Below are positions 1-49,652 of a stretch of DNA of 49,652 nt, one piece after another. This stretch comes from Akkermansia muciniphila (GTDB lineage: Bacteria > Verrucomicrobiota > Verrucomicrobiia > Limisphaerales > BJHT01). Positions within the stretch are counted from its first letter, which is position 1, and every line of letters begins with the position of its first letter. The notes beneath the pieces were generated by a model. The model had not been told where the DNA came from. It searched no databases and saw only the letters and a list, made by a program, of their open reading frames with translations. The DNA lies in assembly GCA_945861535.1 (NCBI GenBank), contig CAMAUZ010000061.1, forward strand, positions 1 to 49,652. The letters run 5' to 3'. A program made the translations under genes and the position numbers.

Positions 1-1039
1 CAAACCACCCATGCCCCGCCGCCGTCTTGGCTCCGAGGCCGAAGGCTCCGAGGCCGGTGGCCAGATAGGCGCGGGCGTGATTCAATAGGGCCTCCTCGGA
101 TGCGCGCAGCGGCAGAAGGGCGAAGGCGAAGACGTGGCCAGCGGCGACGGCGGGGAACACCACCGGGACGGGTTCTTCCACATCCAGGGCGACTGGCATT
201 TTTATATTCCCACGAACATCCTGCTTCTCGCTGTAGTAGTCGCCGTGGTGGCAGGTGACGATGTCGAGTTCAAGTTTGCCAAGCACCGGGATTTCGACAG
301 GCAGTCCGTCCACCTTGCCCGATTTGCCCAAGTCTATTGGATATGCGGGGAGGAAGCTGACGCTACCCGCGAAGTGGCCGAAGTCTTTGGAGGATTCCAG
401 ATCGTTGCGGAGAAGTGCCCTTGCGCACTGGATGATCACCTCGGGCCACAAGTTCTCCCCCACCGCCCATGCAAAGTCTGATTTGACCTGCCCGGCTTTT
501 GTCAGCTTGGAGATGTCCCAATCTTCCTCACCCCAGCCGAAGACGCGCGCGATGGCGGCGAGCATTTCTGCCGGAGAATTGCAGGGAGAACACGCCGTTG
601 TGAACAGGTTGTCGTCTCCAGTGGGTTTGACCCCGGTCTCGCACCATTCGTGCAGTGCGGCGAGGGCCGCACGGCGGGCGCAGCCTTTGACGGCGCTGCC
701 GGGGATATAAGGCAGGCCGAAGCGGTCAAGGCAGAGGCCGGCGTTCTCCATCACCCCGCCCGCCATGTTGACCATGAGACGGGATTGGAGCTGGGCGAAG
801 AGAGTCTGACCTTTTCCAGTGGAAGTCGTCTGGGCGATCCAATTCAAGCGACTGCCAGCAGCAACAGGCCACGTTGGCTTTCCGCAAAGGTTGTTGAACC
901 AATCGCGACGAGGATGGTCGTCCCCGGAATCTTTTGCCTCGGGATAGGCGAAGCGACTCATGAAGAGCGACCTGCTCTTGCACTCCGCGGCGTCTGCACC
1001 CAAAAGCGCGCGAGTGTCAGTTGGCATCGTGATCGGCAT
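1..1039 (-). CDS. cmr6: Type III-B CRISPR RAMP protein Cmr6 (C-terminus cut by window edge)
   Basis: Cmr6 is a Cas7-like RAMP subunit that caps the backbone of the Cmr (type III-B) RNA-guided effector complex. The frame runs open from an ATG at 1039 to base 1, giving 346 visible residues. The visible end reads GLGAFGLGAKTAAGHGWF, the glycine-rich C-terminal signature of Cmr6, so only a short tail should be missing. Earlier, FGLPYIPGSAVKGCARRAAL matches the conserved RAMP segment in which a glycine-serine turn precedes the K-G-x-x-R helix. It starts 8 bases after the cmr5 stop on the same strand and is the last visible gene of the cas operon. No stop is seen because of the edge; there is no internal defect. 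The family call is secure; the exact end is unknown. Confidence 0.93.
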   Translation of the reverse strand, partial: MPITMPTDTRALLGADAAECKSRSLFMSRFAYPEAKDSGDDHPRRDWFNNLCGKPTWPVAAGSRLNWIAQTTSTGKGQTLFAQLQSRLMVNMAGGVMENAGLCLDRFGLPYIPGSAVKGCARRAALAALHEWCETGVKPTGDDNLFTTACSPCNSPAEMLAAIARVFGWGEEDWDISKLTKAGQVKSDFAWAVGENLWPEVIIQCARALLRNDLESSKDFGHFAGSVSFLPAYPIDLGKSGKVDGLPVEIPVLGKLELDIVTCHHGDYYSEKQDVRGNIKMPVALDVEEPVPVVFPAVAAGHVFAFALLPLRASEEALLNHARAYLATGLGAFGLGAKTAAGHGWF

Positions 1040-1047
1040 GGTTAGTC

Positions 1048-1389
1048 CTATTTGGCGAACCGCTTCAGGTAGGCAATGAAGGCCAGAGCTTCTGATGTGG
1101 CGCGGTGGAGGTGGTGGGAATCGCGTCCGCTCAAGTCCTCGATGATGCCCTTGGCGGTGTTCTTCCCTGCCGCGATCAGGCCACGTTTTACAAGGTGATC
1201 GGCCGTAGCGTTCAGCGCCGCTTTCATGTCCTTGCGGTTACCGCCCCCGCCTTCCGCATCGCAAAAAGCGGCGGCAGCAAGAAGCCCGTTGGCCAGAATC
1301 ATGGCCGGAAGTTTGTTCACTGCCGAGCGGTCGAGGTTCTTGGCAGGCTCAAGCGCGTGGGCGGCCCGAATTTGTTCGAGGTTTTGCAT
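1048..1389 (-). CDS. cmr5: Type III-B CRISPR small subunit Cmr5
   Basis: Cmr5 is the small alpha-helical subunit that forms the inner filament of the type III-B complex alongside Cmr4. The product is 113 residues, the usual Cmr5 size, and lacks RAMP motifs. It starts MQNLEQIRAAHAL and has the family pattern of an N-terminal helix followed by a segment on surrendering the 'N-G-L' helix (LPAMILANGLLAAAAF) and a C-terminal LAFIAYLKRFAK helix. It lies 11 bases after the cmr4 stop and 8 bases before cmr6, so translation is probably coupled within one transcript. Position between Cmr4 and Cmr6 supports the call as much as the sequence, since Cmr5 proteins are short and diverge quickly. Confidence 0.93.
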   Translation of the reverse strand: MQNLEQIRAAHALEPAKNLDRSAVNKLPAMILANGLLAAAAFCDAEGGGGNRKDMKAALNATADHLVKRGLIAAGKNTAKGIIEDLSGRDSHHLHRATSEALAFIAYLKRFAK

Positions 1390-1400
1390 GACGATGTCCT

Positions 1401-2285
1401 TTAGCTAAGTTTCACCGTGCAGTAGCCAAGACCGGTGGAAGCATCGCCGCCGAATTGGAAGACCTGGCCCGCGAGCTTCTCCGAGAACTCATTCTCAGCA
1501 TCCTCCGGCTTCTTGCCTTTGAACTTGTCACCCCGTCCCGCCATGAAGTGAATGACTGAGTAGAACAGCGTTTCGCTGGGGACGTTCTCCTGATTGAACA
1601 GGGCTCCGGCTTCCGCAGAGCCGGTCTCGTCGCTGATTTTCACATGCTGGGCGACTTCGCACGCGTTCTGGGCAAAGAAACTCATCATGCCGTCGCTGAG
1701 AATGACGAGGCGGGTGGCCACTTCCTGCCAGACGAGGTCGTCAGCCAACAGTCCGGCCAAGTGTCCGCCGAGTTTGTCCAGTCCCAGCCAACTGTATGTT
1801 TCAAAGGTGTATTCCTCCAAAACCAGCTTGCTGCCGAGGGCAACCTTCGACGCAGTGCCGGCGTCGAAAGTCGCCTTCTCGTCCGTCGGCTCTTTGAGAT
1901 CCTTGAGCAAGTCTGCCGGAATGACGCCATCGCGTGAGGCTCGTCGCAACATCAGAGGGCAAGTGATCCATGCGAAGCTGCCTTTGGCGGAGCGGATCGG
2001 GAAGGCAAGCAAGCGGGCTTCGCCGAAGAGAGCGGAGCCAGCCGCAGCAGCGTTGGGGTCATCTGAACCAAAGAGCCACGCGGCGTTGCGATCTCCCCGC
2101 TTGCCGTCTTGCAAAGTATCATTCCACGCATCGGCAAAGCTGCCCTTCAAGGAGCTTGCAGGAATAATCGGAAAGCCGGTGTGGCGCTCGCGTTGCACGG
2201 GCTGGTCGATGGCGCCGACACTGGCGCCGGCGCCCACATGCAGCGGGGTGCGGGTGAACAGGTAGAGGATTTTCGATTTGTTCAT
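1401..2285 (-). CDS. cmr4: Type III-B CRISPR backbone RAMP protein Cmr4
   Basis: Cmr4 is the repeated Cas7-type backbone subunit that holds the crRNA and cleaves target RNA. The product has 294 residues, typical for the family. I chose the ATG at 2285, giving MNKSKILYLFTRTPLHVGAG; the same frame stays open upstream to 2720, but that part overlaps cmr3 and is unlike Cmr4. Residues 14-50 carry the family hallmark: HVGAG, then a loop with Asp27 (in IDQPVQRERHTGFP), which aligns with the catalytic aspartate of studied Cmr4 proteins, then PASSLKGSF. The C-terminal FGGDASTGLGYC is the usual glycine-rich RAMP end. It starts 31 bases after the cmr3 stop. Conservation of the aspartate implies active RNA cleavage (inference). 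Confidence 0.95.
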   Translation of the reverse strand: MNKSKILYLFTRTPLHVGAGASVGAIDQPVQRERHTGFPIIPASSLKGSFADAWNDTLQDGKRGDRNAAWLFGSDDPNAAAAGSALFGEARLLAFPIRSAKGSFAWITCPLMLRRASRDGVIPADLLKDLKEPTDEKATFDAGTASKVALGSKLVLEEYTFETYSWLGLDKLGGHLAGLLADDLVWQEVATRLVILSDGMMSFFAQNACEVAQHVKISDETGSAEAGALFNQENVPSETLFYSVIHFMAGRGDKFKGKKPEDAENEFSEKLAGQVFQFGGDASTGLGYCTVKLS

Positions 2286-2316
2286 GGTTCTGTTATGCGT
2301 TGTTCGTTGTTCAAAG

Positions 2317-3705
2317 TCACTGGGTGGAACGTCCACCGACGTCCGGGAAGAATTCCCAGGTGCCACACACGCCAAGGCCAAAGCCCTTTTCACCCAGGAG
2401 CGCGCTGCGCCGGTTCTTGATCGTGGTGGGCTTGGCGTCGCTCCCGTGCCAGTTGAGGGCGGCCGCAAGCTTGCAGGCTTCCTCGGCGGAGGCGGCTTCG
2501 AAGTAGTAAACGGCCCCGGCCGGCACAGCGAGGTGGGCGCTTTGCGCGCCGCCGTTTCGTTCAGAATCGTTGGCGCCGCCTTCATCAGGCAAGGACCACC
2601 CTGTGACAACGAGGGGCTTGGAGACGATGGCCGACACAAGCTTGGCGGAGATATTCCCTTGCTGGCGGGCGCGCTGTCGCCATGCCTCGCGGCTTTCGGA
2701 CTCGCGCCGGGCAACATCACCGGCCTTCAGTAGAACCTCCCCGTTGTGTGGGTTGATCCAGTTCGGCAGCCATCCGCCCGGATGAGCGTTGATGCTCCTG
2801 CTGGCGTCAGCCGCGATGGCCGGCCAGACGGACGGACTCAGAAGAATCCACTTCACGAGGAACCCGGTGTTCCGCTCATTGAACCCGTCGGTTTTGCCGC
2901 GAGGCAGTGGAATCGCCGTTCCGGTAACGCTGTTCGCGGTGCAGACGCGTTGCTGGCCGCCGACGATGATCTGGTGTCGCCCCCCATTCAGGAGCGCCGT
3001 GACGAGGTCCTTGCCGTGTTGCTCGTGTTTGAACTCCTTGTCTTCCGCTGAGGCGCAAACACCAAGCTGCCAGGATTCACGAAGACGGAGGTAATGGGCC
3101 GAGTAAAAGCTTTTGCCGTCCTGACTGCCCGTCTCGGGGTCAATCCCGATGCCGATGGAATGCTCGCGGTCAAAGAGTTCGGAATCGTCGATCGCGTGTC
3201 CTGCCAGTTGGGCGGATGTAAGCGCAGACTTTGCCGTGCCGAGGTAGCCTTCAAAGGCCTCCCGTGAAAGCCACGTCTTGGCACCGGATTCCTTGGAGGG
3301 TGGCAGCCGATTGGCGACGGCATATTCCAACGGATCCGAAAGACTGGATTGGACGGAGTCGAAAGTAGCGGTGGGCAGCAGTCCCGGCTGGAGCGTCGCA
3401 TCTTGGAGATCTTGTGGGCGGGGGAAAAACCAGGCATCCCCGTTCTTCACTGGAAAAGGTCCGGCGGTAACGAGCGAACCAAACTTCCGATCGCGCTGCG
3501 CGTCGTCCGCGTAAAAGCCGCGGGCGCCGCGTCGGTGCGAATGGGCGTCCTTGGCGAACCCGGAGCGATGCAGCGCGGCATGGAAGGCGGCGTTGATGAC
3601 GTTGGGCATCGGCCAGGCCGCGCCATGGCCAGCGGACGCACCGCCCATGGGCCGGCCATCGCGGAAGAAAAGAACGTCCGTGGGTTGGAGGAGAATGGTG
3701 TTCAT
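2317..3705 (-). CDS. cmr3: Type III-B CRISPR RAMP protein Cmr3
   Basis: Cmr3 is the Cas5-like RAMP subunit that binds the 5' tag of the crRNA and pairs with Cas10 at the foot of the complex. The product has 462 residues, at the long end for the family. The N-terminus LQPTDVLFFRDGRPMGGA is the diagnostic Cmr3 motif (F-R-D-x-R-P), and the C-terminus GFGLGVCGTWEF carries the expected glycine-rich turn. It begins 19 bases after the cas10 stop and ends 31 bases before cmr4, in the usual Cas10-Cmr3-Cmr4 order. No frameshift or missing core motif is seen. Confidence 0.93.
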   Translation of the reverse strand: MNTILLQPTDVLFFRDGRPMGGASAGHGAAWPMPNVINAAFHAALHRSGFAKDAHSHRRGARGFYADDAQRDRKFGSLVTAGPFPVKNGDAWFFPRPQDLQDATLQPGLLPTATFDSVQSSLSDPLEYAVANRLPPSKESGAKTWLSREAFEGYLGTAKSALTSAQLAGHAIDDSELFDREHSIGIGIDPETGSQDGKSFYSAHYLRLRESWQLGVCASAEDKEFKHEQHGKDLVTALLNGGRHQIIVGGQQRVCTANSVTGTAIPLPRGKTDGFNERNTGFLVKWILLSPSVWPAIAADASRSINAHPGGWLPNWINPHNGEVLLKAGDVARRESESREAWRQRARQQGNISAKLVSAIVSKPLVVTGWSLPDEGGANDSERNGGAQSAHLAVPAGAVYYFEAASAEEACKLAAALNWHGSDAKPTTIKNRRSALLGEKGFGLGVCGTWEFFPDVGGRSTQ

Positions 3706-3724
3706 GGTTCAGTTGCCTTTCCGC

Positions 3725-6553
3725 TCAGGATTGATTTTCGGAGCGAGTGCGGTGCGCGAAAGCGACGGTCTGGCACAGACCAATGACTGCTCGGAGTTGT
3801 TCCTCGGAGGATTTGCTCGCGAGATTGCTCAGGTAGCCTCCCAACGCAGCGGTCAAACTGTCCTCGAGTTGTTCGCGAGCCTCCCGTTCGGTTGGAAACG
3901 CCGGCCCACGCTGGCGACCCAGCGTGTGTTTGAATTCCTGTTGAATGACCTCAGCCGCATTAAAGGCAGAGGCGGGTTGAGCCGTTCCGGCCGCGGCGAC
4001 CAGCGGCGTGGATTCAGTGAGGTAAGGAGAGAGCAACTCCGCAAAACGATACGGGAACTTGCCGCTGAGCTGCCCAGCGTCGAGGGCCTCGGCAAGAGCA
4101 CGGTAAAGCCGTAATCCGCCACCCGCCCATTTGCAGCCCCACTCGATGGTTTCGCCGGAGCGTTTGAAAAGTGTGACGGCGATGGCGCTGCGGTCGAGTT
4201 GCTTCTTGGCCCGCTTCTCGGCGCTCTGCGCGGCACGGACCACGTCCTGGAGCGGGGACTTGAAATGCGCGATTGCGATGCCGACCGAGGCGTCGGCTTT
4301 TGGACCGGGGACGAGGAACGGGATCGGGCGGCCACGGTCGTGATCGTCCTTCCATTTGTCCGAGGAAAGAAAACCCGGTGCAGGGCTGCGGAACAGGACG
4401 GTGCCATCGGGTGCTTTGACTTCCCCTCCGGTGAACGCCGCTCGCAATGCTTCGGCGCACGCCAGTGCTGTGTCCGCTGGAAGGAGAGCCACGACATCGT
4501 CGCCACCCGCGTAAATGAGTCGTCCAAGGAAGGCCTCGACGATGGGCCGGGCGCAGAGCAGTGCGAAGTTGCTCAAGGCTTCGCTGAACTGAAGATGGTA
4601 GCTGGGTGAGAGCGGGCGTTGAGATTCGAGAAAGCCCTTGAACTCGGGCTTCTCAAAGTAGGTTTTGGCGCCGGATCGTTGAATGTTCGAGCCGTCGGTG
4701 TAGTCCGCCAACTGGCTCGCGAATGGCGGGGTCTTTTCACCGCTGACCCACTTGCCGATTTCGTCGCCGTCGAAAGCGAGGACGGCGAAGTGTTTCTCGG
4801 ACGAGTCTGATTCCTCCGCCTTTTCGTTATCGGAATCATCATCGCGGCCGAACGGGTCATGCGCCGCCAGACTACGGGTATTCGGCATCGGGAAGCTCTG
4901 GGAATTCGTTGCCAGATTCCAAGGCGCTTTGCCCAAGTAGGCAAGGTGCCAAACCCGCTTCACCAACGTGGCGGCGCCCAGCCAATCTCCATGTTTGAAG
5001 AGGGACTTCCACGCACCGACCATTGCCGCAGTTCTATCGGTCCAGACAGTTCCGCCAGCTACCGCTTCCTCACGACCGGTCAAGACGTCCTTGTTGTTGA
5101 AGGTGCCGGTTTGCCAGCCGCCGGTGTTCGCGGCGTCAAAGCTCCGCGTTTGCCGGACCGCGTCGAGTTGCCAGTTGTTGAGGGCGAGAATGACGGACCA
5201 GCCGAGGCCGATGTTGTCCAACTTGGCGTCATCCTTCAGCTTTGACCGGTCTTTCCATCCAGCTTTGGAGTGGCCTTCGGGAAACGTTTCACACTCAAAG
5301 TAGCGGACATCCCGCTGGTCTTTTGGCATGTGTTTTTCCGCCATGTCCACTACCGCCTGCACGTGCTTGCGAGCTTTCTGGATGGGCATTTCGTTTTCAG
5401 CGTTCTCACGCCTTTCGAAGCTGTCGGCGAGTTTCAACGCGTCCTCCAACTTTTCGGGCCACGACGTGACTTGCCAGGAGACCGAGAGGAGACGCGCAAT
5501 CTGGGAATCGAAGCGGGCCTTGCGGCCTGCCGCCGACATGATGGTTTCGCCCTTCGCGTTTCTTTCGTCGGCGGTGAGTCCGGCTTTCTCGCACTCGTTC
5601 CAGACGGCGGCGGCAATTCGTTTCCATTCCGCCTGAATAGCCTCTCCGACCTTGCGCCCCAAGTCCGCCGCCCGATCCGCTGGCACGACAGCGAGGAAGA
5701 CGTTGGGCAGGTTGGGCGTGAGCAGGTCGTCATTCTCCCAACCCAGCGACTCCCAGACCGACTTCTGATCGCTGATGTTTACCTTGCTCCAAAGCTCATC
5801 GCGCCAGTGGAGATCGAAGAGCGGTTGCCCGCGCAGATTCGGAAAGATGACGGCGTCGGGACCGACTTCGGCGGACAGGGCCCTCAGGCCAGCGGCCATC
5901 AACCACGAGAGCAAATAACTTCCGCTCCACAGGTCTCGGATGCTGCGGGCAGCGGCGATGAAATCCTGCACCGGGCCCAGTTGGAATTTGAGAAAGGCGG
6001 GTTGGAAAACCGTGTTCTCCCCAACGCATCCATCCAATGCCGATACGACCTGCATATGGGTCCAGATCGAATGGTCCGGGATGCGAGTGTCCGATGGGAG
6101 CAGTGCCATCCGGTAATCGTTCTCCATGGCATGCTTTGGCCAAAGCCGCCAATGCGCAAAGAACCGGGCGCGCCATCGTGTGTCATCATCCGGCAACCGT
6201 GTGATCGTCTCGGGGGAGAGTGCAGGCTGGACGGAGGATTCGATGGCAAAAACCTGCTCCGCCGATTTGAACTCGGCATGGAAGGAAAGTTTCCCGCCGG
6301 AAAGCGGATGCAGAAAGCCGTTCCGAATTCCGTCAAAAGCACACTGGAGCCCCGCACTGAATTTGGGAAACGGGAGGCGGTCCATGGCGGCCGCCGTATG
6401 ATCTGCGTGGGCGAAGTAGGCACCAATTTCCGTATCGGAAAAACCGGCCTGCGCGAACGCAGCGTCCGACCGCTCGCCGTGGGTGCGGATGTCGAGCGCC
6501 TTGCTGGGCGGGTCGTGCAGATAGGCGGCGAGCTTGCGTTTCCAAGGCGTCAT
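3725..6553 (-). CDS. cas10: Type III-B CRISPR Cas10/Cmr2 with intact HD and GGDD motifs
   Basis: Cas10 (Cmr2) is the large subunit of the Cmr complex. On target RNA binding its palm domain makes cyclic oligoadenylates and its HD domain can cut single-stranded DNA. The product has 942 residues. An HD-type N-terminus carries His13-Asp14 in LAAYLHDPPSKAL. A first palm region has the FDGDEIGKWVSG motif (Asp595), and the second palm holds the catalytic GGDD at residues 683-686 in LIYAGGDDVVALLP. Both activities therefore look intact (inference from motifs). The ATG at 6553 follows GAAGGA at a good distance. It is the first gene of the cas operon and is transcribed away from a divergent RyR-domain gene across about 235 bases. 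cmr1, cas6, cas1 and cas2 are not in the window. Confidence 0.97.
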   Translation of the reverse strand: MTPWKRKLAAYLHDPPSKALDIRTHGERSDAAFAQAGFSDTEIGAYFAHADHTAAAMDRLPFPKFSAGLQCAFDGIRNGFLHPLSGGKLSFHAEFKSAEQVFAIESSVQPALSPETITRLPDDDTRWRARFFAHWRLWPKHAMENDYRMALLPSDTRIPDHSIWTHMQVVSALDGCVGENTVFQPAFLKFQLGPVQDFIAAARSIRDLWSGSYLLSWLMAAGLRALSAEVGPDAVIFPNLRGQPLFDLHWRDELWSKVNISDQKSVWESLGWENDDLLTPNLPNVFLAVVPADRAADLGRKVGEAIQAEWKRIAAAVWNECEKAGLTADERNAKGETIMSAAGRKARFDSQIARLLSVSWQVTSWPEKLEDALKLADSFERRENAENEMPIQKARKHVQAVVDMAEKHMPKDQRDVRYFECETFPEGHSKAGWKDRSKLKDDAKLDNIGLGWSVILALNNWQLDAVRQTRSFDAANTGGWQTGTFNNKDVLTGREEAVAGGTVWTDRTAAMVGAWKSLFKHGDWLGAATLVKRVWHLAYLGKAPWNLATNSQSFPMPNTRSLAAHDPFGRDDDSDNEKAEESDSSEKHFAVLAFDGDEIGKWVSGEKTPPFASQLADYTDGSNIQRSGAKTYFEKPEFKGFLESQRPLSPSYHLQFSEALSNFALLCARPIVEAFLGRLIYAGGDDVVALLPADTALACAEALRAAFTGGEVKAPDGTVLFRSPAPGFLSSDKWKDDHDRGRPIPFLVPGPKADASVGIAIAHFKSPLQDVVRAAQSAEKRAKKQLDRSAIAVTLFKRSGETIEWGCKWAGGGLRLYRALAEALDAGQLSGKFPYRFAELLSPYLTESTPLVAAAGTAQPASAFNAAEVIQQEFKHTLGRQRGPAFPTEREAREQLEDSLTAALGGYLSNLASKSSEEQLRAVIGLCQTVAFAHRTRSENQS

Positions 6554-6789
6554 TTAATTCCTTCGTGGGGTGTTCGCGGCGACTGAACCGGGCTTCGGGC
6601 AAAGTAGCCAACAAATAATCGCCGAACGGCCATCCTTTTTGGCAGAGGGGCAGAGCATGCTTCATTTCGCCGAGGTATCATTTACTGCGGCAAGGTTAAG
6701 CCTCATGAAGGACGAAGCACCAGCAAGCGGACGTCCGCGGACGTTTCCGTCGCGCACTTGGTATCCTTTGCATCGGTATCGGATACCGC
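6554..6789. promoter_or_regulatory. Divergent intergenic region between cas10 and the RyR-domain gene, with two inverted repeats
   Basis: This 236-base gap separates two divergently oriented genes and must hold the cas operon promoter. The cas10 ribosome binding site (TCCTTC on the plus strand at 6559-6564) lies in it. Two perfect short inverted repeats stand near the RyR side: GCGGACGTCCGC at 6727-6738 and CGGTATC-G-GATACCG at 6774-6788, the latter ending just before the assumed TTG start. GGTATC also occurs alone at 6760-6765. These could be operator sites or chance; I could not place convincing -35/-10 boxes. Local base composition is less GC-rich than in the genes. Confidence 0.35.
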
Positions 6790-7347
6790 TTGCCACCCCG
6801 GATCGAAAGCTTTTTTCGAGAACGTGTCGCCTTGGAAAGCTATCCAACAATCGCTGCATTGACCGCCACCTCCCCGGTCCAGCGGTTGCGCGAACTGGTG
6901 GAGAAGAGCCGGGTCTTTCTCCAGATGGACGATTGCTTTGAGCTGCGATTCTTCAACATTTTCGAGACCGGCACGCGGGCGTTGCTGCGTGAGCATCCGC
7001 CGTTGCTGCGGCCCGAGTCGGCGGGACGGGGGCTGCACATTGTCATCATCGGCTGCGGTGACACGGGCGAGAGCATCGTCGGGCAGGCCGCACGGCTGCT
7101 GAATGTGGCGGAGGGCCAGCGGCTGCGAATCACTGTCGGGGATCGCGATACGAAGCGAAAAGAGCCGTTGTTTCTGCGATCGCATCCGCGGCTGGCCGAG
7201 GTCTGCGACGTGGAATTCATCCCGCTGGACGTGACCGATCCGGTATTTGTTACCGGGGAATTTCTGGCGGACCGCGGCGGGCTTGGAGGCTTGGACACGG
7301 CGTATGTCTGCTTGGAAAGCGATGCGCCGGTTTGTCGTGCGGTCTGA
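6790..7347 (+). CDS. Rossmann (TrkA-N-like) half of a frameshifted RyR-domain protein
   Basis: This is the N-terminal half of a gene whose second half continues in another frame at 7332. After about 40 residues it reads CFELRFFNIFE, then a nucleotide-binding Rossmann start, HIVIIGCGDTGESIVGQAARL, with the G-x-G-x-x-G loop, and later CDVEFIPLDVTDP and AYVCLES, as in TrkA-N/NAD-binding proteins that carry RyR domains. The frame hits TGA at 7345-7347 just where the next Rossmann strand should follow. The start is unsure: after in-frame stops up to 6705, TTG at 6790 is the first candidate, so the 5' end, which in relatives often holds membrane segments, may be lost. It is divergent from cas10. 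Real as a gene remnant; functional only if the frameshift is an artefact or is bypassed. Confidence 0.6.
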   Translation: MPPRIESFFRERVALESYPTIAALTATSPVQRLRELVEKSRVFLQMDDCFELRFFNIFETGTRALLREHPPLLRPESAGRGLHIVIIGCGDTGESIVGQAARLLNVAEGQRLRITVGDRDTKRKEPLFLRSHPRLAEVCDVEFIPLDVTDPVFVTGEFLADRGGLGGLDTAYVCLESDAPVCRAV

Positions 7348-7985
7348 GCCTGGGGCTGTTGCTGCAAGGTGTGGCCGCGGAAGTCATCGTTTGCATGAAG
7401 GAAGAGGCCGGCCTCGCCACCATGCTGACCAACATGGATGAAGCCTACGCGCGGACGCAGAAGCTGCATGCCTTCTGCATCCTGACCGCCGCCTGCCAGC
7501 GCGATGCCATCGTGTCCGAGTCGCAGGATCAGCTCGCGCGGCGGTTGCACGAGGCCTATGTGGCGGGGGCGAAAAAGGCGGGCGAATCCGCGGCGCAGAA
7601 TCCTTCGCTGGTGGACTGGACGCACCTGCCCGAGGAGATGAAGGAATCCAACCGTTTGCAGGCCGACCATGTCGCCCTGAAACTGCGGCAGATTGGTTGC
7701 CGCCTCGAATTCACGGGCGATGTCGCGGGCAAAGTGTTCGAGTTTCAAGCCGACGAAGTGGAACGACTCGCCCGCATGGAACACGCGCGCTGGCTCGCGG
7801 AAAAGAAGCTGGCGGGCTGGCGCTTTGCCGCTGGTCCCCGCGACGCCGCGCAGAAGGCCAATCCGAACATGGTGCCGTGGGCGGAATTGTCCAGCTCGGT
7901 GCGAGACGCCAACCGCAAAGCGATCACCGCATTACCCCGGCAGTTGGAGCAGATGGGCTTGAAGATCGTGCGATTGGCCGCTTGA
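7332..7985 (+). CDS. RyR-domain C-terminal half of a frameshifted Rossmann/RyR protein
   Basis: This frame continues the Rossmann fold (LSLGLLLQGVAAEVIVCM) and then carries two RyR-type repeats. The first is near residues 100-125: LPEEMKESNRLQADHV, followed by KLRQIG. The second is complete at the C-terminus: RMEHARWLAEKKLAGWRF, then NPNMVPWAELS, then RKAITALPRQLEQMG. This M-E-H-x-R-W, P-W-x-x-L pattern is the bacterial RyR domain, which comparative genomics has proposed to be a nucleotide-ligand sensor in conflict systems. The first codon here, a TTG, is only where the open frame can formally begin; the true gene is the fusion with the frame that starts at 6790. Restoring one base near 7336-7340 joins the two into about 398 residues. 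Confidence 0.62.
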   Translation: MSCGLSLGLLLQGVAAEVIVCMKEEAGLATMLTNMDEAYARTQKLHAFCILTAACQRDAIVSESQDQLARRLHEAYVAGAKKAGESAAQNPSLVDWTHLPEEMKESNRLQADHVALKLRQIGCRLEFTGDVAGKVFEFQADEVERLARMEHARWLAEKKLAGWRFAAGPRDAAQKANPNMVPWAELSSSVRDANRKAITALPRQLEQMGLKIVRLAA

Positions 7986-8308
7986 CGGTCAGGCTCCCTG
8001 ACTGGAACGGGAGGGAGGTGCTGACCGGGACCGGGGCGGGTGGGGTATCGACAAATTGGGGAGAAGCACGACGAAATCACAGTGCTATGAATGGCCCGGA
8101 AATCGCAACAGTGCGCACCATGCGATTTTCTGCACCGCATTCCTACGTTGTGAAAACCGGCCCCCCTCCGAACTGGTTGATGGAGAGAACCTTCGCAGCC
8201 TCCTGCGGTTCAGCACGCCCCCGCCATTCTTACTTTTATTCTGACTTACTCATTCCTACCAGCCCGGAAACCGCAGAAACCATTGTTTTCATTGGTGTTT
8301 TTGAAGAG
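7986..8308. other. Intergenic region without a recognisable gene
   Basis: These 323 bases lie between the RyR-domain gene and the tRNA. Open frames are short and read-through from neighbours, with no familiar protein motif. It is somewhat richer in A/T than the flanks. I see no clear terminator or repeat. Confidence 0.4.
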
Positions 8309-8382
8309 TGGAGCGGGTGAAGGGAATCGAACCCTCGTCTCAGGCTTGGGAAGCCCACATTCTACCATTGAACCACACCCGC
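8309..8382 (-). tRNA. tRNA-Gly (anticodon CCC)
   Basis: Read on the minus strand, the acceptor strand GCGGGTG at the 5' end pairs perfectly with CACCCGC at the 3' end. The D arm has GGTTCAATGGTAGAA, the anticodon arm TGGGC-TTCCCAA-GCCTG gives anticodon CCC, and the T arm contains GGGTTCGATTCCC. The discriminator base is T and CCA is encoded at 8309-8311. The layout closely follows the bacterial glycine CCC isoacceptor. It is a single gene facing the RyR-domain gene; tRNA genes are common integration targets, but no integrase is seen nearby. Confidence 0.96.
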
Positions 8383-8573
8383 ACCTCCGTCCGACGCCCA
8401 AGGTTGAATCTCAGGTCGGTGTGTTGATACCGCGTGGCCGGACGGAGTTCAAGCGTGGAGAATTGGTTTGGCGGATTTCCGCGTTCGCCTTGTTCGCAGC
8501 AAACGAGGCCGGCGGGGTTTGCATGGAGCAGCGGCCGGTTGTGGGCACCGGCCGCCGCCTTGCCGCCGCTCCG

Positions 8574-10007
8574 TCACGTCTGCGCGGGGAGCAACTCGGG
8601 GATCGGTTCGCCGTGCGGCAGGATGTAGAGGGGGCGACCAGTGTGGTCGGGGAAGGCGGCGGTCCAGTCGATGCCGAGGTGCCGGTAGGCGGTGGCCCAG
8701 AGGTCGTTGGGGGTCATGCGGCGTTCGCTGGGGCGTTCGCCGCGGGAGTCGGTCGCACCCACGATCTGGCCGGTGCGCATGCCGCCGCCGGCGACGAGCA
8801 TGGACATGGCTTGCGGCCAGTGGTCGCGGCCGGGTTGCATTTGCTTGGTGAGGGTGCTGGGCGAGGTCGAAATACGCGGGGTGCGGCCGAATTCGCCGGT
8901 GACGATGAGCAAAACTTTTTTGTCGAGGCCGCGGGCATGAAGGTCTTCGACGAGGGCGGTGACGGCCTGGTCGTAGTAGGGAAAGCGCCAGCGGGCGTCG
9001 TCGAAGATGTGGCAGTTCACGGCGTGGGAATCCCAGTTGTAGGTGCCGTAGGTCGGGAGGGTCTGGCCGGGCGTGGGATTTTCCATCACCACGGTGACGA
9101 AGCTGGCACCGGCTTCGACGAGGCGGCGGGCCATGATGGCGCGCTGGCCGTAGGCGTGGTTGCCGTAGCGGTCGCGGAGTTTCTGGGGTTCGCGGGAAAG
9201 GTCGAAGGCCTCGCGGGCGCGCGGCGAGGTGAGGATGTCGTAAGCCTGCTGGCTGAACTGATCCATCGTGTTCATCAGGCCGCTGCGGTCCACATCGCGG
9301 CGCAGGCGGTCGAGGCCGGTGAGGAGGTGGGCGCGGTCGTCGAGGCGTCCGGCCATGTCGGGGGTAAGGCCGAGATTTTGAATCTTGAAATCGGGCGCGC
9401 TGGGGTCGCCGGCCACCATGAACGGCGTCGTGCCCGAGCCGAGATACGCCGCGCCAAAGCTGAAGGTGTCCACGCCCTGTCGTCCGCCATCGACCTCGGC
9501 GATGTAGTTGGGCAATCCGATTTTGACGTGCTCGCGCATTTTGGCGACGACGGAGCCGACGCAGGGGTTGTCGTTGACGAAGCCGGTCGGCTCTTTCGGA
9601 TTGTAGCCGGTGAGGAAGCGTTTATGCCCGCCGCCATGGTCGGCGAACCCGTGGGCGATGGAGCGGATGATGGTGAATTTGTCCGCGCACTTCGCGTGGA
9701 GCGGAAGGAGTTCGCAGACCTCGATGCCGGCGACGTTGGTTTTGATGGGAGAAAAGATGCCCCGATATTCGCGCGGCGCGTCGGGCTTCATGTCGTAGGT
9801 CTCCAGATGCGGCGCGCCACCGGGGAGCCAGACGAGAATCACGGCGGTATCGGGATTTCGGGCGCCGGCTTCCTTGGCGAGCGCGCGCATCCGCAGGAGG
9901 TCACTGAAACCGAGGTCAAGGCCGAGGCCGCCCGCGGCGAGGGCACCGGCCTGTAGAAAACTCCGCCGGGACAACGGGCCGGCACAACGATTCGATTTGC
10001 GATTCAT
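8574..10007 (-). CDS. DUF1501 Tat-exported protein
   Basis: This is a DUF1501 family protein, a sulfatase-like fold that in Planctomycetota and Verrucomicrobiota is often paired with DUF1549/DUF1553 cytochrome-type proteins. Its role is unproven. The product has 477 residues. The N-terminus LSRRSFLQAGALAAGG is a Tat signal with the twin arginine, so export of a folded protein is expected. Motifs include ILVWLPGGAPHLETYDMKP, HGFADHGGGHKRFLTGY and VTGEFGRTPRIS, all typical of the family. The usual partner gene lies at 12162-15668, here separated by an epimerase gene on the other strand. No defect is seen. Confidence 0.92.
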   Translation of the reverse strand: MNRKSNRCAGPLSRRSFLQAGALAAGGLGLDLGFSDLLRMRALAKEAGARNPDTAVILVWLPGGAPHLETYDMKPDAPREYRGIFSPIKTNVAGIEVCELLPLHAKCADKFTIIRSIAHGFADHGGGHKRFLTGYNPKEPTGFVNDNPCVGSVVAKMREHVKIGLPNYIAEVDGGRQGVDTFSFGAAYLGSGTTPFMVAGDPSAPDFKIQNLGLTPDMAGRLDDRAHLLTGLDRLRRDVDRSGLMNTMDQFSQQAYDILTSPRAREAFDLSREPQKLRDRYGNHAYGQRAIMARRLVEAGASFVTVVMENPTPGQTLPTYGTYNWDSHAVNCHIFDDARWRFPYYDQAVTALVEDLHARGLDKKVLLIVTGEFGRTPRISTSPSTLTKQMQPGRDHWPQAMSMLVAGGGMRTGQIVGATDSRGERPSERRMTPNDLWATAYRHLGIDWTAAFPDHTGRPLYILPHGEPIPELLPAQT

Positions 10008-10223
10008 GAGTCTGATGTCTGCCCACGGCCCAGCCGAAGTGTCCGTCCTGCGCCCGTGCGTCGGCGTTCAGACCCGCGGACGGGGACGGAGTATTCACGC
10101 ACGGGCGGAACGCGCGAAAAGCTCCAAGTACAAAGTTCAGAGCTCATGGAAAGGACCAGACCGGAAGCTCCAAACTGCCGCCGGGAACCGTGGGACGACG
10201 GCGGGACAGCCAAAGGGAAAATT

Positions 10224-10373
10224 TCAGTTGCGGCCGGTTGCGGTCTCCACTGGTGCAATCGCGGCGGTCACTTCTTCGTCGGCCACGCGGATCAGGGAAG
10301 CGGTGGTTTCGATCAGGGACTTCTGCTCGGCAGTGCGCTCCTTGGCGGCGGTGGCATGGGAGGTTTTGAGCAT
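10224..10373 (-). CDS. Possible small hypothetical protein (49 residues)
   Basis: In the gap between the DUF1501 gene and the epimerase, the minus strand has a short frame that reads like protein: MLKTSHATAAKERTAEQK, then SLIETTASLIRVADEEV. It has GC-rich third positions, few prolines and an amphipathic helical pattern, unlike the repeat-derived frames around it. AGGA lies about 10 bases before the ATG at 10373. The frame extends upstream for about 30 codons without an ATG before an in-frame TGA, so this may also be the 3' remnant of a longer gene. No family is recognised. Confidence 0.3.
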   Translation of the reverse strand: MLKTSHATAAKERTAEQKSLIETTASLIRVADEEVTAAIAPVETATGRN

Positions 10374-10729
10374 GGCGGCGGTTTCCTCGGGTAGGGCGGC
10401 AAGGCGAGGGGCTAAAACGACCAGTGTCCGCCGCTGCGCGGCGCTTTCCCGGCGCGGTCGGGCGGGAGTTTTTCACTCGCACGAGCACGCTCGGGGCCGT
10501 TCTGTTACCGCCAGTGCCGGGGCGCGGCGTTTACGCCGCTTCACCGTCCGAACGTCGCAGCGCGTTCTCAGCCGCCCGGAGCGACGCACGCTGCTGCGGC
10601 AAAATGCCGCGCCCCATGCGCCCCGACGCCCCCGCCTTGCCCTTCCCCACCGATCACGACATCCACCGCCGGCAGCTCTTAAAAAATCGGCTGGTTGATT
10701 CGCCGTCTGCCGGTCGCTAGCGTCCGCGG
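10374..10729. other. Intergenic region with a palindromic repeat fragment
   Basis: No convincing gene is present between the small frame and the epimerase start. At 10518-10545 lies GGCGCGGCGTTTACGCCGC, the GCGGCGT-ACGCCGC palindrome also seen at about 11935 and 27715. The rest is GC-rich and shows nothing further that I can name. Confidence 0.4.
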
Positions 10730-11686
10730 ATGAATTTTTTGGTCACTGGTGGCGCGGGTTTCATTGGTTCGCATGTGTGCGAACGGTTGTTGCAGGAGGG
10801 GCATGCGGTGACGGCGTTCGATGATCTCAACAACTTTTATTCGCCCGCGATCAAGCAGCGGAATCTGGGCGCGCTGCAGGCGCTGGCGAAGCCGTTCACG
10901 TTTGTTCACGGCGATCTCACGGACCGGGCGGCGGTGGATGAGGCGATGGCGGGCGGGCAATTCGATCAGATCATTCATCTCGCGGCGCGCGCGGGCGTGC
11001 GTCCGAGCCTGGCGGAGCCGGCGCTCTACCAACGGGTGAATGTCGAGGGCACGGTGAATCTGCTCGAGGCGGCGCGGCTCCGGGGCGTGCTGAAGGTGAC
11101 CATCGCGTCGTCGTCGTCGGTTTACGGGGTGAATGCCAAGGTGCCTTTCAGCGAGTCCGATCCCATCTTCTCCGCGATTTCGCCTTATGCGGCCAGCAAG
11201 CTTGCGGGCGAAGCACTGGGTCACACATATCATCATGTGTATGGGATGGACATCGTGATGCTGCGCTTTTTCACGGTGTACGGGCCGCGGCAACGGCCGG
11301 ATCTGGCGATCCATAAGTTCGCGTCGCTGATCACTGCGGGAAAGCCGATCCCGGTTTTTGGAGATGGCACGACAGCCCGGGATTACACGTTCGTGAGCGA
11401 CACAGTGGACGGCATTCTCGCCTGCACGCGGAAGCGATTTGGTTTCGAGATCTTCAACTTGGGCGAGTCGCAGACGGTGACATTGATCCGGTTGATCGAG
11501 CTGTTGGAAAAATCCCTCGGACGACAGGCGATCATCGACCGGCAGCCGCTGCAACCGGGCGATGTGCCGATCACATTCGCGGATATTTCCAAGGCGCGAG
11601 CGCTGCTCGGGTACAATCCGACGGTGAAAATCGACGCGGGGATTCCGCGATTTGTGGAGTGGTTTGTGAAGAATCAGGCGGCGTGA
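10730..11686 (+). CDS. NAD-dependent epimerase/dehydratase, UDP-glucuronate 4-epimerase-like
   Basis: This is a short-chain dehydrogenase/reductase superfamily enzyme that remodels a nucleotide sugar in the cytoplasm, probably for polysaccharide or glycan synthesis. It has 318 residues, complete. The N-terminus VTGGAGFIGSHVCERLL carries the G-x-x-G-x-x-G NAD loop. The catalytic residues fit SSSSVYG and the YAASK tetrad. AARAGVRPSL, RFFTVYGPRQRPD and FGDGTTARDYTFV are the signatures shared with UDP-glucuronate 4-epimerases. The exact substrate cannot be read from the sequence; UDP-glucose 4-epimerase is an alternative. It stands alone on the plus strand between the DUF1501 gene and its usual DUF1553 partner. 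Confidence 0.9.
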   Translation: MNFLVTGGAGFIGSHVCERLLQEGHAVTAFDDLNNFYSPAIKQRNLGALQALAKPFTFVHGDLTDRAAVDEAMAGGQFDQIIHLAARAGVRPSLAEPALYQRVNVEGTVNLLEAARLRGVLKVTIASSSSVYGVNAKVPFSESDPIFSAISPYAASKLAGEALGHTYHHVYGMDIVMLRFFTVYGPRQRPDLAIHKFASLITAGKPIPVFGDGTTARDYTFVSDTVDGILACTRKRFGFEIFNLGESQTVTLIRLIELLEKSLGRQAIIDRQPLQPGDVPITFADISKARALLGYNPTVKIDAGIPRFVEWFVKNQAA

Positions 11687-11844
11687 GGGGCGGCGGCGCA
11701 GCTCAAAGGATAAAGCTCAAAGCTCAAGGGAAGAGCCAAAGGCGTGGTCCAGAATTCCGTCGCACCTCAGGCTCCCCGGTTCCCAGAAAGTGGGTTGCCC
11801 GCCGCCGAGTGTCGTGCCGGAATCCCAGAACCGACGGTGGAGGG

Positions 11845-12012
11845 TTGGGCGCGTCTATCCCCAGCGCGGCATTCGGGCGCGCGTGCGGCTGCAGCGGGGC
11901 ATTCTGACGTTCAACTCCTAGCCCACCCTGAAGCGGCGTAAACGCCGCGCTCCGGGCGCGCTGCGGACGGTGTGGACGCCTCATCGGCGCGCTGGGACAG
12001 ACGCGCCCTACC
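11845..12012. repeat. Palindromic intergenic element with inverted ends
   Basis: The left end TTGGGCGCGTCTATCCCCAG and the right end CTGGGACAGACGCGCCCTA are imperfect inverted repeats of the same motif as the perfect hairpin at 23019-23098. Inside lies GCGGCGTAAACGCCGC. It follows the epimerase stop and precedes the convergent DUF1553 gene. It is non-coding. Confidence 0.65.
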
Positions 12013-12059
12013 AGCAAAGCCAACGAGCTATTCCCACCTGCAAGGTCGGACGCGCAGCA

Positions 12060-12152
12060 AGGGTCACGAGGTCCGTCGCCAGCGACGTGCAGAGGCGGAT
12101 GGCCCCGGGCGCTCAGCGCTCTGTCTCGTTACCTCGACTCCTACAAGTGAGT
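12060..12152. repeat. Dispersed repeat fragment near the DUF1553 gene end
   Basis: This stretch runs from GGTCACGAGGTCCGTCGCCA to CGTTACCTCGACTCCTAC, with a central GGGCGCTCAGCGCTC palindrome. It shares the GACGTG-AGGCGGAT-GCCCC-GGGCGCT layout with the element at the start of the TPR gene near 22865-22900, so the two look like family members. No coding role is apparent. Confidence 0.45.
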
Positions 12153-12161
12153 TGGTCGGGA

Positions 12162-15100
12162 TCAACGTTTCATCACCACTTCATCCAGATTCAGCAGGAC
12201 GTTGGCGACGGTGGTCCAGGCGGCGAGGTCGGCGGGGTCCATGGTGGCGGGCAGGGGGCCGAGGGGGTCGGTGGCCATTTTCTTGGCGGCTTCGGGGTCG
12301 GCTTTGAAGGTGGCATGGGCGGTGGCGTGGAGTTTCACGAGGCGGGCAACTTCGGCCTCGGTGGCGGGGCGGCTGAGGCAGAGGCGGACGCCGTGGCGGA
12401 CGCGGTCGGCGGTGGTCGCGCCGCCTTCGGTGACGAGGCGGCGGGCGACGGCCTGGGCGGCCTCGACATAGACGGGGTCGTTGAGGGTGACGAGGGCCTG
12501 GAGCGGTGTGTTGGTGCGGGTGCGGCGGACGGTGCAGACCTCGCGGTTCGGGGCGTCGAAGGTGGCCATGCTGGGGTAGGGGCTGGTGCGGCGGACCTCG
12601 GTGTAGAGGGCGCGGCGGTAGCGGTCTTCGCCGGGGCTGGTTTCCCAGTCCATGTTGCGGCCGAACGCGGCGTTGAGGCCGAGGGCCGGGCGCGGCGGGC
12701 GCACGCTGGGGCCGAGCATTTTCGGACTGAGCAGGCCGCTGACGGCGAGGGCGTGGTCGCGGATGACCTCGGCGCTCATGCGCACGCGCGGGCCGCGCGA
12801 GAGGAGGCGGTTGTCGGGATCGCGCTCGAGGAGTTCTTCGTTGAGCTTCGAGCTTTGGCGGTAGGCGGAGGAGGTGACGAGGAGTTTGAGAAAACCCTTG
12901 GTATCCCAGCGCAGGCGCAGCATTTCGGTGGCGAGCCAGTCGAGCATTTCGGGATGGCTGGGGAGTTCGCCCTGCGAGCCGAATTCCTCGCTCGTGCGGA
13001 CGATGCCGGAGCCAAAGGTGTGTTCCCAGAAACGGTTGGCGATGACGCGCGCGGTGAGCGGGTTGTTGTCGTCCACGACCCAGCGGGCGAGCGTGAGGCG
13101 GTTGCGCGGGGCGTCCTTGGGCAGGGGATGGAGCGAAACGGGGACGGCCTCGGTGACTTCCTCGCCGAGGTCCTGCCAGTTGCCGCGATTCTGGATGCGG
13201 GTCTTGCGGCGCTGGTCGCCGGCGAGTTCGCGATTGACGGGCACGGTGGCGGGCTTGAGGTCGGCGAGTTCCTTGGTCACGGCGGCGGCGCGGTCGCGTT
13301 CGGTCTTGGCTTCGGGGGCGAGCTTGCGGACGTAGTGTTCGCGCAGTTCGGTCTGCTGAGCCGGGGTGCGTTTGTCGGCGGCGGTCGTGAGGACGGTGAC
13401 GACGTTGGCGGGCGTGCGGGCTTGTTCCGCCGCGCCGTTGTCGCCGGTGATGCTGAGGCGGAAGGCGCCGAGGGTCTGGTTCGCGGGGCCGGCGCTGTGT
13501 TCGAGCGTGAGCGTGAGGGTCGCGCCCTCAGCGACGGTCAGGGGCTTCTCGGCGATGAGCGTGAGCGTGGCGGCGCTGCCGCTGTGGGACCAGCCTTTGT
13601 TCTTGTCCGAACCGCTGAGGACGGCCTCGGCGTCGGTGCCCGCGCTCGCGATGGCGGTGATGAATTTCACGGATTCGCTGCCGCCGGGGCCGACCTCGGC
13701 GTTGGGCTTGGGCTGGTCTTTCACGGTGCGCTCGAAGGTCGGCTCGCGCAGTTCGTCGAGCACGCGGACGCGGAAGTTGTTCAGTTCCTCGGAGCGCCCG
13801 TCGGTGCGGCTCCAGACGACGATGCGGTCGATGGCGCGGACGGATTGGAGATCAACTTCCCACCACGGATTGGCGTCGCCGGCGGCGGTGTGCGAGACGG
13901 AGTTGCCTTTGAAATAATCGCCGTCGGTCTTGCCGTCGATGGCGCGTTTGGCCTCGCCCTCGAAGCCGGTGGTGCTCTGTTTGGCGGTGCCTTTGAGGGC
14001 GATGTTTTCGGTGCCGCTGAAGACCTGGACTTCGGCGAGCTGCAGGTGGCGCTTGCCGGGGTTGGGCAGTTCGATGCGCACGTAGCGGCCCTGCGCGGTC
14101 GCACCGGACGACGGGGCTTTCACGGTGCCGGTGATTTGGGTGAGGGTGAACTTTCCTTTCGCACCGTTGCCGGGGCCGCCATCGGTGAGGGATTTGTCGG
14201 TGAGGGCTTCGAGGCGGACGGCGCTGAGTTTCCCGGCCTTGAGCGGGAGTGTGACGGTGTAGGTGTCCTTGGCCTCGCCTTTCGCGGCGAGCAGCGCGCC
14301 GTCGGCGCGCGCGGTGATCTTGGTGCCAGCCTTCGACTTGGCGGTGGGGGAAGCGGGCGTGTGCCAGTCGAGTTTCACGGGGAACGATTGCTCCCATTTC
14401 GCAAAGCCGCTGAGCCACGCGGGCGGCGGCTGTTTGAACTTGTCGTCGAGCTGCTGGCGTTCGGATTCGAGCTTGGCTTTGCGCTCCTTTTGTTCGGCGG
14501 TGTAGAACTCGAACAGCGGCGACTCGTCCCGCTTGTCGGCGTCGGCCGTGTTGTTGAGGAAGGCGAAGAATTGGTAGTACTCCTTTTGCGAGAAGGGATC
14601 GTATTTGTGCGTGTGGCATTGGGCGCAGTTGAGCGAACTGCCGAGCCAGACGGAAGAGGTGGTGGCCACGCGATCGACGATGGCGGCGTTGCGCCATTCC
14701 TCGTCGTTGGTGCCGCCTTCGTTGTTGGTCATCGTGTTGCGATGGAAGGCGGTGGCCTTGAGCTGTTCGTCGGTCGGGTTGTCGAGGAGGTCGCCGGCGA
14801 GCTGCTCGATGGTGAACTGGTCGAAGGGGAGGTTGCGGTTGAAGGCGTTGATGACGTAATCGCGGAAGGCCCAGATGACGCGCGGCGGATCGTCGGCGTA
14901 ACCGGCGCTGTCGGCGTAGCGCGCGAGGTCGAGCCACATGCGCGCCCAGTGTTCGCCGAACGCGGGCTTGTTCAACTGCCGGTCCACGAAGGCTTCGTAG
15001 GCGGTGGAGGATTTGTCGGCGACGAAGGCGTCCACCTCGGCGGGCGTGGGCGGCAGGCCGGTGAGATCAAGCGCGACGCGGCGGGCGAGCGTGTAACAGT

Positions 15101-15668
15101 CGGCCTCGGCCTGCGGGCGCAGGCCCTCGCGTTCAAGGCGCGCGAGGATGAAATGGTCGAGACCGGAGCGCGCCCAATCCTTGAGCTTGGTCGTCGGGAA
15201 AGCCGGGCGCTCGGGTTTTTCGTAGGCCCAGTGGCGGGCGAATTTCGCGCCGCCGGCGATCCAACGTTGGAAGAGGTCGATCTCCGTCGCGGTGAGTTTC
15301 TTCTTCATTTTCGGCGGCGGCATCACGTCGTCGGGATCGCTGGTGGTGATGCGTTTGATGAGGTCGCTGGCGGCGGGGTTGCCGGGGACGATGGCGGCGT
15401 GGCCGCCAAGATCGCGCGTGGCGCCCTCGAAGGTGTCGAGGCGCAGGCCGCCTTTCGGGCCTTTGCGTTCCTTCTCGTCGGGTCCGTGGCAATGCCAGCA
15501 TTTGCTGGAGAGGATGGGGCGGATGTCGCGATTAAAGTCGGGCACGGGCGCGGCGGAGGCCGGTGCGGCGGACGCGGCGGCGGACGGTTGAGCGATGCTG
15601 AGGAAAAGAGCGATGGCGTGGGCCGCGGCGGCGAGTAAACGGAGGTGGTGTCGTTGCAACATGGGCAT
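12162..15668 (-). CDS. Large secreted DUF1549/DUF1553 protein with cytochrome c-type heme motif and discoidin-like domain
   Basis: This 1168-residue protein belongs to the planctomycete/verrucomicrobial cytochrome-like group. A signal peptide covers about residues 1-32. Next comes a heme motif, Cys57-x-x-Cys60-His61 (CWHCHGPDEKERKG), then a DUF1549 region (FPTTKLKDWARSGLDHFI, ALDLTGLPPTPAEVDAFV, CAQCHTHKYDPFSQKEYYQ). A middle insert of roughly residues 520-690 resembles an F5/8 type C (discoidin) sugar-binding module (YVRIELPNPGKRHLQLAEVQ, WWEVDLQSVRAIDRI). The C-terminus is DUF1553 (VANRFWEHTFGSGIV, PVYVEAAQAVARRL). A second CxxCH (CAQCH) lies in the DUF1549 part. Polysaccharide degradation is often suggested for this group but is not proven. 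The usual partner, DUF1501, is at 8574-10007. Confidence 0.9.
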   Translation of the reverse strand: MPMLQRHHLRLLAAAAHAIALFLSIAQPSAAASAAPASAAPVPDFNRDIRPILSSKCWHCHGPDEKERKGPKGGLRLDTFEGATRDLGGHAAIVPGNPAASDLIKRITTSDPDDVMPPPKMKKKLTATEIDLFQRWIAGGAKFARHWAYEKPERPAFPTTKLKDWARSGLDHFILARLEREGLRPQAEADCYTLARRVALDLTGLPPTPAEVDAFVADKSSTAYEAFVDRQLNKPAFGEHWARMWLDLARYADSAGYADDPPRVIWAFRDYVINAFNRNLPFDQFTIEQLAGDLLDNPTDEQLKATAFHRNTMTNNEGGTNDEEWRNAAIVDRVATTSSVWLGSSLNCAQCHTHKYDPFSQKEYYQFFAFLNNTADADKRDESPLFEFYTAEQKERKAKLESERQQLDDKFKQPPPAWLSGFAKWEQSFPVKLDWHTPASPTAKSKAGTKITARADGALLAAKGEAKDTYTVTLPLKAGKLSAVRLEALTDKSLTDGGPGNGAKGKFTLTQITGTVKAPSSGATAQGRYVRIELPNPGKRHLQLAEVQVFSGTENIALKGTAKQSTTGFEGEAKRAIDGKTDGDYFKGNSVSHTAAGDANPWWEVDLQSVRAIDRIVVWSRTDGRSEELNNFRVRVLDELREPTFERTVKDQPKPNAEVGPGGSESVKFITAIASAGTDAEAVLSGSDKNKGWSHSGSAATLTLIAEKPLTVAEGATLTLTLEHSAGPANQTLGAFRLSITGDNGAAEQARTPANVVTVLTTAADKRTPAQQTELREHYVRKLAPEAKTERDRAAAVTKELADLKPATVPVNRELAGDQRRKTRIQNRGNWQDLGEEVTEAVPVSLHPLPKDAPRNRLTLARWVVDDNNPLTARVIANRFWEHTFGSGIVRTSEEFGSQGELPSHPEMLDWLATEMLRLRWDTKGFLKLLVTSSAYRQSSKLNEELLERDPDNRLLSRGPRVRMSAEVIRDHALAVSGLLSPKMLGPSVRPPRPALGLNAAFGRNMDWETSPGEDRYRRALYTEVRRTSPYPSMATFDAPNREVCTVRRTRTNTPLQALVTLNDPVYVEAAQAVARRLVTEGGATTADRVRHGVRLCLSRPATEAEVARLVKLHATAHATFKADPEAAKKMATDPLGPLPATMDPADLAAWTTVANVLLNLDEVVMKR

Positions 15669-15751
15669 GGGATTTAGGCTACGGAGAAAGGATTCAATTG
15701 AAACCGGGAATTAGCGGGTGAAGCAGAAAATGGGCGCATCGGCGAACTGTC

Positions 15752-15876
15752 TGGAGCGCGGCTGTGTACGGAGCACCGGCCGCAGCACGCTGGAAATCCG
15801 GGCGGTGTCTTGTTCATCCTAGCCCGTCGGTGGTTTGTCGCCGCTGCGGCTGGTCTGCGACACAGCCGCGCTCCGG
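15752..15876. repeat. Palindromic element with inverted ends (GGAGCGCGGCTGTGT type)
   Basis: The ends GGAGCGCGGCTGTGT and ACACAGCCGCGCTCC are exact inverted repeats. Inner CCGGCCGCAGC and GCTGCGGCTGG are also partly complementary. The 125-base element fills most of the gap between the DUF1553 gene and the envelope operon end, and could fold into a long hairpin that also ends transcription. Confidence 0.75.
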
Positions 15877-15907
15877 GGGACGCGCGCCGATGCGCTCTCG
15901 CATCTTC

Positions 15908-17641
15908 TTACTCGAAGAACAGCTCATCCAAATCCGGGGCGGTGCCGAAGCTGTTGAGGGCTTCGGAGTAGCGGTAATAGACCTCGAGACACAGCGCGCC
16001 GAGGGCCGTGGTGTACACGCGGCCGCCGGCCTTGCCCCAGCGGTCGCGGTCGGGGTCCCAACTGCCGGCGTGGTCGCCTTCGTGGTTCTGGTTTTCGAGG
16101 AGGACGTCGCGGATGCGCTGGTTCCACCAGATGCGATGTTCGCCGCCCATGTTGTGCATCGAGTAGGTGGCGTAGTACCAGTAGTAGAAATCCTTGTTGC
16201 TCCAGCGGGGCGGGTCGCGCTGGGTCAGTTCCGCGCCTTTGATCAGGAGATGGTTCTTCACGCCGGTGCCGTTGAACTGGCGAATCATCATGCCCGCGGC
16301 GGTGAGGGCGGGGTGGCCGTTGGCGCCGCCGCCGGCCGTGCGGGAAACCTGGTAGCCGACCGCGCCGGTGGAATCGCGGCTCGCGCCCTGGTCGGTCACG
16401 CTGTCGAGGTAGGCGAGGCCCTGGGAAAACACGGCGCTGTCGAATTTCAACTGCGCCAGCCGCGCGGTCTTGAGCGCCTGCAGGAACCACGCGGTGACGC
16501 TGAAATCGCTTTCGTCGCTCTTCGGGGTGTAGCGCCAGCCGCCGTCGGCGTTGACGGCTTTTTCGCAGAATGTGACGGCCTTCTGCGCGGCGGCGCCGAG
16601 GCGTTCGTCGCGCGCGCGGCCGTAGGCTTCACTTAACGCGATGGCGCAGATGGCGTGCGTGTAGAGGTTGTTGCCGGCCTGGCCGATGTGGCCGTCGGCG
16701 CGCTGGTGGCGCATGAGATGTTCGAGACCTTTGAGGACGTTGCGGCGGTATTCGCCCTTGCGCGTGGTGTGGCCGCCGCCCATGAACGCGAGCACGGAGA
16801 GCGCGGTGTCGGCGAGGCTGCCGGCCTGTGAGCCCTCGAATTTCGTCGCGTCCCACGAGCCGTCATTTTCCTGATGAATCGCGAGCCAGTGCAGCGCGGA
16901 GTCCACGGCGGTGCGGGCGCGGACGCCGCCGGTGCGGCTCATGGTGCGGAAGAAATCTCCGGTACCGAAGAGGTTGATGTTCGCAGGACCGAGCTTGCCG
17001 ACGGCCGGGGCGTCCTGTTCGCCGAAGGCCTTGGGCAGCGCGCTGAGGCTTTTGCTCGGGCGCGGCGCGGCGTTCATCGTGTAGAGCTGCGGACGGTCGC
17101 GGGGCGTGGGTTCGGCGTATTTGAAAAGGTCGGCGGGCGCGGCGGATTCGGCGGCAATCGGCTGGAGCGCGTGCGTGACGGTGTCGGAGACCAGCGAGAT
17201 TTCCAGCGGCGCGTCCTGGATGTCCACGCTCGTGGCGGAGACCTCGATGCGCGGGGTGTTGATCTCGACGTTGCGGCTCTGGATGACCTCCTGCACCACG
17301 GGCGTCTCGCGCGGCGCGGTGGTGATTTGAATGTTGGGCTTCTCCTCGGTCAGCACGGCCTCGGCGAGGTTGTCCGGGCGTTCTTTGACGATGTCGCGCA
17401 CGGGGTCGCGAAGCTGGAATTCCTCGACCATGTGCTCGGCCACGCTGAACTGGAATTCCTCAGCTTTCTTCAGCGAGTCGGTCTTCGCCGCGAAGCGCCA
17501 CACGACCGCGAGCAGGAACAGCAGCGCGCACACGAGCAGGCCGACGCCCATGGCGCGCTTGTCGAAAACGGTGTTCTCGACGCCGCGCTTCTGGAAGCTG
17601 ACGCGCGCGGGCGGGGAGGTGGCTGGGCGTTCGGTGTTCAC
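15908..17641 (-). CDS. Membrane-anchored prenyltransferase/squalene-cyclase-fold (toroid) protein of the ExbBD operon
   Basis: The 577-residue product has a short cytoplasmic N-terminus, one membrane segment at about residues 30-50 (MGVGLLVCALLFLLAVVWRF), a long extended periplasmic stretch to about 240, and a C-terminal alpha/alpha toroid with repeats of the prenyltransferase/squalene oxidase type (LAIHQENDGSWDATKF, LEHLMRHQRADGHIG, AVNADGGWRYTPKSDESDFS). It starts 25 bases after the exbD stop. One membrane span followed by an extended periplasmic arm and a folded domain, next to ExbBD, is the layout of TonB or TolA, so it may be the force-transmitting partner (inference). No cyclase active site (DxDD) is seen, so catalysis is unlikely. 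Confidence 0.85.
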   Translation of the reverse strand: MNTERPATSPPARVSFQKRGVENTVFDKRAMGVGLLVCALLFLLAVVWRFAAKTDSLKKAEEFQFSVAEHMVEEFQLRDPVRDIVKERPDNLAEAVLTEEKPNIQITTAPRETPVVQEVIQSRNVEINTPRIEVSATSVDIQDAPLEISLVSDTVTHALQPIAAESAAPADLFKYAEPTPRDRPQLYTMNAAPRPSKSLSALPKAFGEQDAPAVGKLGPANINLFGTGDFFRTMSRTGGVRARTAVDSALHWLAIHQENDGSWDATKFEGSQAGSLADTALSVLAFMGGGHTTRKGEYRRNVLKGLEHLMRHQRADGHIGQAGNNLYTHAICAIALSEAYGRARDERLGAAAQKAVTFCEKAVNADGGWRYTPKSDESDFSVTAWFLQALKTARLAQLKFDSAVFSQGLAYLDSVTDQGASRDSTGAVGYQVSRTAGGGANGHPALTAAGMMIRQFNGTGVKNHLLIKGAELTQRDPPRWSNKDFYYWYYATYSMHNMGGEHRIWWNQRIRDVLLENQNHEGDHAGSWDPDRDRWGKAGGRVYTTALGALCLEVYYRYSEALNSFGTAPDLDELFFE

Positions 17642-17666
17642 GGGGTGGGGGATGATTTCCAGTTTG

Positions 17667-18101
17667 TCACTTGCCCTCGCGGATTTCGACGGTCGCCGAG
17701 ACTTTGCTGATGCCGGCCTGGGCGGCGCAGCCCATCACGGCGGCGATGTGTTCCCATTTCACGTTGCGGTCGCCGCGGATGATGACTTCCTGATCGCGGT
17801 TGCGGACCTTCGCACGGCTGAGTTGCACGGTCAGCGAGGGGAGCGTCTGCGGCTCGTTCTCGACGTGATAGTAAGCCTTGCCGCCGGGCAGGTAGCGCAC
17901 GTTCACGACCAGCGGGCGGGCGGGCGGGGCCTTCGCTTTCACGGCCTGGCCCTGCGTCGGCAGCTCGATGGACAGGTCCTGCTCCATCGCGTCGATGAAC
18001 GACGAGGTGACGAGCAGGAACAGGATGATGGCAAAAATGCAGTCCACCAACGGCGTCATGTCGATGGACAGCGGTTCCCAAGCTTCCCGATCGAATTTCA
18101 T
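17667..18101 (-). CDS. exbD: ExbD/TolR-family biopolymer transport protein
   Basis: ExbD forms with ExbB the proton-driven motor that energises envelope processes. The product has 144 residues. The N-terminus has IDMTPLVDCIFAIILFLLV, in which the membrane aspartate expected in the proton path is present (Asp in PLVDCIF), followed by a periplasmic domain with REV-type ending (VIIRGDRNVKWEHIAAVM, the usual ExbD pattern). Its ATG overlaps the exbB stop by four bases (ATGA type), which points to coupled translation. The family is clear; whether it serves TonB-like, Tol-like or another partner is decided by context, where a toroid protein follows instead of TonB. Confidence 0.93.
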   Translation of the reverse strand: MKFDREAWEPLSIDMTPLVDCIFAIILFLLVTSSFIDAMEQDLSIELPTQGQAVKAKAPPARPLVVNVRYLPGGKAYYHVENEPQTLPSLTVQLSRAKVRNRDQEVIIRGDRNVKWEHIAAVMGCAAQAGISKVSATVEIREGK

Positions 18102-19408
18102 TCGGCCTCCTTCCGGTCCGCGCCCTTGCCCGCGGTCGCGTTCTTTTTCGCCGCCGTGGGGGCCGGCTTGGCGTCGGTCGCCTCCTCGTCGGTGCGGCCG
18201 CCGGGGCGCGCCGATTTGCGTTTCAGCAGCGTGAGCTGATGCAGGAAACTCTCGCTAAGCGATTCGCACTGCGAGATGAGGTCGGACAGTTTCTGATTGA
18301 AGAGGAAGTAGAGGAACAGCGCGGGGATCGCCACGGAGAGCGCCATCGCGGTGCAGAAGAGCTTCACGCGAATGCCCGCCGCCAGCGCCTGCGCCTTGGC
18401 CGCGCCGGTCGCGGAGGCCACGGCCTCGAAGACGATCACCATGCCGACGATGGTGCCGAGCAACCCGAGCAGCGGTGCGGCGGCGGCGATGAGGTTGAGC
18501 GCCTTGGTGGGCACGCGCAGTCGATTGATCAATCCGCCGGCAGCGATCTCGGCGCGATTCTTGATTTCCTCGGGCGTCGAATCCTCGAAGCGGTCGGCGA
18601 GCGCGCGGCAGATGCCGGGGAACAGGCCGCGTTCCTTGAGCGCGAGGTCCTCGAATTTCTCCACGTCGCCGGCATCCAGCGCCTTGCGGGCGTCCTCGAC
18701 GAAGCGCGGCGGGATTTGGACTTTCTGGCGGTAGATCCAAACGCAATTGAGCGCGAGCAGAATCACGGCGACGCCCGCGAGCGCGATCGGGTGCATGAAA
18801 ATGCCGCCCGCCAGATACAGGTCCAGCAGCGTGATGCGGGAGACGATGGTGACGGGGCCGGTGCCGGAGACGCGCTGGAATTTGCGGTCGGGATCGGACT
18901 TGCCCGCGGTGCGTTGCACGCTGAACTCGCCACCCTGCGAGCCTTTCGACGCGATGCCGGTGACCTTGAAGAAGGTCTTCTGCTCGTTGCGATACACGTC
19001 GCCGACTTCGAGAGAGGTGATGTTGTCGTCGGTCTTGATCGTGAAGAATTTGCCGTCGCCGGGACCGGCCTCGGCCTCCTCGGCCTTCATGACCTTGTCC
19101 TTGTCGTTGAGGACGGAGTCGAGATCGAGCTTCTCCTCGGCAGCGCGCGCGGGCGCGAGGGCGAGGAAGAGCGTGGCGGCGAGGGCGAGGAGCAGGCGGA
19201 AGAAGGGGAGCGCACGCGGCCCGCGTGCCGGTTTGGGCGGCCCGCCCAAACCGTCGTTCCCCAGTCTGCCTTCTCTGCCGGAAGGAAAAGTTAGTGGGAC
19301 GATGTTTTCGGCGGGCCGCCGAAAACGGCACGCCAGCGGCGTGCGCTCCCCGGCGTGCTGCCGGGAGGACTGCGGTGCGAAACTCAGATGGTTGGCTTGG
19401 CTTTTCAT
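18098..19408 (-). CDS. exbB: ExbB/TolQ/MotA-family proton channel protein with periplasmic N-terminal domain
   Basis: This is the channel subunit of the ExbBD motor: three membrane segments (LAGGIFMHPIALAGVAVILL; LNLIAAAAPLLGLLGTIVGM; LFCTAMALSVAIPALFLYFL) with the conserved LLGLLGTIVGM signature. Before them stand a hydrophobic signal segment (FFRLLLALAATLFLALAPARA) and about 100 residues of periplasmic domain, an extension common in PVC-type ExbB. The start at 19408 overlaps the upstream TPR gene stop by four bases. Between that start and the signal segment lie about 45 codons made of a palindromic element (19208-19350), which is odd for a secreted protein; a later, non-ATG start inside the element is possible. 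The 436-residue length includes this insert. Confidence 0.9.
   Translation of the reverse strand: MKSQANHLSFAPQSSRQHAGERTPLACRFRRPAENIVPLTFPSGREGRLGNDGLGGPPKPARGPRALPFFRLLLALAATLFLALAPARAAEEKLDLDSVLNDKDKVMKAEEAEAGPGDGKFFTIKTDDNITSLEVGDVYRNEQKTFFKVTGIASKGSQGGEFSVQRTAGKSDPDRKFQRVSGTGPVTIVSRITLLDLYLAGGIFMHPIALAGVAVILLALNCVWIYRQKVQIPPRFVEDARKALDAGDVEKFEDLALKERGLFPGICRALADRFEDSTPEEIKNRAEIAAGGLINRLRVPTKALNLIAAAAPLLGLLGTIVGMVIVFEAVASATGAAKAQALAAGIRVKLFCTAMALSVAIPALFLYFLFNQKLSDLISQCESLSESFLHQLTLLKRKSARPGGRTDEEATDAKPAPTAAKKNATAGKGADRKEAE
19208..19350. repeat. MITE-like palindromic element inside the 5' part of exbB
   Basis: Outer ends GGAGCGCACGC and GCGTGCGCTCC are inverted repeats. Inside are two strong palindromes: CGGTTTGGGCGGCCCGCCCAAACCG at 19229-19253 (shown here in its natural order as arms CGGTTTGGGCGG and its complement) and the GTTTTCGGCGG-type palindrome at 19304-19326. 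The whole 143-base block lies in the reading frame between the exbB start and its signal segment. Confidence 0.7.
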
Positions 19409-22400
19409 TTTTGTTTGGCGAGTTCTTTCAGGACGGTGGGCAGAAGGCGTTTGGCCTCGTCGATGACGGCGGGATTGCCTTTGGGAAATTCACGCGCGGC
19501 GCGGTCGGCAAGGTCGCGAGCCTTGGCCCATTGCTCGAGCTTCACGGCGCACTTGGCGGCTTCGAGGCTGGCGGTTTCGCGCGGGAAAATCTTCAGGCTC
19601 TTCTCGAACCACCCGAGCGCGGCGCGATGATCGGGCGGACTCGCCTGGAGCACTGTCAGGCCCGCGTAGTAAGCCGCGTCGCCCTTCACATCCTCGTACG
19701 TCTCGCTGTCCGCGAGGCTCTTCAGGCCCGCGAGGCCCTTGTCGGACTTGCCCTGGCCAACGAGCGCGAGCGCGGCGTAAAGATCAAGCCGCGGGCGTTT
19801 ATCGGACTTCGGCCACTCGGCGACGAACGTGCGCGAGATCAATTCTAGGTCGCGCCATTCCTTGGTCTCGACCAATCCCCGCGCGGCGAAAACATAGGCC
19901 TCCTCGATGGCATCGAACTTCGGATGCTGCCGCACGACGGCCTGGATGAAGCGCACGCCGCCCGCGTAATCGTAGAACTTGTACGAACTCTGTCCGGCCA
20001 TGTAGAGCGCCTTGTCGCGCGATTTGTTCTTCGCCAGTTTCACGTCGTCGAGGAAGGGCGTGAGCGTCTTCACGCAACGCTGCCAGTCCTCGGCCTTCCA
20101 GTAGAGGTAGCCGAGGGCGAAGCGGACCTCGCCGGGATCGAGGTCCTTCGGCACGTCGGCGCGGATGCCGTCCCAGCGCGTGTTGCCGCTGCGCAGGCGG
20201 TCCTTCTGCGGCACCGGCACGAGGTCGCCCTTCTGGTCCTTGTAGTTCTCGCCGTACTCGTCGAGCAGCGTTGCGTAGGCCTCGGCGGCGACGTCGTTCT
20301 GCCCCGCGCGGCCCGCGTGGTAGCCGAGCAGCTTCAACGCAGAAACGCGGAAGCGATCCTCGCGATGGCCGGTGGTGTAAGGCTTGAACGTCTCGGCCAG
20401 CCGCGTCGTGTTCGCGAGCGCGATGTATTCGCGGCCCAGCGCGTAGCGGGCGATGCAGGCCATTTCGTCCGGCTCTCCATAATTGCCCCGTTTGGCGCCC
20501 TTGCCGCGGCGATCGCCATCGCCCGCGGCAGTGGGATAAAGGCTGAGGAACGTCTCGAACGCCGCCGCCGCCAGCCCGTGCTCGCCGCTCTCGCCGAAGG
20601 CCTGGCCGGCCTTGAGCATCGCGCTCTTCACGTATTTCTGGACGTCGCCGTAACGCTCGTTGTCGCCGACCCAGAAGTGGAAACCCTTCTTGAAATTCTT
20701 CGCCTCGAAGTCGAGCGACGGGTTCACCACGTTTTTCCAGAGCGCCTCGGCGAGCTTGCGTTTGGCCTCTTTCGATTCGGCCTGCTTGCCCTTCGCCAGT
20801 TCCATCGCCAGCCAGTAGTTCGCCTCGGCGAGGTATTTGTTGCCGACGGAAAAATTGCGCGCGAGCCAGTCGTAGGCGCGGACCATGTTCTGGTCGTGGC
20901 CCTGCATGAACCAACTGTGCGCGATGCGGACCGACGCCTCGAACACCTGGTCGGTGCGTTCATCGGGCTTGCCCGGCCGCCACGGCGCGTCGGTCACGTC
21001 GCCGTTGGCATCCTGTTTCGGGCCGTAAATGCGGATGAAATCCTTGTAGGCGTTGGCCGCGGCGGAGAAGTCCTTCTTCAGATAAAACAGCTCGGCGAGG
21101 TAATAACGCGCGCCGGCGGCGAGTTCGGAGAGCGGGCCTTTCTCCTCGATGATCTTGCGTGTGAGCGCGATGGACTTGTCGATCAAGTCGGAATTGTCGG
21201 ACCGGGTGACGAGGCTTTTCAGGTATTCGAGCGTGCGTTTCTCCAGCATCTGGTCGTCTTTTTTCGCATCGAGGCTCTGCTTCGAGAGCGCGAACAATTC
21301 GGTGTAAGCCTGCGTGGCGCGGGCCTTGTCGCCGAGGCGGTCGGCGGTGAGCGCGAGGTTTTCCAGCGCGGGGATGCGGTAGGGATCGTTCGCGGCGGCG
21401 GGGGCAGTGCCCGCGGCTTTCTCGAAGGCCGCGATGGCCTTCACCAAATCCTCGCGGTTCAGGCTGTGGCCGTAAGCCGTGCCGATCTGGCCGTAGAGAT
21501 AGGAGGCCATGTTTTCCTGCGCGAGGACTTCCTTGGAATACTTTTTGAACATCGCCTCGTACTCGGCGGCGACGGGGGTGGTGCTTTCGCGCAGGCGCAC
21601 CGCGTCGGAGAGTTTCCGGTCGAGGAGGAACATCTCGGCCTCGGCGGCCATCGCGGTGCCGGGGTTCTGCGCGATCTTGGCCTTGAGCGTCTCGGCGTCG
21701 GCGGTGGTGAAACGCTCGGCGGGATTCTGATTTCCCAGCGCCGCCTCGCACGCGAGGACGCGCCCGAGGATGTTGAGTGCCGAGCCGCTGGCGCGCAGCA
21801 GGAGGTAGTAGTCGAGCGCGGCGGCGTATTTCTTCTGGGTGAAATTGTACTCGGCGAGGCGGAAGTAGCATTGCTCGAGAATCAGCGTCTTGCGCTCGCT
21901 GTCGGAGTCGCGCGCGAGCTTGGCGGCGTCCTCGTAGCGGGGCATCGCCTTCGCGGGATCGGCGAGGTCGCCGAAGTAGATGTCCGCCGCAGCCAGCAAC
22001 GCTTCGGCGACGAGTCCGCGGCCCTGGAATTCCTTCGTGCGGCCGACGGCTTCGAGCGCGGTGATGGCTTTCGGGAACTGCTTTTGATCCCGGTAACAAA
22101 GGCCCAGCAGGTAGCTGCCCGCGAGAGTCTCGATGCTTTTCGGATAGCGCGACTTGAGCTGTTCGCAGATGGCGACGGTCTGGTCGAATTTGCGCGCGGT
22201 GCGGTAGCCGTCGGCGGCTTTGAGGAGCAACTCGGGGATTTGCTTGTGGTTCGGGAACTGCACGGCGAGGTCTTGAATGGCGGGCACGGCGGCCTCGAGA
22301 CGGCCGGCCTTGAGCCAGAGGAGCGCGAGCTTGTAGGCGGCCTGTTCGGCGAGGGCGTTGTCGCCTTTGCGACGGAGCAGATTGAACTTGGCCGCGGCCT

Positions 22401-22902
22401 CATCGTACTTCTGCTGAATCGCGTACCAACCGGCGCAGAGGTTCATCACCTCGTCCTCGAACAGGCCCGCGCCTTCGCCGAGCATCTTTTCGTAGGCGGC
22501 GATGGCTTCGTCGTATTTCTTGTCGGAGGCGTAGAGCTTGCCGAGGAGATAGAAGGCGTCGGGGCGGTTCTTGAATTTCTTGCCGTTGGCCGTGACCTGC
22601 TTGAGCGCGGTCACGGCTTCTTCGACCTGCCCGAGGGCGTCGAAGGCTTTGCCGAGGCGGTACTGGGCCTCGGTGGCCTGCGTGTGATCGGGGAACTGTT
22701 TGAGGAAGTCCTGATAGACCGTGACGGCGCGCTGCACGGCGCCGTCGCGTTCGAGTTGCTGGGCTTGTTTGAGGAGGGCCTCGGGGGTTTCGGCTGCGTG
22801 GATGGCGGCGGTGAAAGCGAGGAGGAGAAAGAGGAAGGCGAGGCGGCTGGCGAAGGTAGCCGCCGACGTGAGGAGGCGGATCGCCCCCGGAGCGCCGAGC
22901 AT
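19405..22902 (-). CDS. Periplasmic TPR-repeat protein of the ExbBD operon
   Basis: The 1165-residue product has a signal peptide (RLAFLFLLLAFTAAIHA, cleavage before AETPEALL) and then tetratricopeptide repeats over most of its length, for example AVTVYQDFLKQFPDHTQA, YRLGKAFDALGQVEEAV and FYLLGKLYASDKKYDEAI. TPR proteins act as protein-binding scaffolds; YbgF/CpoB plays such a role beside Tol-Pal. I chose ATG at 22902, the nearest ATG before the signal peptide; the frame stays open to 23298 but that part is repeat DNA. The ATG lies within the palindrome GAGCATTGCTC-type element, so the start is donated by a repeat. The stop overlaps the exbB start by four bases. No enzyme motif is seen. Confidence 0.85.
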   Translation of the reverse strand: MLGAPGAIRLLTSAATFASRLAFLFLLLAFTAAIHAAETPEALLKQAQQLERDGAVQRAVTVYQDFLKQFPDHTQATEAQYRLGKAFDALGQVEEAVTALKQVTANGKKFKNRPDAFYLLGKLYASDKKYDEAIAAYEKMLGEGAGLFEDEVMNLCAGWYAIQQKYDEAAAKFNLLRRKGDNALAEQAAYKLALLWLKAGRLEAAVPAIQDLAVQFPNHKQIPELLLKAADGYRTARKFDQTVAICEQLKSRYPKSIETLAGSYLLGLCYRDQKQFPKAITALEAVGRTKEFQGRGLVAEALLAAADIYFGDLADPAKAMPRYEDAAKLARDSDSERKTLILEQCYFRLAEYNFTQKKYAAALDYYLLLRASGSALNILGRVLACEAALGNQNPAERFTTADAETLKAKIAQNPGTAMAAEAEMFLLDRKLSDAVRLRESTTPVAAEYEAMFKKYSKEVLAQENMASYLYGQIGTAYGHSLNREDLVKAIAAFEKAAGTAPAAANDPYRIPALENLALTADRLGDKARATQAYTELFALSKQSLDAKKDDQMLEKRTLEYLKSLVTRSDNSDLIDKSIALTRKIIEEKGPLSELAAGARYYLAELFYLKKDFSAAANAYKDFIRIYGPKQDANGDVTDAPWRPGKPDERTDQVFEASVRIAHSWFMQGHDQNMVRAYDWLARNFSVGNKYLAEANYWLAMELAKGKQAESKEAKRKLAEALWKNVVNPSLDFEAKNFKKGFHFWVGDNERYGDVQKYVKSAMLKAGQAFGESGEHGLAAAAFETFLSLYPTAAGDGDRRGKGAKRGNYGEPDEMACIARYALGREYIALANTTRLAETFKPYTTGHREDRFRVSALKLLGYHAGRAGQNDVAAEAYATLLDEYGENYKDQKGDLVPVPQKDRLRSGNTRWDGIRADVPKDLDPGEVRFALGYLYWKAEDWQRCVKTLTPFLDDVKLAKNKSRDKALYMAGQSSYKFYDYAGGVRFIQAVVRQHPKFDAIEEAYVFAARGLVETKEWRDLELISRTFVAEWPKSDKRPRLDLYAALALVGQGKSDKGLAGLKSLADSETYEDVKGDAAYYAGLTVLQASPPDHRAALGWFEKSLKIFPRETASLEAAKCAVKLEQWAKARDLADRAAREFPKGNPAVIDEAKRLLPTVLKELAKQK

Positions 22903-22957
22903 TGCTCGGCCTGAGCGAACGTGTGTGATTCGAGCCGAGCAATGCTCGGCGCTCCGC
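22889..22957. repeat. Inverted pair of GCCGAGCAATGCTCGGC palindromes at the TPR gene start
   Basis: GGAGCGCCGAGCATTGCTCGG and its near-exact inverted copy CCGAGCAATGCTCGGCGCTCC face each other across about 27 bases. The same element type occurs at 45628-45689 within another gene. One copy contains the ATG of the TPR gene. Confidence 0.75.
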
Positions 22958-23018
22958 TTGAGGGAAGGCCGCAACGTCGATTGCCGTGCTTGTTCCAGTG
23001 GCGATGGAAAGCAAGCGA

Positions 23019-23098
23019 GGTAGGGCGCGTCTGTCCTCAGCGCGCCGCCGGACCGCTCGAACGCCGCAGCGGCGCGCTGAGGACAGACGCGCCCTACC
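23019..23098. repeat. Perfect 30-bp-arm hairpin between two operon genes
   Basis: Arms 23019-23048 and 23069-23098 are exact inverted complements (starting GGTAGGGCGCGTCTGTCCTC) around a 20-base loop. It lies between the stop of the TPR-STN gene and the start of the next TPR gene. In RNA it would form a very stable stem, which could attenuate transcription or protect the upstream message (inference). Confidence 0.85.
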
Positions 23099-23138
23099 AG
23101 TTGCGGCAAGGTGTGTGGGGAGAATGCGGCGGGGCGTT

Positions 23139-26100
23139 TCATTCTTTCGGTCGTGCTGGGGACGTTGCGGTCTTGCTGGCTCCGCTGGCAACGGGATTTT
23201 TCTTCACCAACTCGACAAAGGGCGAGAGCGGGTAGCGATCCAAAATCTGCTGGAACCGCTGCCGCGCGGCGTCCGTGCGGCCGAGTCCATGCAAGCACAC
23301 GCCGAGTTGGTAGGTCGCGCGCACGACGGACTCGGACGACTTGGTCGCGAAGAGCAAGTACTCGAAGGACTCGCGCGCCTTCTCGAAATCCTTCGCGGCG
23401 AGATGCGCGAGGCCGATGCGGTAGTTCGCGTCGCCGGCGAGGAAATCATCCGGCGAGGTCGCCACGGCCTTGAGCTTTTCGAGGCCGGCGGTGGTGCGGT
23501 CTTTTTTGAAATCAATGAGCGCCTGCACGTAGTAAATCCACGTCGCCCTCACAAATTCCGGTGCGGTCAGGCGGTTGCGCTCGGTTTCGGACAGCGCCTC
23601 GTAGCGTTGCACGTAGCGCAGCGCGGCCTCGGGGAACTCGCGCTCGAACGCCTGGTCGAGCGTAAACTTCAGGCCGAAAACCATCAGCCCCGCGACGAAC
23701 TGCCGCAGCGGGTTGGTCTCCTCCTTCGCGAGCAATTCGTACTGCGCCAGCGCCTCGGCAGACTTGCCGTCGCGGAAGAGCGCCCGGGCGTAACCGTCGC
23801 GCAGACTCAGGCGGTCCTCCGTTTCCTTCGCGGATTGCAGCGAGTCCTTGAACGCCTGCGCGGCCTTCGCGTAATCGGCCATGTCGAAGAGGATGGAAGC
23901 GATCTCGGCGTCGAGCCGGCGCTTCTCCGCGTCGTCGGTCGCGGTGCGTTTCAACTCCTCGAGCGTCGCCATCACGTTGCGGTAATCCTTCAGCCCCTTG
24001 TAAACCTCAAGCATCAGCGACTGCGTTTCGCGGCGGCGCGTGGTGCTCGGGTAGCGCGTGAGGAGCGCGCGGCAATTCTCGAGTGCCTGCTCCATCAGGT
24101 TGTCTTTCTTGTAAGCCGAGGCGAGGCGGAAGTAAGCGCGCTCGGCGGTCTCGGCATTCACGTTCTCGACGCGGAAGGTCAGGCCGAGCGGCTCGAGCGT
24201 GTCGCAGAGCAGCGTGAAGCCCGGCACGCCCTTGAACGCCGCGCGATTCAGGGTGTTCGTGGGCGCCGTGACGGCGGGATCGAGCCGCACCTCGACGTGC
24301 GTGTTCTGGCGGATGAACTCGAGGAAATCATCGAACTTCATTTCCTTGAACGCGCCGTTCAGCGGCTCCAGCAGCGCGAATTGCGAATCGTAGGAAAGCT
24401 GCTGCTTCAGCGCGTCGCGCGTCGCGGGCTTGGCGTCGGGCTTCGTGTCGGCCTTGGCGACGACAAGCCGTTCCTCCGCCCCGCGGGCGTAGTAGCTGAC
24501 GGCCTCGCGATACTTCTTCTCGCGCTCGAAGGCCCAGCCGATCCAGAAGCTGGCCTGGTGGTAAAATTCGTTCGCCGGGCTGTCGAAGACCTTCAGGTAT
24601 TCACGCAGGACGACCTTCATCTTCTCGTGGTCCTGCTGGTTGTAATAATTCAGCGCCACGGCGAAGAGCGCGCGCTCGCCGTATTTGCTCTTGGGATCGA
24701 TCTGGCGGACCTGGTTGAAGGCGTCCTTGGCGGCCTCGTATTGCTCGGCGGCGAGGTCGCGCTTGATGACGCGGAAGCGCAGGTTCAGCGGTTCGAGCGC
24801 GGCCGTGAGCGCGGCACCGCACGTCACGTTCGGCGCGAGGCCGGCCTTCAATTCCGCGGCGAGCTTCTCCTGTTTGTCGATGCCGTCGGCCCAGACGACG
24901 CGGGTCTGCGTCACTTCCTCGAGGCGCTGGAGAATGTTGAAGAGCATCGGCGCGGCGGCGCGGGATTTCTTGCCTTCGCGCGACGCGAGATCGAGACGGC
25001 GTTCGAGCGGCGGGAAGCGGTTCTCGCCGAGACTCGCCTCGTAAATCTCGATCACGCGCGGCTTCTCGGCGTCGGGATCCTCGCTGGCGGGCGGCGTGAT
25101 CGTGGGCTTGCCGTCGGTGATGCCGATGTCGAAGGCGAGGCGGAATTGGTTGAGATCGAGAATCTGTTTCAGCGCCTCGTCCACGGTGGTCTTGCCCTCG
25201 CGGAGGTTGACGCGCGTTTTGCTGAGATAGTTCCCGACCCCCGTGAAACGGCCCTTGTTGCTCATCTCGTAGGTGAACCAGATGAACGGAATCCCCGACG
25301 CCTGCGAGAGCGCGACGAGAGCTTCGGCGGCGGTTAGGTTTTGGCCGTCGCGTGGCCAGCGCGGCTCGACGAGGCGGCGGAAAGGCGCGTGCGTTTTGAG
25401 CAGATCGTCGCCGAGCTGGATGGCTTCCTTGGGGAAAATGTAGAGGCCGTAGCCGGTCTCGCCCGCCGTCTTCTGCGCCTCCGCGCCCGCTTTGCTGAAG
25501 AGGCTGCCGGCGGTGTAGAGGATTTTCAGCAGCTCCTTTTCCGCGAGGTCCTTGCCGCGATGCGCGACGCCCAGGTACTGCTTGCCGGCCTCGGCGAGAC
25601 GGCCCTGCTGGCGGTACCACTCGGCGAGATCGAGCGCGAGTTTTTGGAAGCGCGGGTCGTTGCCGTAATCGTTTTCCAGTTCGCCAAAACGCTGTTCCCC
25701 GGCGGCGCGGTGCTCCTTCTTGTCCGACTTGAACATCGCCTCGACGAGGCCGAGTTCGATGCCCTTGAGCATCTCAAGTTGCTTCGGATCGACCAACTCG
25801 CGCGCCTGCTTGAGGAACTCGATGGCGCGGTCGGCGGTGGCAGTTTTGAGGAAGACGGGCTGCACCTTGCCCTCGCGGCTCGGGGCGACGCTGGCGAGTT
25901 CGGCGTCGCCGCGATGAAAGAGCGCCTCGGCTTTCAACGTGCGCCAGTTGGCCTCGGCGAGGCCCTTGCCGCTGTATACTTTCGCGTCGAGCAGCTTGTC
26001 GCACGCGGCGGCGGACGCGACATAGTTCGGGGCTTTCACGTAGTCGCCGGTCTTTTCATCGAGGGTTTTCTTCGCGTGAAAACGGATGAGGCTTAGCAGC

Positions 26101-27506
26101 GCCTGCGCGCCCTCGCTCGTGCCGGGTTGGTCGCGCGCGGCTTTCTCCCAGGCCTTCGCGAGTTCGTCGCCGCTGGCGGACGAGCCGACGGCGATGCCGC
26201 GCGCGGTGAGTTGCGCGGCCATGTCCTTCGCGAGCTTGGCCTGCGGGGCGAGGGGATACTTGGTGAGAAGCTGGCCGAGGAGGTCGCCGGATTTTTTGAA
26301 AAGGTCGCCGGCCTTCGCCGTGTCGCTGGTTCTGCCCGCCTGCTCGAAATAGATCGCGCCGAGATTGAAGAGCGCGTTCGGCGCGTGATCGGGCACGGCC
26401 TGCGCCTGGCTGAAAGCCTTGATCGCCTCGTCGGTGAGGCCCTTATCGCGGTAGAGATCGCCGAGCGCGGACTGCGCCTGGGCAAAGCCTTTCGCCTCGG
26501 GACCGACGCGCTTGAGCCATTCCTCGACGCGGCTGGCATTGGGATTGGCGCGGCTGCGCTCGGCGAGACCGAGCAGGAGATACATGTCGGACTTGAGCGG
26601 GCTGGCGGGGACGGTGTCGATGAAACCCTCTTTGTTCAGGTAATCGATGGCCTTGCCGAAGTCCTGCTTTTCGTAAGCGGTCTTGGCGAGGAAGAGGCGG
26701 GCCTTCTGTTTCGATTCGAGATCGTAGCGGACGTTTTCGAGCCACTTCACGGCGTCGGCGGTCTGCTTGCGGTCGAGCGCGAGGATGCCGAGCTGGAGCG
26801 CGGCGTTGTCGTGGGATTTCTCGAGCGCGGCGGGGATGGGGCGCTTCTCCTTTTCGTAATCGGTGATGACGCGGCGGAAGTTCTGCACGATGCGCGTGTA
26901 GGCGCTCTGGGCCTTCTCGGCCTGGCCGGTCTGCCGGTAGAAATCGCACAGGATGTCATCCGCTTCCATGCCCGTGGAAAAATTGTACTTCTGGATGTTG
27001 TCGTAAATCTGGCGGTGCAGCCGCTCGATCTCGCCCTCGGATTCACGGCCCTTCGCGGCAAGGATCATCATCTGGTAGGCGAGCAGTTTGCCGACGCGGG
27101 CATCGTCGGGATGCTGGGCGGCGAAGGCCTTGATCTTCGCGCTCGCGCCGGGGAAATCCTTGAGCCGGAACGCGACCGTCGCGAGGCGATACTCGGCGGC
27201 GGCCTTGGTCTTCTCATCGCGCCCATTTTGCGCCGCCTTCACGAACGCCGGCCGTGCGAGGTCGTACTGTTGCGTGAGGAAATAGCACTCGCCGAGCAGC
27301 AGATGCTCGACCGCCGTGCCCGCGTCGGGCTGCCCGCGGACGGCGTCGTTCAACAGCTTGATGGCGTCCTGATACTGGCGGTTCTTCAGGAGTTCGGAGG
27401 CGCGGGCGAGCTTGTTTTCCTGCGCGTGGGCGGGCGTGCCGGGCGCGAGCGAAAGGAGGAGTAGAACCAGCAGGAGCGCGGTGAAAAATCGGTTGGCGGT
27501 CGCCAT
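23139..27506 (-). CDS. Periplasmic TPR protein with secretin/TonB short N-terminal (STN)-like domains
   Basis: The 1455-residue product opens with a signal peptide (FFTALLLVLLLLSLAPGTPAHA) and TPR repeats (LKNRQYQDAIKLLNDAV, LLLGECYFLTQQYDLA). About residues 715-805 resemble an STN domain (LTAAEALVALSQASGIPF ... VDEALKQILDLNQFRLAF). Similar, weaker modules follow at about 860-912 and about 1055-1116 (MKFDDFLEFIRQNTHVEVR ... LLCDTLEPLGLTFRV). TPR repeats resume to the end. STN domains normally sit on secretins and TonB-dependent transducers, where they contact partners in the periplasm; here three occur on a soluble TPR scaffold at the head of an ExbBD operon. An ATG 18 bases earlier (27524) is an alternative start. 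Exact function unknown; I am confident of export and fold. Confidence 0.87.
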   Translation of the reverse strand: MATANRFFTALLLVLLLLSLAPGTPAHAQENKLARASELLKNRQYQDAIKLLNDAVRGQPDAGTAVEHLLLGECYFLTQQYDLARPAFVKAAQNGRDEKTKAAAEYRLATVAFRLKDFPGASAKIKAFAAQHPDDARVGKLLAYQMMILAAKGRESEGEIERLHRQIYDNIQKYNFSTGMEADDILCDFYRQTGQAEKAQSAYTRIVQNFRRVITDYEKEKRPIPAALEKSHDNAALQLGILALDRKQTADAVKWLENVRYDLESKQKARLFLAKTAYEKQDFGKAIDYLNKEGFIDTVPASPLKSDMYLLLGLAERSRANPNASRVEEWLKRVGPEAKGFAQAQSALGDLYRDKGLTDEAIKAFSQAQAVPDHAPNALFNLGAIYFEQAGRTSDTAKAGDLFKKSGDLLGQLLTKYPLAPQAKLAKDMAAQLTARGIAVGSSASGDELAKAWEKAARDQPGTSEGAQALLSLIRFHAKKTLDEKTGDYVKAPNYVASAAACDKLLDAKVYSGKGLAEANWRTLKAEALFHRGDAELASVAPSREGKVQPVFLKTATADRAIEFLKQARELVDPKQLEMLKGIELGLVEAMFKSDKKEHRAAGEQRFGELENDYGNDPRFQKLALDLAEWYRQQGRLAEAGKQYLGVAHRGKDLAEKELLKILYTAGSLFSKAGAEAQKTAGETGYGLYIFPKEAIQLGDDLLKTHAPFRRLVEPRWPRDGQNLTAAEALVALSQASGIPFIWFTYEMSNKGRFTGVGNYLSKTRVNLREGKTTVDEALKQILDLNQFRLAFDIGITDGKPTITPPASEDPDAEKPRVIEIYEASLGENRFPPLERRLDLASREGKKSRAAAPMLFNILQRLEEVTQTRVVWADGIDKQEKLAAELKAGLAPNVTCGAALTAALEPLNLRFRVIKRDLAAEQYEAAKDAFNQVRQIDPKSKYGERALFAVALNYYNQQDHEKMKVVLREYLKVFDSPANEFYHQASFWIGWAFEREKKYREAVSYYARGAEERLVVAKADTKPDAKPATRDALKQQLSYDSQFALLEPLNGAFKEMKFDDFLEFIRQNTHVEVRLDPAVTAPTNTLNRAAFKGVPGFTLLCDTLEPLGLTFRVENVNAETAERAYFRLASAYKKDNLMEQALENCRALLTRYPSTTRRRETQSLMLEVYKGLKDYRNVMATLEELKRTATDDAEKRRLDAEIASILFDMADYAKAAQAFKDSLQSAKETEDRLSLRDGYARALFRDGKSAEALAQYELLAKEETNPLRQFVAGLMVFGLKFTLDQAFEREFPEAALRYVQRYEALSETERNRLTAPEFVRATWIYYVQALIDFKKDRTTAGLEKLKAVATSPDDFLAGDANYRIGLAHLAAKDFEKARESFEYLLFATKSSESVVRATYQLGVCLHGLGRTDAARQRFQQILDRYPLSPFVELVKKNPVASGASKTATSPARPKE

Positions 27507-27524
27507 GAAAAAAGTGTGCTGCAC

Positions 27525-27861
27525 GAAAATGTCCGCTCACGGACGTTGGAAAACGCCGGGAGAGTCAAAGGTTGCGGGAATAGTTCAAGGAGGAAAGGGA
27601 GGGGAAAAGGGGAGCTGTGTTCCTCTCCGCGGGGGCGCGAGGGGCGCGGCCTTCAGGCCGCTTCAGCGCGGGGCCTCGTGCCGGGTGCGAACGCGGTGCG
27701 ACGTTCGGACGTTGAAGCGGCGTGAACGCCGCGCGCCGCGCGACCGGCCCCCTGCGCTACAGGCCCCCTGCCCCGCTGATAGCTACGATGATGCCCCCGT
27801 TCCGCGACCCCGCCGCATTTTCTGCTTCATACCTCCCGGTTCCTCCCCCATCGTCGCCGGC
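27525..27861. other. Divergent intergenic region between the envelope operon and dnaX, holding a palindromic element
   Basis: This 337-base gap must contain promoters for both directions. At 27645-27738 lies a repeat whose left end is GGCGCGGCCTTCAGGCCGCTT and whose right end is GAAGCGGCGTGAACGCCGCG, inverted relatives of the elements at 32930-33093 and 10518. No gene is seen; open frames here are repeat-derived. Confidence 0.55.
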
Positions 27862-29856
27862 GTGTCCTATCAGGTAATTGCCAGAAAATATCGGCCGCAG
27901 CGTTTCAGCGACGTCGTCGGGCAGGAGCACGTCACCCAGACCCTCGCCAACGCCATCGCCGCCCACCGTATCGCCCACGCCTACCTTTTCTGCGGCCCGC
28001 GCGGCACGGGCAAAACCACCGTCGCGCGCATTTTCGCCAAATGCCTGAACTGCACCGACGGCCCCAAGGTGGACATCGACGAGTCCGATCCCCGCTGCCA
28101 GGAAATCACCGAGGGCCGCTCCCTCGACGTCCTCGAAATCGACGGCGCGAGCAACAACGGCGTCGAGCAGGTGCGCGACCTCCGCGAGGCCGCCAAGTTC
28201 TCGCCCGCCACGTCGAAGTTCAAAATCTACATCATCGACGAAGTCCACATGCTCACCACGGCCGCGTTCAATGCGCTGCTGAAGACCCTCGAGGAACCGC
28301 CCGCCCACGTGAAGTTCCTCTTCGCCACCACCGATCCGCAAAAAGTTCTCCCTACCATTCTCTCCCGCTGCCAGCGCTTCGATCTCCGCCGCATCCCCGC
28401 CACGCTCATCGTCAGCCACCTCAAGCAGATCGCCGAAAAAGAAAACGTGCTGATCGATGACGCCGCGCTCCAGGCCGTGGCCCGCGGCGCGGACGGCGGC
28501 ATGCGTGACGCCGAATCCACGCTCGACCAGCTCATCAGCTTCTGCGGCGACCGCATCGAGGAACCCGACGTCCTCTCGATGTTCGGCCTCACCGCGCAAA
28601 CCCAGATCATCGCCATCGCCCAGGCCATCCTCGACGGCCAGCCCGAGCCGGCCCTGCGCGAACTGAACAACCTCGCCCGCAGCGGCAAAGACCTCGCCCG
28701 CCTCCTCGCCGACCTGCTCACGCATTTCCGCAACCTGCTCGTCTTCGTCATCTCCAGCGGCGACCTGAACATGCTCGAAGTCTCCGAGAGCGAAGCCGCG
28801 CGTCTCGCCGAGCAGGCCAAAGGCGTCAACCTCGACGCCCTCACGCGCATCCTCGAAGTCCTCACCGATTGCGAAGGCGGCTTCCGTGACGCCGCCTCAA
28901 AAAAAATCCTCGTCGAAGTTGCCCTGCTCAAAGCCATTCGCGCGCGCAACGCCGTGCCCATCGAGACGGTCCTGAAGCAACTGCAACAGCTCCGCGGCGG
29001 CGCTGCGCCAGCCACCGCCAGCGCACCCGCCGCCGCTGTTTCCTCCGCCGCAGCCGCGTCCGCGCCCGCGCCGACACCGGCCCCCGCGCGCACCGCTCCC
29101 ACAACCTCACTCTCCGCCGCCTTCGCCCAAGCCACCGCCGCGGCGTCGGCTCCAGCACCCGCAGCCCGGCCGGCACCGGTCCCCGCGCCTGCGTCCGCAC
29201 CTACACCTGTGACGGCGCCCGCACCCACACCGGCGTCGTCATTCTCCCTTTCCGCCGCACCGCCGCCCGCGCCCCCTGCCCCGTCCACTCACACTCCCAC
29301 ACCCGCCCCTGCGCGGCCCGAAGCCCCCGCCGCCTCACCTGCCGACCTTGCATCGCTCTGGCCCGCGCTGATGGCCGCCGTCGAGCGGGCCAGCAAATTC
29401 ACACACACCTATCTCATCGCCGCGCATCCGGTGTCGCTCACCGCCAAGTTGCTGACCATCGGCTTCGATGCGGAGTTCTCCGACCGGATCGGCATGGTGG
29501 ACAACTCCAAGAACCACCAACTGCTCCAGACCAAACTCGCCGAACTCGGCCATCCACACGTCCAGGTGAAGTTCGTGCAGGCAGAGCGACCCGAAGGCTT
29601 CCAGCGACCCGTCGTGGCCGAACCCGAAACATCCGCGCCGCCCTTCGCCACCGTGTCCCCTGCCCCGCCCGCCACGAAAAAAGCCGAGACGGCTACCGCC
29701 CCCGCCAAACCCGGCGCTGCCCCACCGCCGCCCGCCGCCCCAGCCAAGCCCCGCACCGAATCCGTCTCCTTCAGCAAAGATGATTTCAAGAACGACCCGT
29801 TAATCCAGAAAGCCCTCGAAGTGTTCAAAGGCCAGATCGTGGAAGTGCGCGCGTAA
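27862..29856 (+). CDS. dnaX: DNA polymerase III gamma/tau subunit DnaX
   Basis: DnaX is the clamp-loader ATPase of the replicative polymerase. I chose the GTG at 27862, giving VSYQVIARKYRPQRFSDVVG, the normal start of the family; the product has 664 residues. The AAA+ domain shows the P-loop GPRGTGKTTVARIFAK, the DEVHM Walker B and the SRCQRFDLRRI sensor/arginine region. The zinc segment is reduced: in KCLNC...DESDPRC two of the four usual cysteines are replaced by acidic residues. After domain III comes an Ala/Pro-rich linker (about residues 375-490) and a tau-like C-terminal domain. No frameshift site for a short gamma form was identified. It is followed by ybaB, the classic arrangement. 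Confidence 0.96.
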   Translation: MSYQVIARKYRPQRFSDVVGQEHVTQTLANAIAAHRIAHAYLFCGPRGTGKTTVARIFAKCLNCTDGPKVDIDESDPRCQEITEGRSLDVLEIDGASNNGVEQVRDLREAAKFSPATSKFKIYIIDEVHMLTTAAFNALLKTLEEPPAHVKFLFATTDPQKVLPTILSRCQRFDLRRIPATLIVSHLKQIAEKENVLIDDAALQAVARGADGGMRDAESTLDQLISFCGDRIEEPDVLSMFGLTAQTQIIAIAQAILDGQPEPALRELNNLARSGKDLARLLADLLTHFRNLLVFVISSGDLNMLEVSESEAARLAEQAKGVNLDALTRILEVLTDCEGGFRDAASKKILVEVALLKAIRARNAVPIETVLKQLQQLRGGAAPATASAPAAAVSSAAAASAPAPTPAPARTAPTTSLSAAFAQATAAASAPAPAARPAPVPAPASAPTPVTAPAPTPASSFSLSAAPPPAPPAPSTHTPTPAPARPEAPAASPADLASLWPALMAAVERASKFTHTYLIAAHPVSLTAKLLTIGFDAEFSDRIGMVDNSKNHQLLQTKLAELGHPHVQVKFVQAERPEGFQRPVVAEPETSAPPFATVSPAPPATKKAETATAPAKPGAAPPPPAAPAKPRTESVSFSKDDFKNDPLIQKALEVFKGQIVEVRA

Positions 29857-29913
29857 GCCGCGCCACGCTCCGGCAAACTCCCAACCGCAACCCAACCCCA
29901 ACCCCACCGCACC

Positions 29914-30222
29914 ATGTCCAGCATTGGCAAATTGATGAAGCAGGCTTCCCGCATCCAGCAGCAGATCGAGAAGACCCAGTCCGAACTCGCCAGTCGCACC
30001 GTCGAAGCCACCAGCGGCGGCGGCGCCGTCAAGGTCGTCGCCAGTTGCGACGGTCTCCTGAAATCCATCAAGATCGATCCCGCCGCCGTGAACCCCGCCG
30101 ACGCGGGACTCCTCGAAGACCTCGTCCTCACCGCCGCCAACAACGCGCTGGCGCAGGCCAAGGAAATCTCCAACACCGAAATGGGCAAAGTCACCTCCGG
30201 CTTCAGCCTGCCGGGGCTGTGA
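29914..30222 (+). CDS. ybaB: YbaB/EbfC nucleoid-associated protein
   Basis: YbaB/EbfC proteins are small dimers that bind DNA and affect nucleoid structure. The product has 102 residues. SSIGKLMKQASRIQQQIEK at the N-terminus is the usual long helix, and GGGAVKVVASCDGLLKSIKI the central sheet; it ends MGKVTSGFSLPGL, matching the family's G-L tail. It begins 57 bases after the dnaX stop. In most bacteria recR follows directly; here two small unrelated genes and a repeat lie between. Confidence 0.94.
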   Translation: MSSIGKLMKQASRIQQQIEKTQSELASRTVEATSGGGAVKVVASCDGLLKSIKIDPAAVNPADAGLLEDLVLTAANNALAQAKEISNTEMGKVTSGFSLPGL

Positions 30223-30302
30223 GGCAAGCGCGACCGGCGAGGCCGCCCGGAGTTCGGCGTTCACGCCGCAGCAATCGTCCGCGTCCGAGTCCGCTCGCCT
30301 CT

Positions 30303-30375
30303 CATTAGCACCCGGCTTCAGCCGGGTGACGCAGGTATAGGAAAAGGGGAAACCGTTTCAACGGTTTTCCCAACG
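30303..30375. repeat. Palindromic element with CCCGGCTTCAGCCGGG and AACCGTTTCAACGGTT hairpins
   Basis: Two neighbouring hairpins, CACCCGGCTTCAGCCGGGTG and AAACCGTTTCAACGGTTT, follow the ybaB gene. ATTAGC precedes the first, as in the longer family member at 42918-43083. It is non-coding and may end the dnaX-ybaB transcript. Confidence 0.7.
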
Positions 30376-30421
30376 CCAGGTGGGAGAGGCCGGAACGAAA
30401 GTCCAACTCTCGCTAACCGCC

Positions 30422-30724
30422 ATGCCGAATTGGTTCGGAAAAGCACTTTTTATCCTGATCTTGATTGTTCAGGTCGGGTGGCTTTTGTCTCCACGACTTA
30501 GCAAACTAAGTCACCCATACCGATTGGCTGAGCGACGGAACGCCTTGCTCGAATGGGGACGGACGAAGACACCCGAATCAAAAGCGATTTGGGACAAGGA
30601 ACGTATGCTTCTCGACTCCCACCTTGGAATCCAAGCCGTGTTGGTGCTCGCAGCCTTCGTTGTCGTTGATGGCGTTGGGATTTACCTCCTGCTCAATCCT
30701 CGGCGCGGGAAGCAAAAGGCATAG
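30422..30724 (+). CDS. Small membrane protein of unknown function
   Basis: This 100-residue product is unrecognised. It shows two likely membrane segments, ALFILILIVQVGWLLSP near the start and IQAVLVLAAFVVVDGVGIYLLL near the end, with a charged loop between (ERRNALLEWGRTKTPESK). I chose ATG at 30422 because the hydrophobic segment follows it closely; the frame is open for 14 codons upstream, into the repeat. The coding sequence is clearly less GC-rich than dnaX or recR, which suggests a later arrival. It lies in the ybaB-recR interval together with the gene at 30816. Confidence 0.6.
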   Translation: MPNWFGKALFILILIVQVGWLLSPRLSKLSHPYRLAERRNALLEWGRTKTPESKAIWDKERMLLDSHLGIQAVLVLAAFVVVDGVGIYLLLNPRRGKQKA

Positions 30725-30815
30725 CCAAGTTTTCGATTGGATCTCCGCCATGCTCGCTCGTGAGACGACTTTCGCCAAATCAGCTACGCCATGCCGCGCT
30801 ACGATCGCGGACACG

Positions 30816-31355
30816 ATGAAGGGAAAGCGCCAATGTCTCATCGGCCTCGTCGGCTTACTCACCCTTCTGGCAGCCACCTTTGTCAGCGCGCTGTTGTTCG
30901 GGCGGCTCCCTGCCAACGCCACCGTCTCCGTCACCAGCCACACCCACGCCGCCGGCGAAATGCTCATTTCCATCGTGACCACCAACACCGGCCGCATCCC
31001 GCTGGTGTTTTACGGCACGCCACCGTTCGCTCAGGTGCGGGCGGAGACGCCGCAAGGCTGGACTAACTTTCCTCAACGCTACGTCTCGAAAAGTGGCAGC
31101 TCTGGCTTCTTGCTCCCGGGCAAAACCCTGACCGCTCGTTACTCAGTTCCCACGAACGCCACTCAAGTTCAGGTGGGAGGTTCGTTTGAAACGGCTGGAG
31201 CGAGGTCTTCCATTGCCGCCTCGCTTTTGGAGAACGGCTGGTGGAACCGATTTCCGCGAATTTGGGGAGTCGTGCTGATGTTGTTGCCGGATGGGCGAAG
31301 AGAAGAGGTTGAGTTTTGGAGTCCAGAAACCAAGATCGCGCCGCTCGCGCCATAG
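30816..31355 (+). CDS. Hypothetical protein with one N-terminal membrane or signal segment
   Basis: The 179-residue product begins MKGKRQCLIGLVGLLTLLAA, a membrane anchor or signal peptide, followed by a beta-rich domain (VSVTSHTHAAGEMLISIVTT, VGGSFETAG). No family is recognised. I chose ATG at 30816 for the signal sequence; the frame stays open upstream to 30624, overlapping the previous gene. Its 3' end lies 52 bases before the recR start. Base composition is intermediate. The NTGRIPLVFYGTPPFAQV stretch suggests an immunoglobulin-like fold, but this is a guess. Confidence 0.55.
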   Translation: MKGKRQCLIGLVGLLTLLAATFVSALLFGRLPANATVSVTSHTHAAGEMLISIVTTNTGRIPLVFYGTPPFAQVRAETPQGWTNFPQRYVSKSGSSGFLLPGKTLTARYSVPTNATQVQVGGSFETAGARSSIAASLLENGWWNRFPRIWGVVLMLLPDGRREEVEFWSPETKIAPLAP

Positions 31356-31407
31356 ATTCGCCAAATCAAAAAACATTCCGCACAAACAGCTCGAACTCGT
31401 TCCGATA

Positions 31408-32010
31408 ATGCCCGCCCTCCCCCCTCTCGTCACCACGCTCATCTCCGCCCTGAGCAAGCTCCCCGGCATCGGCCCGCGCTCGGCGGAACGGCTGGCGCTG
31501 CACATCGTCCAGACCGACGCGGGCTTTGTGAAACAGCTCGCCGAGGCACTCGTCACCGCGCGCGAACGCATCCAGTCCTGCCAGAACTGTGGCGGACTCA
31601 CCGAGGAACAGCCCTGCGCCATCTGCGCCGACCCGCGCCGCGACGCCTCGCTCGTGAGCATCGTCGAGCGCGCCACGGACATTCTGAGCCTCGAAAAATC
31701 CGGCACCTTTCGCGGCCGCTACCACGTCCTCGGCGGCAAGATTTCCCCGTTGAACGGCGTCGGCCCCGAGGACCTGCGCATCGCCGAACTCGAGCGCCGC
31801 CTGAAAATCGAGCCGATCAAGGAAGTCATCCTCGCCCTCGGCACCGACGTCGAGGGCGACGCCACGAGCTATTACCTCGCGCGCCGCCTCACCAGCGAAG
31901 GCATCAAAGTCACGCGCATCGCCCACGGCCTCCCCGCCGGCAGCGGCCTCGAGTACGCCGACGACCTCACCCTCAGCCGCGCACTCGAAGGCCGGCGCGA
32001 GATGCAGTGA
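31408..32010 (+). CDS. recR: Recombination mediator RecR
   Basis: RecR works with RecF and RecO to load RecA at DNA gaps. The product has 200 residues, the family length. LSKLPGIGPRSAERLALHI is the helix-hairpin-helix, CQNCGGLTEEQPCAICAD the four-cysteine zinc finger, and YHVLGGKISPLNGVGPEDL with the following VILALGTDVEGDATSYYLA the Toprim domain. The C-terminus carries the Walker-B-like RIAHGLPAGSGLEYADD. I chose ATG at 31408 because the start MPALPPLVTTLI fits the family; upstream codons belong to the preceding gene's overlap. Functionally linked to dnaX and ybaB. Confidence 0.96.
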   Translation: MPALPPLVTTLISALSKLPGIGPRSAERLALHIVQTDAGFVKQLAEALVTARERIQSCQNCGGLTEEQPCAICADPRRDASLVSIVERATDILSLEKSGTFRGRYHVLGGKISPLNGVGPEDLRIAELERRLKIEPIKEVILALGTDVEGDATSYYLARRLTSEGIKVTRIAHGLPAGSGLEYADDLTLSRALEGRREMQ

Positions 32011-32024
32011 ACCGTCAAACCAAA

Positions 32025-32172
32025 TGCCTCACGCAAAGGGCGCGAAGGACGCAAAGGGGGACAAGATTTCCGGGTCAGTGACCCCGCGCCCACCAAACTC
32101 CAGTCGGCCAAATTCCATCCCCCCTTCCCACCCCCTTTTCCTTTGCGGCCTTCGCGCCCTTTGCGTGAGGCA
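32025..32172. repeat. Element with 30-base imperfect inverted ends after recR
   Basis: The left end TGCCTCACGCAAAGGGCGCG and the right end CGCGCCCTTTGCGTGAGGCA are exact inverted repeats of 20 bases; the following AAGGACGCAAAGG and CCTTTGCGGCCTT extend it with mismatches. It spans the gap between recR and the HAD gene and is 148 bases long. Confidence 0.8.
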
Positions 32173-32189
32173 CAACTGCGGAATCTAAA

Positions 32190-32804
32190 ATGAAAACACC
32201 CCAAGCCATCGTCTTCGATCTCGGCAAAGTCCTCGTGGACTTCGACTACGGCATCACCATCCGCCGCCTGCACGCCAAGTCCCGCATTTCCGAGGCGGAC
32301 CTGCGCCAGCTCATCGACCAATCCCCCCTGCTCTACCGCTTCGAGACCGGCCTGCTGACCGCCGCCGAGTTCTTCACCGCCGTCCGCGAGGCCACCGGTT
32401 ACACGGGCGATTTCGCCGAGTTCTGCGACTGCTTCTCCGACATTTTCACGCCCATCGACGCGATGATCGAACTGCACGCACGCCTGCGGGAGCAGGGCCT
32501 GCCGACGTACATTTTTTCAAACACCAACGAACTGGCCGTGCGCCACATCCACGAGCGCTACCCCTTCTTCCGCACCTTCACGCGCCACGTCCTCTCCTAC
32601 GAACACAAGTCGATGAAGCCCGATGCGCGCCTCTACGAAGTGGTCGAGGAATTCACCGGCCACCGCGGCCCGGACCTCCTCTACCTCGACGACCGCGCGG
32701 AAAACATCGCCGCCGGTCACGCCCGCGGCTGGCAGGCGCTCCTGCACGAAACGCCGCACGCCACCGTGGCGACGCTGCGAGAACGCGGCATCCTGCGGTT
32801 GTAG
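32190..32804 (+). CDS. HAD-superfamily phosphatase, YihX-like
   Basis: This is a HAD hydrolase of 204 residues. Motif I is VFDLGKVLVDFD, with the nucleophile aspartate and the G-x-V variant seen in YihX-type sugar phosphatases; motif II is YIFSNTNE; motif III is the lysine in EHKSMKPDARLY; motif IV is YLDDRAENI. The cap is the small helical C1 type. It probably removes phosphate from a small metabolite such as a sugar phosphate; the substrate cannot be read. It follows recR after a repeat element, so it may have its own promoter. Confidence 0.87.
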   Translation: MKTPQAIVFDLGKVLVDFDYGITIRRLHAKSRISEADLRQLIDQSPLLYRFETGLLTAAEFFTAVREATGYTGDFAEFCDCFSDIFTPIDAMIELHARLREQGLPTYIFSNTNELAVRHIHERYPFFRTFTRHVLSYEHKSMKPDARLYEVVEEFTGHRGPDLLYLDDRAENIAAGHARGWQALLHETPHATVATLRERGILRL

Positions 32805-32929
32805 TTCGCAGGTATTTCCAGTTGTCCGTAACCCCGGGCCACCGGATTTGCAGGCCGCTACTCATCCGCGCGCCTGTGTCCGGTGTGTCTCCGTGGTTCA
32901 TCTGAGCCGTAACTATTCAGTGAGGCAAC

Positions 32930-33093
32930 AGGAGCGCGGCCTTCAGGCCGCAGAAACGCCCGCCCGCAGCGACCGCGTCATCTACTCCAAACGCGCCCTC
33001 CCACTCACCATTTGGTGAGTTCAATCAAACGGTTCGGAAATTTACTCGCCCCATACAGGACGCACGTTTCTGCGGCCTTAAGGCCGCGCTCCT
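32930..33093. repeat. MITE-like element with 29-base inverted ends
   Basis: The left end AGGAGCGCGGCCTTCAGGCC, continuing GCAGAAACG, is the inverted complement of the right end with a single mismatch. Each end is itself a palindrome (GCGGCCTTCAGGCCGC and its TTAAGG variant). The 164-base body holds no open frame of note. It fills most of the gap between the HAD and pseudopilin genes. Confidence 0.85.
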
Positions 33094-33270
33094 CACGCCC
33101 TCATTGCATTGTTACGACTGAGTCCGTTCCATCACGGACGAAGTTGCGGCTTGGGCGGTGTGCCGAACGGTAGTCCGGCGTTCCGGAACGGATGCGGTTT
33201 CGCAATTGCGATGAGGCCCGCGCGGGGTAGTCTGCCCGCCGTCCCCTTGAACCATCCGACTCGCTATTTT

Positions 33271-34026
33271 ATGCGCTCCCGATTCGCCCACCGGCATTGC
33301 CTCGGTTTCACCCTGATTGAACTGCTCGTGGTGATCGCCATCATCGGAATCTTGGCGAGCCTGCTGCTGCCGGCGCTGGGCCGGACCAAGCAGAAGGCCA
33401 ATCAGGCCAAGTGTCTGAGCAATCTCCGGCAGTTCGGCCTGGTGGCGCGGTTGTATGCGGATGACTTCAACGAATTGTTTCCGCCGACGATCGGAACCGG
33501 CTCGCTCGGCGCGCCCATCACCAGCCAGTTCTGGTGGTGGGGCAAGACCGGCAATTTGGGTTTTTACGTCAACATGCCGGGGGACCGTCGCTACATAAAT
33601 CCGTATGCCGCCAAAATCTCCGCGACCGATGAGTTCCCGTTGGCGCAGTGCCCCTCGGACCGCAAGACCGTGGCGGGCGGCGCGGCGGTGGACTCGTATT
33701 ACAACCGTGCCGGGTCTTCGTATTCGCCCAATGCCGGCACCTCGGTCGTGCCGACGCTGAACAATCTCACCAAGGATGTGCTCCTCAATTCCGTGCGCAT
33801 GAGTGAAATTCGCGAGCCGGTGCGGATGCTCATCAACGGCGACCACGGGATTTGGTTTCCCATCTGGTCCACGCTCTCGAGCAACGCCCCGCCCGAGGGC
33901 TACTGGCATACGCCACTGAACGACAACCGTTTCAACGCCACGTTTGCAGATGGGCACGCGGAGGTTGTCCGTGTTTTCGTCGGCGTTGGCGCGACGAATT
34001 CGTACACGAGCAACCGGGATTTGTGA
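33271..34026 (+). CDS. Type II secretion/type IV pilin-like pseudopilin
   Basis: The 251-residue product has the class III signal: after a basic leader comes [19 protein letters not shown], with the cut site before Phe and glutamate at position 5 of the mature chain. This helix inserts in the inner membrane and builds pseudopili. The C-terminus ([16 protein letters not shown]) is the H-x-DG type found in large numbers in Planctomycetota and Verrucomicrobiota. I chose ATG at 33271, giving [12 protein letters not shown]. Role: a minor pseudopilin-like surface or secretion protein; no secretion genes are next to it. It converges with the gene at 34042. Confidence 0.9.
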
Positions 34027-34041
34027 GCGGGGCCGGCCGTC

Positions 34042-37000
34042 TTATTTGAACGGAAACTCATCCTTGAGCACCGTCTTGCGGGCGGGGGAGGGCTTGGACT
34101 CCTTCCCCTCGGGGTCGATGTAGGACACGAAGAAATACATCGGGATGGCGGGCTGGAGACCGCGGACGAAAAGGAGTGACGGGTCTTTTTCGGCCTTGGC
34201 GGCAGCGGCCTGCGCACCGGTGCCGTCGGGATAGGCGGAGACATAGACCGTATATTTTTTTGCGCCCGCGACGGGTTTGATTTTCACGAAGACCTGATCG
34301 CCGCTGGCCATGACTTCAGGTGCGTAGATTTTCTCGATCACGGCCGCCGCGCCAACGCCGGAGTCAGCGAGGGCCTTGATGGGATTGGGGAGCGCCGAGA
34401 GTTTGATTTTCGGGCGGGCGATGGTGCGGGCGGCGAGTTGGGTTTTCGCGGCCTGGCCGGTCTGGTCCTCGGGCGAGTTGTAAACGGCGGTCAGGTCGTC
34501 GAGTTCAACGGAGAGATCGTCCACGGGCACCAGCTCGTTCGCGTAGATGATGTCGCTGCGCATTTCAACAATCACGCGGGTGAGAGCGAGCGGGAGATCG
34601 ACGATGCCGTCATCTGAGCCGCCCCAGGAGTAGCAGCCCGGCTCGCGGAAATTGTCACCCGGCGAAGTGACGGGCAGCGGGAACTCAAGGTAGCGCCAGC
34701 CGTCGTGGTTGAGGTAAGAACGCGAGTGGATGTCATCGGAGTTCCAGGCGTTTTTCTCGCCGCAGCTCAGCCAGGTTTCTCCTTTCGCATCGCGGAGTTC
34801 ATAAACCACCCGGTGCCATTGCGACGCGCCTCGGGCATGGATGCCCAGCGCGCGGGCCTGGCCGGGAATGAGAATGGGCTTGGGCGGCGTGAACACGCCG
34901 AAGAAGCCGGCGCAGGGCTGGTTTTTTGGGCGTTCGGTCAGGGTCACGCGCCACGCGGTCGACTTGCGCTCGGAGGAACTGACGCGCTCGGATTTCATCG
35001 GGCGCGGTTCGCGGACCAGATCCCAACTGTTGCTGGCGTAGCGATGATGCGGCTTGGGGTCGGCGGTCCAGAGGGTTTTCTCGAAGTCCTCGAGCACGAT
35101 GCGATGCGGTCCGGGGGCGTCCGTGTAGGTGGGCGTGCCGGCGTGCGCGGCCTTCACTGCGCCGCGGCGCGCGACCACCCAGCGGACGGTGGGCGTGAGC
35201 GTGACGGTGGCGCGCCCATCGGCCAGCCGCAGCGGCGATTCATTTCCGTTCTCATCGGTCTGCGTGAACTGGGCCTGATCGGAATCGGGCGTGAGCGCGA
35301 GGGGGCGCGTGCCGTGAATGGTCCAGACCGCGTACACTTGATGGTCCGCGGCCTGGAAGCGGAGACAGAAGGCGCTGCGGCTGCCGGTCGGGAGCCAGTC
35401 GCGGAACTTCGCCGTGTCGAGCATCCGGGTCATCGTGGCGAAGGCGGCGGCGGAAGGTTTCGGGTGGCTCTCGGGTTCGCGTCCGATGAGGCCCGCGCCG
35501 CCGTAATGCTGGCTGCCCCAGCGGTCGGAGCAATCCTGCAGGCTCCAGGTGTGCATGAACTTCGTGGTGCCTAGCGCCAGCGACAGGACCGCGGTGCGGA
35601 CGATGTTGTCCGCCTGTCCGCGCAGGCCGAGCGCGAGCGGATGGCTCGAGGGAAAATAGGATTCGAGATGGACGAGTTCCTTGTCGGCGAGGCCGCGTTC
35701 GCGCAGTTCCTTTTGGAGAAAATAAAGCAGGCTCGGCTCGGTCGCGCGCGGCTGGCGTTCAGGCATGCGCTCGAACTGCGGCATGTCCAGGCCGAAGCCG
35801 GCGAAGAGTTCGGGCCGCCAGTCTTTTTCACGGAAGAACGGCGCGGGAAAATTCGGCGCGCCGTGCCCGAAGAGGAACTTCACGGTGGGCGCGTATTTCT
35901 TCACGCCCTCGGCGGCGGCGTTGGCGACGACCAGCATCTGGCTGATGCGTTTCTTCTCAAAGTCCTCGCAGGCGAACCACGGCTGGCCGAGCGCCCACGG
36001 CGGAATGCCGTGCGTGAGGCGCAGTGAAATGGAGTTCTCCGCGAAGCAGTTCACGTATTGAAAATCCGGGTGCTCGTCCACGATGGCCTTGGTCCGTTTG
36101 CCCATCTCCTCGCGGTAGGCCGCGTAGTCCGCCGGATCGACGGGGTCCTTCGCGCCCCAGTCGGGGACCTGCCGCGGGACCAGGCGGTGGTGCGTCGGCC
36201 CCAGTCCCCACTGCTTGCGGAAGGCGTCGAAGTTCTCCGACTTGCCCATGCGGTTGTCGGAAGACAGGGCCGACTGGTTGATCGCCCCCAGCGCCCGGAG
36301 CAGCCGCGCATTTTCCGCCTTGTTCGGATTGGTCCCGTGCGTGCCGCTCCAATCCCACACGCCCCACGCGCTGTCGCGCGGCGTGGCCTTGCGGTCGAAC
36401 GCCGGGAGAAACAGGAACGTGCCGGTGCGGCCCTGCTGCCACGCGCCGGCGGAGACAATGGTGCGCACGGTGTGCAGGCCGAACGTGGCCGGCGCGAGCG
36501 GGAACACGGGGATTTGCTCGTCGCCGGGCTTCAGCGTGACCTGGCGTTCGTGCGCGACGGCCTTGCCGTAGGGATCGGTGACTTCGAGCCGCACGCTGAC
36601 GGGCGTGGAAGCGGAGGATTGATTTTGCAGCGTAACCCGCCACGCCGGTTTCTCCGGAGCGGTATAGATGCCGCCTTTCACATCACTCGCGCCGACGGCC
36701 CAGACGGGTGCGGACTCGAGCGTGAGGCCGTAGAGCTGCACGCCACTGGGGAGGCCGCCAGCTTGGTAGGAATAGTTGTTCGGGTCGGGATAGGCGAGGT
36801 GGGGCTTCACTTCCTTGGTCAACTCGAGGTTGAGGTAGGGCGAGCGGAAGTCGGCGGCCAGCTCGGCGCTGTCGAGGTCCAGCGGGACCAGCCAGAGGTT
36901 CAGCATTTTTCCCGCCTTGGTTTTCACCGAGACCGCTCGCGCGCCCGGTCCGCCGGTGGTCGCGTTGAAGGAGGGCACGGTGGCCGCCGCGTCGGTGGAC

Positions 37001-38220
37001 CAGTTGGAAACGGGCTTGAAGAAACGCAGCGTCAGGATCGGCGCGCGGGCCGGGTGTTCCTCGGAGCCGGCCAGAATCCACGCGCGCGCATACGCCCGCC
37101 GAGGAACGGTGAGCATGATGCGGCCCGGCTCGAACTGCGCCGGGCCGGGCGTCGTGACGCGGGGATCGATCTCGGCCGCGTAGCGCGTGCCGTGGCGATA
37201 GCGGAAGAGGCTCGCGCCGATGTCCACGTGGTCGTTGGCGGTGCCGCCGTTGGGGAGGCGGAAGGGGATGCCGTGAAAGCGTGTGGTGTCGGAAGGATCG
37301 CGCAGCGCGGCGAGGTCGAGCGGGCCGGCGGCGTTGCAGCGGAAATCGAGCGGCACCATGACGTGTGGCGTGGCGACGGGGTCGGCGGGGCGGATGGTCA
37401 ATTGCGCCACGCGGGTGGCTTCGTTGCCGGGCAGCGTCAGCATCACGGCACCGGCGGAGTTGGTCGCCGGCGCGCTTTCGCGGACGAGGATGCCGTTGCA
37501 ATACATGCGCACCAGCTCGGGACCGGCCTCGATGCGGAGGGCGATCCAGGTTTTGGATGGCTCGGGCATGGCCGCGAGATCGGCCTCGGTTTCGAGCCGG
37601 AAGGCTTCCGGTGAGAACGGCGAAACGTCGGCCGCGCTGAGATTGAACGCGAGACTGCCTTTCACGGAATGGCCGTCGATCTGGCCGTCCCACACAAAGC
37701 CGCGCGCGCCGGTGCCGCCACCGAGGCGGTAGGCGGGTGCGGCCTTGGCGTCAGCGGACTGGAGGCCGGTGGCGAGGACGGCCTTCACGCTGGCTGCGGC
37801 GCCGGGTGTGGGGCGGTTTGTCGCGGCGGCTTTTGCGCCGGGCGCGGCGGTGTCCGGGAAACGCACCCACGCCTCGGCGACGTAAGCGCCGGAGACTGAC
37901 GTTTTCGAGCGGAAGGAGAAGCTGCCCGCGCGGGCCTTGCCGGTGGTCGCGGTGGCTTGGATTTCGAAAACCTTGCGCCCGAGAATTTCATCCTCGACCA
38001 GCGCGAGCTGGTAGCCGCTCGCCAGCCCGGTGATTTCCCAGCCGGGCAGGCTGGGTGCTTCGATGGGCAGGGTGACGAGCGCGGCTGGCGGCGCGGCGAG
38101 GGTTGGGTGAAGCGCGGCGGCCAGCAGCAGCGCGGCGGTCAGGAGGAGGGTTTGCGGCCAGCGGAGCGAGGGCGCGGCGAAGACGGGAGATGAGGTGGGA
38201 GCGGAGGTCGTGCGTGGCAT
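34042..38220 (-). CDS. Large secreted glycosidase-like protein with C-terminal Fn3-like domain
   Basis: The 1392-residue product has a signal segment (LLLTAALLLAAALHPTLAA), an N-terminal beta-rich part, then a region that looks like a TIM-barrel glycosidase (DSAWGVWDWSGTHGTNP, GKRTKAIVDEHPDFQYVNCF, KFLFGHGAPNFPAPF, LVHLESYFPSSHPLALG). Next is a beta domain with carbohydrate-binding character, and last an Fn3-like module (AGAKKYTVYVSAYPDGTG, QPAIPMYFFVSYIDPEGKES). I chose ATG at 38220 (MPRTTSAP) before the signal; the frame is open to 38343 but crosses a repeat. No family is certain and catalytic acids are not assigned; polysaccharide handling is an inference. It is probably transcribed after the gene at 38471. 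Confidence 0.75.
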   Translation of the reverse strand: MPRTTSAPTSSPVFAAPSLRWPQTLLLTAALLLAAALHPTLAAPPAALVTLPIEAPSLPGWEITGLASGYQLALVEDEILGRKVFEIQATATTGKARAGSFSFRSKTSVSGAYVAEAWVRFPDTAAPGAKAAATNRPTPGAAASVKAVLATGLQSADAKAAPAYRLGGGTGARGFVWDGQIDGHSVKGSLAFNLSAADVSPFSPEAFRLETEADLAAMPEPSKTWIALRIEAGPELVRMYCNGILVRESAPATNSAGAVMLTLPGNEATRVAQLTIRPADPVATPHVMVPLDFRCNAAGPLDLAALRDPSDTTRFHGIPFRLPNGGTANDHVDIGASLFRYRHGTRYAAEIDPRVTTPGPAQFEPGRIMLTVPRRAYARAWILAGSEEHPARAPILTLRFFKPVSNWSTDAAATVPSFNATTGGPGARAVSVKTKAGKMLNLWLVPLDLDSAELAADFRSPYLNLELTKEVKPHLAYPDPNNYSYQAGGLPSGVQLYGLTLESAPVWAVGASDVKGGIYTAPEKPAWRVTLQNQSSASTPVSVRLEVTDPYGKAVAHERQVTLKPGDEQIPVFPLAPATFGLHTVRTIVSAGAWQQGRTGTFLFLPAFDRKATPRDSAWGVWDWSGTHGTNPNKAENARLLRALGAINQSALSSDNRMGKSENFDAFRKQWGLGPTHHRLVPRQVPDWGAKDPVDPADYAAYREEMGKRTKAIVDEHPDFQYVNCFAENSISLRLTHGIPPWALGQPWFACEDFEKKRISQMLVVANAAAEGVKKYAPTVKFLFGHGAPNFPAPFFREKDWRPELFAGFGLDMPQFERMPERQPRATEPSLLYFLQKELRERGLADKELVHLESYFPSSHPLALGLRGQADNIVRTAVLSLALGTTKFMHTWSLQDCSDRWGSQHYGGAGLIGREPESHPKPSAAAFATMTRMLDTAKFRDWLPTGSRSAFCLRFQAADHQVYAVWTIHGTRPLALTPDSDQAQFTQTDENGNESPLRLADGRATVTLTPTVRWVVARRGAVKAAHAGTPTYTDAPGPHRIVLEDFEKTLWTADPKPHHRYASNSWDLVREPRPMKSERVSSSERKSTAWRVTLTERPKNQPCAGFFGVFTPPKPILIPGQARALGIHARGASQWHRVVYELRDAKGETWLSCGEKNAWNSDDIHSRSYLNHDGWRYLEFPLPVTSPGDNFREPGCYSWGGSDDGIVDLPLALTRVIVEMRSDIIYANELVPVDDLSVELDDLTAVYNSPEDQTGQAAKTQLAARTIARPKIKLSALPNPIKALADSGVGAAAVIEKIYAPEVMASGDQVFVKIKPVAGAKKYTVYVSAYPDGTGAQAAAAKAEKDPSLLFVRGLQPAIPMYFFVSYIDPEGKESKPSPARKTVLKDEFPFK

Positions 38221-38320
38221 GACGTGGGCTGGGTGTTTTAGGTGGTTAGAGATGCGCGTTTGTACCCGGCGGACCAGCAATGACAAGGGCGCAGCGGCGG
38301 GGCCGCGGCAGAACGACAAA

Positions 38321-38436
38321 AAAACAAAACCACTAACCGGCACTCACTGGCACTAATGGAACGGGCTGCTGCCAATTCCCAGCCGCAACTTGGCTAGATT
38401 CCTATTAGTGCCGGTTAGTGCCGGTTAGTGGTTTTT
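38321..38436. repeat. Element with inverted ends AAAACCACTAACCGGCAC
   Basis: ACAAAACCACTAACCGGCAC at the left and GTGCCGGTTAGTGGTTTTT at the right are inverted repeats, with two tandem GTGCCGGTTA units on the right. The 116-base element lies between two co-directional genes and may also act as a terminator, since the minus-strand stem is followed by T runs. Confidence 0.7.
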
Positions 38437-38470
38437 GCCTTCCTGCCCCAGCCCGCAGCCAGGTTGTGGT

Positions 38471-39799
38471 TTAAGGCCGTTCCGTCGTCGGGATGTGGAC
38501 CACGGTGATCGCGGCCGATTCCCAGCCGCGCGGCTGTCCTTTGCGCCAGCCGTCCCACGAGATGAAGAAGCGTTCGCCTTTTTCATCGAGCGCGTTGCCG
38601 AACGAGCCGTCGAGGGCGTAGCCGTATTTGTCCCAAAAATGCGCGTGGAGAAACGCCAGCACCTTCCGGCGGCCGGTCTGGACTTCGTATTGCACGATCG
38701 GCGTGCCATCGGCGGCAGCCCCGCCGTGGGCGCCGGGCACGTAGTACAAATATTTTCCGCGCGGGTCGGCCTCGAGGGACGCGATGTATTCCTGTTTGGC
38801 GACGCCGCAGTTGCCGAGCTGCCGCACCGCGCCCGATTTCACATCGAAGGCCCACAGGTCCGCCTTTGTGCCGGACGTGCCATAAACAATGCCCTGCGGC
38901 GTTTCCTGCGTGGCCGAGCGGACGTTGGGCACGTTGGAAGCGGTGATGGTGTTCGACTCCGGATCGTAGCATTTGCCTTCCCAGAAGACCTTGCCGGTTG
39001 AGGGCGAGAAAATGAGGACGCGATAGGGGCCGTCATCGGCGACGAGGAGCAGTTTCCGGGTTTTGAGATCGAGGGCGAAGAACTGGATTTTCTGATTCGG
39101 CGCGTCGCGGCCGACTGCGGTGCCGCCGTAGAAGATCATGCGTTTGGGATCAAGCACGCTGCACGGGATCGTGTGTTTGGCCACGGGATGCGTGGCAACA
39201 ATCTGGGTCTCGCGGGTCTGCGGATGCGTGCGCAGAATCCATTCGCCGAGATAGCCGTTCTGGTCGTGCGTGACGGTCGGCGAGCCGCGGTCGGTGGCGT
39301 AGTAAAGCCAGCCGTCGCCGCCGAGATCGATGCGGCTTTGCATTTCGCCGGGCCGGTAATTCATGCCGGGCGGGAAGGCGTTGACCGATTCGAGAAACTT
39401 CGAGGTGTCCACGAGCTGCCGGAATTGTTTAAGCCGGCCGTCGTATTCCCAGAGATGCGCGGTGCCCTTGGGCGCGAGATGGTCGTTGCTCGACGAGTAA
39501 TATTTGTCGCCCACGACCATGCCGTCGGAGCGATGCGACCACGGGTTTCCCGGATAGTTTTGCTCGGGATAAAAAGCGAAATCTACGACCGGCGGCGTCG
39601 TGGCGATGGAGACGCCGTCGCGCAGATTCGCGCCGGGTTTCAGAAAGAGCGGCGACGAGTCGGTGACGACGACTTGGCCGTCCGGGAGCCGCGGCGGATA
39701 CGGCAGCGGATAGCGGGGATTGGTCTTCGGCGTCTGCCCGTGCGCCGCGGGCAGGAGCAAGGACACGAGCAGAAAAAGGAGGACGCGAAGGGTGTTCAT
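38471..39799 (-). CDS. Secreted beta-propeller-like protein of unknown function
   Basis: The 442-residue product has a signal peptide (MNTLRVLLFLLVSLLLPAAHG) and a repeated beta-blade pattern: HLWEYDGRLKQFRQLV, LYYATDRGSPTVTHD, IQFFALDLKTRKLLLVADD, LWAFDVKSGAVRQLGNCG, YLYYVPGAHGGAAADG. This fits a seven-blade propeller of YncE or dehydrogenase type without clear catalytic residues. I chose ATG at 39799; an open frame upstream to 39859 runs into a gene remnant. It is followed downstream by the glycosidase-like gene at 34042-38220, so the two may be co-expressed. Confidence 0.72.
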   Translation of the reverse strand: MNTLRVLLFLLVSLLLPAAHGQTPKTNPRYPLPYPPRLPDGQVVVTDSSPLFLKPGANLRDGVSIATTPPVVDFAFYPEQNYPGNPWSHRSDGMVVGDKYYSSSNDHLAPKGTAHLWEYDGRLKQFRQLVDTSKFLESVNAFPPGMNYRPGEMQSRIDLGGDGWLYYATDRGSPTVTHDQNGYLGEWILRTHPQTRETQIVATHPVAKHTIPCSVLDPKRMIFYGGTAVGRDAPNQKIQFFALDLKTRKLLLVADDGPYRVLIFSPSTGKVFWEGKCYDPESNTITASNVPNVRSATQETPQGIVYGTSGTKADLWAFDVKSGAVRQLGNCGVAKQEYIASLEADPRGKYLYYVPGAHGGAAADGTPIVQYEVQTGRRKVLAFLHAHFWDKYGYALDGSFGNALDEKGERFFISWDGWRKGQPRGWESAAITVVHIPTTERP

Positions 39800-39822
39800 G
39801 TTCGACAGCCTGGGGCGGGGCA

Positions 39823-39915
39823 TTACGGCTGGCGCAGCAGTTCGATGCGGTCGAACCACGCGTCGCCGCCGAGGGCGGTGGGGGCGGCGAAGCCGAACGG
39901 GGCGGAGCCAATGAC
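39823..39915 (-). pseudogene. 3'-end remnant of a gene related to the heme-binding protein at 43924
   Basis: Read on the minus strand this stretch encodes GSAPFGFAAPTALGGDAWFD, then RIELLRQP and a TAA stop. The gene at 43924-47196 ends LAPTALGGDAWFDRLELLRQP and TGA. About 64 bases are nearly identical (39826-39889 and 43927-43990), after which the two diverge. No further homologous coding sequence is seen upstream of the remnant, so only the last 30 codons or so survive. Either a paralog was deleted or the segment was copied. Confidence 0.7.
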
Positions 39916-40086
39916 GGGCAAGGCAGGAGCGGAAGAATTCTCCTCAGCGCTTCTACGGAAACGGAGTGGATCGGCCTACCTGCCCGTCTTCGGCGGCCAC
40001 CTGCTACCGAGAAGCGCGCCGGGTTGGTAGCCCGCCGATACCGGCCAGTCGCCGGTTCCACCTCGAATGGCAGTTTCATGCGAGTG

Positions 40087-42753
40087 CTACGTCACCTTCC
40101 CCACCTTGCGCCGTTTCTCCACGGCTTTGCGGATCGACTCCTCCACTTGCATCCAGCCGATTTGCGGCGGCTCGAAAGAATAAATCGTCTTCTTGTCCAG
40201 CGTGCCGCACGCGATGGCCGCCAGCCGCTTCTCCAACGGATGCGCGGCCAGCAGATCATTCCGTTCCAGCGGCACCCAGACCACGGCGCACTCGCCTTTG
40301 TCCGAGCGGTCCAGCGCGAGCGGCAGTTCCGTCATCTGGATGAAGCCCGACACCCGCGCGCCGGTGGTGTAGAACAGCAGCACGATCTCCGCCCGCTTCA
40401 GTTGCTCCAAGATGCCCGTCTCCCATTTCTCCCCGGCCACCAGATCGCGGTCGTGCCACATTTGGATGTAGCCCTGCTGACTGAGCAGGGTCAGGTGCTG
40501 GCGGAACGGCACCAGCTCCTTCTCGTTCACATGCGCGTAGCTGATGAACAAATGCACGCGGCGTTGGGGATTGGGCCCCGCGGCTTCCGTCGCAGCATCG
40601 CTTTCCACCTGATCGAGTGTCTTGGACACGTTCACCACGGCCGGCTCGCCGGCGTCGGTTTCCTCCTCAATTTCCGTGGCCCCCTCGCGCTCTTTCCGGC
40701 GCAGCTTGCGCACCTGCACCCACACGCCGGGATGCCCTTCGATCTCCGTTTCCTCCACCACGCGCACGTTGCCGTGCAGCACGATCAGGTGCGCGCGGAT
40801 GATGTCGAAGAGGCTCTGCTGATCGGGCAACGGCTTGCCGAGCACCGCCACCTCGGTCCGCCGTTCGAGCCGGTCGAGACGCACGAGGGCCTGGCAGCCG
40901 GCCCACTCCAGCACCACGCCCGAGCGCCAGCGCCACGCGGGATGTCCCTCGCTCAATTCGTGAGTCCGCACGATCAGGCGCGGCAGCAGACCCGGCGGCA
41001 GTGCATCGGGATAGGTAAACCGTAGCCGCTGCACGTTCGCCCCGCGGAATTGAGTGAATGGCGCCGGCTGCTCCTCGCCCAGCAGTTCCGGGATCAGCCA
41101 ACGCGTCTCGCCCGCCGCGCCGCCCGCCTTGCCCGACTCGTCCAGCGGAAACGCCACCTCAAACTTCGCCATCAAATCCACCACGAACCCATGCCGCGCC
41201 GCCGGATAATCCTTCGCCGGTAGCAGCGCCGCCGCCAGCCACTCGCTCCGCAGCACCCCGTGGCAATCCTGCTTCTGCGTGTGCCGGATCAGTCCGTAGA
41301 TGGCCTCCGTCACCCACTGCGGTTTCAGCACGCTCGTATGCCGCAGCCGGTGATGATCCCGGAAATTCAGCGCGATCCCCAGCCGGTGCAGCGTCCCCGC
41401 CAGGCTCTCCTGCTGCTGCGCCTCCGCCACCCCGAGCCGCGCGCACAGCTTCTGGTAATCCTGATATTCCAAATAGCTCACCGGCAACTTCTCCAGCTCC
41501 GCCTTGATCCGATGCCACTTCCGCGGCACTCCCAGCCAAACGTCCTTCATCCCGTCCACCGTTTCCACCAGCAGCCCGCGCAACTCCTCAATCCCCAGGC
41601 CCGTGATCGCATCCGTCGCCACAAAGCCCGCGATCTGGGGGCAGCGCTCCTGCAACCGGTGCCGGTCCACGGAAAATTTGTGAGCGTCGTATTTGTTCAG
41701 CGCCACCACCACGGGACTGTCCCCGCCAAAGCTTTGGATGAAACGCAGCCAGTAATCCGTCTCCGTCTCCCAGTTCCCCTCGCGGCCTTCCAGCACCAGC
41801 ACATACACGCACCGCTCGCTGAGAAAAATCTGATGCGTCCCATGTAGGAATTCCTGCCCGCCGAAGTCCCACACATGCGCTTTGGCTCGCCCCTGCGGAC
41901 AGTTCAGTGCCAGCGGCTCCACCGTGATGCCCGGGGTCTCCGGCTCGTGCGCGTCCGGTGGCTGCCCTTGCAGCCGTTTCAACAGCGAGGTCTTCCCCAC
42001 CCGGCCCCGCCCCACTAGCAACACTCGCACCTCCTGCATCGGCGCCGCCCCCTGCTCCTTCCGGGCAAAGTAATAGTCCAGAATCGTCCGCGGGGTCTCC
42101 GGCGGATTTTTCTCGCTCGTTTCGCCCCAGTCTGGCCCGAGCAATTCGGTGGGTAGGCCAAGGGCGGCGTTTCTGTGCAGCGGCAGCATGGTGAGATCCG
42201 TCAGCTCCCGCAGGCTTTCCGGCAGTTCGCGCAACGCGTTGTCTTCCAAAACAAGCGTTTTCAAGTGCGTCAATCGTCCCAGTTCCGACGGCAGAGTGGT
42301 GAGTTGGTTGTGGGCTAGGTACAGCTGCCTCAGCTGCGTGAGCTGGCCAATCTGCGGCGGCAGCATGGTGAGTTGGTTGTTTTCAAGGAGAAGCTCCGTC
42401 AGCATCTTAAGCTGGGCGATTTCCGATGGCAGCGTGGTGAGTTGGTTGTGGGCTAGGTACAGTTGCCTCAACTGCGTGAGCTGGCCAATCTGCGGCGGCA
42501 GGGTGGTGAGCCGGTTGTCGTAAAGTATAAGGTCTGTCAGCGCCGCGAGTTGGCCGATCTGCGGCGGTAGTACGGTGAGCTGGTTCATGGAAAGGTCCAG
42601 CTGCTTCAGTTCCGTGAGCTGGCCAATCTCTGGCGGCAGCATGGAAAGCCCCAATCCAGAAAAGTTTAACTTCGTCTCGGGCTTCCACCAATTGCGACAT
42701 TTTATGATTTCCTGCTGAGCCGTGTCATAGGCCTGCCGCTGCTTCGCGTTCAT
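40087..42753 (-). CDS. LRR-Roc-COR-TIR protein (bacterial Roco family)
   Basis: This 888-residue protein combines ligand-recognition, GTPase and TIR modules. Residues about 28-190 hold seven 23-residue leucine-rich repeats (LPPQIGQLTQLRQLYLAHNQ type). A Roc GTPase follows: P-loop GRGRVGKTSL with Lys254, then VWDFGGQE, then NKYD. A COR region spans about 400-700 (WHRIKAELEKL, FRDHHRLRH). At 730-870 is a TIR domain (RVHLFISYAHVNEKE with Tyr739; MTELPLAL supplies a candidate catalytic glutamate). TIR domains in bacterial immunity often cleave NAD+ or make signalling nucleotides, so a defence or cell-death role is plausible but not shown. There is no signal peptide. It sits alone between a gene remnant and a repeat cluster, which suggests acquisition. 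Confidence 0.92.
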   Translation of the reverse strand: MNAKQRQAYDTAQQEIIKCRNWWKPETKLNFSGLGLSMLPPEIGQLTELKQLDLSMNQLTVLPPQIGQLAALTDLILYDNRLTTLPPQIGQLTQLRQLYLAHNQLTTLPSEIAQLKMLTELLLENNQLTMLPPQIGQLTQLRQLYLAHNQLTTLPSELGRLTHLKTLVLEDNALRELPESLRELTDLTMLPLHRNAALGLPTELLGPDWGETSEKNPPETPRTILDYYFARKEQGAAPMQEVRVLLVGRGRVGKTSLLKRLQGQPPDAHEPETPGITVEPLALNCPQGRAKAHVWDFGGQEFLHGTHQIFLSERCVYVLVLEGREGNWETETDYWLRFIQSFGGDSPVVVALNKYDAHKFSVDRHRLQERCPQIAGFVATDAITGLGIEELRGLLVETVDGMKDVWLGVPRKWHRIKAELEKLPVSYLEYQDYQKLCARLGVAEAQQQESLAGTLHRLGIALNFRDHHRLRHTSVLKPQWVTEAIYGLIRHTQKQDCHGVLRSEWLAAALLPAKDYPAARHGFVVDLMAKFEVAFPLDESGKAGGAAGETRWLIPELLGEEQPAPFTQFRGANVQRLRFTYPDALPPGLLPRLIVRTHELSEGHPAWRWRSGVVLEWAGCQALVRLDRLERRTEVAVLGKPLPDQQSLFDIIRAHLIVLHGNVRVVEETEIEGHPGVWVQVRKLRRKEREGATEIEEETDAGEPAVVNVSKTLDQVESDAATEAAGPNPQRRVHLFISYAHVNEKELVPFRQHLTLLSQQGYIQMWHDRDLVAGEKWETGILEQLKRAEIVLLFYTTGARVSGFIQMTELPLALDRSDKGECAVVWVPLERNDLLAAHPLEKRLAAIACGTLDKKTIYSFEPPQIGWMQVEESIRKAVEKRRKVGKVT
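42295..42502. repeat. Recent 138-base duplication within the LRR coding region
   Basis: About 70 bases at 42295-42364 recur at 42433-42502 with only a few changes (for example GAGTTGGTTGTGGGCTAGGT in both). The offset is 138 bases, exactly two 23-residue LRR units, so a two-repeat block has been copied in frame recently. Confidence 0.85.
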
Positions 42754-42917
42754 CTTCGGGGTGGGTATAGGATGAGTGGGGGTGGTGGATTGGTTTGCGG
42801 CGGCGGCGTCACGCGTGCGGCCAGTTTTGGCAAGAGACGACGCTAGGAGGCTCTCACCTTTTCCCGGCGCGGGGCGAGCTGCTTGCGCAGCGCAGTTGCT
42901 TGCCGCCGAGTTGTTAT

Positions 42918-43083
42918 CTCATTAGCGCCCGGTTTCAGCCGGGTGTGGGGGAATGCGAATCGGCGCAACCGCTTCAGCGGTTTTCGGGCCTTGTCGTCGG
43001 GGTTGGGCCGCCCGCCAAAGCCGTTGAAACGGCTGCCCACTTCACCTCCCCGCAACACCCGGTTGAAACCGGGTGCTAATGAG
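42918..43083. repeat. Element with inverted ends CTCATTAGC-GCCCGGTTTCAGCC
   Basis: The left end CTCATTAGCGCCCGGTTTCAG and the right end CTGAAACCGGGTGCTAATGAG in inverted sense (CACCCGGTTGAAACCGGGTG then CTAATGAG) match almost fully. Inner hairpins include AACCGCTTCAGCGGTT and GCCGTTGAAACGGC. At 166 bases it is the full-length relative of the piece at 30303-30375. Confidence 0.85.
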
Positions 43084-43160
43084 AAGGGCGAAAAAACAAG
43101 CGGCCCCCGCGTGCTGGGGAAAAGCAAAGTCAGAGCCTCCTCACGTTGGCTCCTACCAGT

Positions 43161-43347
43161 CGTTGCGAAAGTTCGTGCCGAAACTGCCGCCACGAGGAGA
43201 GCCTCCGTCTCCCTCGCCCCGTGAGGCACGAACGGGTAGAGGGTCGGGGAGAGGGGTGCTCCACCCATCCAAACGGTCTCACCAGTGCGGAGCGCCTCCT
43301 CTCCCCAGCCCTCTCCTCCGTTCCGAACGGAGGAGAGGGAGCCGGAG
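43161..43347. repeat. Dispersed repeat, copy 1 of 2 (with 14-bp-arm hairpin)
   Basis: It begins CGTTGCGAAAGTTCGTGCCG, contains CTCCCTCGCCCCGTGAGGCA and ends in a strong hairpin, CCCTCTCCTCCGTT-CCG-AACGGAGGAGAGGG. Copy 2 lies at 43555-43740 in the same orientation with about the same length. Confidence 0.85.
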
Positions 43348-43389
43348 ACATACGCCATTTCTTCCGCATCAGCGGGCCACGCCGCCAAG

Positions 43390-43497
43390 TTTGGAATTCC
43401 GCCTTCAGGCGGCCACGGCGTCGCAAATCGGAGCCGCTCCCATTGGCCGACGCCGGTGCTCTCCACGCCCAACCGGCTGAAGCCGGAACTCCGAACC
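43390..43497. repeat. Palindromic element between the two copies
   Basis: TTGGAATTCCGCCTTCAGGCGG at the left and CCGGCTGAAGCCGGAACTCCGAA at the right are imperfect inverted ends of the CTTCAGG/CTGAAG palindrome family. It separates the two copies of the neighbouring repeat. Non-coding. Confidence 0.6.
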
Positions 43498-43554
43498 CGC
43501 TGCGTCCGGTGCGGCGCGTCACGCTTCGTGCGCGCCGTATCACAGGCCATCAAT

Positions 43555-43740
43555 CGTTGCGTAAGTTCGTGCCGGGACTGCGGTACCAAGCAGCGCGTCC
43601 GTCTCCCTCGCCCCGTGAGGCACGAACGGGGAGAGGGCCGGGGAGAGGGGTGCTTCACTACTGCGAGCGGCCCGATATTGCAGAGCGCCTCCTCTCCCCG
43701 CCCCTCTCCTCCGTTCCGAACGGAGGAGAGGGAGCCAGAG
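43555..43740. repeat. Dispersed repeat, copy 2 of 2 (with 14-bp-arm hairpin)
   Basis: This is the second copy of the element at 43161-43347: CGTTGCGTAAGTTCGTGCCG at the start, CTCCCTCGCCCCGTGAGGCA inside, and the same AACGGAGGAGAGGG hairpin at the end. The middles differ, so the copies are not a fresh tandem duplication. Confidence 0.85.
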
Positions 43741-43923
43741 GCCCCAGTGCGGACTGCACGGACTTTCGCAAAGACTGATATGTGCGCCATTGCGGTCATC
43801 ATCGGATTGGGCATGGCGGCGGAGTGTGCCGGAAGAAGCGGGGAAAGGAATTCCGAATTCTCCGGGACCAGGGAGGAAGCGCGCAATGGCGAGTTGGGTT
43901 AACGAGTGCGGGCTTGGCGAAGC

Positions 43924-46900
43924 TCACGGCTGGCGCAGGAGTTCGAGGCGGTCGAACCACGCGTCGCCGCCGAGGGCGGTGGGGGCGAGGCCGGTGAGGG
44001 TGGTGTTGCCGCTGTCCTTCCACAAATCGAGCGTGATGGTGTCCCAGTCGCGTGGGGGCTTGGGGCTGACTTCGCGGGCCTGCCAGCCCGAGGTGTTGCG
44101 GCCGGCGAAGTAGCGACCGGTGGCGTCGTCGGCCTTGGGCCATTGGCCGGCGCGGGCGAGTTCGATCATCACGCCCGCGCCGCTCGCGCGCCAGGTGAGG
44201 CGCAGGTAGCGGAATTCGTTCGGCGCGATGGGGCGCTCGACGATGCGGTAGTTCCAGCCGGGCAGTTGTTTGCTGGCGCGCTGCGGGGGCGTGATGTGGA
44301 GGCAGAGTTTTCCGAAAGCCGCGCCGGAGCTCTCGATGGTGGCGGTGCCGGATTCCTCGGTGAGCAGCGCGGCGAAACCCGGCTCCTCATCGAAGAGCAC
44401 GGTGCGCTGGCCGGTGTCCGCTTTCAGATTGCTGCGCAGCCAGGTGAGCAGGCTCGCGAGGTCGGCGGGCGTGAGGCTCTCGGCGTAGGAGGGCACGAGC
44501 GAGGCGGCGAGGCGGTGGACGCCGGTGATGTCTTTGCGCAACAAGACCTGCTCGACGCCGTTGGGTTGTGCGAGCGTGAGGCTGGTCGCGGCGTCGTCCT
44601 TGAGCAGGCCGACGGCGGGCGCGCCGCCCTGGGTTTCGACGAGCGTGGTTTCGTAACCGGGGCGGATGCGTTCGTTTGGCAGTAGGACGTGACGCACGAG
44701 AGTCTCCTCGGCGACCCCGAGTTCACCCAATAAATCCGGGCCGAAATGATGGCCTTCCTCGCCGATGCGATGGCAGGTGGCGCAGGCGAGCGTGAAGACT
44801 TCGTGACCGCGCTTGGCGTCGCGCGGGCCGTTGAGCGCGGCGACAAATTTGCGGAAAGTCGCTTCGCTGACCTCCATCGCGGGCGGCAGCGAACTGGCGG
44901 GCGCAAGACCCTCGGTGTCGGGCGGACTCGCGGCGAAGGTCTCCTCGAGTGAGCGCGCGGCGGAGCGCACGGGGGCGAGCGGACTGGCGGCGAGCGTGGC
45001 GAGGGTCTTGCGCGCGGCGGCGTCGGCGAGGGGTTTGCGCGGGGCGTTCTTGCGACCTTTGGCGAGGGCGTTGAGCACGGCGGCTTGGGCGTCGGGCTTC
45101 GCGGTGGCGACGAGCGTGAGGGTGCGGGCGAGTTCGGATTCGTCGCGGCGGGCGGCGACGGACTGGGCGAGCGAGGCGAGGAGTGGCGCGGCGTTGCCGG
45201 GTTCGCGGAGGAGTTCGGTGAGCATCTCGGCACCGCGACCGGAGAGGGAGGAGAGGATGGCGGCATCCATCCAGCGGATGCTGAGGCGTTCGCGGGCGAG
45301 GCGGGCGAGCATCGCGAAGGCGCGCGGGTCGCGGGCTTCGCCGAGGCTGAGGGCGAATTGAATCAGCACGCGCGGGTCCTGCTCGGCGGCCGCGGCGGCG
45401 AGCGTGGCGTCGAGCAGGGCGCGGCCGTCGTCGGTGGCGAACCAGCGGTCGGCGATTTGCAGCGCGTGGACGCGCACGCTGGCGGCGGCGTGGCTGACGA
45501 ACGGGAGCAGGTCGGCGGGCGTGGCGACGCCGAGCTGATCGAGCGTGCGCAGGGCGGTGATGAGCGTGGTGGGTTCGGCGTTTTTCGTGGCGAGCAATTC
45601 GCGCAGTGCGGGGGCGGCCTCACTTTCGGAGCGCCGAGAATTGCTCGGCACGGCGGGCGGGTTCTGGCCGAGCAATGCTCGGCGCTCCGTCTCGCGTTCG
45701 ACAAGCAGGCGTTGCGCGGTCTGGCGACGCCACAGGAGCGGGCTGGCGCATTCGCGGGCGAGCGCGGGCGCGTCGAGTTTGCCCAGGTCGAACGTCGGCG
45801 CGGCGGGTGCATCGCGGTGCGTGAGGCGGTAGATGCGGCCGCGGTCGTGGCCGGCGTAGAGGCCGTATTGCTGTTGGAGATGGCGCGGGATGGCCGAGTA
45901 GTCCTCGATGATTTCCCGGTAGTAATCGACGACCCAAATCGCGCCGTCCGGGCCGTGCAGCAGGTGCATGGGATGGCTCCATTGGTCGGTCGTCGCGGCG
46001 AACTCGGATTTCTCCTCGTTCGGGGCGCGGCGGAGTTTCAGCGCGGAGCCGTCGGCCTCGATGAGCGCGCGATGGATGATGTTGCCCGAGGGTTCGCAGG
46101 CGAAGTAGTGGCCGTGCAGGCCCGGCAACGCGCGGTCCTGATACACGAGCGGGCCGCACGCGGAGGTGAACCAGCCGTCGGCCTCGCTCTCGGCCGCGCC
46201 GTAGCGGCTGGCGTAATATTTGAAATAGGCCGGGTCGTCCGCGCGCTTCTGCCGCCACGGATGCGGCTTCGAGAGCGAGTAGGCGCGGCGGTCGCCGGTG
46301 GGGGCTTCGAGGCCCGACGCGCCGGTGTCGGGATTGCGGACGAGATAACGCCACGGCAGCGGCGCGACGTAAATGCCCTGCGACGTGGTGGTCGTGACGA
46401 AGCGGTCGCCGCTCTCGGTGAACGCGAAGCCAAACGTGTGCGTGCTGCCGGTGACGGGTTCGATGGCGCTGCCGTCGGGGCGGATGCGGAAGTCGGTGCC
46501 CGGCAGCGTCACGGGCTTGGCGAGTTTCGGGCCGGTGATGGGACCGCCGTTCCAGCCGCGCCCGAAATAAATCCAGCCGTCCGCGCCCCATTGCGGCGCG
46601 TTGATGCCGCGCTCGAGTTCGCCCGTGCCGAAGCCGGTGAAGAGAATTTCACGCACCTCGGCCTTCCCATCGCCGTCGCGGTCCGCGAGAAAAATAATGT
46701 GCGGCGCACACGCGACGATCACGCCGCCCCGCGCGGGCACCAGGCCGTAGGCGGGCGGGAGGTTCGTGGCCCACACGTCCATCGTGTCCATGCGGCCGTC
46801 GCCGTTGGTGTCGCGCAGGACCTTGACGGTGCCGAAGGTGCCTTTGTCGGCGGCGTGCTTGAACTTCGCGTCGGCCTGCACGCGCCGCACCTGGGTGTCG

Positions 46901-47196
46901 AGCTTGCCGGTTTTGTTCAGCTCCTCGATGTCGAGCTGGCCCGCGAGATTATAGCCGTGCAGTTCGCTCACGAACATCCGCCCGCGCTCGTCCCAGCAGA
47001 TGCCCGAGGGCGACGCGAGCAACGGCTCACTCGCGATGATCTCCATTCGGAAACCCTCGGGCACCTTGAACGCGGCGGCGCTCTGCTCCGGCGTGCGCGG
47101 CTTCGGCGCATCGGTGGGCTGGGGGATTTGCGCGCGGACGTTTCCGACCGCGAACAGGGCGAGGGCGCAGGCGAGCAGGAGGGATGGGGGTTTCAT
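43924..47196 (-). CDS. Secreted propeller/HEAT/cytochrome c-type heme-binding protein
   Basis: This 1090-residue protein belongs to the PVC-type membrane-bound dehydrogenase/heme-binding group. After a signal peptide (MKPPSLLLACALALFAVGNV) comes a sugar-dehydrogenase-like propeller at about 30-450 (FKVPEGFRMEIIASEPLLAS, GICWDERGRMFVSELHGYN, AIWVVDYYREIIEDYSAIPR). HEAT-like helical repeats follow to about 780, then a cytochrome c motif, Cys805-x-x-Cys808-His809 (FTLACATCHRIGEEGHHFGP), with PDLLGELGV and the LVPSYAESLTPADLASLLTW end of the family. A C-terminal domain of about 150 residues (TALGGDAWFDRLELL) resembles a concanavalin-like binding module. The substrate is unknown. A palindromic repeat is translated in frame near residues 503-523. 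Confidence 0.9.
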   Translation of the reverse strand: MKPPSLLLACALALFAVGNVRAQIPQPTDAPKPRTPEQSAAAFKVPEGFRMEIIASEPLLASPSGICWDERGRMFVSELHGYNLAGQLDIEELNKTGKLDTQVRRVQADAKFKHAADKGTFGTVKVLRDTNGDGRMDTMDVWATNLPPAYGLVPARGGVIVACAPHIIFLADRDGDGKAEVREILFTGFGTGELERGINAPQWGADGWIYFGRGWNGGPITGPKLAKPVTLPGTDFRIRPDGSAIEPVTGSTHTFGFAFTESGDRFVTTTTSQGIYVAPLPWRYLVRNPDTGASGLEAPTGDRRAYSLSKPHPWRQKRADDPAYFKYYASRYGAAESEADGWFTSACGPLVYQDRALPGLHGHYFACEPSGNIIHRALIEADGSALKLRRAPNEEKSEFAATTDQWSHPMHLLHGPDGAIWVVDYYREIIEDYSAIPRHLQQQYGLYAGHDRGRIYRLTHRDAPAAPTFDLGKLDAPALARECASPLLWRRQTAQRLLVERETERRALLGQNPPAVPSNSRRSESEAAPALRELLATKNAEPTTLITALRTLDQLGVATPADLLPFVSHAAASVRVHALQIADRWFATDDGRALLDATLAAAAAEQDPRVLIQFALSLGEARDPRAFAMLARLARERLSIRWMDAAILSSLSGRGAEMLTELLREPGNAAPLLASLAQSVAARRDESELARTLTLVATAKPDAQAAVLNALAKGRKNAPRKPLADAAARKTLATLAASPLAPVRSAARSLEETFAASPPDTEGLAPASSLPPAMEVSEATFRKFVAALNGPRDAKRGHEVFTLACATCHRIGEEGHHFGPDLLGELGVAEETLVRHVLLPNERIRPGYETTLVETQGGAPAVGLLKDDAATSLTLAQPNGVEQVLLRKDITGVHRLAASLVPSYAESLTPADLASLLTWLRSNLKADTGQRTVLFDEEPGFAALLTEESGTATIESSGAAFGKLCLHITPPQRASKQLPGWNYRIVERPIAPNEFRYLRLTWRASGAGVMIELARAGQWPKADDATGRYFAGRNTSGWQAREVSPKPPRDWDTITLDLWKDSGNTTLTGLAPTALGGDAWFDRLELLRQP
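45628..45689. repeat. Palindromic pair inserted in frame in the heme-binding protein gene
   Basis: CGGAGCGCCGAGAATTGCTC faces GAGCAATGCTCGGCGCTCCG, inverted copies with one or two changes across about 20 bases. This is the same element type as 22889-22957. It is read through as ERRALLGQNPPAVPSNSRRS in the protein, in the segment between the propeller and the HEAT repeats. Confidence 0.85.
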
Positions 47197-47233
47197 GGTG
47201 GGTGGCGGTTTGGACGGAGATTCAGGACAAGGA

Positions 47234-49627
47234 TCAGGGTGTGCGCGGCTTTTCGTTTTGGCCAGGAGTGGCTGCGGTTTGCCCCAGATCGCGCAGCACG
47301 GCAAACGGCGGCTCGTAGGCGTTGGCGCCGCCTTCGCGCGAGGTGAAGAAGTTGAAGAGGTAGATGCCGTTCGCACCGGACTTGAGCAATTGCGTCGCGG
47401 CGTGGCGGTATTCGTCGGCGCTCAGATTCTTCTGGGCGCCGGTCTTGGTGCATTCGATGCCGCCATAGATGGGAACGCTCGGAATGGCCTGTTTCCATTG
47501 GGCGATGGGCAGGTCGCCGCGCTCGTGCAGGAACTCGGAGACGGCGACGAAATCCACCCAGCCGCGTTGCACCCACGCGGGCACGTCGCAGCCGAGTTGG
47601 CGCGCGGTGGCGGGCGTGGGCGGGGTGCGGCCGTAGTTCGAGGGCGGGCGCACGGAGAGGACGAGGCGGCGGCCGCGCTCGCGTCCGACCGTGTCGAGCA
47701 TCGCGCGGACGCGTTCGACGAGGGCGTTCATCTTGGCGACGCGCTCGTCGGTGGTGCCGTCTTTGAAAAAGGTGGGGAAGCGGTTGAAGTCGAGTTCGAG
47801 GCCGTCGCTGTCGTAGCGACGCACGGCTTCTTCGAGGAGCCGGAAGATGTGGTCGCGCACCTCGTCCCGGCCGAAGTCCAGTGCGCCTTTGCCGCGATAG
47901 CGCTGGGTGCCGAGCCGCCATTCAGGGTGGTCCACCTGAAACTGGGTGCGGAGGAAGTCGTCGCCGTGGTCGTCGTTCATCCGGAACGTCAGCAGGGCTT
48001 CGCACCCGCGGCGTTTCGCTTCGGCCAGCATGATGGCGTAGGGGTCCATCCCGGCGGCGAAGAAGGTTTTCAAGTTTTCGAACCGCTGCTTTTCCGAGGC
48101 CGGCCACTTCGCGCGCTCCTCGGGCGTGGAGAGTGTGCCGCGCATCGTGCCGACCTGGGTGGGGTAATACATGACCTGCGCGTTGACGCAGACCAGCACG
48201 GTGTCCACGCGGCTGCCGTCGTGGGCGACTTCCTCGATGAGGCGCTTCACGTCGTCCACGTTCACAGCAACGGGGCCTTTGCTGTTGGCCTTGGTGGTGA
48301 GGCAGGAGTCACCATCGAAGTTGTAGAGGACGCGGCGGGTGCGGGGTGCGGCGGCAGAACCGGCCGGCTCGCGATCCGCGGTGACTCGCCGCACCACGAT
48401 GGCCTTGCGGGGGCGGCCCTGTTCGTCAGGCCACTTGAAGTCCGAGTGCGCGACCAGCAAGCTGCGTTCATCCAGCGGCACCATCCGCGTGTAGCCGCAC
48501 GAATGGGCTGACACGTTCGAGGCCGCGCCGGCAATGAGCGGCAGCATCGCCGACCAAGTGCGGGCCGCCGCATCCTGGGCAAAGGCGAGTTGAACGCCCG
48601 GACGCCCAAACGAGGCGGCCACGACCCCGTTGCCGAGGCGCAGGGTTTGCGGCATGACGCCGAAGGGGAAAAGCTCGCGGGTGGGTTCCCAAGTCAGGCC
48701 ACCGTCGCGTGAGTGCGTCATCAACAAGGGTAGTTGGCGGTGATCCGTGGTGCGGATCAGGCAGGTCAGCTCACCTGCTCCCGTGACCACGAGGCTGGGT
48801 TCGCCCACCATTGTGTTGCCCGTCGGATCGTGCGCGATCAATCCGTGGCGCCGCCACTGGTGCCCGTTGTCATCGGACACCATGCACCAGGCTGAGTAGT
48901 TCTTCGGCACCGAGCTGTCGGGCAGCCGATGCCCGAGGTGGTAGCTTGCGTAGAAGAGCCGGTCGCCGAGGCGTGCCACAGCGTTGTCGAGGTAGGGGCG
49001 CGAGAAGACAAAATCATTCTTCGGGCTGCTCACGAGCGCATCGGTGGTGTCCCACTCGGTCGTTTCGCGCCGCCACGCCCGTTCCTTGGGCAGCCAGCGC
49101 AGCGCCGGGATGCGACCGATGAACTCGCGCACCCGCGGCGGGCAGTCAGCCAACTGAAACTGCAGCACTTCGCCGTAAGCGTTGAACCGGGCGACCGGCT
49201 CCGGAAGCTGCAGCCGCTCGCGCACAATTCCCAGTCCGGGCGACATCGGCACGCAGATGAACTCGCCGTCGCGCACGGACGACACCACCGAATGCGACAC
49301 CGCCAGCAAGGGATCCTCAGGCTGGGCCTTGGCCCAGGTGCGGCCTTGATCCGTCGAGACGAAGGCCGGCCCCGGATGGCCATACGCATCGCCGCGATCA
49401 TCCGAGGCGTTGTAGGTGAGCCACAAGCGGCCATCTGGCAGACGCGACAAGGCCGGGAATTGATGGTGCCCCCACCGTTGCTCTCCCGGGGCTCCGAGCG
49501 CGACGAGCACGGGCGGGGACAGCGTGACGGTGACGTTGCCCAGACGGACGCGGTTGGTTTCGCTAGCCAACGGGTCCGCGCCGAAGATGAGGCCACACGT
49601 CGCAAGCAGGAACAGCAAGGATTTCAT
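47234..49627 (-). CDS. Secreted fusion of sialidase-like propeller and TIM-barrel glycosidase-like domain
   Basis: The 797-residue product has a signal peptide (MKSLLFLLATCGLIFGA). The N-terminal half looks like an exo-sialidase/BNR propeller with Asp-box motifs: STDQGRTW, SDDNGHQW, SRDGGLTW. The C-terminal half, from about residue 440, resembles a TIM-barrel glycosidase-like domain (VDTVLVCVNAQVMYYP, EALLTFRMNDDHGDDFLR, YDSDGLELDFNRFPTFF, DFVAVSEFLHERG, GANGIYLFNFFTSREGG); the acidic GLELDF strand end is a possible active site. It starts 25 bases from the window edge. The stop is 37 bases before the heme-binding protein start, so the two are probably co-transcribed. Substrate and activity are not shown. 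Confidence 0.82.
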   Translation of the reverse strand: MKSLLFLLATCGLIFGADPLASETNRVRLGNVTVTLSPPVLVALGAPGEQRWGHHQFPALSRLPDGRLWLTYNASDDRGDAYGHPGPAFVSTDQGRTWAKAQPEDPLLAVSHSVVSSVRDGEFICVPMSPGLGIVRERLQLPEPVARFNAYGEVLQFQLADCPPRVREFIGRIPALRWLPKERAWRRETTEWDTTDALVSSPKNDFVFSRPYLDNAVARLGDRLFYASYHLGHRLPDSSVPKNYSAWCMVSDDNGHQWRRHGLIAHDPTGNTMVGEPSLVVTGAGELTCLIRTTDHRQLPLLMTHSRDGGLTWEPTRELFPFGVMPQTLRLGNGVVAASFGRPGVQLAFAQDAAARTWSAMLPLIAGAASNVSAHSCGYTRMVPLDERSLLVAHSDFKWPDEQGRPRKAIVVRRVTADREPAGSAAAPRTRRVLYNFDGDSCLTTKANSKGPVAVNVDDVKRLIEEVAHDGSRVDTVLVCVNAQVMYYPTQVGTMRGTLSTPEERAKWPASEKQRFENLKTFFAAGMDPYAIMLAEAKRRGCEALLTFRMNDDHGDDFLRTQFQVDHPEWRLGTQRYRGKGALDFGRDEVRDHIFRLLEEAVRRYDSDGLELDFNRFPTFFKDGTTDERVAKMNALVERVRAMLDTVGRERGRRLVLSVRPPSNYGRTPPTPATARQLGCDVPAWVQRGWVDFVAVSEFLHERGDLPIAQWKQAIPSVPIYGGIECTKTGAQKNLSADEYRHAATQLLKSGANGIYLFNFFTSREGGANAYEPPFAVLRDLGQTAATPGQNEKPRTP

Positions 49628-49652
49628 GGGAAGTAGAGGAGTTCAGGGCTTG

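What the first reader, a model, noticed from the sequence alone, without database searches (positions are those of the whole stretch)
40087..42753. LRR-Roc-COR-TIR protein: candidate immune receptor
The order of leucine-rich repeats, Roc GTPase with intact P-loop, COR and TIR echoes innate immune receptors. A candidate catalytic glutamate stands in the TIR part. It is a lone gene bounded by a remnant and repeats, as expected for an acquired defence gene. I know of no function assigned to this exact architecture.
Basis: partly seen in the sequence, partly recalled or inferred. Interest (0 to 1): 0.65.

Follow-up and report, generated by a model that had tools for sequence, protein, structure and literature searches.

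The report
Candidate LRR-Roco-TIR bacterial immune receptor
This bacterial gene encodes a relative of the human Parkinson's-disease protein LRRK2 that carries a TIR domain of the kind bacteria use to cut NAD and stop infected cells; it looks like a phage-sensing immune receptor, a kind already predicted in print but apparently not yet tested.

Summary
The gene is real: an intact 888-aa ORF (40087-42753, minus strand) encoding LRR-Roc-COR-TIR, nearest in structure to the bacterial LRRK2 homologue CtRoco. The architecture is not new: Kaur et al. 2021 (PMC8195603) predicted LRR-AP-GTPase-COR proteins with at least 24 variable C-terminal domains, TIR among them, as counter-invader systems. My paper searches found no experimental test.

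New support here. TIR residues S738, D768, S802 and E809 align with active-site residues of the NAD-cleaving TIR protein Cat1; D768 and E809 are invariant in 43 of 43 TIR tails. On a Roc-COR tree of 93 proteins the TIR tail changed eight times (at least six forced). In six of 39 scanned TIR-Roco loci the adjacent same-strand gene matches a PADLOC defence model (Septu three; IetAS, PARIS, PDC-S01 one each). The window gene has aberrant codon usage and sits at a synteny break.

Against: scanned neighbours of the three closest relatives are ordinary, the matched neighbourhood test is weak (4 of 15 against 0 or 1 of 15), and no activity is shown.

Verdict: new member of a known, untested kind; probably an NAD-cleaving abortive-infection receptor.

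The parts
40087..42753 (-). LRR-Roc-COR-TIR protein, 888 aa, intact ORF
42139..42672 (-). leucine-rich repeats, residues about 28-205; 6 units by a strict motif; a 27-aa stretch recurs exactly at residues 85 and 131
   Evidence: (five 138-nt copies spaced 69 nt)
41554..42048 (-). Roc GTPase domain, residues about 236-400 (Pfam match 243-356)
41986..42012 (-). P-loop GRGRVGKTS (248-256)
41851..41871 (-). switch II WDFGGQE (295-301)
41080..41526 (-). COR-A domain (410-558)
40630..41028 (-). COR-B domain (576-708)
40102..40560 (-). TIR domain, residues about 732-884
40450..40452 (-). D768, aligned with active-site D33 of Cat1
40348..40350 (-). S802, aligned with active-site S68 of Cat1
40327..40329 (-). 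E809, candidate catalytic glutamate, aligned with active-site E74 of Cat1
39825..39886 (-). 62-bp partial copy of the 3' end of the gene 43924-47376
43926..43987 (-). the matching 62 bp inside the intact gene 43924-47376
42886..43780 (.). dispersed repeats between the Roco gene and gene 43924-47376; about 43549-43780 has 40 further long copies genome-wide

Best explanation
A single-gene intracellular immune receptor of the Roco kind. The LRR array senses an intruder (most likely a phage) product; binding drives the Roc-COR GTPase switch; the switch frees the C-terminal TIR domains to assemble; assembled TIRs cleave NAD+ and stop or kill the infected cell before phage release. Shown here: the intact domain order, intact GTPase motifs, the predicted fold, conservation of NADase-type active-site positions, tail swapping and, in some relatives, neighbouring defence genes. 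Inferred: the trigger, the coupling of GTP state to TIR assembly, NAD+ cleavage and the antiphage outcome.
For: TIR fold: AF2 pLDDT 93.5, best VIA match Z 16.4, 1.9 A over 138 residues. S738, D768, S802, E809 align with Cat1 S7, D33, S68, E74, which line the Cat1 NADase site; Cat1 N10A, D33A, S68A, E74A, K121A, Y122A were all defective in growth arrest (PMC12162218, passages). D768 and E809 invariant in 43 of 43 TIR tails; 41 of these are 19-77% identical to the window TIR. Full-length model pLDDT 86.5, pTM 0.70; top Foldseek match CtRoco 6hlu, then LRRK1/2. CtRoco is a GTP-driven dimer-monomer switch with a large LRR swing (PMC11052575, passages). Window-type TIR tail changes 8 times on the Roc-COR tree, at least 6 forced by starred branches. 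LRR 49-52% identical to the three nearest relatives while Roc is 78-80%. Same-strand adjacent defence models: PtuA then PtuB in L038, L042, L143; IetS in L047; PDC-S01 in L023; fused AriAB in viral contig L102. Window gene is the codon-usage outlier: KL 0.216 against 0.023-0.113 for 10 other in-frame window genes, G3/(G3+C3) 0.66 against 0.25-0.42.
Against: No activity measured. Nine neighbours scanned around the three closest relatives (L141, L142, L019) gave only ordinary families or none (M90 peptidase, PLP enzyme, sugar isomerase-like, two-component pair, carbonic anhydrase). Matched neighbourhood test: 4 of 15 loci against 0 of 15 (one-sided p 0.05), or 4 against 1 (p 0.16) if a generic kinase hit in a control counts. 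Seven of 16 other Roco genes also fall outside the codon range of their few neighbours, so such a departure is common. GTP makes CtRoco monomeric, whereas the Cat1 active site needs two TIRs, so the coupling is unknown. Cat1 K121 and Y122 were not mapped here. The TIR tails were chosen by similarity to this TIR, which favours conservation.
Confidence: 0.55

Rival explanations
1. Thoeris-like division of labour: the TIR makes a diffusible ADP-ribose signal that activates a separate effector encoded elsewhere in the genome, rather than depleting NAD+ itself.
For: Best PADLOC model for this TIR is ThsB (E 1.5e-20; the same model matches 42 of 42 tails). The genome holds a ThsA-like SIR2 match at C36:3267-3965, E 8.2e-22, and a weaker one on C35. 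Relative L062 has a SIR2-STAND gene 224 bp away (partial ThsA match, E 1.2e-24).
Against: No ThsA-like gene beside the window gene in the Pfam scan of its neighbours. In the pooled neighbour scans ThsA is not among the 25 families printed, though single weaker hits would not be printed, and that of L062 was not. The C36 match covers only the SIR2 half (24-240 of 478).
Confidence: 0.2
2. The TIR is a non-enzymatic assembly or adaptor domain; output goes through an unknown partner.
For: Several TIR folds in the match list are adaptors or receptor tails (MAL, MyD88, TLRs).
Against: Invariant D768 and E809 plus near-invariant S738 and S802 at Cat1 active-site positions.
Confidence: 0.1
3. A regulator of the bacterium's own physiology (stress or development), not of defence.
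For: Ordinary neighbours in the three closest relatives; functions of bacterial Rocos are little known (PMC6337361, passage).
Against: Patchy presence (8 of 387 phylum genomes at E 1e-60, the window's own included and at most 2 candidates scored per genome), tail swapping, absence beside both flank orthologues in the congener, defence neighbours in other members.
Confidence: 0.12
4. A secreted effector aimed at eukaryotic cells, as its LRR hits to type III effectors in NCBIfam might suggest.
For: XopAC, XopAE and XopL models match the LRR part.
Against: All far below their cut-offs (118.9 of 450 bits for the best) and only over the LRRs; the family is spread over Cyanobacteria, Planctomycetes, Acidobacteria, Bacteroidetes, Chloroflexi and others. 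Secretion signals and secretion genes were not searched for.
Confidence: 0.03

Closest known systems
Prokaryotic AP-GTPase (Roc)-centred counter-invader proteins, Kaur et al. 2021, PMC8195603
   Same: N-terminal variable LRRs, Roc-type GTPase, COR, variable C-terminal domain; TIR is on their list of tails (section 15 read)
   Different: None seen in architecture.
CtRoco (Chlorobium tepidum Roco; PDB 6hlu, 8r4b, 3dpu)
   Same: LRR-Roc-COR core; top structural match and best Roc-COR sequence match over the full core
   Different: Matched only up to COR (chain 243-943 of 8r4b); no TIR matched
Cat1 (CARF-TIR, type III CRISPR)
   Same: TIR fold and NADase-site residues
   Different: Switched by cA4 binding and filaments through CARF, not by LRR and a GTPase
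Thoeris ThsB
   Same: Closest PADLOC TIR model
   Different: ThsB is a separate TIR protein paired with ThsA (recalled); here one chain with sensor and switch, and no ThsA beside it
Plant TIR-NBS-LRR receptors (e.g. RPP1, RUN1)
   Same: TIR + nucleotide switch + LRR logic (recalled); their TIRs are among the top VIA matches
   Different: Different switch (Roc GTPase, not NB-ARC) and reversed domain order
Brown-algal LRR-ROCO proteins, PMC11378527
   Same: LRR-ROC-COR with diversifying LRRs proposed as immune receptors (passages)
   Different: Eukaryotic, reported with the simple LRR-ROCO arrangement

Membership tests
Roco (LRR-Roc-COR) proteins | Roc GTPase followed by COR | tested here: met
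   Pfam Roc, COR-A, COR-B over cut-off; 6hlu and 3dpu structural matches
Roco (LRR-Roc-COR) proteins | intact P-loop, switch II, NKxD | tested here: met
Roco (LRR-Roc-COR) proteins | GTP hydrolysis and dimer-monomer cycle | not testable with these tools
   described for CtRoco (PMC11052575, passages)
AP-GTPase-centred counter-invader proteins (Kaur 2021) | LRR + AP-GTPase + COR + variable C-terminal domain | tested here: met
AP-GTPase-centred counter-invader proteins (Kaur 2021) | several copies with different tails in one genome (stated as possible) | tested here: inconclusive
   own genome: one further COR-A match, on a 4.9-kb contig, with COR and TIR in two overlapping frames and no LRR or Roc found
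AP-GTPase-centred counter-invader proteins (Kaur 2021) | acts against invaders | not testable with these tools
   needs phage challenge
TIR NADase | catalytic glutamate and NAD-site residues | tested here: met
   S738, D768, S802, E809 align with Cat1 S7, D33, S68, E74
TIR NADase | NAD+ cleavage | not testable with these tools
   needs assay
Thoeris | ThsB-like TIR | tested here: met
   E 1.5e-20
Thoeris | ThsA gene beside it | tested here: not met
   left neighbour without a Pfam family over cut-off, right neighbour a PVC-type heme protein, no SIR2 in either; partial ThsA-like matches only elsewhere, C36 and C35
NLR (STAND/NB-ARC) receptors | STAND ATPase switch | tested here: not met
   switch is a Roc GTPase; no NB-ARC or NACHT among 16 Pfam families listed at E 1

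The most novel reading that the evidence does not exclude
Bacterial LRRK2 homologues with TIR tails are GTP-switched, single-chain phage receptors: a switch class for TIR immunity distinct from STAND/NLR and cyclic-nucleotide systems, whose sensor (LRR or, in other proteins of this genome, WD40) and effector ends are exchanged around a constant GTPase, and which in some lineages are wired to a Septu nuclease in one operon.
Probability: 0.4. Interest if true: 0.8.

Novelty: new member of a known kind. Interest (0 to 1): 0.42.

Why it matters
[quoted passage not shown] If LRR-Roc-COR-TIR proteins are phage receptors, that gives bacterial Rocos a physiological role with a simple read-out (NAD+ loss), makes GTP switching of a Roco testable in live cells, and adds weight to an ancient immune role of the LRRK2 family.

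Tried and rejected
Considered and rejected: membership in Thoeris (no ThsA beside it); NLR proper (no STAND ATPase); type III effector (NCBIfam LRR hits far below cut-off); dispersed repeats as a mark of a defence island (40 further long copies genome-wide). Led nowhere: phmmer of the TIR alone against PDB (0 hits at E 1; the profile of 42 tails then gave 31); plasmids (52 records, none covering 80% of the query) and phages (3 records, LRR part only); a reciprocal test with the Roco-linked PtuA (2 of 387 phylum genomes, one of them the source of the query and the other 29% identical); the paper search (0 papers).

Not shown: the empty site. In the congener G001 the left flank (window 33190-39800) is 88-92% identical and the match stops at 39800; the right-hand gene lies on another contig; neither stretch held a Roco match, so the ancestral order is unknown.

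Rows dropped: duplicates L002, L006, L007, L008 (same places as L001 and L010); three non-TIR tails under 45 aa (49 of 52 scanned); 8 of 37 TIR loci of the search for related loci left out of the full-length alignment as truncated or divergent; neighbour proteins under 120 aa in all neighbour scans, and those over 1200 aa (3 cases and 1 control), left out; L009 and L058 had flanks too short to scan; L101 and L010 are not in the tree. The RAMP row was cut out of frame (9 stops) and is ignored, though its codons stayed in the pooled reference. The query was in the wrong frame and says nothing.
Full report
WHAT IS THERE. The ORF at 40087-42753 (minus strand) is intact, 888 aa. Pfam finds LRRs, Roc (E 1.3e-21), COR-A (5.3e-32), COR-B (7.1e-17) and TIR_2 (1.7e-7), all over cut-off. 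The window is contig C61 of a 7.9-Mb, 169-contig genome. An AlphaFold model from 30 aligned proteins has pLDDT 86.5 and pTM 0.70; its top PDB matches by Foldseek are the LRR-Roc-COR structure of CtRoco (6hlu), then LRRK1 and LRRK2. The TIR alone folds with pLDDT 93.5 and matches plant, animal and bacterial TIRs (best Z 16.4, 1.9 A over 138 residues).

RELATIVES. In a sample of the phylum, 8 of 387 genomes (the window's own included) hold a match at E 1e-60 or better, with at most two candidates scored per genome. Both genomes of the genus have one, but the congener's is only 43% identical. Among all fetched loci, 42 proteins (the window's included; some cut by contig ends) have a TIR tail similar to the window's, plus one TIR beside a COR fragment in the same genome, 43 in all. 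On the tree the TIR-tailed ones come from Verrucomicrobiota, Planctomycetota, Cyanobacteriota, Acidobacteriota, Bacteroidota, Chloroflexota, Binatota, Thermodesulfobacteriota, KSB1 and a viral contig. Four viral contigs hold a Roco relative, two of them (L101, L102) with TIR.

THE TIR LOOKS CATALYTIC. In the 43 tails the only fully invariant positions are D768 and E809; S738 (41 of 43), Y739 (42), W766 (42) and S802 (41 S, 2 T) are nearly so. A profile of 42 tails matches Cat1, a CRISPR-associated TIR, at E 5.4e-10. Reading residue numbers off that alignment, S738, D768, S802 and E809 fall on Cat1 S7, D33, S68 and E74. The Cat1 paper (PMC12162218, passages) lists these among the residues lining the NADase site; alanine at N10, D33, S68, E74, K121 or Y122 was defective in growth arrest, and D33A lowered cleavage only in part in vitro. 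This is good evidence for an NAD-type active site; it is not a measurement.

MODULAR ENDS. Of 52 other tails, 49 were scanned with Pfam at E 0.001: TIR_2 matches four and TIR four (overlap not printed), EAD7 three, CHAT two, MCU two, trypsin and EAD1 one each; the others no family. On a Roc-COR tree of 93 proteins the label 'window-type TIR tail' (41 rows) needs 8 changes, at least 6 forced by starred branches, against 30.8 in shuffles; the Nostoc pair L063 (TIR) and L084 (no such TIR) are starred sisters. The label is clustered, so swapping is repeated but not rampant; several long branches make single placements unsure, and a few 'other' rows bear a different TIR. Against the three nearest relatives, Roc is 78-80% identical, COR 61-70%, TIR 45-80% and LRR 49-52%. 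LRR number by a strict motif ranges from 0 to 15 in the 42 proteins (0 includes cut or divergent arrays), 6 here and 15 in the 69% relative. In the window protein a 27-aa stretch recurs exactly at residues 85 and 131, and 138-nt pairs of repeat units are 61-84% alike: the array has grown by duplication.

NEIGHBOURS. I called ORFs in the flanks, clustered them and scanned neighbours of 39 TIR-Roco loci with PADLOC (15 loci to 6 kb; 24 loci to 4 kb), then 20 chosen proteins one by one. Directly beside the Roco-TIR gene on the same strand: PtuA then PtuB (Septu) downstream in L038, L042 and L143 (PtuA E 4.5e-74 to 5.3e-71, PtuB 5e-49 to 1.8e-37; gaps -25 to 52 bp); IetS upstream in L047 (E 7e-264, 53 bp; IetA models match two case proteins, and I infer that one is the gene before IetS); PDC-S01 upstream in L023 (E 7e-158, adjoining); fused AriAB (PARIS) upstream in viral contig L102 (E 1.7e-133, 60 bp). 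That is six of 39, a lower bound, because the pooled scans print 25 families without saying which protein was hit. L062 has a SIR2-STAND gene on the opposite strand, 224 bp away. Of the 20 proteins tested one by one, 10 had no hit. Other strong hits within 4 kb (HEC-06, Orf5, DpdE, PDC-M50A) were not traced to single genes.

CONTROL. For 15 loci I took one stretch from the same contig, about 20 kb or more from the Roco gene, and scanned 12 kb of it. Cases (125 proteins): Septu in two loci, IetAS in one and PDC-S01 in one. Controls (139 proteins): only isolated or generic matches (mad2, mad3, mad6, HTH_VI, RtcR, an RT-associated helicase model, GajB-type UvrD helicase, the kinase PD-T4-6). Only the first 25 families are printed; in the controls they reach down to E 1.4e-48, so weaker hits are unseen. 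Which hits count as real systems is my judgement: 4 of 15 against 0 of 15 gives one-sided p 0.05; counting PD-T4-6 as a one-gene system, 4 against 1, p 0.16. Suggestive only. Against the reading: of nine neighbours scanned around the three closest relatives none belongs to a defence family in Pfam.

ACQUISITION. Synonymous codon use of the window gene is the outlier of 11 in-frame window genes (KL 0.216, others 0.023-0.113); its coding strand has GC skew +0.12 where the others are negative, and G3/(G3+C3) is 0.66 against 0.25-0.42. This is not a fixed family trait: in 16 other loci Roco genes range 0.34-0.68; 9 of the 16 lie within the range of their neighbours and 7 do not. In the congener the left flank is 88-92% identical up to window 39800 and then the match stops; the right-hand gene (79% protein identity) is on another contig, and neither stretch holds a Roco match. 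A stretch some 4 kb beyond the left flank in the congener maps elsewhere in the window's genome (C135, 93%). The 62-bp scar at 39825-39886 is 97% identical to the window's own neighbouring gene and 92% to the congener's, so the duplication is probably recent in this lineage. So the gene is lineage-specific, sits at a rearrangement point, and probably came from outside; no integrase was recognised, but I did not search for one beyond the scans named.

LITERATURE. Kaur et al. 2021 (PMC8195603, section 15 read in full; other passages) describe this very layout, list TIR among at least 24 tails, and call the systems counter-invader; I saw no experiment in that section. Kaur et al. 2020 (PMC7159879, passages) mention AP-GTPase with COR in cyanobacterial and verrucomicrobial conflict systems. 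Wauters et al. 2019 (PMC6337361, passages) say very little is known of Roco functions in bacteria and archaea. Searches for a phage test of a Roco (listings only) showed none; the library lacks most subscription papers, so this is a weak negative. What Septu, IetAS and PARIS do is recalled; their names here come from PADLOC.

VERDICT. A real, probably acquired LRR-Roc-COR-TIR receptor; new member of a predicted, untested kind. Most likely mechanism: LRR sensing, GTP switch, TIR assembly, NAD+ cleavage and abortive infection. The exact coupling is open, because GTP opens and monomerises CtRoco (PMC11052575, passages) while the Cat1 site needs two TIRs.

Noticed in passing
window 1404-6553 (-): Type III-B CRISPR-Cas genes near the contig edge: Cas10/Cmr2 (3728-6553), Cmr3 (2320-3705) and a RAMP protein (1404-2720); about 34 kb from the Roco gene.
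   Followed up: partly
L154 (G000:C25) 2112-5861 and L155 (G000:C7) 2833-6453: Two more large proteins of the same genome with an N-terminal TIR and a Roc-like GTPase stretch; L155 has a WD40 region (PDB matches); L154 has two TIR matches and, by eye, WD40-like repeats. They look like the same switch with WD40 in place of LRR as sensor.
   Followed up: partly
G000 whole genome: TIR-rich genome: 14 of 15 TIR_2 matches are over the curated cut-off, and a partial ThsA-like SIR2 match lies at C36:3267-3965.
   Followed up: no
L010 (G000:C164) 1785-3133: COR and TIR of a second Roco in two overlapping frames, no LRR or Roc found, on a 4.9-kb contig: a degraded copy or two genes.
   Followed up: partly
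L038 13374-15349, L042 12480-14323, L143 11354-13275: Septu pair PtuA-PtuB directly downstream of LRR-Roc-COR-TIR genes in three verrucomicrobial genomes, possibly one operon; matches to this PtuA at E 1e-30 in 2 of 387 phylum genomes, at most 4 candidates scored per genome.
   Followed up: partly
L060, L061 C-terminal tails: The Pfam family MCU (mitochondrial calcium uniporter) matches 2 of 49 non-TIR tails of Roc-COR proteins; by their transmembrane-rich sequence I take these to be L060 and L061: a possible channel effector on a Roco.
   Followed up: no
L102 (IMGVR_UViG_3300028585_000519): A divergent Roco-TIR gene directly after a fused AriAB (PARIS) gene on a contig listed as viral.
   Followed up: no
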